In this document: piece by piece, positions 1-64,000 of the stretch
Layout: every line of letters starts with the position of its first letter
Numbering within the stretch: the stretch's first letter is position 1
DNA from: Artocarpus heterophyllus
Lineage: Eukaryota > Streptophyta > Magnoliopsida > Rosales > Moraceae
DNA length: 64,000 nucleotides
Direction of reading: 5' to 3'
Assembly: GCA_025403435.1 (NCBI GenBank)
Contig: CM046341.1
Coordinates: 22,532,230-22,596,229, forward strand
Made by a program: the position numbers and the translations under genes
The notes under the pieces: generated by a model
What the model was told of the DNA's origin: nothing
Databases searched by the model: none
What the model saw: the letters and a program-made list of their open reading frames with translations, nothing else

Positions 1-859
1 AACTGCGGTCTTTTAAGTGCAGTTTTAATTTTATTTTTGGAACGATTTTGAGAAACACTAAATTTGGATATGACCGAAAATATAAAGTATTCGATCCATA
101 TAAGATTGAAGAATTGAAGATGGATATTACATGAAGAATGATACAACTTGAGGATTCAAGGATGAAGAATCGATAATATGTCTCGATTATTCTCTTGTAA
201 CCTTAGTTTTCTATTCTCTAGGGTGGATCTATAATATTACGGTTATTTATTATTTTGCTTGTAGATTTGCTTAAATTGCTTTGCTTGTTTGCATTATAAT
301 ATGATTAGCCATGTATATTGATGACATGTCATATAGAATAGCAAGTGCCGCTCATATTAAAATTGTTCATGCATAATTTTAAAGTAAAACCTTGATTTCA
401 AAAGATTGAGTGGGAGAAGGTTTTCAAAGAGAGAACCTAAGGCCTCCATCGTTGGTCCATAGGCAGAACATGGTGGTCCCGACCCCTAGGAATGGATTTC
501 TATCATGTACCAGATTGAATCTTTGAGAGGATAAAGTATTTTGTATGATTTATGGTTGCAAGAGCTCTGTTAATAAAATTAATGGCCAAAGAAACGATTA
601 TTAATATATGTTGGATCATACAGGTCCTGGATGGCATATATTAATCAGGAGGGGATCCGTGTTCCTGATTGAATTTGGCATAACTCCCCTAGAAGCTTGT
701 TGAATTATGAGTTGGGAATTATCGTTGTAAGGTTGTGATATTTTCAAGGTTTTGACACATAAACACATTTGTATGATTTTACATGATTGTGTTATCTTAC
801 TAAATTATTATGATCTGTTTGCTTATATTTGGTATATGATTCTTTATTGTAGATTAAAA
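1..859 (+). other. Leader region of copia-1, no gene
   Basis: AT-rich sequence without a credible coding region. It precedes the copia gag start and is probably the untranslated leader, perhaps with the end of the 5' LTR. A tract ending TATTGTAG just before the gag ATG could be a 3' splice site, but that is speculative. Confidence 0.45.
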
Positions 860-1496
860 ATGTCTAAAAACGCTTTATCATCGATACTTGACAAAAACCT
901 TTTAACCGATGAGAACTATAACGATTGGAAACAGAACCTGGATATCGTCTTGTCCTTTAAGAAACTAAAATATGTACTGACAACCCCTTGTCCTCCCGAG
1001 CCTACGGGAGACTCATCTAATGAGCAATTCCAAGCGTACGATCGCTGGAAAGATGCTAATAATCAGACCCGTTGCTATGTTATGGCCAGCATGAATAATG
1101 TGCTGCAGGCTCAACATCAGGATTACGAGACTGCAAAGCAGATCTTGGATAATCTTAAGGATATGTTTGGAGGTCAGGCCATAACAAAGTAGCAAGGGGT
1201 GCTTTGGAAACTCTTAAACTATAGACAGAGGCCAGGGACATTTGTAAAGGAGCACATGATGTTGGTCATGGGTTACCCTGCTGAGGCTCAAACCGATGGA
1301 GCCGACATCGATGCTGAAACTTAGATGACTATGGTCTTTGAGACTCTATCTAAGGAATTTATTCTGTTTAGAGCTACTTTTAAGTTTAGTAATAGATGGG
1401 ATATGACCTTGACAAAACTGATGAAACAGTTACAAGAGTTTGAACTACTGATCAGGGAGCTCTCCTGTGGGTAATGAGGCCAACATGGTAGCTGCT
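860..1496 (+). pseudogene. gag: copia-1 gag (UBN2-type), broken
   Basis: The ATG at 860 opens a 111-codon frame (MSKNALSSILDKNLL...) with the copia Gag N-terminal pattern, including a W in NYNDWKQNL and the MFGGQA segment. It stops at 1190-1192 where a Gln codon is expected. Downstream, other frames still read as copia Gag (for example LSKEFILFRA near 1340-1380 and LMKQLQEFE near 1420-1443), so the gene carries a frameshift and several stops. The frame is then cut by the Tekay-1 insertion after 1496 and resumes at 12364 close to the zinc knuckle. Gag forms the particle that packages element RNA; this copy cannot make a full protein. Confidence 0.8.
1492..1496. repeat. Target-site duplication of Tekay-1, left copy (CTGCT)
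   Basis: CTGCT directly before the LTR start TGAAACACC. The same five bases follow the right LTR at 12364-12368. A perfect 5-bp duplication is what LTR-element integrases leave. Confidence 0.9.
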
Positions 1497-4400
1497 TGAA
1501 ACACCCCTTAATTCAGACGTCACAGATGTCGTTACATACATACGTTCGTACTTGCTTAAACTTTAAACATATAAATAATATCAAACTTAATCGTTATTAT
1601 TGATTTTAAAAGTACTTAAACTTACATTACCAAGATCCATTCATACGTTTTTTTTTCTTAAACTTAACATTGTTTCGAAAATCATTGTTTAATTTATTCC
1701 ATATCATAATTTACTCAATTATACTTAAATTAATCATAAACTTGTTTAATAATATAAGTTTATCAAATTGTAAAATCAGGACTTATAAAAATATATCACA
1801 TTAATTCTCTTTTATCATCACATCATTTGAAATCCATTTATTCCCATAGTTCGGCAGGCCGAACATCATCGGAGGCCAGAGTTCCCTCAACCGGCAAGCC
1901 GGCAGAGGCTTTGCAATTCGGATTAAAAATTCATCCATGTTCGGCAGGCCGAAAAATTCGATCGGTAGGCTGAACTTCTGGTCTTCGGCAGGCCGGCCAT
2001 AGAGTTCGGCAGGCCATCCGAGACCAAATTCCTTTGGAAAACTTAACTTAAAACATACCAACTTTACGTAAAATATAGCGGAAGTTCATAATTAATAAAA
2101 AATGATAAAATATCTTATAAAACCATAATATAAGTATTCTTAAAAACTTAACATAAAAATATGTTCAAAAAAAATATAACTTGATTAAATCATAAAATCA
2201 TTTTTTTCTTGGCGTGCTTCCGGTTACAATTCATCGTTCATGTTGCTCACACGCCTTCCCATGTCCTCCTCCTATTCCTATAACTCTCTTACCCTTATCT
2301 GCAACATGACATATAAAACATGATTAAGCTAATGCTTAGTAAGTACATATATTCTCACAATTTAAAATATTTCATAAACATCATCATCATCATCATCATC
2401 ATCATCATTGTCATCGTATCATAAAAGTGCCTTAAGCACAATTTCATAGAACATATCTTTCGTAACGTTAACCATTTTAAAACTTATTCCATTTTATCTT
2501 AAGGGCCCAAGTGTTGCACCATAAACATCATCATAGGTGCGCCGTCATGAGAGGAGAAGGGTAGCTAATCCCAAACCAAACATGACATCATAACATAACA
2601 TTTCATAACATTAGGTGTGCAACACTTATTAGGTGATACATATATACATACTTTTCATTCTTTGAAACATGTCATCATCATACATGCATATATTTAAAAT
2701 CATGAAAATCTTTCATAAGAAATCCCTTAAGGAAAATCATCAAAAAATCATAATGAATATCCTTGTAAACATATCATCAAACCTTGTAAAAACATGTGTC
2801 ATGTTGCAGGTGAGAATGTACTTACCTTAACGATAGCTTACTTAACCTTAGAAATGCACTTGGTGACAATGCCGCGGTCTCGATGTGCTCGCTTCCTTGA
2901 GTGTTCATGCCATTTATCCATTTAAAGATGAAATAAAAATCAATACTTATCATGAAATATCCATACACATAACATCCATTCATATAATATTCATTCATAA
3001 TATACTCATGTATACATTCATCATATTTCAAACATATCAGATAATCATCATCATAAAATTATCATCGAAACATGTAAACGCTATTCATAACATGCTTCCT
3101 TAAAAATTAAAACATTTCATATATTGTAAACATGAAAATCTTTTGAAAAACATTTTCTAATAATTTAAAACACATATATTTAATTTAAAACTCCATACAA
3201 TCATCATATTATCATGCATAAAATCATTTTATTATCATAAAATCATTTAAATACATAAAACGTTTAATAAAATGAAAATCCTAAAAACAACATTATCAAA
3301 ACATCTCATAATCATAAAATACACTCATCTTACATACTCATACATATGCCTATTTGAACAACTTTTCATGAAAACATCAATTTACCCCTCAAATGAACAT
3401 TACATGTTTATTCATCAAAATTAAACAGTAACGTTTTACTAGTGAGGGTAGAAGACAGAAATATCATTTTTCATTAAAACATTGAAATGACATGAAACTT
3501 AGAAAAACATCTCATAATATATACATATCATCATATATAAAAAAATCGAGACAAAATACAATACCTAGCAAGGAGAAGAATTTCTTTTCAAAAATACCAG
3601 AAAAACCGAATTCATACCTGGAAATATCTTCTCAAAACCCCTTGATTTCAATCAACGAAATATGACTTTTCTTATAATTTTTGCGGAGAATTTTCGTGAG
3701 AGAGAGAAAAGCAAAGCACTTGTGGAGAAGAGAAGAGGAGGAGAAAATAATGAGAGAACGTCTCAGAACCGAGAGAAATTATCTGAGGGAAGAGCGTTAA
3801 AATTTTTTTCTAACGTAATGTGTATAATGAAGAGTCATTACTCTTCATTAAGTCAGAAATTTCTGACTGTTAAGAGGGTGATTGGCATGGGAAAAAGGAA
3901 GAGAAAAAAAGAAAAAAAGAAGGTCAAACATCATCAATCTTACCTTAATTTACCTTCTAAAAATAGGAAACCTCTTAAAATAATACAAATCAATACAAAT
4001 CAAATCCTTTAATTTCCTTAACTGATAAAAACATTTCATTATTATGCCAATTAATCACATTAACTCACCCACTTAATGTAATTAACTCAGCCATAATTTT
4101 GGAGAAATTTTTGCTGACTGCTTGTCAGCCGTGTTCGGCCTGTCGGTTTTCCCCTTCGGCCTGTCGGTTCCAGCAAGTTTGGCCTGCCGGTGGGTTTCTT
4201 CGGCCTGCCGATTTTGGGCAGTCATTTTGGCCTGTCGATCTTAAAAGTTTGGCCTGCCGATCTGTCATTAAATGCCATAACATAAGACATTCATACATCA
4301 TTGCATCATAAATAATCATATATTTAAAACTTCACATGAACACTAGAGCACAACGATCCCATGCGGTCGTCACCTGTCAGAAAACTTAACGTAAAAAGTT

Positions 4401-4510
4401 AGTAATATGCACATCACATATCATATCATATAACATTATTTATTAATAACATTCCTTAACAACGTTACTAACTTAACGTGGTTCGTTACATAAAATAGGT
4501 GGGCATTACA
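1497..4510 (-). repeat. Tekay-1 3' LTR (LTR A)
   Basis: It matches 9386-12363 throughout. In element orientation it begins TGTAATGCCC at 4510 and ends TTTCA at 1497. It contains a CAT trinucleotide run at 2380-2408 and two GC-rich clusters of TTCGGCAGGCCGAA-like palindromes, at about 1849-2010 and 4130-4262, in an otherwise AT-rich LTR. Open frames inside it are not genes. Confidence 0.9.
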
Positions 4511-4522
4511 ATTCTCCCCACC
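4511..4522 (-). other. Polypurine tract of Tekay-1
   Basis: On the - strand the sequence reads GGTGGGGAGAAT directly before the LTR start TGTAATGCCC. This is the expected plus-strand priming site. Tekay-2 has the equivalent GGTAGGGAGAAT at 48304-48315. Confidence 0.85.
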
Positions 4523-4546
4523 TTATAAAAGTTTCGTCCACGAAAC

Positions 4547-5740
4547 TTAGAACAAATACGGATACATAGCTTTCATGTCATCTTCACGTTCCCATGTAGC
4601 TTCTTCAACTTGCTGATTTCGCCATAACACCTTGACCAATGGAATTTCTTTATTCCTCAAAGTCTTGGTTTTCTGATCGAGTATCTTCGTTGGCTTTTCT
4701 TCATAACTTAAGTCTTCTCGTATCTCGATCACTTGTGGCTCAATCACATGCGTAGGGCCTGGAGCATACTTCTTGAGCATGGAGACATGAAATACATCGT
4801 GCATTGCAGACATCTCAGAAGGCAACTTCAGCTGATAAGCTACTTTGGCTATTCGTTTAACAACTTCATAAGGACCGATGAATCTTGGGCTTAACTTGCT
4901 TTTCTTCCCAAACCTCATAACCCCTTTCATTGGTGCAACTTTCAAAAACACATATTCGCCTACAGCGAACTCTAAAGGTCTTCTTCTTTTGTCAGCATAA
5001 CTCTTTTGACGGCTTTGAGCGGTCTCTATTCTTCTTCTTATCAACTTTATCATCTCAGAAGTTTCATTCACAAAGTTGATTCTTTCAGCATCTACACTTT
5101 CCATCAACTTCTTTTCACTAGCTTCGTGCCAACATATAGGTGACCTACATTTTTCGTCCATACAGTGCTTCATATGGTGCCATTCCAATTGTCACCTAAA
5201 AGCTATTGTTGTATGCAAACTCTACTAATGGGAACATTTTACACCAGCTAGTCTTAAAATCGAGAGAATAAGCCAGTAGCATATCTTCTAGAATCAAGTT
5301 TGTCCTCTCTGTTTGGCCGTCAGTCTGAGGATGAAAAGCTGTGCCAAAATGAAGCTTGGTTCCCATTGCAGTCTGGACACTCTTTCAAAACTTAGATGTG
5401 AACCTGCCATCACGATCTGAGATAATTGACTTGGGAATCCCATGAAGTCGTACAGTCTCCTTAACATAGAGTTCCGCTAACCGTTCCATAGAGTAAGTGA
5501 TCTTGATAGGAATGAATTGCGCCGTCTTCATCAGCCGATCCACAACTACCCAAATTCCATCATAGCCATTCGTAGTTCTGGGTAAGCCGATAATGAAATC
5601 CATTGCTATTTCTTCCCATTTCCATTCTGGTATTTGGATAGACTGTAGTTCACCACCAGGTCTCTGGTGTTCAGCCTTTACTTGCTAACATGCATACATT
5701 TCTTTACATACTTTGCAACATCACGTTTCATTCCAAACCA
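4547..5740 (-). pseudogene. pol: Tekay-1 integrase with chromodomain-like tail, broken
   Basis: Reads on - after the RT-RNase H segment. The zinc-finger end near 5660-5740 is damaged (a stop at 5741-5743 and a shift in the CxxC part). Catalytic-core pieces are at 5385-5603 ([20 protein letters not shown], then [11 protein letters not shown]). The C-terminal 213-residue frame, 4547-5188, is intact and includes the basic GPY/F-type region (RFIGPYEVVKRI) and a terminal chromodomain-like stretch (KVLWRNQQVEEATWERE, ending YPYLF). Between 5188 and 5385 the frame is shifted. Integrase joins cDNA to the genome; chromovirus chromodomains can bias insertion to heterochromatin (family knowledge). Confidence 0.85.
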
Positions 5741-7282
5741 CTAGAAGTTACCCTTTAGATCATTATACATCTTCGTTGCACCTGGTTGAATAGAGTAAGG
5801 AGTGTCATGAATTTCTACCAAGATCCTTTCCCTTACATCATCAACATTGGGAACACATAAACGGTCCTTAAGGTACAGAGTTCCGTCATCCGTAATACGA
5901 AACTCTTGACATTTTCCTTCTTTTATTTCATGCTTGATCCTTACAAGGCTTATGTCGTCATCTTGCTTACTCCGAATTTCATCATACATCGTCGGAGCAA
6001 GAGAGAGTGCTGATAGCTGGCCTACAATGAGTTCTAAACCGAAGTCTAGAATTTCCTTCCTTAAAGGTGGAGGCATTGCTTGCATAGACATCAACGTGGC
6101 AACAGACTTCTTACTTAAAGCATCAGCTACTCGGTTAGCTTTACCAGGATGATAAAGGATTTCACAATCATAATCCTTCACCAACTCTAGCCATCTTCGT
6201 TGTCTCATGTTCAGGTCTCTTTGCGTGAAGAAGTACTTCACTCTTTGATGATCAGTGAAGATCTTGCATTGGACTCCATACAAATAGTGTCTCCATATCT
6301 TCAACGCAAAAACAACTGCTGCTAACTCGAGATCATGAGTAGGATAGTTCTTTTCGTAGTCTTTTAGTTGTCTTGAAGCATAAGCAATCACCTTTTCATT
6401 CTGCATCAATACAGCTCCTAGGCCCATCTTGGATGCATCACTGTAGATTACGAACCCATCATTTCCCTCAGGAATTGCCAACACTGGAGCCATCATTAAT
6501 CTTTTCTTCAGTTCTTGAAAACTCTTTTCACATGCATCCGTCCATTCATACTTCTTTCCTTTGCGAGTTAAGTTCGTGAGTGGAGCTGCTATCTTGGAGA
6601 AATCTTCTACGAATCTCCGATAGTAACCTGCTAGACCCAAGAAGCTCCTTATTTCACTTGCATTCATCGGTTGCTTCCAATTGAGTACAGCTTCTACTTT
6701 AGCCGGGTCCACCATAATCCCATCCTTTGAAATAACATGCCCCAAGAATGACACTTTATCAAGCCAAAAATCGCATTTAGAGAACTTAGCATATAGCTGG
6801 TGTCTTCTCAAAGTCTCCAGCACAATCTTTAAATGCTCCTCATGCTCTTTCTGATTCTTCGAGTAGACAAGAATATCGTCGATAAATACAACAAAAAATT
6901 TATTAAGGAAATCCTTGAATACCCTGTTCATCAAATCCATAAAGGCAGCCGGTGCATTCGTCATACCGAAAGGCATAACCACAAATTCATGGTGACCATA
7001 CCTCGACCTGAAAGCAGTCTTGGGGATATCTCCTTCTTTAATTTTTAATTGGTGATACCCTGATCGTAGATCAATCTTTGAGAACACCGATGCACCCTTG
7101 AGCTGATCAAACAAATCATCAATTCGAGGCAACGGATACTTGTTCTTGATTGTCACCTTGTTCAGTTCTCTATAGTCGATGCAGAGTCTCATAGTGCCAT
7201 CCTTCTTCTTCACAAATAAGACTGGAGCACCCCATGGTGAGTGACTTGGCTTGATAAATCCTTTGTCCAGTAGCTCCTTTAA
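5741..7282 (-). pseudogene. pol: Tekay-1 reverse transcriptase and RNase H
   Basis: A long open stretch on - gives 490 codons from 7213. The homologous frame starts earlier, at the stop codon 7283-7285. RT motifs in order are [41 protein letters not shown] and the active site [12 protein letters not shown] (about 6867-6893). RNase H follows with [16 protein letters not shown] and the [10 protein letters not shown] region. The frame then runs into the integrase zinc-finger N-terminus ([14 protein letters not shown]) and ends at a stop, 5741-5743. The catalytic residues look intact, so this is the best preserved enzyme of the element. It is cut from protease by a Gln-to-stop change at 7283. Confidence 0.9.
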
Positions 7283-8389
7283 TTACATGTGAAGCTCTTT
7301 TAATTCTGCCGGGGCCATTCTGTAAGGCGCTTTAGAGATTGGTTCGGTGTTTGGAGTGAGCTCAATCTCGAATTCAACTTCTCTTTCTGGCGGTAGACTC
7401 GTTAGGTCTTCAGGAAACACATCTTTATATTCATGAACAACATGTACATCTTCCATTCTTGTCTTTCCTTCTTGGCTTTTGTCTACAACGTTCGCCAGAT
7501 AGCCCATGCAGCCACTTGCTAAAAGCTTCCTTACTTTCATTGCCGATAGAAACATGTTGGGTTTCTTTCTGGACTCGCCAACATAAACGAATTTCTGATC
7601 ACCTTCAGGATGGAAGACCACCTTTCGTTTTCGGCATTCGATTGCGGCATTATACTTACTTAGGAAATCCATCCTAAGAATCATGTCGTAGTCATGCATG
7701 TCGATCACAATGAGGTCGACGAAAAGTTCCCTATCAGAAATCCATAGGGGTACTGTACGCAAATAATGCGTGGATAATATCACTTCCCCAGAGGGTAGTG
7801 TCGTAGTGAATCCCTGTCTCATTGGCTCTAAATGAACCCCTAACTTCTTAGCATGTGACATAGACACAAAAGAATGCGTGGCACCCGTATCAAAAAGAAC
7901 ATAAACATCATTACATAAGCTTGTTATCTGACCTGTGACCACATTGGAGGCTTCAGCAGCCACTTGTTCTTTTGTCATGGCGTAGATTCGAGTGTTTTTC
8001 GGTGGGGCTTCAAGTCTCCCTTGACTAATCAGTGGCCCTTCAAGGGAGGCTTGTATCTGATGCAGCTGGGCTTGAGGAGGAGGTCTCTACGGGGCATTGG
8101 CATTCATCAATTTGGGGCAGTTCTTTACAAAATGGTCTTCACGCCCACATATAAAACATTGGTTTGTCCCCAATCGGCGTTCCCCTGGATGTTTCTTTCC
8201 ACATTTGGCACATGATTGAAATCGTCTTTCATTATTGTTGCGCTGACCATCATTGTGCCTTTTGTTGTCTTGACCCTGCTGTTGTTGAGGATTGACCTTC
8301 CTCTTGTTATTCCTCCAATTCTGGTTGTTGTTGTTGCTGTTGTTGTTGTTGTTGTTGTTCCTGTGGGGAGGGCAGTTCTGGTTGTTGGC
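7283..8389 (-). pseudogene. pol: Tekay-1 zinc knuckle and aspartic protease
   Basis: The frame follows gag after a TAG at 8390-8392 and carries an Asn-rich linker, then a CCHC knuckle CFICGREDHFVKNC at about 8118-8159, then a second in-frame TAG at 8087-8089. From 7978 it is open for 231 codons with the retropepsin motif DTGATHSF at about 7868-7891 and the flap-side region LPSGEV. It ends at a TAA (7283-7285) in KELHM*LKELL, where Tekay-2 has a Gln codon in [11 protein letters not shown]. The protease site looks functional; the stops do not allow a full Gag-Pol. Confidence 0.87.
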
Positions 8390-9169
8390 CTACTGGTTGG
8401 GCTGAGGCTGATTCCTTCTTAACTTTGACAGATGGAACTCAGCACGCTGGGCCCTCATAACAACCTGTTCTTGAGTCCTTGGTGGACTAGCCCCATCAAC
8501 AATCGCAGTAATGTCTAGTCTAAGGGCCCTGATCAACCTTCTGACCCTTTCACCTTTGTTCATAACCATCCCTGGGCATAGACGCACAAGCTGGTCAAAT
8601 TTTGTCACCACATCGGTGATTGACATATCCCCCTGGCGTAAGCTCTCGAACTCCTCATAATGCTTCCTCGTGACATTCATGTGGAAGAACTTCGTGTTGA
8701 ACTCGTCAACAAAATCAGCCCATGTCATCTCTTCAACATTCCTGCTCTGTTCGATTCCATCCCACCATATCCTGGCCTCCATGGTAAGGTAGTACGAGGC
8801 ACAGAGGACCTTTTCGTTGTCCGTGAAATCCATGAGTCGTAAGGTGGCCTCAATCGTCTTTAACCATCCTTGAGCGACTAACAGGTCCTTTGAACCCTCA
8901 AAGTCAGCTGGCTTGACCCTCTTCCATCTGACCAGAAGAGGTTCCTGATAGGCTGCTCTTAGTTCAGCACCAGGAGCTGGGACTTCATTTACTTGAGGCT
9001 GCGGAGGAGGAGGCACATCATTGCCTCGTTGTTCACCATTCTGGCCGTTGGTCCTTAATGCAGCTATTTCCCTTCGTTGATCCTCCAACTGCCTTTGCAG
9101 TTCAGCAATCATCGTCATAAGTCTTTCGTTAGTTTGAGTGCGGGTCTGTATTCTTCTGTGGCCGTCCAT
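8390..9169 (-). CDS. gag: Tekay-1 Gag
   Basis: On -, the start MDGHRRIQTRTQTNERL at 9169 is chosen because Tekay-2 starts the same way at 36903. The open frame extends further upstream to 9250, but that part is leader-like. About 259 codons: a coiled-coil-like N-terminus (LMTMIAELQRQLEDQRREI), then the retrotransposon Gag core (VRWKRVKPADFEGSKD, ARIWWDGIEQS, EEMTWADFVDEF, LRQGDMSITDVV). It ends at a TAG (8390-8392) just before the Asn-rich linker and CCHC knuckle, so the nucleic-acid-binding part is cut off. In Tekay-2 other stops hit the same linker, so the TAG is probably decay. Forms virus-like particles in the cytoplasm. Confidence 0.85.
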   Translation of the reverse strand: MDGHRRIQTRTQTNERLMTMIAELQRQLEDQRREIAALRTNGQNGEQRGNDVPPPPQPQVNEVPAPGAELRAAYQEPLLVRWKRVKPADFEGSKDLLVAQGWLKTIEATLRLMDFTDNEKVLCASYYLTMEARIWWDGIEQSRNVEEMTWADFVDEFNTKFFHMNVTRKHYEEFESLRQGDMSITDVVTKFDQLVRLCPGMVMNKGERVRRLIRALRLDITAIVDGASPPRTQEQVVMRAQRAEFHLSKLRRNQPQPNQ

Positions 9170-9368
9170 CGTAAATTTCCTAAAATAATTAGGACTTAGA
9201 AATAATCTTCCATTTATGAGACAGGTTTTCACTACTATGTCATTAATCATTAATCATTCAAACCTTAATCTTATCATCATACTTACATTAGTACATCTAA
9301 CTTAATAACATACTTACTTGGAGGACTTGGATTGACGTGTGGTGATATGAATTGTAATCGGAAGATTC

Positions 9369-9380
9369 GCTCTGATACCA
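9369..9380 (-). other. Primer-binding site of Tekay-1 (tRNA-iMet type)
   Basis: On - the sequence TGGTATCAGAGC lies five bases inside the 5' LTR end. This is the standard plant initiator-methionine tRNA priming sequence, and it is repeated exactly in Tekay-2 (36695-36706). Confidence 0.92.
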
Positions 9381-9385
9381 AAGCC

Positions 9386-12363
9386 TGAAACACCCCTTAA
9401 TTCAGACAGTCATAGATGTCGTTACATACATACGTTCATACTTCCTTAAACTTTAAACATGTAAATAATATCAAACTTAATCATTATTATTGATTTTAAA
9501 AGTACTTAAACTTACATTACCAGGATCCATTCATACGTTTTTTTTTTCTTAAACTTAACATTGTTTCGAAAATCATTGTTTAATTTATTCCATATCATAA
9601 TTTACTCAATTATACTTAAATTAATCATAAACTTGTTTAATATAATAAGTTTATCAAATTGTAAAATCAGGACTTATAAAACTATATCACATTAATTCTC
9701 TTTGATCATCACATCATTTGAAATCCATTTATTCCCACAGTTCGGCAGGCCGGAGTTCCCTCAACCGGCAGGCCGGCAGAGGCTGTGCAATTTGGATTAA
9801 AAATTCATCCAAGTTTGACAAGCCGAAAAATTCGATCGGCAGGCCGAACTTCTGGTCTTCGGCAGGCCGGCCATAGAATTTGGCAGGCCGTCTGAGACCA
9901 AATTCCTTTGGAAAACTTAACTTAAAACATACCAACTTTACGTAAAATATAGCGGAAGTTCATAATTCATAAAAAATGATAAAATATCTTATAAAACCAT
10001 AATATAAGTATTCTTAAAAACTTAACATAAAAATATGTTCAAAAAAAAATATAACTTGATTAAATCATAAAATCATTTTTTCTTGGCGTGCTTCCGGTTA
10101 CAATTCATCGTTTATGTTGCTCACACGCCTTCCCATGTCCTCCTCCTATTCCATAACTCTCTTACCCTTATCTGCAACATGACATATAAAACATGATTAA
10201 GCTAACGCTTAGTAAGTACATATATTCTCACAATTTAAAATATTTCATAAACATCATCATCATCATCATCATCATCATTGTCATCGTTTCATGAAAGTGC
10301 CTTAAGCACAATTTCATATAACATATCTTTTGTAACGTTAACCATTTTAAAACTTATTCCATTTTATCTTATGGGCCCAAGTGTTGCACCATAAGCATCA
10401 TCATAAGTGCACTGTCATGAGAGGAGAAGGGTAGCTAATCCCAAACCAAACATGACATCATAACATTGGGTGTGCAACACTTATTAGGTGATACATATAT
10501 ACATACTTTTCATTCTTTGAAACATGTCATCATCATACATGCATATCTTTAAAATCATGAAAATCTTTCATAAGAAATCCCTTATGGAAAATCATCATAA
10601 AATCATCATGAATATCCTTGTAAACATATAATCAAACCTTGTAAAAACATGTGTCATGTTGCAGGTGAGAATGTACTTACCTTAACGATAGCTTACTTAA
10701 CCTTAAAAATGCACTTGGTGACGATGCTGCAGTCTCGATGTGCTCGCTTCCTTGAGTGTTCATGCCATTTATCTATTTAAAGATGCAATAAAAATCAATA
10801 CTTATCATGAAATATCCATACACATAACATTCATTCATATAATATTCATTCATAATATACTCATGTATACATTCATCACATTTCAAACATATCCCATAAT
10901 CATCATCATAAAATTATCATCGAAACATGTAAACGCTATTCATAACATGCTTCCTTAAAAATTAAAACATTTCATATATTGTAAACATGAAAATCTTTTG
11001 AAAAACATTTTCTAATAATTTAAAACACATATATTTAATTTAAAACTGCATACAATCATCATATTATCATGCATAAAATCATTTTATTATCATAAAATCA
11101 TGTAAATACATAAAACATTTAATAAAACAAAAATCCTAAAAACAACATTATCAAAACATCTCATAATCATAAAATACATTCATCTTACATACTCATACAT
11201 ATGCCTATTTTAATAACTTTTCATGATAACATCATATTTACCCCTTGAATGAACATTACATTTTTATTTATCAAAATTAAACAGTAATGTTTTACTGTGA
11301 GGATAGAAGACAGAAATATCATTTTTCATTAAAACATTGAAATGACAGTGAAACTTAGAAAAACATCTCATAATATATACATAACATCATACATAAAAAA
11401 ATCGAGACAAAATACAATACCTAACAAGGAGAAGAATTTCTTTTCAAAAATACCAGAAAAACCGAATTCATACCTGGAAATATCTTCTCAAAACCCATTG
11501 ATTTTAATCAACGAAATATGACTTTTCTTATAATTTTTACGAAGAATTTTCGTGAGAGAGAGAAAAGCAAAGCACTCATGGGGAAGAGAAGAGGAGGAGA
11601 AAATAATAAGAGAATGTCTCAGAATCGAGAGAAATTATCTGAGGGAAGAGCGTTAAAATTTTTTTCTAAGGTAATGTGTATAGTGAAGAGTCATTACTCT
11701 TCATTAAGTCAGAAATTTCTGACTGTTAAGAGGGTGATTGGCGTGGGAAAAAGGAAGAGAAAAAAAAAAAGAAGGTGAAACATCATCAATCTTACCTTAA
11801 TTTACCTTCTAAAAATAGGAAACCTCTTAATATAATACAAATCAATACAAATCAAATCCTTTAATTTCCTTAACTGATAAAAACATTTCATTATTATGCC
11901 AATTAATCACATTAACTCACCCACTTAATGTAATTAACTCAGCCATAATTTTGGTGAAATTTTTGTTGACTGCTTGTCAGCCGTGTTCGGCCTACCGGTT
12001 TTCCCCTTCGGCCTGTCGATTCCAGTAAGTTCGGACCTGCCAGTGGGTTTCTTCGGCCTGCCAATTTCGGGCAGTCATTTCGGCCTGTCGATCTTAAAAC
12101 TTTAGCATGTCGATCTGTCATTAAATGCCATAACATAAAACATTCATACATCATTGCTTCATAAATAATCATATATTTAAAACTTCACATGAACACTAGA
12201 GCACAACGATCCTATGCGGTCGTCATCTGTCACCAAACTTGACATAAAAAGTTAGTAACATGCACATCACATATCATATCATATAACGTTATTTATTAAT
12301 AACATTCCTTAACAACGTTACTAACTTAACGTGGTCCGTTACATGAAATAGGTGGGCGTTACA
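9386..12363 (-). repeat. Tekay-1 5' LTR (LTR B)
   Basis: Direct repeat of LTR A. It lacks about 18 bp present in LTR A inside the first GC-rich palindrome cluster (9737-9895), which looks like a slip between the repeated GGCAGGCC units. The second cluster is at about 11983-12115. The CAT run is at about 10251-10277. No genes. Confidence 0.9.
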
Positions 12364-12368
12364 CTGCT
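12364..12368. repeat. Target-site duplication of Tekay-1, right copy (CTGCT)
   Basis: CTGCT follows the terminal ...GCGTTACA of LTR B and matches 1492-1496 exactly. Confidence 0.9.
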
Positions 12369-13998
12369 TCTGGTTCCAATCCTAACATTGGGAATGGAAA
12401 GAAGCAACTGACAAAGAATGGGAAGTCTTCTATTCCTGCTACTACCAAGAGTAAGAAGAAGAAAAAGAAGAACCCAAAGAAGCTTAAGTGCTTCTTCTGT
12501 GGAAAGGTCCAGCATATTAAGAAGCATTGCAAGGACTTCCTTTCCAAAGGAGGTAGGTGTGATCTTCTATATTTAGAAACTTGTTTGGTTGAGGAATCCA
12601 GTGATATTTGGGTCATAGATTCCGGTGCAACTAATCATGTTTGTGTTTCTCTGTAGGGGTTCAAAGAAACAAGAAGTCTGCTGCATGAAGACTTCACGCT
12701 TCGGATGGACGATGGATCCTTGGTCTCAGCAAAAGCAGTGGGAGACGTCCATCTTTATTTTGATAATTATAGGAATTTATTTTTGCAAGATTGTTTTTAT
12801 GTTCCTAAGTTTAAAAGGAATTTAATTTCTGTAGCTTGTTTATTTAAAGACTCCTACTTGGTTTCTTTTAATGATAAAGTGGTGATTCGTAAAAACAAAT
12901 CTTTTATCTGTTCTGGATGGATGCAAAATAATCTATATTTTATCAAACCTAATATGGACTTATTGCTTAATGCTGAGATAAATGATAATAACTCTAAAAG
13001 ACTTAAAACTTCTCACTCTAATAAGAATTATCTTTGGCATTTGCGCCTTGGTCATATTAACCTGAATAGGATTCAAAGGTTGGTAAGGGATGGACCATTA
13101 AGTCACTTAAAGGTGGAATCTATACCTCAATGTGAATCTTGTTTGGAGGGTAAAATGACTAAAAGACCATTCAGGTCTAAGGGCAATAGGGCCGAAGGGG
13201 TTCTAGAACTTGTGCGTAGTGATGTTTGTGGACCCATGAACATCCGAGCACGAGGAAGGTATGAGTACTTCGTCACTTTTATTGACGATTACTCAAGATA
13301 TGGGTATGTGTACCTGATGCACCACAAAATCAAAACTTTTGACAAGTTCAGGGAGTTTCAGGCTGAAGTGGAAAAGCAATTGGGTAGACCCATAAAGGCA
13401 CTTCGATCTGAGGTGGGGAATATCTTTCTGATGAGTTCTTGGAACACTTATTAGAGAATGGGATTTTATCCTATTTGACTGCGCCTAGGCACTCTATAGC
13501 AGAATGGCATAGCGGAGAGAAGGAATAGGACTTTGTTGGACATGATCAGGTCCATGATGAGTTATTCATCATTGCCTTTATCCTTTTGGGGATATGCGCT
13601 ACAAACCGCATGTTATCTTTTGAACAATGTGCCTTCAAAATCAGGTCCCTAAAACTCCTCACGAGTTGTGGACAGGTAGGAAGACATCCTTAAACCATAT
13701 TCGCATATGGGGATGTTCGGCTCATGGCTTATTTAAGGATCCGAATAAGTTGAAAGCACGTTCGGAAGTTTGCGTGTTTGTAGGATATCCAAAAGGGACT
13801 AAAGGGGGTTATTTTTATAACCCAAAGGAAAATAAAGTCATGGTTTCAACTAATGCAATTTTCCTTGAGGAGAGTTACATGGACGACTTTAAACCTCGAA
13901 GCAAAGTGGTGCTTGAGGAGTTTAGGAGTGATCCAATCACTCCAGAAGTTCCAAATGAAACCGTTCCTGATCAGTGTAGAAAAAGCAAACAAACCTGA
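12369..13998 (+). pseudogene. pol: copia-1 zinc knuckle, protease and integrase, broken
   Basis: Resumes copia-1 after the Tekay-1 insertion. A Lys-rich linker leads to the CCHC knuckle CFFCGKVQHIKKHC (12489-12530). The protease motif WVIDSGATNHVC has its catalytic Asp at 12618. A TAG at 12654-12656 (SL*GF) breaks the frame. From 12705 the frame is open for 249 codons: pre-integrase H-H-C-C region (LRLGHINLN, CESCLEGKMT) and the integrase core start FVTFIDDYSRYGYV. The second catalytic Asp region is damaged (LRSEVGN, where copia-2 has LRSDQGGEY), followed by a frameshift and a stop. Further integrase text (PHELWTGRKTSLNHIRIWGC) is at 13627-13998 in another frame. Confidence 0.85.
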
Positions 13999-15521
13999 AC
14001 AACAACCTCAGGGGCTTCAGGGTAGTGGAAGGATCAGGCATCAACCTGAGAGGTATATGTTCAATGGGGAGGTCTTCTTGGCTGAATCAGATGAACATGA
14101 CAAGGATCCTTATACTTACGCAAAAGCTATAGAGGATGTTGATTCAAAACTCTGGACAGAGGCCATGAATATAGAGATGAAGTCTATGGAGGCTAATCAT
14201 GTCTGGGAGCTTGTGGATCTTCCAAAAGGGGTAAAACCCATAGGGTGTAAGTGGATCTACAAGAGGAAAAGAGGAATGGATGGGAAGGTCGAAACCTTTA
14301 AGGCTAGACTAGTAGCTAAGGGTTATACGTAAAAGAAGGAATCGATTATGAGGAAACCTTCTCCCCTGTAGCCATGCTTAAGTCCATCCGGATTCTCGTA
14401 TCCATAGTTGTCGCTTTCGACTACGAGATTTGGCATATGGATGTCAAGACGGCTTTTTTAAATGGGTATCTTGATGAGTCCATTTATATGAAACAGCCAG
14501 ACGGCTTCAAGGTCACGGGTCAAGAAAATAAGGTTGTAAGCTGCTAAAGTCAATTTATGGACTTAAGCAGGCTTTTCGTTCTTGGAACATAAGATTTGAT
14601 CAGGTGATCAAGACTTATGGGTTCTCACAAAATGTGGATGAACCATGTGTTTACAAACACATTAAGGATGGGAAGACAAACACATTAAGGATGGGAAGGT
14701 GGTTTTTCTACTACTCTATGTAGATGACATTCTGCTAATTGGCAATGACGTTGGGGCATTGTCATCGGTCAAATTATGGTTGACCAAGTAGTTTGACATG
14801 AAGGACTTGGGTGAGGCTAATTTTGTTCTCGGTATCCTAATCTTTCGGGATAGGAAGAAAAAAATGATAGCTTTGTCTCAGGCCGGCTACATAGATAAAA
14901 TTCTCAGGAGGTTTGCAATGAAGGATTCAAAGAAAGGTGGGAACCATCTAGGTCTGGAATTACTCTTTCTAAGAAAGACTCTCCAAAGTCTTATGAAGAA
15001 AGAGAATACATGAAGAAGGCCTCGGCTGTGGGTAGTCTCATGTATGCCATGTTTTGCATATGATCGGACATTAGTTATGCGGTCAAGATTGTAAGTCGAT
15101 TTCAGGCGGATCCAGGAGCGAACCACTGGGTTGCGGTAAAGCATATTTTCAAGTACCAGCGAAGGACTCGAGGGTATATGCTTGTATATTCAGGTGAGGA
15201 CTTAACTCCTCTAGGATACATTGACGCAGATTTTCAATCCTGTCTGGATTCTACGAAATCGACTTCAGGTTTTGTGTTTACTCTAGGCGGCGGTGCCATT
15301 AGTTGGAGAAGTGCTAAGCAAGATTGCACTTCGGATTCAACGATGGAGGCCGAGTATGTGGCAGCTAGTGATGCTTCGAAAGAAGTAATGTGGCTCCGCA
15401 AGTTCCTTGGGGATCTTAATGTAATTCCTTAAATGGATAAGGCAGTATCACTATACAGTGATAACAGTGCGGCGGTAGCTAATACTAAGGAACCGAGATT
15501 TCACAAGAAGAGCAAGCATAT
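13999..15521 (+). pseudogene. pol: copia-1 reverse transcriptase and RNase H, broken and 3'-truncated
   Basis: RT starts around 14130 (WTEAMNIEMKSME, CKWIYKRKRGMDGKVETFKA), with a stop after AKGYT at 14330-14332. It continues with YEETFSPVAMLKSIR, WHMDVKTAFLNGYL and the intact YVDD box at 14717-14728. Several single-base shifts and a 23-bp tandem duplication at 14653-14698 disrupt it. RNase H is seen at 15178-15432 (GYIDADFQSCLDSTKS, DSTMEAEYVAASDA) and then SLYSDNSAAVANTKE, cut at 15521 by the Athila-1 LTR inside KKSKHI. The last part of the element and its 3' LTR are not present to the right. Confidence 0.85.
14653..14698 (+). repeat. 23-bp perfect tandem duplication in copia-1 RT
   Basis: The 23 bases from ACAAACACATTAAGG at 14653 are repeated without change at 14676-14698. 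Copia-2 has a single copy at the equivalent place (about 30180-30200). Because 23 is not a multiple of 3, this duplication alone shifts the frame ahead of the YVDD box. Confidence 0.9.
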
Positions 15522-17573
15522 TGGTCTCGCGTCTATTTACGCATTTTAAACTAACCTCAAGCATAAGGTTGTCTCAAGTAATATTTACTCGGTGAATCCA
15601 AGGTCGAACCCACAGGAAATGATTTATTCAGTTCTAGTACATGTATTATATTAACTTTTTCTTTTTATTTTAGCTGAAAATTTTGAGGATTAATATTTAT
15701 TATTCACAGAATGTATTTACAATATTTACACATTTTTACAACATTTTTCATTTTTTTAATTTTGATAATTTGAAACTTTAATAACAAGAAATGCAATCAA
15801 TAACTTTAGCAGAGTAACAACAATAATAACAACAATTTAACAATAATAACAGGACTAAGGTTCGAAGGTTCTATTCTGACAATTATCTTCAATATATTTT
15901 AGTTTCGCTTTTTATTTATTAGTTGATTTAAGTGTATACTATGCCATCTTATGTTGACCATAAATCAGGATTTACCAAGCATTTACTGTGCCATTCCATG
16001 TCTATAATGTAGCAAAAACACAACTTAATAAATAAGCAGCATTTCAACATAACTTAACTAAACTAACAACCAAGATAGTAAGTTAAGCATTTACCGAGCC
16101 ATTCTCTGTCTACGAGTAATCAAGGTCCTCCCAAGCATTATCCGCGTCAGTCTATGTCTTCGATAAATCAGAACCGTAATTTTGGCAGAGTTCTAGCTAA
16201 GAAAATATTGAAATTCTAAGTTTTCTAAGAAAATATTTTGGCATTACAACAGCTTAGAAAACTAAGAAAAACCTAAAAAATATTTAAGATAATTTTGCTA
16301 GAATTTTCCCCTCTCCCCTTAGCTAAAAAGAAATTTAAAAAGACATAATTAATAAAATACTACTAATATTATTGAGCATAATTTTTACAACATAAACTAG
16401 AAAATATTTTACAAGAAACTAGACTGAAAACTGGAATAAAAACTAGACTATAACAAATACAACAGTATTTTCATACTATGAGAGGGGATTCTCAACTGAG
16501 GCAAATGCCTCGGTATTTATAAGGAATCAGATTTACTAACGTCCATTGATAATTAATGCTTTTTCCTATTGAAAGTTGACCGATTTGAATTATTTTCTTC
16601 TTCTTTCACGCTGATCCGCGTTGGTGAGAATGCAAGTTTGAGTTTGTAATCCAGTGTGACGTAGACCAGACCAGCACGGAACAGGCACGATCTGAACCGT
16701 TCAAAATGAGATCCAATGGCTGTCAGATGCGGGCAAGATGGGCCCTAGGTGGGACCAAGATTTAAGGCCGATGGATGAGTCAAAGTATTCAGATCTGACG
16801 GTTCAGAGAACGGATGCACATGGACACGACCGTACACGATTGGACACGCCTGTTGCACCCTCTAAGACACGCTGCAGCTTGTTGGCGCATGTGATGCACG
16901 TGCCAATCATATCTCGACACGTGGACCGCACTGTAAGATTCCGCTGATGCATCGGTTGACACGCGTCTCTTCCTCGGACGGCTGAGATTAATTTGACAGT
17001 GAATCCGATGGTCATTTGATTTCCAATTTTATTCGTTTTGATGTCGTTTTACTCCGTTTTTCCTCCAGATTTCAAATCTAAAATCACAATCACACTAATA
17101 TTAATTATTTTACAAACATAATATTTGTTAAAAATATTTATTTTACATTAAAACACACAAAATTAAATAAAAACTCCTAAAATTTTCAGTCTCTTACGGT
17201 TTAGCACAGATATAATTTTTATGACTTGGAAATATTTTTAAAAATTACTAAAAATATAAGAAGACATATTTATAAACTTAAAACACACTATCAAACACAC
17301 TAAAACTCAAAATAAAATAACCGTATTACTTTTATGGTTTTGACTATTTACAGACTAGACACTTATTTAACACACCAAAATGACTCTAAAAATTACTAAA
17401 AATATTATTAAACATAAAAACACACTAAAAATGCATTTTTAAACACATTTTCACACCAAGACACAAAAATACTTATTAACACAGAATGCTATTAATTAGA
17501 GGATTTAATGAGAAATAAAAGCGTAAATAAATGATTTAAGCCTTAGAAAATGTACACTTTTATAGTCTCATCA
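15522..17573 (-). repeat. Athila-1 3' LTR
   Basis: In element orientation it begins TGATGAGACTATAAAAG at 17573 and ends CGAGACCA at 15522. The first 600 bases (plus coordinates) match 25296-25917. The U3 part at about 16600-17050 is related to both Athila-2 LTRs. It contains ACGT-core motifs such as CACGTG at 16918-16923. Frames inside it are not genes. Confidence 0.88.
16512..16524 (-). promoter_or_regulatory. Probable LTR TATA box, Athila-1
   Basis: On - the sequence reads CCTTATAAATACC, a good plant TATA box about 1,050 bp into the LTR. Athila-2 has CTATAAATAG at the matching place in both LTRs. Upstream G-box/ABRE-like CACGTG sites suggest bZIP/bHLH control (inference). Confidence 0.6.
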
Positions 17574-17585
17574 CACCCCCTAACC
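17574..17585 (-). other. Polypurine tract of Athila-1
   Basis: On - this reads GGTTAGGGGGTG directly before the LTR start TGATGAGAC. Athila-2 has GGTTGGGGGGTG at the same position. Confidence 0.85.
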
Positions 17586-19321
17586 AGCTTATTGCTAGTC
17601 TCTAGCAACTAAAGTGATAAAACTTAAAACAGGCAAAAGATTTTTTTTTTTTTATAAACTTGCGATTCCTCATTGATTTCCCTCAGGGTTTATCTCATAT
17701 TCATGCCTCAAAGTAAAGATGTAAACACTAACTAAGTTATGATTCATTTCTAAAGTTCGTCAATTATTTAAGATGAATTTTTCTCTCTGTGTGTGAATTT
17801 CTATTACTAATCAATGCATATTAACCAGATAAATTTATATTAATATATCTTAATTTATTTAAATAAATTCTTATAAACTTATTTTTCATCCCTCTCTCCA
17901 CTAATGTAGAATAACACCTTGTTAAAGACCTTTTAGGACTTTATTCGGCTTGTAATGTAAGGCTTGGGTTAAAGGCATGATGGAAGATATATTTGAGGCT
18001 TAGTTTACCTATAAGACACTTACAAAAATCCCGAACCTTTAAAATGTAAAATCCAATTCCCAAAGTTTATAATCCCGAATTCGAAATGAATTTTCCTTTG
18101 TCAACCACTTTTTATTTAACTTTCTTCTTCTTCTTCTTCTTCTTCTTTTGTTTTTTTTGTTTTTTTTATAAAATAACTAATGAGTTACGTACATATTTTA
18201 CAGAGGTAGCTGATATTCTTAACTCATCCTAACCTCATAAATCCGAATTCGCTTGAAAGAACAAATGCCTTATGAGTGAGAGGTACAAGAAAAGGATTAT
18301 GAATTTATTAAAAAGGCTAGGCTTAATATATGGGTAACAAAGAAAATAGAACATTAAGCATAACGAAGTAACTAGGGATATAGAATGTAAACAGGTTAGC
18401 TTCAAAGGCTCAAACGATCCAAAGATGGCCTAAATTATATCTATAACTTAGTGTTAATCTAGGATTTCATCTCAAGAGGGATTCAAACAAGTTATAAGAT
18501 TTTATAAAAATAAACTAAATCATACTAACATAAACAGTCTCTAAATTAATATAACAAATCATAGTGCAAGATTAAGTGTTCAAACTTTGGAAAAATTTCA
18601 TCCTAAACATATGGCAAACTAAAGAAACTAACATAAACTTAAATAGTATTTAAAATTTACCATAAGTGATGGAAATGATATAATATTGATATCGTCATTG
18701 GATAGGAGGCAAATCACCAAAATATTTTTAGATTTTTAAATTTTTTTTTATTTTTTTATTTTTTGAGTTGTTTTTTTTTTTTTAATAAATGCAATGCAAA
18801 CACACAGTTTTTTTTTTTTACAATCATGTAGAAACACGTTTCAAGAATGCTAGTCACTCCATTACTCAGCTATTTCTACCAACATGAAGATGCGTTTCAA
18901 GAAGAATAAATACTCCTTACCTCAGCCATCTTCAAACTTTGATGCTACAAAAGAAAGATGTAGAGATGAGAATTTTACAAACACAAAGGACTTCATTTTC
19001 GGACCATTATCGAGACGTTTTTCAGGACAAAACCTTCACTCAGCCATCTCGACCTATGAACACATGAATCTTAAAGTCTTACAAACAGCACACTTTTTTT
19101 TTCGCTTCGTTTTTAAAACTAGTCCTAGATTCAATCACAAAAGAAAAAAAAAATTGACACAACCTTCTCCCCCCAACCTAAATTGAACACTATTCCCAAT
19201 GTTTAACAAGATTAAGTAAGAAGACTAACAACATATAATTACAAGGCTGGTTATTCAAAGACAAACGCACAAACAAAGACAAAAACAATAATGTTATAAG
19301 TAAAACTAAAAGAGGTAGAGT
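17586..19321 (-). other. Athila-1 3' non-coding region
   Basis: AT-rich, with homopolymer runs and a TTC microsatellite at 18122-18148. No credible coding frame on either strand; the 100-codon + frame at 18884 is low-complexity. It contains a second purine tract at 19161-19180 (- strand) that is shared with Athila-2. Confidence 0.6.
19161..19180 (-). other. Internal polypurine-like tract shared with Athila-2
   Basis: On - the 20 bases TAGGTTGGGGGGAGAAGGTT. The matching site in Athila-2 (44251-44270) differs at one position, although the flanks are far less alike. Its resemblance to the terminal purine tract suggests a second plus-strand priming site or a relic of one (inference). Confidence 0.6.
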
Positions 19322-19959
19322 TCAGAGAGAAAGATCCCAATCTTGTTTGTGTTTTCCGCAGAACTTTGATGTTGCAGTGACCGCTTCAGGATCAATGACG
19401 TGCATTTTTTCGAGCAATTCCTCTACAATAGTGGCAGAGATAAAAATCTTTCTTCCTGACTCATCAAGAAACTTTTGTTCCACAGCATGATCTAAAAAAC
19501 TAAGCAAATTGTCAAAGTAACCATTTATATTTAACAAACCAACAGGTTTAGAGTGTAGTCCTAACAATTTCCAACTAGCAATGGCAAAAAGTTCTTCTAG
19601 AGTTCCTAAACCTCCAGGCAAATCAATGAAAGCATCAGAAGCAAACTCATGTCTCTTATTCGCTTAGGCATACCTACAACTATTTTTTCAACACCAATGG
19701 TAGGACCACATAAACGACTTTGAGCAAGGACACCTGGAATAATACCTAAAGCTCTAGTACCTCCAGAACGTCTTCCAGCAGAGACAGTACCCATTAAACC
19801 TAGACTACCTCCTCCATAGACAAGGTTTATCTTTTTCGTAGCCAAGACATAGCCTAAATGAAATGCAGTTTCTATGTAATCAATGCCTTTTCCTGATTTA
19901 GTACCACAAAACACATAGATATTGTTGAACTTTAAAAATGACTGGGACGAGGAATCCAT
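19322..19959 (-). pseudogene. LOG-like cytokinin riboside 5'-monophosphate phosphoribohydrolase, one frameshift
   Basis: Two overlapping - frames (19959-19606 and 19621-19322) form one protein of about 212 residues, the usual length of plant LOG proteins. Part 1 has the LOG/TIGR00730 nucleotide-fold start YVFCGTKSGKG, then KINLVYGGGSLGLMGTVS and RALGIIPGVL. It reaches MPKRIRDM, which aligns with the family's MHxRKxxM, the basic residue being kept. One base is missing at about 19646-19648; the other frame then resumes as FASDAFIDLPGGLGTLEELF, containing PGGxGTxxE, and ends ...KPVGLLNINGYFDNLLSFLD... to a stop at 19322-19324. LOG enzymes release active cytokinin bases from their nucleotides in the cytosol/nucleus (family knowledge). 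Plant LOG genes normally contain several introns and this copy has none, so capture from a spliced RNA is likely. The orientation is the same as Gag. With the shift it is probably inactive here. Confidence 0.85.
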
Positions 19960-20573
19960 AATAATTACTAAGACAAAGACTTCTCTCTTTTTTTTTTTTT
20001 GACTGACTCTATCTTACAAATTCGCTCTGAGAAAAACTTAAGAACTAAAAGGATTTTATAAAAACCTAAAGAGAACGTTGGGTAAAATTAAATAAAGACA
20101 GCTGTGATGACATACAAGGACAGATAAATGTGACACCCCTGCAGACAACTTGTACCTGACAACACTATTAACCTTTTGACAAACTAGACTTTACTGTACA
20201 ACTTTTGACAAATGGGACTAAATTTTAAAATTCGAAGCAAAGCTTATCTTACACGACACACAAGGTACCTACCGAAGAAAATTATGCATCTGACAAAAGA
20301 AGAAAAGTCAAGATATTATTATTATAAGATAAACGGTACTATCACAATTATTAAACAACAACTGTATAAATCACAAAAATAAAAATCTTTTTGTTGATGA
20401 AATTTTATTCGAGAATGAGTTGAAAAAAACTTTTGTTCATCAAAATGTGTTTTTAGAAATTCCGTTGCTCAGCCGCTTTGATGATTTTTTTCATTAAAAC
20501 TATGATCATACCTCGAATAAATTTTTAATTTTTTTTAAGACAAACAAACAAAGAAACACAGAAAAATACCTTA
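19960..20573 (-). other. Spacer between the two cargo ORFs, with LOG upstream region
   Basis: No coding frame. On - it holds a possible poly(A) signal AATAAA (20403-20408) for the upstream ORF, then AT-rich sequence, then a TATA box 92 bp before the LOG ATG and a short leader containing an A-rich run at about 19989-20000. Confidence 0.5.
20051..20066 (-). promoter_or_regulatory. Probable TATA box of the LOG-like ORF
   Basis: On - the sequence GGTTTTTATAAAATCC lies about 92 bp before the ATG at 19959. A start site about 30 bp further on would give a leader of roughly 60 bases. Judged on composition and position only. Confidence 0.45.
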
Positions 20574-20696
20574 CAGACCTTGTTCTGAAGTAGAAGGATC
20601 TTGAGTCTGTTTTCCATCTAACATTCTCGCAAACTGAATAGTTGGGTCTTTTAGCGTCAGATTCCCAAGACGTTCTTTTTCTTCATGAAATTGAGG
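20574..20696 (-). other. In-frame extension after the stop of the cysteine-rich ORF
   Basis: Directly after the TAG at 20697-20699 the same frame stays open for about 40 codons (PQFHEEKERLGNLTLKDPT ... STSEQGL) to a TAA near 20574. It reads like ordinary hydrophilic protein sequence, not random noise. Either the TAG is a recent Gln-to-stop change, as in other genes of this window, or it is a read-through site. Confidence 0.5.
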
Positions 20697-21125
20697 CTAG
20701 GGTTGTTTCATAGCCCCCCAAACGTATCCACTTAGATGGGACTCAAGAGAAACTCGGAGATCTTTTAAGTTTTCATTCCTAAGACCATTTTTATAAAACT
20801 GAATTTTATCGTCCCTATTTCTAGGTACGAAACCAGGTGAGGGACATTTTCCAGAATAAGTTTGACGAGAACATTTATGACATTTTGACTCCATACGACT
20901 AGCTCTTCTTTTTCTAGCACACAGACTTATACCCATACCAGGCAAACCTACATTATTTACATCACTTGAACGAGCAAGACCTTCTATGTACATCTTAACA
21001 TTAGTAGGAAGCTTAAAACGTGAAAGTACCCAAAGACGAGTGACTCTAGTTTTGTACTTCTTTCTGATCTCTCTTTGAGAAAGCGAAGGGAAATATTTCT
21101 TTAAGTGCTCATATTTCGGATCCAT
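20697..21125 (-). CDS. Cysteine-rich basic protein resembling plant-virus nucleic-acid-binding proteins
   Basis: 142 codons on -, with the ATG at 21125 the first after a TATA box and CT-rich leader. The N-terminus is basic (LSQREIRKKYKTRVTRL). Next comes a short helix-like part (LPTNVKMYIEGLARS), then a Gly-containing turn, then an arginine-rich motif CARKRRASR followed by CHKCSRQTYSGKC and a hydrophilic tail. This order (LP...A, ARKRRA, CxxC plus a later Cys) is the layout of the small cysteine-rich proteins at the 3' end of carlavirus- and allexivirus-type genomes. Those are nucleic-acid-binding proteins, several of which suppress RNA silencing (family knowledge). The match is by motif only. 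A Gag CCHC knuckle is less likely because the spacing and ARM motif differ and Gag has its own knuckle upstream. It lies where pol would be in an Athila element. Function here is inferred, not shown. Confidence 0.6.
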   Translation of the reverse strand: MDPKYEHLKKYFPSLSQREIRKKYKTRVTRLWVLSRFKLPTNVKMYIEGLARSSDVNNVGLPGMGISLCARKRRASRMESKCHKCSRQTYSGKCPSPGFVPRNRDDKIQFYKNGLRNENLKDLRVSLESHLSGYVWGAMKQP

Positions 21126-21129
21126 GATT

Positions 21130-21362
21130 GAGAAATTGAGATTCTTGAGAGTGAATTGAAAGCTTTAAGAGAGAGTTCGAGAGAGAATTGTAAAGATTTT
21201 TATGGAAGCAGAAGAAAAGAAGATTGAAGATCTTCTAGAAAAAGTGTTTGAAAGATTGAAGAACTTTGAAAGAGTTTTGAAGAATTTCTCAGAATTTTAG
21301 TGAGAAGGCAGAGAGAATTCGAGAGAGAGAACAAGAAATTTAGAGAGAGAAAGAACAAAGAT
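21130..21362 (-). promoter_or_regulatory. CT-rich leader of the cysteine-rich ORF
   Basis: On - this is a pyrimidine-rich stretch (TTCTTTCTCTCTCTAAATTT and similar) between the TATA box and the ATG, typical of plant 5' UTRs and Y-patch core promoters. The opposite strand is GA-rich and has no gene. Confidence 0.5.
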
Positions 21363-21387
21363 TTCTGAGCTTAGATGCACAGTAACA

Positions 21388-21398
21388 GATTTTATAGA
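21388..21398 (-). promoter_or_regulatory. TATA box of the internal promoter
   Basis: On - it reads TCTATAAAATC, a near-consensus plant TATA box, about 265 bp before the ATG at 21125 and followed by the CT-rich leader. It is far from either LTR, so it would give an internal, subgenomic-like transcript. Confidence 0.55.
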
Positions 21399-21456
21399 CA
21401 AGGGGTAGACTTCTGTTCAGACATGGGGAAGACTATTCAGATGCATGCGAGAGTAA

Positions 21457-21492
21457 TGGGCTCAACTAAAATGGGCCAAACTAAAATGGGCC
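21457..21492 (-). promoter_or_regulatory. Three site II (TGGGCC/T) motifs at 15-bp spacing
   Basis: TGGGCT at 21457, TGGGCC at 21472 and TGGGCC at 21487 (plus-strand reading) in a 15-bp tandem repeat, 60-105 bp upstream of the TATA box on -. TGGGCC/T 'site II' elements bind TCP factors and mark plant promoters active in dividing cells (family knowledge). Activity here is inference. Confidence 0.55.
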
Positions 21493-21550
21493 AAAGAAAG
21501 GTAACCTAACAGATTACTCAAAAATGAAAATATTTTTGTGTTTTTTTTTT

Positions 21551-21580
21551 AATTTAATTTAATTTAATTTAATTTAATTT
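21551..21580. repeat. AATTT microsatellite
   Basis: Six copies of AATTT in tandem, flanked by T runs, between protease and the internal promoter of Athila-1. Confidence 0.95.
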
Positions 21581-21834
21581 TTTATTTTATATCTTTTTTG
21601 TTTTTGTTTTTTTTATAAAGATCTAAAATTTAGAAAAATTCGTTGAAAATTATTTCATTAAAATGCATTTCTAGAGGCCGTTGATACAAAAATGCCAACT
21701 AATCATACTGATTATAACCTCCATAATTTCTGTCATTTTAATGAATTTTTGAAATTATTTTTCTGATTTTTAGGAAAAACAAAGAAAATAAAGATACAAC
21801 AAACAAATACAAAAACATAAACATAATACAAACA

Positions 21835-22988
21835 TTAATCTATAACTATGATTTCAGTTTCTGGTTCGGAGTCAGAACCGTCAATGTTGATGACTGTTGG
21901 AAGAGCTGCTCTAAACCTTCCCAAAAGATAGCACTCCCAAAAAGTTAAGTTGCCAGCAGCTGCAAAGAATCTTTGCTGAAATTCTTCTTCATCCATGAGA
22001 TCATACATGAGGTCATCCATAGTGTAACCCATCACCTCATCCTCAGGTCCTTCTTCAAAAACTTCATTTTCACATTCAGCTTCAAAATTCAAATTTTTAG
22101 CTTCAGGAGATTGGTCAAAAACATTCATAGGATGGTCATCAACTTTGGGTGGAACATTCGAATCAAAAGAATTAGCCAAATCAGCCAAGGGATCAACAAA
22201 CGTTCCAGAAGTATTGCTCTCAACAAAGTTCACTTCCCATTTTCCAGAGGGTGATTGTGCCATGTTAAAAACGTTGAACTCTGAGGTCATATTTTCAAAA
22301 GACAATTTTAGTATTCCATTTCTACAATTAATCAAAGCATTAGAAGTTGCAAGAAATGGACGACCTAAAATGACAGGAATTTGAACATTTGAATTTGTGA
22401 TAGGTTGTGTATCCAAAACAATGAAATCTACTGGGTAGTAAAATTTATCAATTTGGACTAGCACATCCTCGACAACACCTCCTGGAATTTTTACAAATCG
22501 ATCAGCTAGTTGAAGTGTGACAGAAGTTGGCTTTAGTTCACCTAGACCTAATTGCTGATAAACATAATAAGGTAAGAGGTTGACACTAGCACCAAGGTCT
22601 AACAAAGCATGTTCAATTTGAGTATTTCGATAATGCAAGAAATTGTGGGACAACCAGGATCCTTGTATTTCAATGATGAATCATGTTGAATGATGGAACT
22701 AACATTCTCAGCTAAAAATGCAGTTTTAGTCACATTATGCTTTCTTTTAATTGTACAACAATCTTTCAAAAATTTAGCATAAGATGGGACTTGTTTAATT
22801 GCATCTAAAAGTGGACTGTTAATTTTGACTTGTTTGAACAGTTCAAAAATCTTAGCATTTTTGTCAAACTTCTCTTTTGAAAGCAAAGCATGAGGAAATG
22901 GAATCTTTGGAACAAATTTCTCTCTTGAAACACTCTTTTCTTTATCAGAATTTTCCTTATCACTATAAATTTGATCACCACTTTTCAA
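21835..22988 (-). pseudogene. pro: Athila-1 protease region (Gag C-terminus plus retropepsin), broken
   Basis: Frame 22988-22599 is the Athila pre-protease part (FPHALLSKEKFDKNAKIFELF, INSPLLDAIKQVPSYAKFLK). A shift near 22600-22650 leads into frame 22653-21835, which has the aspartic protease motif ALLDLGASVNLLP, GLGELKPTSVTLQLADR and IPVILGRPFLATSNALI. All are standard Athila protease wording; the active-site Asp is kept with DLG in place of DTG/DSG. After the protease comes an acidic tail (MDDLMYDLMDEEEF) ending in EPETEIIVID and a stop. An RT would normally follow here; none is found. The terminal IIVI core with acidic flanks looks like a SUMO-interacting motif (inference). Confidence 0.8.
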
Positions 22989-24470
22989 AGTTGAATTAAC
23001 TTTCTGATCTTTTAAAAGATAAGTTTTATCAACAGTTTTTCCACTTCGAAGAGTTGTAATAAAATTAACAGTTTCTTGTTGTGACTGTGAACTAGAAGAA
23101 GCAATTTCATTTGCAGATGGATAATGTACAGGTTGAGCAGGAAATTTGCCTTTTTCTTGAATGCAAAGGGAAGAAGTGAGTTTAGAAATGGATTCTTAAT
23201 TTCATGAATGTCTTAAGAAGTGCGAGTGTTATGAACTTCCTGTTTTTGAATGAATGATTTTTGAGCCTGAATGAAAGTTTGCAAAGTGTCTTCAAGAGTT
23301 TTGACTCAAGATTGGAGATTTTCAGAAAAATTTTGTGGAGGCCTTTGAAAATTTTGAGAATTCAATGGAAATGATGGACGGCCTTGAGAGTTTTGTGGTG
23401 GAAATGGTGGTGGTGGTTGATATTACTGTTGTGGTTGATCATTTCTCCAACTAAAATTGGGATGGTTTTTCCATTGTGAATTGTATGTGTCAGAATGTGG
23501 GGATGGAAATGGCTTTCTAGGTGGGTCCAATTGATTTGTGTAATTCACCTGTTCATGGGACTCTTCCTTAAAAATTGGGCATTCATAAGTTGAGTGTCCT
23601 AGGGTTTGGTAAACACTGCACAAAATTTCAATTTTGGGTTCTTGGACATTCCTTCGTTCCATGGCTTCAATCTTTTTAGTCAAACATGCAATTCTAACAC
23701 TTAGATCATTTTCTTGACTAAGTTGATGGACACCTCTTTGAGCATTAGCAAGATTAGATCTAATTGAGCCTTCAGAATTACTATGTTGCCAATATTGAGA
23801 GTTATCGGCCAAATTTTCAAGGAAATCTAACGCTTCATCAGGTCCATTATCAAGGAATTCTCCATTACACATTGTTTCAACAAATTGACGGGTTTCAAGA
23901 GTTAAGCCTTCATAAAAAAAAACTAATGTAATGCCATTTTTCAAAACCATGATGTGGGCAAGAATTCAACAAATCTTTAAATCGTTCCCAGCATTGGAAA
24001 TAAACTTCTTTTGCATTTTGGGAAAAATTTTGAATTTGTTTTTTCAAAGCATTAGTCTTATGTGTTGGAAAGAATTTTTTCAGAAACTCAGTTTGCATTT
24101 CTTGCCATGTACCTATTGACCTAGGTTTTAAAGAAGTAAGCCAAGTTTTAGCTTTGTCTTTTAAAGAAAAAGGGAAAAGCTTAAGCTTAATAGTTTCATT
24201 TGAAACTTCTTGGTTAGTGAAGGTAGCACAAACATCTTCAAACTCTCTAAGGTGCAGATATGGATTTTTAGATTCTAAGCCATGAAAATTGGGAAGCAAG
24301 TTGATCATTCCAGGTTTCAACCTAAAGTGATGAGCATTGAGAGGAAAAACCAAACATGATGGAGTGGATTCACGGGGTGGTTGCAAATAATCTCTCATTG
24401 AGTGAACAACAGGATTGATGATTTGTTGATTAACAATATTTTCATTATGAACACTTTCATCATCAGCCAT
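22989..24470 (-). pseudogene. gag: Athila-1 Gag, broken
   Basis: Start MADDESVHNENIV at 24470 is preferred because the frame upstream (to 24566) is leader-like. The Gag core is clear: YLQPPRESTPSCLVFP, FHGLESKNPYLHLREFEDV, KDKAKTWLTSL, CWERFKDLLNSCPHHGFEKW. A one-base length change in a T run at about 23915-23924 moves the frame to 23950-23423. This continues FFYEGLTLETRQFVETMCNG and a damaged CCHC knuckle (CSVYQTLGHSTYEC, the second Cys now Tyr), then a Pro/Gln/Asn-rich stretch. From 23422 to about 22989 several frames carry further Gag text with stops. Structural particle protein, cytoplasmic; not functional in this copy. Confidence 0.85.
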
Positions 24471-25271
24471 TTTTGGTGAATTTGAAGACACAACAGAGAC
24501 GAAATGTGATTTTAAACTTTTCCTAACTAACCTACGACTATTAGACTCACGAAACCAAACTGGCATACAAATTATTTAAATATTTACAAAATTTTATAGA
24601 CAAATACTAAGCTTTTCTCCACTCAGGGAGAGCAGAGTAGTGAATGAAAAGTATCTGCCTTATTGATTTTGTGAAGTTTGCGAACTATATTTTTCAAGAA
24701 TGTCCCCAAGAAAGATTGGTGGTGCTAAGGCTCCTTAAAAACCAATTTCCTTGACAGAACAATGTTCCAGGAATGACTAGTGTTGGGAGAATCTCTAAAA
24801 GTGAACCGGTTATGAGAAAGAATTCCGAACTGGTACCAGTCCCCAAACAAAACTTTCTCAAAAAATACTTTTCACAAAAACACAATTTGTTTATTAAGTA
24901 TTATGGAAAACCTAATCTAAAATCTTATGAAGTTTTATTTCTAAGGCAAAAACCTTAAACTAGCAAAATAAATATTTTACAGAAGAAATGAGAGAAAAAA
25001 AATTTATTTTTTATTTTTTTAATTTTTTTTATTTTTAATTTTTTTATATATTAAAATAGTGACGTGGATAGTAACTACTACAAATAGTAACTTACAGAAA
25101 ATGCATGCAGATTCCTACGTGAACAGTACTTAATTCCTGCAAAACAGAAGATATTAACAAAAGAAAAGAAATAAAACAAAAGAATAGAAGAGTTAGTAAT
25201 ATATAAAAGAAAAATATAAAGAAAAAGAAAATATATTACACAATATTATACTACACTGAAAAGCAATACTG
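24471..25271 (-). other. Athila-1 untranslated leader
   Basis: Lies between the primer site and gag. AT-rich with homopolymer runs; no gene. A part near 24610-24660 resembles the leader of Athila-2 near 45740-45800. Confidence 0.6.
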
Positions 25272-25289
25272 TCCCCGGCAACAGCGCCA
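25272..25289 (-). other. Primer-binding site of Athila-1 (tRNA-Asp type)
   Basis: On - it reads TGGCGCTGTTGCCGGGGA, one base different from the Athila-2 site at 45963-45980. This is the usual Athila priming sequence. Confidence 0.88.
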
Positions 25290-25295
25290 AAAACT

Positions 25296-25917
25296 TGTTC
25301 TCGTGTCTATTTATGCATTTTAAACTAACCTCAAGTATAAGGTTGTCTCAAGTAATATTTATTCGGTGAATCCGAGGTCGAACCCACAGGGAAGGATTAT
25401 TCAGTTCCAATACATGTATTATATTAACTTTTTTCTTTTTATTTAAGCTGAAAAATTTGAGGATTAATATTTATTATTCACATAATGTATTCACAATATT
25501 TACACATTTTTACAACATTTTTCATTTTTTTAATTTTGATAATTTGAAACTTTAATAACAAGAAATGCAATCAATAACTTTAGTAGAGTAACAACAATTT
25601 AACAATAATAACAGGACTGAGGTTCAAAGGTTCTATTCTGACAATTATCTTCAATATATTTTAGTTTCACTTTTTATTTATTAGTTGATTTAAGTGTACA
25701 CTATGACATCCTATGTCGACAATAAATCAAGATTTACCAAGCATTTGTTGTGTCATTCCATGTCTATAATGTAGCAAAAACACAACTTAATAAATAAGCA
25801 GCATTTCAATATAACTTAACTAAAATAACAACCAAGATAGTAAGTTAAGCATTTACCGAGCCATTCTCTGTCTACGAGTAATCAAGGTCCTCCCAAGCAT
25901 TATCCGTGCCAATCTAG
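25296..25917 (-). repeat. Athila-1 5' LTR, truncated
   Basis: Matches the 15522-16150 part of the other LTR and then stops at about 25917, where CACTA-related sequence begins. Some 1.4 kb of the LTR, including the promoter, is gone. Confidence 0.85.
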
Positions 25918-26119
25918 CGTGACACAATTTGCAAAGACGGGCGTGCTACCAACACCGGAGGAGTAATGGGTCAAATCATGTCAAGGTCCCGATGGCCAGT
26001 TCAAAAATCCAAAAGTAGCAGAAATTGGAAACTTGATTATAAGTTTACTGACCACGAACAATTAATTTGTAATTTAATACCAGATGAAGGATTGCTTGAA
26101 TAACATGGTTGTGTTGTTT

Positions 26120-27821
26120 TACAGGATGAATACACAACGTAACAAAGTCAAGGGAGCTTCCAATCGGTTGGTAATGATGACATTTTGACAAGGGCACTAG
26201 GGAAACTGAAACATTCAGGATGTGTTCACGGTCAATTGAAGTATGTGAAGCAATCTCAATACTTCACCTCCAATCAAGTACTTCAAAATTGAATTCCCAA
26301 ATGTCAAAGATGCAGATGAAGATTGCAGAACTGCGAGGTCTTGTGACTGAGCTCATTTTCCAAGGACATGCCAAGTCGACAGATGATAGCATCCCACAAC
26401 ACAACAGCTTCAAAGCTAGTTATAACCCTCCTAATAATGTAGTAGAAGCTCCAGAAGTCCAATTGTCACCTCCTCGTCAAGAGCCCGAACAATGTAGGCT
26501 CTTCATTGAGGATAGAGTTAATGGTGGGTGTGCACTTGTTGTGCTTAGGAAGGTGTGGATGGAGAGTCTACCAACTGATACAGTTCATGGACAACTATTA
26601 GGGGAAGAGAACATGCGCGTTAGCATCACTACCATCAGAGTTAGAACAGCTGAATTGCCTATTCCAACACTTGAAGCAACAACTGTGGGTGAAGCAACCA
26701 GAAGCTTCGTCGCATGGCCGAAGACGTTAGTTGAAGTCATCGCATTGACAAAGACAAGTCGAGCCCTTAGCCATGTTCCACAAGATCTAAGCAGAAAGAA
26801 ATGCCAAAAAAAGAAAAGTTGTACAAAAGTAAGAGAATCACAACCTACGGTAAAACAAGAACAAGAACAAACCTGTTGCTAATGAGCAACTGCAAGCATT
26901 TAACTTCGCTTCAGTACCTCAAGAATTTATGCAGTTGGCTCTATATGAACATTCTTTCGTGCGTGATGGGTTAATGATTTAGTGCCCGATACTGGTAAAT
27001 GTCACTGGTAATGAATTGCCTATCTATGTGGGGTATGAAGACGTTTACTACTTCATCAACTTTGATAAAATTGGGGCAAACTGTATCCTGGTATACCTCA
27101 GGTAACAACTCCATCCATATTTCATATTTTTAAAATATAGGCAGAGTTGTAAGGTGCTTTCAAATAATTGATTGTATTGTTTTTTATTGTAGTTTTTTGG
27201 TGAAATATTATGAACTTCAAGGCTTGGCAGAATGTTGGAGAAATTATTGTTTCAAGTGGTGCAAGAGACCTACAAAGCGATCGTAGAGAGCGCGCCACAT
27301 TACTGCTCCACCTATTAGCTTAAGCACTATGGGGGAAATTATTCTTCCTGCCATATAATGTTGGAGAACATTGGATGTTGGGACTTATTTCGCCATGGGA
27401 GGACCAAATATATTGGTTTGACCCCCTCGGACACCCACCACGTGAGGATTTGGTATCAGTCACGAGATTGTAAGTATTAATGTTCTCTTATAGAATTAAA
27501 TTAACTGTTTTTAGTCCCACATAATTGTATCATCTACTAATTCATTTAAACATGACACATTGTTAGGGCACTTAACGATTGGAAGCATCAAGTAGGAAGC
27601 GGTGTCACAAACCGAACAAACGGAACACTATATTCCAAACGTAAGTGTCTAAGACAACAAGAAAACGTAAAATATGGTTTTTTTATTCTACGTTTCATGA
27701 AAGATATAATTACAAGAGGTATACAAGCCTTAGAAAAAAAAGATTTTTATATACATACGGATATACATGAAGTTAGATTAGAGTGTGTACAATTTGTAAA
27801 TAGGTATATGCTCGTTAGATA
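26120..27821 (+). pseudogene. CACTA companion protein with Ulp1/C48 protease-like C-terminus, degraded
   Basis: In several frames it reads as the CACTA protein that often accompanies TNP2. First comes DILTRALGKLKHSG near 26178-26220; then ORF 26220-26882 with SLPTDTVHGQLLGEENMRVS and SFVAWPKTLV; then LPIYVGYEDVYYFINF near 27015-27065. The C-terminus has a C48-like layout: catalytic His in YNVGEHWMLGLI (27369-27371), Asp in YWFDPLGH (27420-27422). The Cys position, expected in a motif like ECGYYVLRFM, is Tyr here (KYGFFILRFM, Tyr at 27673-27675). Two probable introns: 27102-27192 and 27470-27566 (GT...AG, the second joining VTRL to ALNDWKHQ). Stops and shifts mean it is inactive. Confidence 0.7.
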
Positions 27822-28019
27822 GATAGATGGAGATAGTAGATAAACAATTGCTCAAAATTGCTCAAATGTAAATGATCTTGTAAATAACTGGTAATTTCAA
27901 TATACATCAATTTTTGTATGCAATCAGGGCCTTGTTGTAATGGATATAACACATGGGACTGGCCATCCCATGGAAAATCAAAAATTTTTGGAGATTTTTT
28001 TTTGAGGGAATACAAATTT

Positions 28020-28299
28020 TCCACGACGGTTTTTCAAGAAACTATCGTCGAACTTAGGGTTTTAAATGACGGTTTCCTGAAAAACCATCATGGAAACCTA
28101 AGGATTCCACGATGGTTTCTTGAAAAACCATCGTGGAAAATTACCCCATTCTACTCCTTCTCGTGCCAATTTTCCTATTACACGATGGTAAAAACCGTCG
28201 TGAAAACTCCATATTGTACCAAGACTGAAGTTTTCACGATGGTTTTTTGACCGTCGTGAAATTTTATAACCGTCTTGAAATTCATAGTTTGTAGTAGTG
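28020..28299 (+). repeat. CACTA 3' subterminal inverted motifs and terminus
   Basis: Several copies of a CCACGATGGTTT / CCGTCGTG-type motif in both orientations. Arms 28105-28118 and 28125-28138 are a perfect 14-bp inverted repeat with a six-base loop. Such subterminal repeats are transposase-binding sites in CACTA elements (family knowledge). Confidence 0.8.
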
Positions 28300-29730
28300 A
28301 GGATCTAAATTTGCGAGATTGTTTTTATGTTCCTAAATTTAAAGGAATTTAATTTCTATAGCTTATTTATTTAAAGACTCCTATTTGGTTTCTTTTCATA
28401 ATAAAGTGGTGATTTGTAAAAATAAATCTTTTATCTATTTTGGATGGATGCAAAATAATCTATTTTTTATCAAACCTAAGATGGACTTACTGTTTAATGT
28501 TGAGATGAATGATAATAACTCTAAAAAACTTAAAACTTCTTACTCTAATAAGACTTATCTTTGGTATTTATGCATTGGCCATATTAACCTGAATATGATT
28601 CAAAGATTGGTAAATAATGAACCTTTAAGTCACTTAAAGGTGAAATCTATACCTTAATGTGAATCTTGTTTGGAGGATAAAATGACCAAAAGACCATTCG
28701 GGTCTAAAGGCAATAGGGCCAAAGGGCTTCTAGAACTTATGTATAGTGATGTTTACGGACTGTTGGACATCCAGGCATGAGGAGGGTATGAATATTTCAT
28801 CACTTTTATTGACAATTACTCAAGATATGGGTATGTGTACCTGATGCACCACAAAAGCGAAACTTTTGACAAGTTCAAGGAGTTTTGGGCTGAAGTGAAA
28901 AAGCAATTAGGTAGACCTATAAAGGCACTTCGATCCGATCAAGGTGGTGAATACCGTTCTGATAAATTCTTAGGACACTTATTAGAGAGTAGGATTTTAT
29001 CCCAATTGACTACGCCGAGCACTCTGTAGTAGAATATCATAGCGGAGAGAAGAAATAGGACTTTATTGGACATGGTCAGATCTATGATGAGTTATTCATC
29101 ATTGCCTTTGTCCTTTTGGGGATATGGACTGCAACCTGCATGTTATCTTTTGAACAACGTGCCTTCAAAATCAGTCCCTAAAACTCCTCACAAGTTGTGG
29201 ACGGGCAAGAAGACATCCTTAAACCATATTCGCATATGGGGATGTTTGGCTCATGTTCTGTTTAAGGATGCGAATAAGTTGGAAGTACGTTCAAAGTTTG
29301 TATGTTTGTAGGATATCCAAAAGGGACTAAAGGGGGTTATTTTTATAACCCAAAGGAAAATAAAGTCATGGTTTCAACTCATGCAACTTTCCTTGAGGAA
29401 AGTTACATTGATGACTTTAAGCCTCGAAGCAAAGTGGTGCTTGATGAGTTGAGTAATTCAATCACTCCAAGGGTTCTGAATAAAACCATTTCAATCAGTG
29501 TAGAAAAACCAAACAAACCCAAACAAGAACCTAAGAGGCTTCGGCGTAGTGGGAGGATCGGCCGTCAACCCAAGTGGTATATGTTCGATGATGAGGCCTT
29601 CTTAGCTGAACTGGATGGACATGACAGGGATCCTTACACTTATGCAGAGGCTATGAAGAATGTTGATTCAAAACTCTACACAGAGGCCATGAACACAGAG
29701 ATGAAGTCTATAGAGACTAATCGGGTCTAG
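28300..29730 (+). pseudogene. pol: copia-2 integrase region
   Basis: Frames at 28385-28657, 28835-29029, 29066-29311 and 29302-29730 read on in copia order. They give the pre-integrase part (INLNMIQRLVNNEPLSHLKV), a core with FITFIDNYSRYGYV where copia-1 has IDDYS, an intact second motif KALRSDQGGEYRSDKF, then LWTGKKTSLNHIRIWGC. Frameshifts separate the pieces and a stop replaces a Trp codon in NRV*ELMDLP at 29728-29730. Asp-to-Asn in the first catalytic block would abolish activity. Confidence 0.82.
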
Positions 29731-31206
29731 GAGCTTATGGATCTTCCCGAAGGGGTAAAACCCATAGCGTGTAAGTGGATCTACAAGAGGAAAAAATGAG
29801 TTGATGGAAAATTCAAAACCTTTAAGGCTAGACTAGTAGTTAAAGGATACACGCAAAACGAAGAAATCGATTACGAGGAAACCTTTTCACCTGTAGCCAT
29901 GCTTAAGTCCATCCGGATTCTCTTATCCATAGCTGCCACTCTTGACTATGAGATTTGGCAGATGGATGTCAAGACGGCTTTTTTAAATGGCTATCTTGAT
30001 GAGTCCATTTATATGGAACAACTAGATGGGTTCAAGGTCAAGGGTCAAGAGGATATGGTTTGTAAGCTGCTAAAGTCAATTTATGGACTTAAGCAAGCTT
30101 CTCGTTCTTGGAACATAAGATTTGATCAAGTGATCTAGACTTATGGGTTCTTTCAAAATGTGGATGAGCCATGTGCTTACAAACACATTAAGGATAGGAA
30201 GGTGGTCTTTCTACTACTCTATATAAATGACATTTGCTAATTGGCAATGACATAGGAGCATTGTCATCGGTCAAATTATAATTGATCAAGCAGTTTGATA
30301 TGAAGGACTTAGGTGAGGCTAATTTTGTTCTCGGTATCTAGATATTTCAGGATAGGAAGAACAAAATGATAGCTTTGTCTCAAGTTAGCTACATAGATAA
30401 AATTCTCAGGAGATTTGCAATGTAGGATTCTAAGAAAGGTGGGCAACCATCTAGGTTTGGAATTACTTTTTCTAAAAAGGACTCTCCAAAGTCTAAGGAA
30501 GAAAGAGAATACATGAGAAAGGTGCCTTATGCTTTGGCAGTGGGTTTTCTTATGTATACCATGCTATGCACGCGATCGGATATTTGTTATGCATTTGGGA
30601 TTGTAAGTCGATTTCAGGTAGATCTGGGACCAAACTACTGGATTGCGGTAAAGTATATTTTCAAGTACCTGAGAATGACTCAAGGGTATATGCTTGTGTA
30701 TTCGGGTGAGGATTTGACTCCTCTAAGATACAATGACTCGAATTTCCAATCCTGTTTGGATTCGAGGAGATCGACTTTAGGTTTTATGATTACTCTGAGC
30801 GACTGTGCCATCAGTTAAAGAAGTATAAAACAAGATTGCACTTCAGATTCAACGATGGAGGCCAAGTATGTGGTAGCTAGTGATCTTCGAAAGAAGCAGT
30901 GTGGCTTTGCAAGTTCCTTGGGGATCTTGGCGTAGTTCTTGGTATGGATAAGGCGGTATCACTTTACTGTGATAATAATGCGGCGGTAGCTAATACTAAG
31001 GAACTAAGATTTCACAAGAAGAGTAAACATATTGATCGAAAGTATCATGTGATAAAGGACTTCATTGAGGGCGGGCATGTCACGACGTGCAAAATCGCTT
31101 TAGAGGACAATTTAGCTGATCTATTCATGAAGATACTTAATAGGAGAGTCTTCGAGAGGCATGTGGAAGCTATGGAGGTACGAGATTTGTCATATTTACT
31201 CACTTA
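29731..31206 (+). pseudogene. pol: copia-2 reverse transcriptase and RNase H
   Basis: RT text FKARLVVKGYTQNEEIDYEE, then 29899-30138 (MLKSIRILLSIAATLDYEIW, QMDVKTAFLNGYLDESIYM). The catalytic YVDD box reads YIND at 30220-30231 and is followed by a small deletion. RNase H follows at about 30690-31206: FQSCLDSRRST, DSTMEAKYVVASD, then an intact end VSLYCDNNAAVANTKELRF, HKKSKHIDRKYHVIKDFIEG. This ends at a stop just before the purine tract and shows what copia-1 lost at 15521. Confidence 0.85.
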
Positions 31207-31221
31207 GTGCAAGTGGGAGAT

Positions 31222-33236
31222 TGTTAGACATGTATGCCCTAAGGAGTTAAAATTTAATATGTTTTTAGAGGCATTTTTATCAATAAAGAATTTATTTATT
31301 ATTTATATACCAAATATTGTCCTCTTTAAGTTCATATTTGTTGATTGCATGTTAAGCAAACAAAAGTTTGAGACTGTCGTTCTGAACCGTTAAGAATTGG
31401 ACATATGATGGGTAGGTTATGCGGAAGACACGATTCTTAAAGTGATAGTCTAAATTATAAGATCCGCAATCGAGGGAATAAAGTTGAGCACTTTATTCAT
31501 GTAAAGATTATTATGTTGTCTATATCCCTATTGGGAGATGGTTTGTCTTGACCATCGGAGGTGGACTCCATGAATAGAAACATTGGCGTATTGTTATAAG
31601 TGACGATGTGTTGGATCGGGATATAAAGTGAATTGATTTGGATTAAAATTCTATCTCAGCAAATCGATTCACTTTAGATAATCATTTGTATAGTATCTTA
31701 ATCTTGAGATGAATAGTAGGCCCATTGTCTTGACTTATGTTTTTTGATATACCAAAGGGTGACGTCCACATTTTTATAGTAGTACGCATGCCGATATGTT
31801 AGAGGCATGACTCTTAACAGCGTAGACCTGTTATTCATAGATATGGAATCTATAGCTCCTCTTTAAGAGTAGTGATATCCTCTTATATGTGTTATCCTAT
31901 AATTGAAAAATTGGAGCGCTTAACTATTTGGATACATAGGTGTAATCGAATGGCATACCGTCTTTGAATGGTAAGTTTTTCGATGGTGAGACAATGGAAC
32001 GTAAGCTAAAAATAATCGGGAAGGTAAGACAGAACTTATCCTTAAGCTGATTATGGAGAATACTATAGGGATACGATACATTATGATATGTCATGGAGGC
32101 TTAGCTATATGGGCTTCATAATTCTATATAGTTCGAGAGTGCAGCTCCAACCTTTTAGTGGAATAGCGTTGGAGTTGATAATTATGAAATGTAAATATAG
32201 GATATTGGAATTCATAATTTTTGAAAGTTTGAACTATATAGGTCAATCAGTTCCCCTGTGCTAGCTCATAAACATCCTGCAATGATACGGCGTTCTTTTC
32301 TAATAATTGGTGACATATGCAGATTTATCAGATTAGCTGAAACTTGATGAAATCAGATAATTCATGTTTGTTTATTAGTTGAATTAATTTTGTGATAAAA
32401 TTAAGTCAAGATAAACTTGTTAAATTATCAGGATTAGATAATTCATGTCTGTTTATCGGTTGGATTAATTTTGAATTAATTCAAGATAAACTTGTTAAAT
32501 TATCAAGAATTTATTTATTTTCCTAGAGCTTATCTAGATAAAGTTTTTTTAATTAGATAACTTCTCTATTGTGTTATTTGAATTAAAACTGAGGCTTTAT
32601 CCTGTAGAATCCCGGGTGAAGAATAAAAGATTCGTTGGAGTTTTTTTATCGCTAGTTCGGCATGCCGATCCTTAGGTTCAACCTGCCAATAAGGCAAGTT
32701 CTTGCCTTAGCATGCCGACCGTGCGATAAAAAGATCATATGTTTAGACACGAATTTTATCATATATCGATTCTGATTTGATTTTGATTCGAATTTTGAGA
32801 TCCTATGTGATAAGGACTGACCCTGGACCCAACCTCTATAAATAGGAAGCGAGTCTCATAATTCATTTAGATCAGTTGAGAAATCTAGAATGAGACTCTG
32901 TCAACGAGACTCTGTAACTCCCCGGAAGGTTATCATTCACATATCACAAATTATAGCTTTGGGTATTTCTCTATTGGTTGGAAGGAGAGTCACCCAGTGG
33001 AAAAGCTGAATGACGTGAGCCCACACTCAGTCTGATCGTGGATAGAGAATAGCAAAGAAGGCCAGTTGGTTGAGGTCCTTCTAGAACATTACTTCTCTTA
33101 ACAGATTGTGGAGCTTTTCGGCACACAGAGGTTAGTGAGATCTGGTTAATTTATGCAATATAGTATGTCAAACTTTTGTTTTAGAAAATACTCATACAAA
33201 ATTTTTTAAATTCCGCTGTGTACTATTTTTCCAATA
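31222..33236 (+). repeat. copia-2 3' LTR
   Basis: Begins TGTTAGACATG after the tract GTGGGAGAT and ends near TTCCGCTGTGTAC...CCAATA, probably an old CCAACA. About 2.0 kb, with no coding frame. At 32655-32722 it contains a few TTCGGCATGCCGAT-like palindromes similar to those of the Tekay LTRs. Confidence 0.8.
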
Positions 33237-33524
33237 TGGGGGAGATCCTAGGTCTAGTTCCACAGAAGCAGCCATATGTGGCAACTCCCAATGGCAGGAA
33301 ATTTTCCCTTTAAATTTAGAATTGGTCTTTCAGCATGGGTCTGAGCATGTCAGGAACATTAAAGACAAGCCGCCCTAGGGATGCTATATCGGATGGTCTG
33401 CCATGGGGTTTCTATGTCTTGCCATCTTCGGCAAAGTTCAAGCGTAGGAATTGGGTCTCCCTTTGACCTACCCTTGATTGGGAGGAGTTTGCCCCCAATT
33501 GTAGGAGTCACATGTCCTTGCAAT
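33237..33524. repeat. Degraded repeat X, left part
   Basis: Continues at 51514-51915 after the Tekay-2 insertion. Both parts together match, inverted, 57629-58320 (shared words CATATGTGGCAA, CTTTCAGCAT, CCTAGGGATGCTAT, GTTTGCCCCC, AGTCACATGT). No coding frame. It is probably the terminal part (LTR or 3' UTR) of a TAT-type gypsy element. Confidence 0.7.
33520..33524. repeat. Target-site duplication of Tekay-2, left (GCAAT)
   Basis: GCAAT before the LTR, GCAAC after it at 51514-51518: a one-transition mismatch. The inverted X copy at 58020-58026 has no duplication here, which supports a clean insertion. Confidence 0.75.
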
Positions 33525-36500
33525 TGTAACACCCACGAAACTTTCATGTAATGGATTAGGTTAAAATAAGTAATGACGTTAAGTAATTTTCCCTATTGAT
33601 GTATGATATATTGTTACTAACTATTTTTATTTTTATTTTTATTTTAAGTATTATGACATGTGACCGCCACGTGGAATTGATGTGCTCAAGGGTTCAAGTG
33701 TTCATGTCATTTATATAATGTATTTAACTTTATTTTTATTTAATGTTTTGATATGGTAGTTCGGTACGCCAAACCTTCAAGTTCGACAGGCCGAATTATC
33801 CCTCTCGGAACGGCAGGCCGATGGAATTTCATCGGCAAGCCGGACCTCATGCCCTTGACAGGCCGAACTGAGCAGTCGGCAGGCTAAAGACTGCTGACGA
33901 GCAATCAGTAGAAATCTCTCCAAAATTTGTGATAAGGATGATTATGTGAGTGCATGATTAATTCTAATTGATTAGCATATTTTTGGCCTTTTTCTTTAAT
34001 TATGGTAAAGGAATGTTGGACTTATAGATTGATTAGATTATTTGATAAGGTTTCCTATTTTTGAAAGTTGAAACATAGTAAGTAGTAGCAAATTTGTTGA
34101 GTTTCCCTCAATTCTCTTCATTTTTTTCCCCATGTGAAATGAATCATTTTCTTTAAAATTTCTGCTGCCATCTTTAGAGAGTGTTGGCCTCTCATGACAT
34201 TCTCCTCATTCACGTAAACTTCTCTACTGCATTTTTATCTCTCAAAAATCTCCTCAATTTTCTTTTTCTCTCCATCCCTTCTCCATGTTTTCATTCTCTT
34301 CTCTCCCTCAAAATTTTTGCTGCAAATAATTAAAAGAAATATTGAATTTTTTGTTGGGTGAATCCAAGGAAGCTTGAGAAGAATTTGTTTCAAGGTAAGA
34401 ACTCATTCCCGGTATTTCTGAAATATGTCTCTCTCCTTAATCCGACTACCATAACTTTTTCTAGGAATTTCCATTTTCTTTGAAATTTTAATATGTTATT
34501 CATGTATGAGTTATGTGATGCTCCTCCAAATTTCACATTCATTGGATTTTTCTACGTTGAGATATGAATTTTCTTCTTTCTGCCACTCACAGAAAATTAT
34601 TGTTGAATGGTTGTATTGCACAAAAATATAGGTTTTGTTCATGATGCAAATGAAGGTTATTTCCCATGAAATTTTACAAATATGTTAAGTTATAGACTGG
34701 AAAGTTTGGTGATGATTTGAAGAATATTTTATGTATTATGGAATTTTCATTAAGACTAGGTCAAGGGACTGTTTTATCAATAGATTATTCAGACTCGTGT
34801 TATGTGACGTTTTTGTATGATTAAATGATTTTATTTGGTGACTAGAATTTTTGTGGTGCTGTATTTGTATGTTAATATATTGTCATATGAATTTTGAAGT
34901 CTAAATAAATTTATTGTAATTGTTTGAGAATAATTATCGCATGTAATTCACTAACTGAATTGTTTATAGTTGTTTTTGTCTTTGAATTCAAGCACACATT
35001 TTTGGATTGTATGGAATTTATTTAAAGGTGATTTTTGAAAATGTTGTAGGTCTTAGTGTCTACTACATGCAAGATTTTTATGGAATTATTTTGGGATGTG
35101 AATAATTTACTATGTGATTGTTAGTAGGGACTGCTCACTATGTTATTATTGCTGGCAGATTTTGTACTATATGATATGTGATTTCTTTAAATTGCTAAAT
35201 GAAATTTTTATGACTAATGAAAAATCATGATATTATGTTTATATGTCAACTTTGTCCCTGCCAAGTTTGGTGCTCTAATTTAGTTTAAGTTTTAAGTCAT
35301 TGCGTTTTGAATTCATAGAGGTCAGGAAACATTTGTGTTGATAGTTTTATTTTAATGTTTTATGGTTAATGAAACATATTATGAATTAATGTTTTTGGAG
35401 AGATGGATGTATGTGGGATGTATTATGGAAATTTGAGATATGTTATGTGGTGTTGAATGATTTCATGGTCTCATGAAAATAAATGTTAATTGTTATTTTA
35501 AAATAAATGTATGACATGAACACGCTAAAGAACGAGCACATCAAGACTGCGACGACCTTACCTACAAATTAAGGCTAAGTAAACTATACAGGTAAGTATA
35601 TTCTAACCTGCAACATGATATGGCTGTAAAAGTTTGAAATTATGTTCATGATGATTTGATGATTATTTTCATTTTTAAGATACTTATGAAAGATTTGATG
35701 TTCAAAAGTTATGCATGTTTGGTGTTGATGTATTTCAAAGTATAAAAGTAGATATATATATAAGTATCACTTAAATAAGTGTTGCATACCATATTTATGT
35801 TATGTTATGATGTCATGTTTGGTTTAGGATTAGCTACCCTTCTCCTCTCATGACGGCGCGCCTATAATGATGATTATGATGCAACACTTGGGCCCTTAAG
35901 ACAAAATGAACAAAGTTTTAATATGAATAATATGATGAAAGATATATTGCTTATGAAATTGTGCATGGTGCACTATTATGAAAATTGCATATGATGATGA
36001 TGTTCATAAAATGTTTTTATTTGTAAGATATGAAATGTACTTACTAAGCTTTAGCTTATTTTAGTTTTATATCATGTCATAGATAAGGGTAAGAAGATAA
36101 TGGATTAGGTGGAGGGCAAGGGAAGGCGTGTGAGCTATGCAAGATGAATTGAAAATAGAAGACGCCAAGAAAGAACTTTTTAAGACTTATGAACTATGTT
36201 TTATATTTTTTTTCATTTCTTTTTAAGTATAATATTTCCGCACCTTGAAGTATTGGAACATGTTTAAAAATTAATTTTTTTTAATAGTTGGTCGGCGTGC
36301 CGATCATCACTGGTCAGACTACCGATTGCCCAGTATCGGCCTGCCAATTTTGTTGATTTTGAAACTTAGTTTTGCAAAACCTTGGGCGGCCTGTCGATGG
36401 TTGAACATCGGTCTACCGATGTAGTTCAGCCTACCGAAGTCTCAAGTTCGGCCTGCCGAACTGTGTATGCAGATTTTAAAGATGTTTTAAAAAGTTAATT

Positions 36501-36689
36501 TAATTTACAATGGTAATTGCAAACTATTTAAAGAATGTTTATGATTAAGTAATTATAAAAAAAAAATGTAAGCATGGATCCTGGGTATGTTTGCTAAATA
36601 AAGTTTCAATCATATAGTTTATTTTAAACTTAAAAGTATTAAGAAATGAATGTAACGACATCTGTGGCGTCCGTAGGGGGGGCATTACA
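33525..36689 (+). repeat. Tekay-2 5' LTR (LTR C)
   Basis: TGTAACACCCACG...GGGGCATTACA, about 3.2 kb, matching 48316-51513. GC-rich palindrome clusters at about 33762-33890 and 36291-36462 near the two ends. No genes. Confidence 0.9.
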
Positions 36690-36694
36690 GGCTT

Positions 36695-36706
36695 TGGTAT
36701 CAGAGC
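36695..36706 (+). other. Primer-binding site of Tekay-2 (tRNA-iMet type)
   Basis: TGGTATCAGAGC five bases after the LTR end, identical to the Tekay-1 site. Confidence 0.92.
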
Positions 36707-36902
36707 AAATTTTCGCTTTCAATTCATATTGTCACACGTCAGTCCAAGTTCTCTAAGTATGCTTTAAAGTTAAATGTTAAGATGCAAGTATGATGATAAG
36801 TATAAGATATAGTTGCCTAATGATTAATGCCTTAGTAGTGAAAACCTGTCTCATAAATTAAAAGATTGTTACTAAATTCATAACTCTTTTAGGAAATCGA
36901 CA

Positions 36903-38030
36903 ATGGACGGTCATAAAAGAATGCAAACCCACACTCAAACCAACGAAAGGTTGATGACCATGATCGTTGATCTGCAAAGGCAACTCGAGGAACAAAGAAG
37001 GGAAATTATAGAGCTAAGGGCCAATGGTCATGACGGCGATCGACGAGGCAATGACGTGCCACCTCCTCCTCCTCCCCAGCCACAAGAAAATGAAGTCCTG
37101 GCTCCTGTTGTTGAACCTAGACCGGCGTATCAGGAATCGCTCTTAGTCAGATGGAAGAGGGTTAAGCTAATGGATTTTGAAGGTTCTAAGGATCCACATG
37201 TCGCTCAAGGATGGCTAAAGACAATTGAGGCCACTTTGAGACTCATGGGCTTCACGGACAACGAGAAGGTTCTCTGTGCTTCGTACTGCCTCACTATAGA
37301 GGCTAAGATTTGGTGGGATGGAATTGAACAGAGCAGAAATATTGATGAGATGACATGGGATGACTTCGTTCATAAATTCAACATGAAGTTTTCCACATGA
37401 ACATTACCAGGAAGCACTACGATGCGTTTGAGAACCTGCGCTAGGGAGACATCTCGGTTACCGATGTAGTGGTAAAATTTGATCAATTAGCTCGTCTTTG
37501 GCTAAGGATGGTTAGCAATGAAAGTGAAAAGGTCAGAAGGCTTATCAGAGTTCTCAGGCCGAAGATTGTTGCAATTGTTGATGGGGCAAGTCCACCAAGA
37601 AACTAGGAGCAGGTTGTTTTGAGGGCCCAACGTGCTGAGTTCCACCTATCAAAACTAAGAAGAAATTAGCCTCAGTCAGGTCAGCCAACCAATAATGCAA
37701 ACAACCAGAACCGCCCTCCACACCAGAACAACAACAACAAACAAAACTGGAAGAATAACAAGAGGAAGGGCAATCCTTAGAACTAGTAAAACCAAGGCAA
37801 CAATAGGCCAATGGTGGTCAGCCCAACAACAACAATAGGCAGTATCAGCCATGCACCAAATGCGGAAAGAAACATCCTAGAGAATGCCGTATAGGAATAA
37901 ACCAGTGTTTTATCTGTGGACGAGAAGATCATTTTGTTAAGAGTTGTCCCAACTTGACGAATGCTCAAGCCCTACAGAGAGCTCCACAAGCCCAACTCCA
38001 TCAGATGCAAGCTTCCTTAGAATGACCATT
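36903..38030 (+). pseudogene. gag: Tekay-2 Gag with CCHC knuckles, broken
   Basis: ATG at 36903 (MDGHKRMQTHTQTNERL). Open to 37400 with the same Gag core as Tekay-1 (VRWKRVKLMDFEGSKDPHVA, AKIWWDGIEQS). A frameshift near 37390 and stops (37443-37445 and in the Asn/Gln linker at about 37600-37800) follow. Two knuckles are seen near 37856-37953: CTKCGKKHPREC and CFICGREDHFVKSC. The stretch after them, NAQALQRAPQAQ, shows the Gln codons that are stops in Tekay-1. Confidence 0.83.
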
Positions 38031-38097
38031 GATTAGTCAGGGAAGACTTAAAGCCCCACCTACAAATGCCCACATCTATGCCATGACGAAAGAATAG

Positions 38098-38430
38098 GTG
38101 GCTGCTGAAGCCTCTAATGTGGTCACAGGTCAGATCTCAAGTCTTTCTATTAATGCATATGTCCTCTTTGATATGGCTGCCGCACATTCTTTTGTATCGT
38201 CATCTTTTGCTATGAAGTTAGGGGTTCATTTAGAGTCTATGAGACAGGGATTCACTACGACACTACCCTCTGGGGAAGTGATGATATCTACACACTGTAT
38301 GCGTATTGTTCCTCTATGGATTTCTGAAAGGGAACTTTTCATCGACCTCATCGTGATCGACATGTACGATTATGACATGATTCTTGGAATGGATTTTCTG
38401 AGCAAGTGCATTGCTTCCATTGAATACTGA
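38098..38430 (+). pseudogene. pol: Tekay-2 aspartic protease, active site altered
   Basis: Aligns with the Tekay-1 protease (AAEASNVVTGQISSL, then LESMRQGFTTTLPSGEV, then MILGMDFLSKC). The active-site DTGAT is DMAAA here (Asp at 38170-38172 kept, Thr-Gly lost), which should abolish activity. Stop at 38428-38430. Confidence 0.85.
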
Positions 38431-38510
38431 AAACAAAAAGTGATATTCCATCTAGAAAGTGATCAAAAGTTCGTGTATATAGGCGAGTCCAGAAAGAAAA
38501 CAAGCAGTTT

Positions 38511-40110
38511 TTGTCAGCAACGAAAGCAAGGAAATTGCTAGCTAGCAGCTACATGGGCTATCTGGCAAACATTGTAGAAAAAAGTCAAGAAGAAAAGACA
38601 AGAATTGAGGATGTGGCAGTAGTACAAGAATTTTCAAAGGTGTTTCTAGATGATCTGTCAAGCTTACCCCCTGATAGAGAAATTGAATTTGAGATCGAGC
38701 TTGCCCTAGGCACAAACCCGATTTCAAAGGTACCTTACAGAATGGCCCCGGTAGAGTTGAAGGAGCTTCATACACAATTAAAGGAACTACTTGAAAAAGG
38801 CTTCATTAGGCCTAGTCACTCACCGTGGGGAGACCCGGTTCTATTTATCAAGAAGGATGGCTCTATAAGACTCTGCATCGACTATAGAGAATTGAACAAC
38901 GTGACGATCAAGAATAAGTACCCGTTGCCTCGAATCGATGACTTGTTTGATCAGCTAAAGGGTGCATCTGTGTTCTCGAAGATTAACCTGCGGTCGGGAT
39001 ATCACTAGTTGAAGATTAAAGAAGGAGACATTCCAAAAACAGTCTTTAGATCGAGGTATGGTCACTATGAATTTGTGGTTATGCCTTTCAGTCTAACGAA
39101 TGCACCTACAGCCTTCATGGGCCTGATAAATCGGGTATTCAAGGATTTCCTCGATAAATTTGTCGTTGTGTTTATCGACGATATCCTTGTTTATTCGAAG
39201 AGTCACGAAGAACATGTGGAGCATCTAAGAATTGTGTTGGAGACATTAAGAAGACACCAGCTATATGCAAAATTCTCCAAGTGTGAGTTTTGGCTCAAGA
39301 GAGTGTCTTTCTTAGGGCATGTAATATCAAAGGAAGGGATAATGGTGGACCCTACTAAGGTAGAGGCTATTCTCAACTAGAAACAACCAACAAATGCAAG
39401 TAAGATAAGGAGTTTCTTGAGCCTAGCTGGTTATTATTGGAGATTCGTGGAAGACTTCTCCAAGGTAGCAGCACCACTCATGAATCTAACCCGCAAGGGA
39501 AAGAAGTTCAAATGGACAGAAGCATGTGAGAAGAGTTTCTAAGAACTAAAGAAGAGGCTAACGACAACTCCAGTTTTAGCCATTCCAGAAGGAAGTGACA
39601 GATTTTTAATTTACAACGATACATCTAAGATGGGCCTTGGCGCTGTTTTGATGCATAATGATAGAGTGATCATTTACGCGTCGAGACAACTAAAAGATTA
39701 TGAAAGAACTATCCTACTCATGACCTCGAGTTAGCGACCGTTGTTTTTACACTAAAGAATGGAGACATTATTTGTATGGGGTCCAATGCAAGATCTTCAC
39801 TGATCATCAAAGTTTAAAGTACTTCTTCACGCAAAGAGACCTGAACATGAGACAGCGAAGGTGGCTAGAGTTGGTGAAGGATTATGACTATGAAATCCTT
39901 TATCATCCAGGAAAGGCTAATCGAGTGGCTGATGCTTTAAGTAGAAAGATTGTCACCACATTGATGTCATTGCAAGCTAAAAGAAATTATGGACTTCGGT
40001 TTGGAACTCATAACAAGGTAGGTTTCAGCACTCACTCTTGCTCCAACACTGTTCGACGAGATTCAGAGCAAGCAAGACGAAGATGCAAGCCTCGCAAGGA
40101 TTAAGTAGGA
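38511..40110 (+). pseudogene. pol: Tekay-2 reverse transcriptase and RNase H, broken
   Basis: 38511-39008: [23 protein letters not shown] region, then [20 protein letters not shown], ending at a TAG (39006-39008) in SGYH*LKIKEG. 39009-39380: [16 protein letters not shown] (Gly to Ser) and the intact active site [12 protein letters not shown] near 39168-39200. After a TAG at 39378-39380 more stops follow, then RNase H ([17 protein letters not shown]; catalytic Asp changed to Asn) and 39772-40104 ([18 protein letters not shown]). Confidence 0.85.
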
Positions 40111-41391
40111 AATAAAGGAAGGGAGATGTGAAGAGTTTCGAATTGCGAATGACAGAACTCTGTATCTCAAGGACCGCTTATGTGTTCCCAACGTTGATGG
40201 CCTAAAGGAAAAAATCTTGGCAGAAATCTATGACACACCTTATTCAATTCATCCAAATGCAACAAAGATGTACAATGATCTAAGGGATAACTTTCGGTGG
40301 TTTAGAATGAAACGTGACGTTGCAATGTATGTGAAGAAATGCTTGACATGTCAACAAGTTAAAGCTGAATACCAAAGACCTGGTGGCGATTTACAGCCAA
40401 TCTAGATACCGAAATGGAAATGGGAGTATATTGCAATGGATTTCATTACTGGTCTACCTAGGACTATGAGTGGATATGACGCAATCTGGGTTGTTGTTGA
40501 TCAATTGACGAAAACAGCACATTTTATTCTTATCAAGATCACTTACTCTATAGAGCGATTAGCGGAACTCTATATCAAGGAGATCTTGCGACTTCATGGA
40601 ATCCCTAAGTCTATCATTTCTGATCGTGACAGCAGGTTCACTTCTAAGTTTTGAAAAAGTGTACAAACTGTAATGGGGACTAAGTTGCACTTCATACAGC
40701 TTTTCATCCTTAGACAAACAACCAAACAGAAAGGACGAACTTGATCTTGGAAGATATGCTTCGGGCCTATACTCTCGACTTCAAGACCAGCTGGTGCAAA
40801 GTGTTACCGTTAGAGGAGTTCGCTTACAATAACAGCTACCAAGCGACAATTGGGATGGCACCTTATGAGGCCCCATATGGGCAGAAATACAGGTCGCCTA
40901 TGTGTTGGCATGAAGCTGGTGAGAAGAAGATGATGAAAAATTGATTTTGTTAACGAAACCTCTGAAATGATTAACTTGATTCGGAAAATAATAGAGACCG
41001 CGCAAAGCCATCAGAAGAGTTATGTTGATAGAAGAAAAAGACCCTTAGAATTCGCCGTAGGCGAATCTATGTTTTTAAAAGTTGAACTGATGAAAGGAGG
41101 CATGAGGCTTGGAAAGAAAGGCAAGTTAAACCCGAGGTTTGTTGGACCTTATGAAATCATGAAGTGGATAGGCAAGGTAGCTTATTAGTTGAGATTGCCA
41201 TAAAAAATGTCAACAATGCATGATGTGTTTTATGTTTTGATGCTTAAGAAATATGTCTCAAACCCTATGCATGTGATTGAGCCATAAGTGATCGAGATAC
41301 GAGAAGACTTAAACTAAGAGGAAAAGCCAGTAGAAATTTTAGATCGAAAAACCAAGAACTTGAGGAATAAAGAAATTCCATTGGTCAAGGT
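40111..41391 (+). pseudogene. pol: Tekay-2 integrase, N-terminal and core part
   Basis: 40217-40405 contains the zinc-binding end CLTCQQVKAEYQRPGG. 40436-40654 holds [20 protein letters not shown] and [11 protein letters not shown]. 40741-40944 has YNNSYQATIGMAPYEA. 40967-41188 holds the C-terminal basic part GKLNPRFVGPYEIMKWIGKV. The end NKEIPLVKV stops at the Athila-2 insertion (41391). Separated by stops and small deletions. The chromodomain tail continues at 48193. Confidence 0.84.
41387..41391. repeat. Target-site duplication of Athila-2, left (AAGGT)
   Basis: AAGGT before the LTR and again at 48193-48197. Removing the insert restores the integrase frame across KVLW. Confidence 0.9.
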
Positions 41392-43126
41392 TGTTTGGTG
41401 GTAACGCCCTAAATGATGTTTATTCTTTTTAATAAACGGCAGACATTTATAGTATAGAAAAGTTGTCGTATCCACAGGGAGGTGAAAATTTGAAACTCGA
41501 GAGATTGATAAAAATAAACGTTTAAAAAGGCAAGCGGTTTTTCAAATCAAAGTTTAAAATGAAATAAATATATTTGTGGTTTTTATTTTATTTAATTCAA
41601 AATTTAAAGCAGAAAATTAAAATGGTGAAGCTTTGAGAATCCCTTGTATGTTTCGCAACTAATATGAAATTTTAACTCTAAATAATAATTATCTAAAGCA
41701 TTTGATTTATTATATCTTTTTTTATTAATTGCAAGCACTTTTATTAATTATATAGGTCAACCTAAATCGACAATATAGCAAGCCATAATGCAGTAAGGGT
41801 TTTCCTATAAAAACTAGCAAAATAATCATCTATCACTAATGATTTAATGTACTAATTATGAAAATTATAATCGCTGTCACTAAATTAAACATATATATAT
41901 ATATTTTACCTAAGGAGTAAAAAAAAGTAAAAAGGAAAAAGGAAAAATTGAGAGAAGAATGGAAGGGAGGCCCGAAGGCCTTGAGGTGTGCGATTTGAAT
42001 GGGGGGGAGAGCCCCTATTTATAGTGAAAATATTTCACTGTTTGAAGAATCGGATCAAAATGATCCGATCTTATCTCCATTTCCACGCTGAGATTGGCTC
42101 TTTGATATGCGAATTTTAGTTTGGGATCCTGTGCTTCGCAGGTCATGGCAGCACAAAACAGGCGCAATCTGACCCGTTGAACGTGCGATCCAATGGCTGG
42201 CAGAGGCGTTCAAGAATGGGCCCAGGTGGGCCCAGTGGGACAACAATTTTGGACCGTCAGATTGGTCTTGGTCATCGCATCGAACGGCTGGAAGAACAGC
42301 TGCACGTGGACTCACCCACACGCGAACAGACATGGCCTGCGACTCCCCTCTGACGTGTCTGCAGCTTGTCGGCGCGTGAATCACATGCGCCAATCGTTCT
42401 TCAACACGTGGATTGTGCCCTAAGATTTCGCTGACGCACCGGATGACGCATTGACACGCGTCTCTTCCTTAGACTGCTGAGATTGATTTGGCAGTGAATC
42501 CGACGGCTCTCATGATGCCACGTGTCTCATTTAATATAAATTTGAATTTCCTTTATCTTTTTGATGCATTTGATGTCCGATTTTATACGTTTTGGTGTCG
42601 TTTTGCTCTGTTTTTCCTCCAGATTTCAAATCTAAAAATCACAAACATACTAATATTATTATTTTACAAACATAATATTTACAAAAATATTTATTTGATA
42701 TTAAAACACACTAAAATAAATAAAAACTCCTAAAATTTTCAGTCTCTTACGGTTTGACACAGATATAATTTTTATGACTTGGAAATATTTTTAGAAATTA
42801 CTAAAAATATAATAAGACATATTTACAAACTTAAAACACACTATCAAACACTCTAAAACTCAAAATAAAATAACCGTATTATTTTTACGGCTTTGACTAT
42901 TTACAGACTAGACACTTATCTAACATACCAAAATGACTCTAAAAATTACTAAAAATTCTATTAAACATAAAAACACACTAAAAACACATTTTTAAACATA
43001 TTTACGCACTAAGACACAAAAATACTTATTAACACAAATTGCTATTAATTAGAGGATTTAATGAGAAAGAAAAGCATAAATAAATGATTTAAGCCTTAGA
43101 AAATGTACACTTTTACAGTCTCATCA
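41392..43126 (-). repeat. Athila-2 3' LTR, with internal deletion
   Basis: Matches 45985-48192 but lacks about 460 bp that are present there (46466-46930). The deletion lies between short CACT repeats. The missing part has a counterpart in the Athila-1 LTR, so loss, not gain. TATA box on - at 42016-42024; CACGTG-type sites at about 42406 and 42518. Confidence 0.88.
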
Positions 43127-43138
43127 CACCCCCCAACC
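43127..43138 (-). other. Polypurine tract of Athila-2
   Basis: On - GGTTGGGGGGTG directly before TGATGAGACTG. Confidence 0.85.
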
Positions 43139-44440
43139 AGCTTATTGCTAGTCTCTAGCAATTAAAGCGATACAATTTTGAAATGATATATTGAATAATC
43201 ATAAAATGCAAACCATTTAACTATAATTTGACTTATCTAACTAGATAGACTAACAAAACCAAAATTTTATTTGAACAATTTATATGCTATTTAACAAAAT
43301 GTATATATGCCAAACTTAGTGCAAAAATATATAATGTATAATTATGAAGTTTCATCCAAAATTAAGAATAAAATTATTATGATATTTTGCTTCAAATCAC
43401 TCCTGCAGACAGCAACACTTCAAATTTATTTATTAGAACAATTAAAAAGCAGAAACATAAAATACAAATATTTACAAACTTTACAACTGTGGATAGTGCA
43501 ATGTTTGGCTCCCTTAAGCTTTCTCCATAACCCATTTAATGAGCTTTGGGTTAGCAACTCTCAGACCAGTTGGTCTAAGGTACTAGGTGTTGAAGCACCC
43601 CTTAGAACTTACTTACTCGAGCTAAAGAGGCTACGAAACCAAACTTCTCCAAATTTATTCATTACACACTTTATTTATTTACAATTTCTTTTTTTTTCTT
43701 TTTTCTATTCTCTTTTTTTTTTTTGGAAATATTGCTGCCTTTAATTGTTTATCTTCACAAAATAACAAAACTCAAATATTCATAGCTTAGACTTACCACC
43801 ACAATTAAGCATTATAGTGAGTGTGTGAAAAGAGTGGCTTACAAACACTTTGAAAAATAAACACATAAAAATGTTAAATAAAACTAAAGTTTTGAAAGTG
43901 TATAAAATTAAATAATTCAAAGAATAGAAAAATAATATTACATTAATATGAAATTCAAAAATCAAAACAAAATAATAACACATTAATTACTAAGAAACTA
44001 ATATTTACAAAATATTTCTTTTTTTAATTTTTTTTTAGATTATTTTATGACTCACAAAAAATAACACACAAAAATGAAAAATGTACAAGAATCTAGAGCA
44101 AAATAAAAAATGTGGACAAAAATCGAAAAATTTTAACACAACATTGAAGCACAAATCTCACATGCACAACTTTGAAGTACAACCCTCTCCTGCATAACTT
44201 TTAAGCACAACCCTCTCATGCACAACTTTTATGCACAACTTCTGAAGCACAACCCTCTCCCCCCAACCTAAAATATATATTATCCTAAAAGAGTAAAAAT
44301 AGTGAGAGCAGTAAAAAATATTACTTAGAATCAGCACAGCTGCAGAGATGATTTGCAGCAAACCAAACTAAAAACTAACCAAAAAAAAAACACATTTTTT
44401 TTGAAATTTATTATTTTTTTAAAGAAAATCAAAATAGCAC

Positions 44441-44480
<40 letters not shown>

Positions 44481-44703
44481 ACTATATTACAAAGAAGGGA
44501 AGGTAAAGATATTACTTGAAAAGTGTTTTCCCATCGCTTGATGCTCTGATATCAGCAAATCTTTCTTTCAGCTCCTGCTCCTAGTGGACAATCGTCAAAG
44601 AGCGGCTTTCTCCCATAGAAAGTGTCAAAAGACACCACGTATGGGTCTTGTGTGAACATGCCCTCAAGATTGGCAAAATTTGAAACACTTGAGTTCATGC
44701 AAC
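43139..44703 (-). other. Athila-2 3' non-coding region
   Basis: AT-rich with homopolymer runs. Contains a short tandem array of AGCACAACCCTCTC-type units (44150-44265), the purine tract shared with Athila-1 (44251-44270) and an AT dinucleotide run (44449-44475). About 44520-44700 has a short codon-like stretch on - (MFTQDPYVVSFDTFYGRKPL) that I do not recognise; it may be a remnant of a coding region. Nothing like the LOG or cysteine-rich ORFs of Athila-1 is present. Confidence 0.55.
44251..44270 (-). other. Internal polypurine-like tract of Athila-2
   Basis: On - TAGGTTGGGGGGAGAGGGTT, 19 of 20 identical to Athila-1 19161-19180. Confidence 0.6.
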
Positions 44704-45474
44704 TTAGACCATTTTACATTCTTGGTAGGTCCTTAAAAACAATGCTAGAGACAGTGGAGGAGGTGTTGGCCACATAGGATCTTGGTAAAAATGGTCTTTG
44801 GTGAACTCTTGTGGCAACTGAGGTTGAGAATCTAAGACTAAGGGTGATGATTGTTTCTGTTCTACAACTAAGTCTTTATTCTCTTCCTCATATTCCTTTC
44901 CTAAAAGTTGTTCCTCAAAATAGGTGGGTTCTAAAGTTTCTTCAATGATTTCTTCTGCACCTAAAGAATCAAGATGATATTCAAGCCTATCTAGTTCTAT
45001 TCTTGCCATGGTTTCCATATATTTGTCTACAGTTTCTTCCAATGTTTCTAAGGTTTCTTCCAAATTCACCATATTTGGGTCACTATATATTTCTTGCAAT
45101 TCAAAATTTGACTCCAAAATTTCATGTTGAGTTTCAGGCCAAGGTTTAGAAAAATTTGAATTGTTCTCCCAGATTAGATTGTTCCTAGAACTATTCAGTC
45201 TCCAATAATCATATTCGGCCATATCTTCTAACATATAATAGGTTTCGTCAATAGAAAATTGGTAAAAAACGGTGGTACCATCTCCTCTCTCTACCCAATC
45301 TCTTGTTTCAGGACTTAACCCATACATGAAAATTTCTAAAAGATAATCCTTAGAAAAACCATGGTGAGGATATTGATCTAGCAGGTCCTTAAATCTCCAC
45401 CAAGCATTACAAAATGGTTCTAAGTGTTGTTGGGAAAAACTTAAAATGAAATGTTGTTGAATTTCCCAAATCAT
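44704..45474 (-). CDS. gag: Athila-2 partial Gag
   Basis: A 256-codon open frame on -. The first 70 residues are the middle of an Athila Gag (AWWRFKDLLDQYPHHGFSKD, IFMYGLSPETRDWVE, TYYMLEDMAEYDYW). The Gag N-terminus and the zinc knuckle are missing. The rest is acidic and Glu-rich (EETLETLEETVDKYMETMAR), unlike normal Gag, and ends PQEFTKDHFYQDP...YQECKMV. The frame is uninterrupted, which contrasts with the decayed neighbours. It may be a shortened particle or dominant-negative protein, or merely a relic; not known. Confidence 0.7.
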   Translation of the reverse strand: MIWEIQQHFILSFSQQHLEPFCNAWWRFKDLLDQYPHHGFSKDYLLEIFMYGLSPETRDWVERGDGTTVFYQFSIDETYYMLEDMAEYDYWRLNSSRNNLIWENNSNFSKPWPETQHEILESNFELQEIYSDPNMVNLEETLETLEETVDKYMETMARIELDRLEYHLDSLGAEEIIEETLEPTYFEEQLLGKEYEEENKDLVVEQKQSSPLVLDSQPQLPQEFTKDHFYQDPMWPTPPPLSLALFLRTYQECKMV

Positions 45475-45962
45475 TTTTTTTGTTTTAAATTTTTATTTTA
45501 TTATTATTTTTTTTTGGATTTTTTTTTAAAGAAAAAAAAAATTTCAAGCCGAATAATGCTCAATTAATTGGATTATCAGATCATTAGGGGATCACAGTGG
45601 ACATGCTCAGAATTCCCAACTTTCTTAGGCAAGGGTGTTAGCCTTATGGTCGTAAGATTGAATCCCAACAGTGGCCTTTTTGACAGAATCCAACAAATTT
45701 TACAATTACCCAAACTTGCAAAACCAAAAGACATAATGCAAAGCTTTTCTTTATCCGAAACGAATAAAGTAGTGAGTGAAAAGCATCCGTCCGTTTTTTT
45801 TATTATTATTTTTTTATTTTTTTATTTTTTTTATTTTTATTTTTTAATAATAAACACACAATTAAAAATGCAAATAATTAAAATAATATTTACAAAGGAT
45901 AGGGATAGATTACTTAGTTGTTTTCCCGTTTAATTTAGCAATCTGACGAAGCAACGGCAGCC
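45475..45962 (-). other. Athila-2 leader
   Basis: T/A-rich sequence between primer site and gag. The 121-codon + frame at 45568 is not convincing as a gene. Confidence 0.55.
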
Positions 45963-45980
45963 TCCCCGGCAACGGCGCCA
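45963..45980 (-). other. Primer-binding site of Athila-2 (tRNA-Asp type)
   Basis: On - TGGCGCCGTTGCCGGGGA, the standard Athila priming sequence, four bases inside the LTR. Confidence 0.9.
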
Positions 45981-45984
45981 GAAT

Positions 45985-48192
45985 TGTTTGGTGGTAATGC
46001 CCCAGATGATGTTTATTCTTCTTAATAAACGACGGACGTTTATAGTATAGAAAAGTTGTCGTATCCACAAGAAGGTGAAAATTTGTAACTCGAGAGATTG
46101 ATAAAAATAAACGTTTAAAAAGGCAAGCGGTTTTTTAAATCAAAGTTTAAAATGAAATAAATATATTTGTGGTTTTTATTTTATTTAATTCAAAAGCATA
46201 AAATTAAAACGGTGAAGCTTTGAGAATCCCTTGTATGTTTCGCAACTGATATGGAATTTTAACTCTAAATAATAATTATATAAAGCATTTGATTTATTAT
46301 ATCTTTTCTTATTAATTGCAAGCACTTTTTACTAATTATATAGGTCAACCTAAATCGACAATATAGCAAGCCATAATGCAGTAAGGGTTTTCCTATAAAA
46401 ACTAGCAAAATAATCATCTGTCACTAATGATTTAATGCACTAATTATGAAAATTATAACCGTTGTCACTCAATTATAATCAACATAATTTTAAGATAGAA
46501 AAGATGATAACAAATCAAAATTAATATATTTTCATAGAATAAATTATTACGTTAATTCCGGCAGCACCTCGACTTATTAAATGGTCTAAGAATACACTAT
46601 GTCATCCTCTGTCTACAATAAATCAAGAATTTCCAAGCATTTACTGTGCTAGTCCATGTCTATAATGCAGCAGAAACTCAACTTAATAAACGAGCATGAC
46701 TTTAGCATTATTAATATTAATTATGCAACATAATTAAATTACATAAAGAAAGCATGACTGAATTTATGTAAAAATTGACAGCATAACAACAGTAACAATA
46801 ATTATTAAAAACATAAAGATATAATTTATTCCACAAAAATATAAGCATTATAACACAGATATAGAGTAAAAACCCATACCAAAATACTACGCATACAAGA
46901 TCATCTCTCTGCCTCACCAGACTCTCTACACTAAATTAAACATATATATATATATATATATATATATTTTACCTAATGAGTAAAAAAAAGTAAAAAAGAA
47001 AAAGGAAAAATTGAGAGAAGAATGGAAGGGAGGCCCGAAGGCCTTGAGGTGTGCGATCTGAATGAGGGGGGGAGAGCCCCTATTTATAGTGAAAATATTT
47101 CACTGTTTGAAGAATCGGATCAAAATGATCCGATCTTATCTCCATTTCCACGCTAAGATTGGCTCTTTGATATGCGAATTTTAGTTTGGGATCCTATGCT
47201 TCGCAGGTCATGGCAACACAAAACAGGCGCAATCTGACCCGTTGAACGTGCGATCCAATGGCTGGTAGAGGCGTTCGAGAATGGGCCCAGGTGGGACCAG
47301 TGGGACAACAATTTTGGACCGTCAGATTGGTCTCGGTCATCGCATCGAACGGCTGGAAGAACAGCTGCACGTGGACTCACCCACACGCAAGCAGACATGG
47401 CCTGCGACTCCCCTCTGACGTGGCTGCAGCTTGTCGGCGCATGAATCACACGCGCCAATCGTTCTTCGACACGTGGACTATACCCTAAGATTCCGCTGAC
47501 GCACCGGATGACGCGTTGACACGCGTCTCTTCCTCGGACGGCTAGAGATTGATTTGGCAGTGAATCTGACGGCTCTCATGATGCCACGTGTCCCATTTAA
47601 TATAAATTCAAATTTTCTTTATCTTTTTGATGCATTTGATGTCTGATTTTATCCGTTTTGGTGTCGTTTTGCTCCGTTTTTCCTCCAGATTTCAAATCTA
47701 AAAATCATAAACACGCTAATATTATTATTTTACAAACATAATATTTACAAAAATATTCATTTTATATTAAAACACACAAAAATAAATAAAAACTCCTAAA
47801 ATTTCTAGTCTCTTACGGTTTGACACAAATATAATTTTTATGACTTGAAAATATTTTTAGAAATTACTAAAAATATAATAAGACATATTTACAAACTTAA
47901 AACACACTATCAAACACTCTAAAACTCAAAATAAAATAACCGTATTATTTTTACAGCTTTGACTATTTACATACTAGACACTTATCTAACATACCAAAAT
48001 GACTCTAAAAATTACTAAAAATTCTATTAAACATAAAAACACACTAAAAACACATTTTTAAAAATATTTACACACTAAGACACAAAAATACTTATCAACA
48101 CAAATTGCTATTAATTAGAGGATTTAATGAGAAATAAAAGCATAAATAAATTATTTAAGCCTTAGAAAATGTACACTTTTACAGTCTCATCA
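45985..48192 (-). repeat. Athila-2 5' LTR
   Basis: Full-length form (2,208 bp). TATA box on - at about 47078-47089 (CTATAAATAGGGG) and an AT run at 46941-46967. Transcription of the element would start here, toward lower coordinates. Confidence 0.88.
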
Positions 48193-48279
48193 AAGGTCTT
48201 ATGGCAAAATGACCAAGTAAAAGAAGCTATATGGGAACGTGAAGATGACATGAGAACCAAGTATCCACAATTATGCTGA
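48193..48279 (+). pseudogene. pol: Tekay-2 integrase chromodomain tail
   Basis: Continues 40111-41391 after Athila-2: KVLWQNDQVKEAIWERE, then DDMRTKYPQLC and a TGA at 48277-48279. It matches the Tekay-1 tail ending in YPYLF. Confidence 0.85.
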
Positions 48280-48303
48280 GTTTGTAGGACGAAACTCTTA
48301 GAA

Positions 48304-48315
48304 GGTAGGGAGAAT
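48304..48315 (+). other. Polypurine tract of Tekay-2
   Basis: GGTAGGGAGAAT directly before TGTAACACTC, the start of the 3' LTR. Confidence 0.85.
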
Positions 48316-51300
48316 TGTAACACTCATCAAACTTTCATGTAACGGATTAGGTTAAATAAGTAACAACGTTAAGTAATTTTCCCTATGAATATATGATATA
48401 TTGTTACTAATTATTTTTATTTTTATTTTAAGTATTATGACATGTGACGGCCACATAGAATTGATATGCTCAAGGGTTCAAGTGTTTATGTCATTTATAT
48501 AATGTGTTTAACTTTATTTTTATTTAATGTTTTGATACGACATTTCAGTAGGCCGAACCTTCAAGTTCGGCGGGACGAATTGTCCTTCTCGGAACGGCAA
48601 GTCGATGGAATTTCATCGACAGGTAGGACCTCATGCCTTCGGCAGGCCGGACTGAGCGGTCGGCAGGCCGAAGACTACTGACGGGCAATCAGCAGAAATC
48701 TCTCCAAAATTTGTGATAAGGATGATTAGGTGAGTGGATGACTAATTTTGATTGATTAGCATATTTTTGGCCTTTTTCTTTAATTATGGTAAAGTAATGT
48801 TTGACTTTTAGATTGATTAGATTATTTGATAAGGTTTCCTATTTTTAAAAGTTGAAACATGGTAAGTAGGAGCAAATTTGTTGACTTTCCCTCAATTCTC
48901 TCCATTTTTTCCCCACGTGAAATGCATCATTTTCTTTAAAACTTCTGCTCCCATCTTAGAGAGTGTTGACCTCTCATGACATTCTCCTCATTCACGTAAA
49001 CTTCTCTATCACATTTTTCACTCTCAGAAATCTCCTCAATTTTCTTTTTCTCTCCTTCCCTTCTCCACGTTTTCTTTCTCTTCTCTCCCTCAAAATTTTT
49101 GCTGCAAATAATTAAAAGAAATATTGAATTTTTCATTGGGTGAATCCAAGGAAGCTTGAAAAGAATTTGTTTCAAGGTAAGAACTTATTCTTGGTCTTTC
49201 TAAAATGCATCTCTCTCTTTAAGCCGACTGCCATAACTTTTTCTAGGAATTTCCATTTGCTCAGAAATTTTAATATGTTATTCATGTATGAGTTATGTGA
49301 TGCTCCTCTAAATTTCACATTCATTGGATTTTTCTATGTTGAGATATGAATTTTCTTCTCTCTGCCACTCACAGAAAATTGTTGCTGAATGGTTGTGTTG
49401 CACAAAAATATAGGTTTTGTTCATGATGCAAATGAAGGTTATTTCCCACGAAATTTTACAAATATGTTCATGTATATGTTAAGTTATGGACTGGATAGTT
49501 TGGTGATGATTTGAAGAATATTTTATGTGTTATGGAATTTTCATTAAGACTAGGTCAGGGGACTGTTTTATCAATGGATTATTCAGACTCGTATTATGTG
49601 ACGTTTTTGTATAATTAAATGATTTTATTTGGTGACTAGAATTTTTGTGGTGCTATATTTGTATGTTAATATGTTGTCATATGAATTTTGACGTCTAAAT
49701 AAATTTATTGTAATTGTTTGAGAATAATTATCGCATGTAATTCACTGACTGAATTGTTTATAGTTGTTTTTGTCTCTGAATTCAAACATACGTTTTGGAT
49801 TGTATGGAATTTATTTAAAGGTGATTTTGGATATGTTGTAGTTCTTAGTGTCTATTGCATGGAGGATTTTTATGGAATTATTTTGGGATGTAAATAATTT
49901 ACTATGTGATTGTTAGTAGGGACTGCTCACTATGTTATTATTGCTGGTAGATTTTGTATTGTATGATATGTGATTTATTTAAATTGTTAAATGAATTTTT
50001 TATGACTAATAAAAATTATGATATTATGTTTATATGCCAACTTTGTCCCTACCAAGTTTGGTGCTCTAATTTAGTGTAAATTTTAAGTTATTGAGTTTTG
50101 AATTCATAGACGTCAGGAAACATTTATGTTGATAGTTTTGTTTTAATGTTTTATGGTTAATGAAACATATTATGAATAAATGTTTTTGGAGAGATGGATG
50201 TATGTGGGATGTATTATGGAAATTTGAGATATGTTATGTGGTGTTGAATGATTTCATGGTCTCATGAAAATAAATGTTAATTGTTATTTTAAAATTAATG
50301 TATGACATGAACACACTAAGGAGTGAGCACTTCGAGACCGCGACGACCTCACCTACAAATTAAGGTTAAGTAAACTATACAGGTAAGTACATTCTCACCT
50401 GCAACATGATATGATTGTAAAAGTTTGAAATTATGTTCATGATGATAACTATGATGATTCAATGATTATTTTCATTTTTATGATACTTATGAAAGATTTG
50501 ATGTTCAAAAGTTATGCATGTTTGGTATTGACATATTTCAAAGTATAAGAGTAGATATATACAAGTATCACTTAAATAAGTGTTGCATACCATATTTATG
50601 TTATATCATGATGTTATGTTTGGTTTAGGATTAGCTGCCCTTCTCCTCTCATGACGGCGCGCCTACAATGATGATTATGATGCAACACTTGGGCCCTTAA
50701 GATAAAATGAAGAAAGTTTTAATATGGATAATATGATGAAAGATATGTTCCATATGAAATTGTGCATGGTGCACTAGTATGAAAATTGCATATGATGATG
50801 ATGTTCATGAAATGTTTTTACTTGTGAGATATGAAATGTACTTACTAAGCTTTAGCTTATTTTAGTTTTATATCATGTTGCAGATAAGGGTAAGAAGATA
50901 ATGGATTAGGTGGAGGACAAGGGTAGGCGAGTGAGCTATGCAAGATGGATTGAAAACGGAAGACGCTAAAGAAGAACTTTTTAAGACTTATAAACTATGT
51001 TTTATATTTTTTTTATTTCTTTTTAAGTATAATGTTTCCGCACCTTGAAGTATTGGAACATGTTTAAAAACTAATTTTTTAATAGTTGGTTGACCTGCCG
51101 ATCATCGCTAGTCAGACTGCCGATGAAATAATCGGCCTGCCGATTGCCTAGTATCGGCCAATCGATTTTGTTGATTTTGAAACCTAGTTTTGCAAAGCCT
51201 CAGGCGGCCTGTCAATGGTTGAACATCTGTCTGCCAATGTAGTTCGGCCTGCTGAAGTCTCAAGTTTGACCTGCCGAACTATGTATGTAGATTTTAAAGA

Positions 51301-51513
51301 TGTTTTAAAAAGTTAATTTAATTTACAATGGTAATGGCAAACTATTTAAAGAATGTTTATGATTAAGTAATTATAAATATACATATATATGTAAGTATGG
51401 ATCTTGGGTATGTTTTCCAAATAAAGTTTCAATCATATAGTTTATCTTAAACTTAAAAGTATTAAGAAATGAATATAACGACATCTGTGGCGCCAGTAAA
51501 GGGGGGCGTTACA
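48316..51513 (+). repeat. Tekay-2 3' LTR (LTR D)
   Basis: Matches LTR C with scattered substitutions and small indels. Palindrome clusters at about 48545-48672 and 51088-51285. Followed by GCAAC, the right target copy. Confidence 0.9.
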
Positions 51514-51915
51514 GCAACAGAGTTCCCCACTGGTAAGCTGGCAAGGCTGGTGTGGCAAGTGAGCTTAGGCGACAGGTGTACTGCCACATCAGGCTGGCCA
51601 AAAAATGGGCTTTCTATAATGTTTTCTATAGTGTTGGGCCTAAGCCTCTAAGTGGGTTTTTTGGGCCTTTTTTACTCTAATTTCCTCCATACCCATTTTA
51701 TTCTACTTCCAATTCGAATTAAAATTTTCAAGTGAGTTAAAAGTCTAATTAGACAAATTAAAATTAGCCCAATTAAAATTAGCCCATTCATGTTCCCTGG
51801 CCTTCTAAACAACGGCCCACTTAGAGGACCCTATCTTGGCTTAGGTCTAGGAACCTTACCTTGGGCTGTGCTATGAGGCATGGGCCTGGCTTATGCCTTG
51901 CAAAAAAAATGGGTA
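51514..51915. repeat. Degraded repeat X, right part
   Basis: Continuation of 33237-33524. Homology to the inverted copy ends at about 51915, in GCCTTGCAAAAAAAATGGGT, where integrase coding sequence begins abruptly. The break is probably a deletion or recombination junction. Confidence 0.7.
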
Positions 51916-52760
51916 TTAACCAGAGCCGCTGTCTTAAATTTTATAAGGGAACACTTGATCTGTAGATTCAGCATACCTTATAAGATCGTGAGTGATAATG
52001 GAACCTATTTGTCAACAACATTGTCAGGGCCACCCTATAGAAATATGGCATCATGCATCGAAGGTCCATGCCATACTACCCGTAAGGAAATGGACAAGAT
52101 GAGGCAACTAACAGGACTCTAATCTAAATTGCAAGTAAAATGGTGCTTGAGTACGTCGGAGGTTGGAGTGTGCACCTTCTTGATGCACTTTGGGCGTGCC
52201 AACCTCGTCGCGTCTGCAACAGGATTCCACCATTATTCCCTTGCTTAAGGTGCAGAAGTGGTCTCTCCCATTGAACTAGAAGTATCCCCTACCTGGGTCG
52301 TTACGGTTAACGATTAGGAATGGGACAAAAGATCCTATGGGATTATATGAATGCTCAACTTAAAGGCCACTAATAAAAGAAGAGAAATCATGCAACAAGA
52401 AGTTAGCATGTACCAATGTCGTACCAACGAAGCTTACAAAAAAAATTGCCATTAGAAGGGCTTTCCATCCAAGAGACCTGATCTTAAAAGTGGCCGATCA
52501 CGTTAAGAGGCAAATGTCGGCACCAACCAAGTACTCACCTAATTGGGAAGGGCCAGATGTTTATGAAAGAAGCCTATGATAGCGGGTATTATGAGTTGAT
52601 TGGCTCTTCCGAGGAATCAAATTTTGAAGTCATTAATGGAAAATGGCTTAAGCGCTACTATTGCTAGGAAATTTGTACTCGCCGCCTGTTCCCTTTTGAC
52701 AAGGGGGTCACTTGTGGAACTATGTTCTAGATGTAGACACCGCGTCAGGATATCACCTAT
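51916..52760 (+). pseudogene. pol: Gypsy integrase C-terminal half, TAT-like, heavily decayed
   Basis: Reads AVLNFIREHLICRFSIPYKI followed by VSDNGT (second catalytic Asp region) at about 51928-52005. Then, in shifting frames, a GNGQxEATNRTL-type stretch (near 52090-52125) and VVSPIELEV (52265-52290). The C-terminal part is KEAYDSGYYELIGSSEE, then FEVINGKWLKRYYC (near 52565-52665). The ending INGKWLKRYY is typical of TAT/Athila-branch integrases, which lack a chromodomain. The first half of the integrase and everything upstream are missing. Confidence 0.7.
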
Positions 52761-53935
52761 TGGAGGCACTTTGCCAAGTACGGCTTCTACTACTCTTTTT
52801 TTGGGATTTCCTCAAAAAGAAAGAGAATATGCATATATATGTCAAAGAAAATGTATGTAAAGGGTAAATATCATGCATATTTGTGAAACCTCCTCGTTAT
52901 TAATGAGAAGTATGTCCTTTGAAAAAAATAATCTATCTTTGATGGACTGGTTTGCATGGTCTTTGAACTTACGACACCAACTCTTTGCCAAAAGCAATAG
53001 AAAACAACAACAAAAAAATGTATGACAATTATGGTGATAGGTTGCAAGTGAGGTCCTTAAAGCCATGCATTGGACTACCTACTTTCTATAAAAAAAAAAA
53101 AAAAGGGGAAAAGAGAGAAGTTTCATGAGCATACACTCATATGCACGTATTCATCCACTCACACATATAAAAAAAAAAAAAGGAGAGAAGAAAAAAAAGA
53201 AAAGAAATGGAGGGGAAATTCCAAGAGAAGTATAAGTAAGGAGAGTGGTAGCTCGCCAAAAGATGTGTTGGAGCATTCCGGTTGTGGCGTAGGCTGTCTA
53301 CAGAAGGTTGAGCCAAAGTAACGTTCGAGGGGTTGTAAGCAAAAAAATGAGCTACTATAGGCATGAGCTTAACATCAAATCATAAACCCAACAAAAGTGG
53401 GATGAAACAGTGCTTGGCCATTTCGCATAAGCAAACACAAAAAAAAAGAGAAGAAGAGAGTTGTCTAGCTATTATAGAAGAAAAAGAAGAAAAAAAAAAG
53501 AGGAGTAAAAGAACACAAGGATTACAAGTTCGCCATCATGGGTCCAATATAACAGTATCATTAATAAGTTCGAAAGGAGAAAAGAAAGCAGTACGGATCA
53601 AAGGAACCAGCCATCATTCAAGTACGTGCAATCCAAGAATTGAGGTTGGCATGCCTAGTGGACACGCTATGTGCCTTGAACATGGCACGTGCGACATCCC
53701 GAATCCAAGTTGACAAGCCATCTACGTTGTAAACGAGGGCCTTGGCATCACAACATATGTCCCTCTAGAAAAGTAGCATGGAAGGAAGGGAATTTAGTTC
53801 ACCTATGCGGCCATTTCGGAATACAACTCCATTGTAGCCGCTAACTCCTTCTTATCATGAGTTTTGCCCTTACCATGACCCCACTGGTAGAAGTCCCCTT
53901 TGAGACCTCTGCTAGTTGAGAGCTCTTCCTGTGGG
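52761..53935. other. Non-coding, A-rich interval
   Basis: No recognised gene. Long A runs with AAAGAGAGAAG-like stretches. Frames at 53070-53713 are low-complexity Lys/Arg-rich and not credible genes. Confidence 0.5.
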
Positions 53936-55761
53936 TCATGGGAACAAGAGGAGCAGGTTTCTTTGGAGTTTGCTTGGGAGAGCTAGACAAGATTTCTTTG
54001 GCGGGGGATAAGCTCCTAACATAGCCTTGCGCTTGCTCCCCTTGGCAAATGAAGAGGCTATCTCAGGAGTAGGGATATCTTCTTGAGGAATGTCGCCCAC
54101 AAGGGACCAAGACTCTTCAGTGATTAGCCAAAAATGAGACTTGACCCTCTTCCAAGTCTCACTTATGGCATCCGCGGTAGGAAGGGAGACGGGCCGTGCG
54201 ACTGAGCCAACCATCTCATAGAAGGCTCCTATCACCCTTCGGTAGTATTTTGCAAACTTAGAAGTGCACTTGGCCAAGTACTGTGTGCTTGAGGGGCCAG
54301 GAATTCGTTGCTCACTAAGAAAGAAGAATTTGCCGCCAAGGTCAGTTCTTCTCGAAGAGATGGGCATCCGGGGATGATTTGATCAAGGCCAAATTGGCCA
54401 AGAATTCAGTGTGGATGGCACATCACCTGTACTGGCTCCACTTCATAACTCTATATTAGGAGCTAGCATGATCGCAAGGCAAGCGCGTGGTCAAGCAAGT
54501 GGAGATGTCATCATCAAGTTTGAAAAAGGGGTTGTCTTAAATGTCGTTGTCTGGTCTGTAGAAGAGCAACTATGTAGCAAAGTCTTCTGTATCAGAACAA
54601 GGGATAAATTAGTAGCTCTCGGGCTTACCAAGAAAGTCCAAAATAGACTGGCCCAGCACAGGCTTCCAAGTAAACCAATGGCAACACAACAAGATAGGTA
54701 CGCTGTGAGATCAGTCTACAAGCTCCTTCTCTATTGTCGATAAAGAACGGGGCCATGGAGCGTAGTCAGGAAAGTACTCCCATAAGAACACTTGCAATAA
54801 GTTGATGGAAAGGGAGGATTTGTGGCAACACTAGTTGGTGCCATAGAGCTCATCTCTCGCAAGAACGTCCATCTAATTGTAAAACTCCCCCAAGGACAGG
54901 CCCACTAGTGGAAGCCTCTTTCCCTTGGCAATCTTAATGACCAAAGGGAAGTGGCATCGTAGGATGGTATCTCCTAGTGGACCAGGGAACATATACTTAC
55001 TTAGGAGCAAGGCGATCATGGCTTCCACTTAGCAGACACTCTCAACGCCCACGCCAGGATGGAACTCACCATCGGAATTGTAACCATGGAAATCTCTGAT
55101 CCAACAGGCAGGACTAGAACAAGAGCTATCAAAGGCCTTGTGATAGGAAAGAAAGGCTTCCGTCGAGATTGCCTCCTTTCGGGTGTCATCGAAGCCTTTC
55201 ACTACCAGAGGACGGAGCTTGGATCAACATGGATGGGTAATTGGAAGATCCTAGCAACATCCGCCAATGTGTGGATGATCTCTCGCCAGATTGCAATAAA
55301 GGTTTGGCTTTCTAGACTCCATTGTTAGACCATGTGTTTCAGACTTATGGTATAATTGAAAATGTGAAAACGGGCAAACGTGATCAAGAATGGGAGGATA
55401 CTGGACCTTTCTAAGTAGATCTGTATACCTTTCATCTACAACATATCCTCGATCCAGTCACGCCAACTGACTGAAGTGTTAGAGGGGGCTAAGAGGTAAA
55501 CAAGAGAGGGTTTCAGATCGCGTCTCTCAAACTGGAATCGGAGAACTAAAGCCAGAGGTGCCACCAGAACAGAAGTAAATGGAGGCTCGGATGTGTGCTT
55601 GCTAAGGGTCATAGTTGAAAGGTCTAGATTTTACACTGACTCAAAGAAGTGGTCCTCAATAGTAAAGACAGTATCTTCGGCCTTCGACTAAGGGCCTTTG
55701 GCGGATGCAAGGGCGCTTATGATGTCAGTTGTAGGAAGTCTACCACAAGTTCAGTTGCCAT
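53936..55761 (-). pseudogene. Plant mobile domain (PMD)-type ORF, broken
   Basis: On - from MATELVVDFLQL (55761). The text, across several frames, follows the PMD pattern: SWRDWIEDML near 55460, SQTFIAIWREIIHTLADVAR with IFQLPIHVD at about 55225-55315, then EAMIALLLSKYMFPGPLGD (about 54970-55030), FPLVIKIAKGKRLPLVGLSL and LQVFLWEYFPDYAPWP (about 54750-54800). It ends with a 143-codon frame, 54367-53936 (ISETWKRVKSHFWLITEESW). PMD proteins occur as host genes (MAIN/MAIL family) and as extra ORFs of TAT-branch gypsy elements. Here the nearby integrase relic favours the latter. It is antisense to that integrase if they belong to one element. Confidence 0.65.
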
Positions 55762-57628
55762 AAGAAAAAAAAAAAACTAGGTGTTATGCCACATGAGAAT
55801 GAAGACAAAAAAAAAAAAAACAAAGAGGAAACAAAAGTACCAGTCCCACCAACTGAACAAACCAATAAGAAGATGAAGCAAGCACGTACAAGCAAATTGA
55901 CAATAGCACCAAAAGTCAACGGTGTAGTTCGAACAAAATAAAACATGTATGGTCTTGTGAGGGCATGAGGACTAACGACGTCATCACCAAAGCAACCACC
56001 TGCAAGAGAAAGCAAGGAGGGGTACTGGCATGGAGGGGTACTGGCATGGGCTTTAATGGTGGGAAAGCATCGAGAAGCCAGAGAAGTCAAAAAATAGGGG
56101 AGAGCAAAATAGTGGCAATCAAAATGATGACAATGGACAAGAATTATGGCACCACAACGAAAGCAAAGGTCAAATGCAAGTTAAAACCAACCAATACTGT
56201 TGACATCACTCAGCGATAAAGAAAGGTACCAATTCATCACAAATAGAAGGTTCATATAAACAAAGGATCACAGCAATTACGGGTCTCTTTTATACATCAC
56301 CAGCATGAAACACACGGCGGAATGTGAACAATAAGGGAAAGCTTCTACAAAGCATGAGGGAGGCAAGAAAGTCCGCTACCAGAATCAACAAAATAAATAT
56401 AGAGACTTAGTAGTGTTGAGTTTAATGGCACACAGGTCACAAATGGGCAAACAAAAAGCAAGAATGACAAACAAGACAATGGCAGGAAGCACTCCCACAA
56501 CTAAGCGCGTCGTCGGTCCAACCAAAAGGTAAGAAAAAAAAAAAACAAACACAAGTTCAACTACAATTACATTGTGTGCAAAAAAGCCAATAGTACTTGG
56601 CTTGGAAAAAAAAAAAGGGAAAAGAGAGAGATGCATTAACAAGGCCTCCCATCAAATCACAAGGGAAGCACAAGACCCATTGTTATTCAACATCAAAAAA
56701 AAAAAAAAAGAAAAGAGATAGAATGAGGAACTTACCAGAATAACGTACGGCAACGGCAATGACCTTGAAGATGGCAGTGACGTATTCTGAAAATGAAGGC
56801 GTTTGGAAAGACGGTGGGTTCAGTCGGCGATTGGGGCCTCAGGCTCGCGATGAGGGGTTAAGCGAGAAAGGGAGTGCGAAAAGAAAAAAAGAAAAAAAAA
56901 GAAAAGATAAGAGAGAAAGTCGACAGCAATGGTGGCAACAGCGATGGAAAACGGTAGAGAATAGAACGAGATGGCGAGGATCACTCACGATGGTCGGAGG
57001 AACATGCTACGACTTTTTTTCTCTCTTAGGGAATACTTAAAATTCACTTAATGAGGAAGAGAATGAGAAGTTATTTTTTATGTTTGAAATATAAAAGAAC
57101 AGATAGGGAGAAGTGACCTGTTTGACGAGGAAGGGACGCAACCTTTAGAGTCCCTGGGCAAAACAAAACCTCGCGATATGTGCTAATATGATGGGGCATG
57201 TCTGATTAAAAGGGTGCCTAACGCATGGACTGTTGCGACTGACACAAGTCAATCTGATGGGATGTCTCCTAACATGGTAATGAACTCTAATCAATGACAT
57301 TTCTGGGGATGCACTGCCTTTGCTCCTAAAGCAAGATGCAGCTCCCGACGTGAGACATTGCTCCTAATGAAAGATTTCCTCCCAATGGAAGACTTGTTTC
57401 ACCCATCAAATAATCTCACCTAGCAAAGTGATCAAGAGCTAAGTTTGATCTCCAACAGCCTATGACCCCCAAGGAAGTTTGTCTTTGAGTAATAAATTTC
57501 CCTAACGATTATAATAGCAAGTTGAGCACCATACTAATAGTGACAGAAGCCATCTTGAAAGTTCAGAAGTTGATTGGCTGGACTGTCTCGCCGCGTTGCA
57601 CAACCCACACAATCAAGGGGCTAATATT
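55762..57628. other. Interval with no recognised gene
   Basis: A-rich runs on + (for example 55769-55781, 55806-55820, 56695-56709). No credible gene on either strand; the + frame 56759-57040 is basic and low-complexity. Likely untranslated or LTR-adjacent sequence of the TAT-like ruin. Confidence 0.4.
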
Positions 57629-58320
57629 GATACCTATTTTTTTGCAAGGCATAAGCCTGACCCCTTCCTTATAGCACGGCCTAAGGTAAGGTATGTGGAC
57701 CCAAGCCACAAGGTAGGGTTCTTCAAGTGAGTCGTGGTTTGGAAGGCCAAGAAACATGAACGAGCCCATTTTATTTTGTCAAACTAGGCTTTTAACTCAG
57801 ATGGAAAGTTTTGAGTCTAATTGGAATTAGAATAAAATTGGTATGGAGGAAATTGGAGTAAAAAAGGCCCAAAGCCCACTTAGAAGCCTAGACCCAACAC
57901 TAGGAAAAAGCCCATTTTTTTGCCCATTTGATATGGTAGTACACCTATTCTGCCAGCTTACCCGTCGCACTACCTTACCTATCATGCCAGCGTTGCCCAG
58001 CTCACCCATAGGGAACTCTACTACAAAGACATGTGACTCTTATAGTCGGGGGCAAACTCCACTTAATCAGGGGCGGGTCAGAGGAAGACCCAACTATTAG
58101 GTCGAAACTTTGCTTAAAATGGCAAGGAAAGACTCTTGCCGCATGGACACCCCCATGGCAGGCCACTCGAAATAGCATCCCTAGGTCGATTGGACATTAA
58201 TGCTCCTGAAACGCTCATACTAATGCTGAAAGATCAAGTTTGAATTTGGAGGAAAAATCTCTTGCCACAGGCTATTGCCACATATGTCTACTCCTGCAAA
58301 ACTAGACTTGGAATCAGCCC
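57629..58320. repeat. Inverted copy of repeat X
   Basis: Its reverse complement matches 33237-33524 followed by 51514-51915, without the Tekay-2 element. Contains the + strand tract TAGTCGGGGGCAAACTCC (58043-58060), which resembles a TAT-type polypurine tract. This would put an element 3' end facing right. Confidence 0.75.
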
Positions 58321-59600
58321 TACCAAAAGCTCAAAAAAGAAGAAGCCCAACCAAACTAAATCTCCATTTTTCTCTATAATACCCTCTCTAACACCTTTGA
58401 GAAAGGGCTAATGAACCGCATTCTACTCAAACCACTAAGACTCAATAAGTCCCCATAACCACCACAGCCACCATCTTTCATAAGCTCAAATCATTAAGCC
58501 TCTACCATGAACTGCCATCAAAATGCCTCAAACTTCCATAAACTTTATTACCAACTCATATCACCTAGGGAAGATGGTTCTAAAACCCAACTCAGCCACT
58601 CCCACTTGCTAGAAAAACTCAAGCTTTCATATTTTTCGGTAAACTCCAAGAACGTCCAAGATTCATCCTCTAACTCTTTTAAACTAGGAAATATTACCAA
58701 ATCCTCCTAAAACCAGCCCTTTAAAGGACTATCATTTTTTATCTCTTTAAAACCCCTCTTTAAGCCTTAAACTACCCCGCTCACCTTATACATTTTTTTA
58801 TGTAGTAGCTTCTTCTGTGGAATTGACAAGCCACATTATTTCAACCAGGGCACCACACTTCCACCGAGTGGGCATAACACCACCATCAAGTACATAGGAA
58901 ATTCCTCCATAACTATTCATGTTCCTCCCCTACACCACGCGCACACTTGGAGGTCTCTTTTGGTGAAGTTATCATCTCTAATGGGTTTGGAATTGCAATA
59001 GGTCTCACTCTTGGATGTGACTGTCCTTGGGGCTACCTAGGTTTAGTCGTAGCCCAGCCGAGGCCACCATAAGGTGAGCCTAAAACAATCCGTTTTGGCC
59101 ATTCCATATGTTAAAATAGCCAATGTGAACTTGATCAGTTCTCTTCACCCGTCATGCTACTACTTCACCTCCTATTAAACAACACCCAACCCAATTGAAA
59201 GCAGCCACGAAGTCCAATGAAAGAGCTGCAACAAATGTCATTCTTATTAATATGTTTTATGATGATTATACTAATAATTTATGCACATAGCCATGTTATT
59301 CAATAAAAAGACATGCATGTTAGAACAAGTAGATTCTTATACCCTCATTCTAACCTCATTCTAATTATGGCTTGTCAAGGTTGAATGTTAGAACACTCCC
59401 GGTGGTCTTTCAAGGCAAGGCTGATCGAGCATCATTTGGAAAAGGATTAAGGTACTAGGTTTTTGGCCAAAACCCTATTTGATGTTCCTAGAAGGACATC
59501 CTCCCTAGTGAGCTAATTTGAGCTTTTTTATGTAGACCTTTTTCTTTGACTAACTGCATATTCTTACGTAGCCCAATTACATTGATATCATTGGCCTGTG
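58321..59600. other. No recognised feature
   Basis: CT-rich and AT-rich stretches without long frames. Possibly the remainder of the LTR linked to the inverted X copy; I cannot place its boundary. Confidence 0.35.
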
Positions 59601-60430
59601 TTCTAAAGATGAATTTGAGTTTAGAGACTTAATTTATGTTCAAGGGAAATTTTACAAGGAATTAGGTTAAGGACAGAAGTTAAGCGGAGAGAGTGAATTG
59701 AACCGAGAGAAAATAAAGGAGAGGAATTTTTGTAAAGGTAGGTTAAAGAAAAAAACAAAAGAAAAGATAAATGCAAAAAAAAAAAATCAAAAAAATAAGA
59801 ATGAAAGAAGAACAAATAAAATTCTTGAACTTTCCTAGTTTTATTTTGAGTGCCACAAGGTTTGGTAGAAAGATACAAGTGCCCAACATATGATATCCGG
59901 CCTATATAAGATTTTTATGGGTTTTGAGAGGTTTTCTTTGAAAAATATTATGAAGTCTCAAGCTCCATAAAGTCTTTAGGACCTTTACAATTCCCCTGTC
60001 CTTTCTTTCTTTTGATCACTACCCATTGGCTCCATTACAACCCGTATCAAAGACCTTTATGATTTTCGGTGGTGCCTTCGATGTAGTGGAGATTTGTACC
60101 AAAGGGGAAGCCTATGACATTTAATCCTTGCAATCAAGATTGGGAGGTCGATTCTATAAAGACAATAAGGATTTATCTTTTTCAAAGCATTTATTGTCTC
60201 AATATCGGTAACATTGACTATTTAGACATACACACAAGTATAATGATTATAGGATATATTAGCTTGCGATTGACCAATCGATTTAATGCAACTCTTGTTT
60301 GATTTCTAGTCCATATCTCTTATTGTTCTCTAAGGTAAAAGGTTGCAGGGTTAGTTTTCTTTTTTATGTTATTATTTTTTTTTCATCTTAGATTTGCTTG
60401 GAGACGAGCAAAGATTATGTGTGGGAGAAT
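59600..60430 (+). other. Athila-like 3' untranslated region
   Basis: A-rich stretch (about 59750-59830), then sequence ending GACGAGCAAAGATTATGTGTGGGAGAAT, which is the wording that precedes Athila-type LTRs. The purine tract is GTGTGGGAGAAT at about 60419-60430. No coding frame. Confidence 0.55.
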
Positions 60431-62030
60431 TTAATAACTGCATAATTTGATGTTATTTTCCAATCAATTTTCCCATATTTTTTTGCTTTGCTCTTGAGTA
60501 ATTTATGTTTATTTTGATATATTGTGTCATGTAGGTGTTTTAAGGTAATGAGATTAAGAATGGACAAAAGAGCTAAAATTTAGAGTTTGAAATTCGATTT
60601 ATTCAGTTTGGAGGTCAATTGGAAGCTAGAATGGGATTTTGGGAATTTTTGGAACCAAATTAGCATTTTGGAGCAAAGTGAGCCATGCCCCCAAGAAAAA
60701 GTCTCGCAGCTGTGCCATAGCACAGAAGCAAGGTGGGGCCGAAAGATAGACTTTATGTAGTAGCACCAACAAGCCCCAAATGCATGGCCTTGCGAGCCAC
60801 AATCAGTGCCCCCGTGTGCGAGAAGACGAACATGTAGCTTGATCGCCCAGGGTAGCTTGCGACTAAGCAGAATTCCTCACCCCCATACATGCATGCCAGA
60901 CTATCCATGAGAAGAAAAGTTTCATGTGCAACTGCATAGATTGAAGCTTGGCCCTATGCTTCCCATCCACTTTTGGCCCTTTTTTACCTAATTTGAGGCC
61001 AAGTTGCCCTTTTTAATTCTCCAACACCAAGATCTATAAAACCCTCACTTAGACACTAGTTATATCAGTTTTTCCATAGGTTTTAATAGTCTTAGAAGAT
61101 GAAAAAGAAGAAGTAGAAAAAGAGGAGAATTAATGGCAGCTCAGAAGAGGATTGTGTACGCAGAGATTCTTGAAGATGCAACCTAGTTCTTTCTTTCATT
61201 CTCTTTGCTTTTCCTTTTATTTTACTTTAGTTTTTAGTGTTTTAGTTTAATTTTATTTTTGGTTGAAAGGGATTTTAAGACCCTAGACATAATTATATGA
61301 TTAATTTATAGAATTGTTTTCCAATTTTTCAATTGCGATTGTTCATGTTCTTCCATAATTATTGTTTATGATTATTTTCTTGTTTCATTTGTTTGCGCAA
61401 CTAAATAGAACTTGGAGCTAACTTACTGCTAGATTGGAAAGCTTGATCCGTAATTGTCATATTATTCTAATCATTAGGGGCGAGTTGTGGTCATTGATCA
61501 TGGTCAAGTTTCATATGATTGCATATGGAACACAACCTAGGTTAAATTATATGAGTTTGTGTGATTGTTGCCTTGATCAAGCTATTTTTCTCAACTTAAT
61601 GCTTTTGTTAGATTAAATATAATGAGCGTGTTCTAGGTTGTTTAATGGAAAAAGGGTTTAATAGAGCACTTGTCTTATTAAATCTACACAGTAAGGAAAG
61701 ATTAGGATAGCAGAGCTAGTTATTATTTACAGTTAGTAGTTTCCATGGAGAATTAAGAATAATTTTGTGATTAGTTGTATAGTTATTGTTTGGTAGTTGC
61801 GAATGATTCTTTGACCGTTTTTAATATTATTGTTTCATGTTTATTCATTTTCTTATGTTTTCTTTTATTTGTTTTTTTAATTAAAATCGAGAACCCCTAT
61901 CTTTTATTAAGTTTTATTGTGTCTTAGGTTAGTGTTGATTACTAATTAATTAGATCCAATCCTCTGTGGGAACAAATCTTACTCACCACTACACTTAATA
62001 ACGGCGACATTATAGTTGTATAGTTATTGT
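60431..62030 (+). repeat. Athila-like LTR (3' or solo), boundaries approximate
   Basis: Starts after the purine tract with TTAATAACTGCATAATTTG (probably an old TGATAA start). It ends near TGTGGGAACAAATCTTACTC followed by AATAACGGCGACATTATA, which is Athila LTR-end wording. A TATA box CTATAAAACC is at about 61034-61043. No primer site follows. A different family from Athila-1/2. Confidence 0.6.
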
Positions 62031-62651
62031 AAGGTTAATTTAGTGCTTCCCTCGGAACATACCATTAGCTCATATAATTTTTCCTTCTTTGAAGTTGATG
62101 TCTATTCCAACAGAACTTATAGTTGGATATGATTCTCCAACTGGCTTGCTTAAATTCAACATCTCCATACTTGGAGCCAACTCCAACAAAACTAATGGCT
62201 AGATAGGACTCTTTTGCTTGCCCGTATATTTCCATTATAATTGAACTTGAAATTTATTATGATGGAACTTGTTGCTAGAGTTTAGGCAACCTTATGTGGC
62301 CCTTCTTTCCCTTTGACAATTGTTTTATATAAATTTTAACTAGCTTGACAAACTTCCAAATAGTAGATCTTGGTGGCATATATGCAATGAGGAACATTAC
62401 AAAAAAACAATGTTGATCCATATGAAACTAGCCAAACAAGTAGTTTTGGTTACATGGATGCAATCATGGACACAATATAGAAATAAAAGGGTGTCTCAGG
62501 TTGCAAAAACATTACGAAGAAAAGTTGGTCCTAGACGCATAAAATGGACTAGGTTGCATATGTATGACCAAAAAAAAAGTTAGGGGTATGTATAGGAATA
62601 TCCCTTTATGACTCTAACTCCTCAAGTGTAGGGGGTATGTATAGGAATACT

Positions 62652-62834
62652 CCCTTTATGACTTTAACTCCTCAAGTGTCTATTAAAAGCTCTAAAGTGT
62701 TATTAGGAGTGCTTATCACATAGCTCTAAGTCTTACCAGAAGCCCTCTATGACTTTAACTCCTCAAGTGTATATTAAAAGCTCTAAAGTGTTATTAGGAG
62801 TGCTTATCACATAGCTCTAAGTCTTACCAGAAGC
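62652..62834. repeat. 91-bp tandem duplication, with a related shorter duplication before it
   Basis: 62652-62742 is repeated at 62743-62834 with a few differences (shared word ATTAAAAGCTCTAAAGTGTT). Just upstream, 62582-62629 is repeated at 62630-62679 (GGGTATGTATAGGAATA). Confidence 0.9.
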
Positions 62835-63692
62835 GCTCATCACATAGAACTCTAACTCCTTTAAGAGTGAATCCAACAAGGGTTTAAAGAAGTGTTTCTC
62901 TTAGAGCTCTGACTTTTCAAGAAGAGATCTCTATAGAGTTATATCTCATCTAGAGAAACTCCCCAAAGCTTTAATTCATATACAAGTTTTCTTTTTTTGT
63001 GTTCACACACTTTGTTATTATCATATGTTTTTTGAATTAATTAAGTCTAGAATCTACTATGTTAAAACTCATTATAACGTGACAATAACCATATGTTAAC
63101 TTTTTTAATATGTACATATTCATGCTTTTGTATAAAATATCAAAAAATTGTTTCGTTTCTCAAAATTTAACCCCCAACGTATTAAATACAATTAAGAGCA
63201 CATAGTATTTTAAACAAGAGCTAAGTTGTTATGTAACTATGTTGCTCTAAGTGCTTCCCTCCAAGCTAGATCAAAACTTGATCACCCTAGCATGTGGAAT
63301 TAATTTTTAGGTTGGCCTAGCTCGCAAACGTGTAAGCCCAGTTTGCACTAGTAGGCCTTGATCAGGCCTTGACACCATGGCCTAGTTTGCGTTAGGCATA
63401 CCTAGTTGTGCCTTCGTAGACCTGTGGCCCTAGTCGTGGCCCCCTCCGGATGATGTCTAGCCTTTTTGTGAATTGTAGCCTTGCTTGCGCCCAGCTCTCC
63501 CCCCATGCACTATCAAGCTAGGCCAGCCATGGTCGCACCTTAGCAGCCCCCATGGTAATGCTTACTTCTAGCGCTACTCACACCCTCGCGTGCATGTTTG
63601 TGGCTTGCTTGCGTCTAAGCATGGCCTCAAGCATTTGGATAGGCTCGTGTGGCCTTGATCAAACTTGGTCACGGGTATGTCCCTACCAGTGC

Positions 63693-63854
63693 CTTCATGG
63701 ATGCATGCTCATACTTCGTTGTAAACTAATTTGCCCAAAAGTTTTCAGCACATGTTTAGTTTTAAGGAATTAACTTCATGGATGCATGCTTATACTTCGT
63801 CGTAAACCAATTTGCCCAAAAGTTTTAAGCACATGTTTAGTTTTAAGGAATTAA
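63693..63854. repeat. 81-bp tandem duplication
   Basis: 63693-63773 and 63774-63854 share CTTCATGGATGCATGCT at the start and TTTAAGGAATTAA at the end, with a few substitutions. Confidence 0.92.
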
Positions 63855-64000
63855 CTTCAAATGGTTAAAAGAACCCATTCACAACACCAAAGAAAATGCA
63901 ACCAATTTTATAGTATCGAGGTTAAAATTTTTTAGACTATAACATGAATCAAGCTCTTAGCACAAATCTTTGTACTAAGAGCTAGGGGCAATTGTTACAG

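What the first reader, a model, noticed from the sequence alone, without database searches (positions are those of the whole stretch)
19322..19959. A LOG-type cytokinin-activating enzyme gene carried inside an Athila-like retrotransposon
Seen: an intronless, full-length (about 212 codons) LOG-like frame with GGGSLGLMG and PGGLGTLEE, in sense with Gag, between protease and the 3' LTR, with one missing base at about 19646-19648. Known: LOG proteins turn cytokinin nucleotides into active hormones, and plant LOG genes contain introns. Inference: a spliced host transcript was captured and kept near full length. A retroelement carrying a hormone-activating enzyme could favour proliferation of the cells in which it replicates. 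I know of no described Athila with this cargo, but could not search.
Basis: partly seen in the sequence, partly recalled or inferred. Interest (0 to 1): 0.92.

Follow-up and report, generated by a model that had tools for sequence, protein, structure and literature searches.

The report
Retrotransposon carrying virus-like and cytokinin genes
A plant retrotransposon without its own copying enzyme, of which this window holds one decayed copy, carries two extra genes side by side in copy after copy, one resembling a plant-virus protein and one of the LOG family predicted to switch on the growth hormone cytokinin, and this pair would likely help the element by weakening silencing and keeping its host cells dividing.

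Summary
The LOG-like frame is real: minus strand, 19322-19959, split between two frames, inside an Athila-like LTR element (3' LTR 15522-17579, PBS 25268-25294, truncated 5' LTR 25295-25916). It is not a one-off: in the window's 985-Mb genome all 150 scored LOG hits pass Pfam's cut-off (4846 loose first-look candidates).

(1) Gag and protease are present, but no pol was found. (2) A second cargo gene about 0.65 kb upstream of LOG, related to carlavirus cysteine-rich proteins (CRP), was found in 38 of 40 fetched copies. (3) A diverged CRP+LOG pair sits in a Helitron. (4) A third subfamily shows 140 full-length stop-free CRP copies; four coincide with a LOG hit.

Between retroelement and Helitron versions dN/dS is 0.25 (LOG) and 0.15 (CRP), against 1.0-1.8 in wrong frames, so both were likely kept by selection. 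Most sampled copies near the window's are dead, and the window's copy is broken in both genes.

A LOG domain in Gypsy-type elements of Citrus and Populus is already in print. I found no report of the CRP+LOG pair or its Helitron carrier. What the proteins do is inferred.

The parts
15522..17579 (-). 3' LTR of the Athila-like element (about 2.06 kb); its outer end abuts a Copia element
   Evidence: TG..CA ends read by eye; 15521-16154 is 93% identical to 25295-25916; U3 part about 78% like LTRs of another element at 41391-48192
17580..17590 (-). polypurine-tract-like stretch beside the 3' LTR
   Evidence: sequence read by eye
19322..19663 (-). LOG-like gene, 3' half, with PGGLGTLEE
   Evidence: PF03641 1e-24; best PDB match Arabidopsis At2g37210, 7.3e-27
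19606..19959 (-). LOG-like gene, 5' half, in another frame, with GGGSLGLMG
   Evidence: TIGR00730 3.8e-13; 94 homologues
20697..21125 (-). CRP-like gene: carlavirus-type cysteine-rich nucleic-acid-binding protein; cut short here (142 aa against 184 aa in unbroken copies)
   Evidence: PF05515 0.0077 and PF01623 0.031, both below cut-off for this copy; relatives P0096 and L010 pass the PF01623 cut-off; 3 homologues in 5.8 billion proteins; lengths
21835..22680 (-). aspartic-protease-like frame
   Evidence: PF13650 4.1e-4, below its cut-off
22599..23965 (-). gag-to-protease region in two open pieces (22599-23195, 23423-23965), no Pfam match
23910..24575 (-). gag
   Evidence: PF03732 8.6e-21; 150 scored matches in the own genome, itself included
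25268..25294 (-). primer-binding site of Athila/Tat type (complement reads TTTGGCGCTGTTGCCGGGGAC)
   Evidence: the same motif, with up to 2 mismatches, in 11 of 20 fetched 10-kb copies; tRNA and lineage assignment recalled
25295..25916 (-). 5' LTR, R-U5 part only; outer part lost

Best explanation
The window holds one decayed copy of a high-copy Athila-like LTR retrotransposon in which no pol was found and which carries two extra genes side by side, a carlavirus-like cysteine-rich protein (CRP) gene and a LOG-family gene, and the two proteins would likely help the element by weakening host silencing and by raising active cytokinin so that the cells in which it replicates keep dividing. Shown: LTRs, PBS, gag and protease without RT or integrase; the two genes on one strand about 0.6-0.77 kb apart; the same pair in a second carrier, a Helitron; amino-acid constraint on both proteins between the carriers; a third subfamily with open frames. 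Inferred: RT and integrase are supplied in trans by a relative; the LOG protein is an active cytokinin riboside monophosphate phosphoribohydrolase; the CRP-like protein acts like the viral ones (silencing suppressor or transcription factor); the benefit is more copies reaching the germ line. The window's own copy is broken in both genes and is taken to be inert.
For: LOG identity. Element. Amplification: 150 of 150 scored LOG hits pass the cut-off; 40 of 40 scored spacer hits at 93-100%, the window included. Link of LOG to the element: 66 of 150 gag hits have one of the 150 listed LOG hits 3-9 kb downstream on the same strand, against 6 upstream and 0 on the opposite strand. CRP-like gene: found in 38 of 40 fetched copies; gap 606-769 nt, same strand, in 19 of 20. 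CRP family: of 12 sequences scanned, 10 match Viral_NABP and 9 match Carla_C4 at E up to 1, best 6e-5 and 5e-5; two pass the Carla_C4 cut-off. Selection: dN/dS between carriers 0.25 for LOG and 0.15 for CRP, against 1.0-1.8 in shifted frames; 0.27 with copies picked by the spacer, not by LOG. Motif: PGGxGTxxE in 28 of 30 and, by a loose pattern, the catalytic-position Arg in 30 of 30 intact LOGs. Third subfamily: 140 of 140 CRP rows stop-free, with LOG adjacent at four places (matched by eye). CRPs as silencing suppressors and one as inducer of hyperplasia: PMC12172455 (passages).
Against: No expression, enzyme or silencing data. Only 2 of 20 spacer-picked copies have a strictly intact LOG, and dN/dS among 19 of them is 0.78: most sampled copies near the window's are dead. 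LOG-score ranking biased the copies. The CRP link rests on weak Pfam scores: the window's copy is below both cut-offs, the Cys spacing (C-x2-C-x4-C-x3-C) differs from what I recall for carlaviruses, and both models were poor (pLDDT 47). A 5.8-billion-protein search found only 3 CRP relatives, none from the named plants that have related LOGs, so the pair may be confined to few plants. dS between carriers is near saturation, and the CRP comparison rests on one Helitron copy. The carrier of the third subfamily was not seen. No autonomous partner was identified.
Confidence: 0.55

Rival explanations
1. Passengers: the two genes were picked up by chance and ride along, with no effect on the element.
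For: Most spacer-picked copies are broken (18 of 20 not strictly intact); within-subfamily dN/dS 0.41 for best-scoring copies and 0.78 for spacer-picked copies.
Against: Amino-acid constraint between carriers at dS about 1.4: 0.25-0.27 for LOG and 0.15 for CRP, against about 1 or more in shifted frames; the pair is kept together in two different carriers; the third subfamily's listed CRP copies are stop-free.
Confidence: 0.15
2. The LOG protein serves the element through another nucleotide, not cytokinin: a general nucleotide 5'-monophosphate phosphoribohydrolase or SLOG-type nucleotide sensor that changes nucleotide pools or a stress signal during reverse transcription.
For: The clade is separate from Arabidopsis LOG3 and LOG8; the N half also matches the SLOG family PF18306.
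Against: The motif PGGxGTxxE and the Arg position are kept, and plant and bacterial LOG-type proteins are the best solved matches of a relative, P0106.
Confidence: 0.15
3. The pair came as a unit from a plant RNA virus that carried both genes, was copied into a retroelement, and persists as an endogenous viral fragment.
For: The CRP-like protein's only Pfam matches below E 0.01 are viral families.
Against: No viral replicase, movement or coat domain in the window's element; no viral contig was found to encode either protein (pattern-based scans of a collection that I recall as mostly DNA viruses); LOG groups with plant LOGs.
Confidence: 0.08
4. Repeated fresh capture from intact host genes, so the selection seen is selection on the host genes, not on the element.
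For: Host LOG genes were not found here for comparison, so the case is open.
Against: Would need the same CRP neighbour, order and spacing to be captured each time; the 7 own copies in the tree, from both carriers seen, form one clade (100/99).
Confidence: 0.07

Closest known systems
Athila-like / Ty3-gypsy elements with a LOG-family (YgdH, LOGL4-like) extra ORF (Steinbauerova et al. 2011, not held, abstract recalled; PMC9289625, abstract and passages read)
   Same: A LOG-family ORF in an LTR element, reported in Citrus and Populus; by recall, extra ORF in the 3' region
   Different: In what I saw, no CRP-like partner gene, missing pol, selection test or Helitron version is named
Orchid Ty3/gypsy elements with an AlkB m6A-demethylase ORF (PMC9289625, abstract and passages read)
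   Same: A retroelement with a host-like enzyme that could act against host control
   Different: One enzyme, large Ogre-related elements with RT; here two cargo genes and no pol found
Cysteine-rich NABP/CRP of carlaviruses, allexiviruses and mandariviruses (PMC12172455, passages read)
   Same: Pfam Carla_C4 and Viral_NABP match; basic patch beside a CxxC finger
   Different: Sits in a retroelement and a Helitron; 184 aa in intact main-subfamily copies; Cys spacing unlike the one recalled for carlaviruses; no virus genes around it in the window
Gene-capturing Helitrons (PMC2575219 and others, search listing with abstract starts only)
   Same: Rep/helicase genes and a CTAG end; carries captured genes
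   Different: Holds a two-gene pair that is unbroken in at least one copy (L010) and is shared with an LTR retrotransposon

Membership tests
Athila lineage (Ty3/gypsy) | place in RT/RNaseH/integrase phylogeny | not testable with these tools
   no RT, RNase H or integrase found in the element (41 of 62 listed frames scanned)
Athila lineage (Ty3/gypsy) | LTRs with TG..CA, PPT, PBS of the TGGCGC(C/T)GTTGCCGGGG type | tested here: met
   that this PBS is typical of Athila/Tat is recalled
Athila lineage (Ty3/gypsy) | gag and protease | tested here: met
   PF03732 8.6e-21; protease only PF13650 4.1e-4, below its cut-off
Athila lineage (Ty3/gypsy) | Athila ORF-1 domain PF03078 (16% of Athila elements, PMC6317226 passages) | tested here: not met
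   not among the Pfam matches; it is not a general feature
LOG cytokinin riboside 5'-monophosphate phosphoribohydrolase | TIGR00730/PF03641 domain | tested here: met
   PF03641 above cut-off in the window's 3' half and in 150 of 150 scored genome hits; TIGR00730 matched by both halves, each below the whole-protein cut-off
LOG cytokinin riboside 5'-monophosphate phosphoribohydrolase | PGGxGTxxE and the catalytic-position Arg | tested here: met
   28 of 30 and, by a loose pattern, 30 of 30 intact own copies; motif named in PMC11593424 (passages), the Arg recalled
LOG cytokinin riboside 5'-monophosphate phosphoribohydrolase | release of cytokinin base from the nucleotide | not testable with these tools
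   needs an enzyme assay
Carlavirus-type CRP/NABP | Pfam Carla_C4 (PF01623) above cut-off | tested here: met
   P0096 22.6 and L010 23.6 bits against 20.9; the window's own copy 14.7, not met
Carlavirus-type CRP/NABP | basic patch followed by a Cys zinc finger | tested here: inconclusive
   KRRAR then C-x2-C-x4-C-x3-C; the carlavirus spacing recalled is different
Carlavirus-type CRP/NABP | fold | tested here: inconclusive
   models with pLDDT 47; no fold search made
Helitron (carrier of the second pair, L010/L049) | Rep and PIF1-type helicase | tested here: met
   PF14214 2.1e-49, PF05970 1.8e-53 beside L010; not looked at beside L011 and L028
Helitron (carrier of the second pair, L010/L049) | 3' end hairpin + CTAG before host T | tested here: met
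   three copies; 31 of 47 genome matches begin within 3 bases of that end; the rule itself is recalled
Helitron (carrier of the second pair, L010/L049) | 5' TC end | not tested
   not located

The most novel reading that the evidence does not exclude
A portable two-gene growth kit: a virus-type regulator or silencing suppressor plus a cytokinin-activating enzyme, kept together by selection and passed between unrelated mobile elements (LTR retrotransposons and Helitrons), with which a genomic parasite enlarges the pool of dividing, replication-permissive host cells, a transposon counterpart of the hormone genes on crown-gall T-DNA.
Probability: 0.3. Interest if true: 0.94.

Novelty: new variant of a known kind. 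Interest (0 to 1): 0.8.

Why it matters
Most extra ORFs of plant LTR elements have no known role (recalled; passages of PMC11728184, say much the same). Here two have recognisable families, both tied in other settings to cell proliferation or silencing, both under amino-acid constraint, and found together in two classes of transposon. If active, it would be a clear case of a transposon that manipulates a host hormone, and it makes that idea directly testable. It also warns that LOG gene counts in some plant genomes may include many transposon copies; three Populus proteins named LOGL10 fall in the same clade as the mobile copies.

Tried and rejected
Lone chance insertion: rejected. Mostly intact family: an early impression from LOG-ranked copies (by my count 124 of 150 with no stop), corrected with spacer-picked copies (2 of 20 strictly intact). 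Viral contigs: no relative of LOG or CRP found. Fold of the CRP-like protein: two poor models, so no fold search was made. Host LOG genes: a 95-aa Arabidopsis LOG3 piece returned only hits of 49-58% identity among the 150 scored, all taken to be mobile-type; a shorter piece did not complete. Search for RT in the own genome: not answered. Steinbauerova 2011 is not held, nor is PMC3634699. The reviews PMC7264820 and PMC13317346 hold none of my LOG or cytokinin terms.

Full report
What was checked. The LOG-like frame lies on the minus strand. Its 3' half (19322-19663) matches PF03641 at 1e-24 and its 5' half (19606-20013) matches TIGR00730 at 3.8e-13. The halves are in different frames that overlap at 19606-19663. 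The best solved relatives of the 3' half are Arabidopsis At2g37210 and At5g11950 (that these are LOG3 and LOG8 is recalled).

The element. Read on the minus strand it has a truncated 5' LTR (25295-25916), a PBS of Athila type (25268-25294), gag (23910-24575, 8.6e-21), a weak protease-like frame (21835-22680), a CRP-like ORF (20697-21125), LOG, a polypurine stretch and a 2.06-kb 3' LTR (15522-17579). The LTRs are 93% identical over 635 columns (589 identities, 14 gaps), by hand about 0.053 substitutions per site; at a recalled plant rate of 1.3e-8 per year that is about 2 million years. The 3' LTR ends inside a Copia element. A Pfam scan of 41 of the 62 frames of at least 38 aa listed found gag, protease and three weak matches unrelated to retroelements (E 0.01-0.048), no RT or integrase; the LOG and CRP frames had been scanned, and the other frames left out were short or overlapping ones. 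Of 20 fetched 10-kb copies, 12 match the window's gag and 16 its protease. The same 16 also match the window's protease-to-CRP linker, which leaves no room for pol there.

Copy number and linkage. In the window's own genome (985 Mb, 334 contigs) a PF03641 search had 4846 first-look candidates; 150 were scored, all above the cut-off, most covering the whole domain in one frame. First-look numbers are loose; only scored hits are confirmed. A 611-base piece of the spacer between the two cargo genes had 596 candidates, 40 scored, all matching at 93-100%, the window included. Of 150 gag hits, 66 have one of the 150 LOG hits at 3-9 kb downstream on the same strand (median 4.7 kb), against 6 upstream and 0 on the other strand. 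The other 84 may lie near LOGs outside the capped list or have none; this was not tested.

The second cargo gene. The ORF at 20697-21125 matches Viral_NABP (0.0077) and Carla_C4 (0.031), below cut-off. Three homologues were found among 5.8 billion proteins, none with a plant name. Of 12 family members scanned, 10 match Viral_NABP and 9 match Carla_C4 at E up to 1, best 5e-5; P0096 and L010 pass the Carla_C4 cut-off. A CRP frame of at least 60 aa was found in 38 of 40 fetched copies (the two misses were 2.5-kb fetches). In the 20 long fetches it is upstream of LOG on the same strand, gap 606-769 nt in 19 and 3.6 kb in L023. Viral CRPs are described as silencing suppressors, and the chrysanthemum virus B CRP as a transcription factor that induces hyperplasia (PMC12172455, passages).

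A second carrier. In L010, L011 and L028 a diverged pair (LOG 57%, CRP 64% median protein identity to the main subfamily) lies in DNA that is 93-94% alike among the three and starts at one sharp edge, the complement of a hairpin followed by CTAG and a host T. The 8 kb beyond L010 (L049) hold Helitron_like_N (2.1e-49) and PIF1 helicase (1.8e-53) on the opposite strand to LOG. In the genome 31 of 47 matches to the terminal 920 bases begin within 3 bases of that edge. Twelve of these run on to base 915 or beyond, many stop near base 580-665, and three matches start at 661-662, one of them only 0.3 kb from a match that ends at 640. This suggests a junction between the Helitron end and the pair's leader near base 660. 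So a Helitron carries the pair; which carrier had it first is unknown.

A third subfamily. A search with the L010 CRP gave 10 rows of its own kind, nine of them with stops, and 140 rows at 75-77% identity, all full length, all without a stop, many with identical scores. A search with the L010 LOG gave many rows at 62-66% identity, most without a stop. Matched by eye, the two lists coincide at four such places with 646-650 nt between the genes on one strand: C11:4786947-4788759, C27:7781277-7783089, C28:39740122-39741934, C28:1280994-1282810. Both lists are cut at 150, so few coincidences are expected, and LOG presence beside the other 136 is untested. None of the 54 CRP positions I entered (of 150) lies 0.5-8 kb behind a listed gag of the window's type. 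The carrier was not seen. Three same-strand CRP pairs recur at 6.61-6.63 kb (C1, C10, C26; a few other close pairs have other spacings), as main-subfamily LOG copies recur at 9.73-9.89 kb (C4, C6, C15), close to one LTR plus internal region of the window's element (9.77 kb). That suggests tandem elements sharing an LTR, hence a shorter LTR element (inference).

Selection. Counts are by Nei-Gojobori. Main against Helitron subfamily: LOG dN 0.35, dS 1.42, ratio 0.25 (56 pairs, two Helitron copies); CRP dN 0.27, dS 1.72, ratio 0.15 (13 pairs, one Helitron copy). The same alignments read in the two wrong frames give 1.01 and 1.78 for LOG, 1.53 and 1.74 for CRP. Within the main subfamily the median is 0.41 for LOG (371 of 378 pairs; pairs with dS of 0.02 or less dropped) and 0.45 for CRP (69 of 78). 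Copies ranked by LOG score favour intact LOGs, so the 20 best non-window spacer hits of 39 were also fetched: LOG sequence in 19, strictly intact in 2. Those 19 against the Helitron copies give 0.27, frame-shift control 0.96, and 0.78 among themselves (167 pairs). This is the pattern expected of genes selected while the element lives and released after insertion. In the 40 copies fetched by LOG score, 30 LOGs and 14 CRPs met my intactness criteria, both in 12. PGGxGTxxE is in 28 of 30 intact LOGs, the catalytic-position Arg (loose pattern) in 30 of 30.

Wider spread. A profile search listed 120 of 7946 hits: by my count 32 are named Reevesia, 19 Diplodiscus, 7 Populus, 2 Xanthoceras and 1 Parasponia, the first two on many chromosomes by their locus names. 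In a tree of 50 proteins (7 own copies, 39 of 211 database proteins, 4 from the PDB) the own copies, these plants and unnamed environmental sequences form one clade (99/95, 41 rows) beside Arabidopsis LOG3+LOG8 (100/97). Only two host plant LOGs were in the tree, and the genomic context in those species could not be read, so 'one old capture in rosids' is a lead.

Mechanism, with steps marked. Shown: an LTR element with gag and protease, no pol found, two cargo genes under constraint, two carriers. Inferred: it borrows RT and integrase; LOG makes active cytokinin; CRP weakens silencing or changes transcription; together they favour cells in which the element copies itself. The two proposed effects point the same way, which makes the idea attractive but does not prove it.

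What is known. LOG in Gypsy-type LTR elements of Citrus and Populus is in print (PMC9289625, passages). The abstract of Steinbauerova et al. 2011, which I recall as naming two Athila-like elements with LOGL4 similarity, is not held. My searches for a CRP partner, a Helitron version or functional follow-up listed none; most listed papers were seen only as titles and abstract starts, and the library lacks most subscription journals.

Noticed in passing
41391-43178 and 45984-48192: LTRs of another Athila-like element (U3 part about 78% like the window element's 3' LTR), only about 2.8 kb of internal sequence between them.
   Followed up: partly
1494-4510 / 9383-12363 and 33522-36690 / 48313-51514: Two further repeat pairs of about 3 kb (95% and 91% identical), probably LTR pairs; the sequence between the first pair matches 36623-41391 inverted (79%).
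   Followed up: no
12782-15526 and 28310-31037: Two Copia elements 86% alike; the first is cut at 15521 by the Athila-like element, near the end of its RNase H region (by eye).
   Followed up: partly
own genome, C1:11396525/11403139, C10:35129155/35135776, C26:2082707/2089335: Third-subfamily CRP copies recur at 6.61-6.63 kb on one strand; main-subfamily LOG copies recur at 9.73-9.89 kb on C4, C6 and C15: tandem elements that may share an LTR.
   Followed up: partly
L010 (LOG-oriented) 4211-4468 and 7887-8144: The sequence next to the Helitron 3' end is repeated (82%) downstream of LOG, as if a second Helitron end lay there: a possible trace of how the pair was captured.
   Followed up: partly
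P0117, P0144, P0172: Populus proteins named LOGL10 in databases fall in the same clade as the mobile LOG copies, so database LOG counts may include transposon copies.
   Followed up: partly
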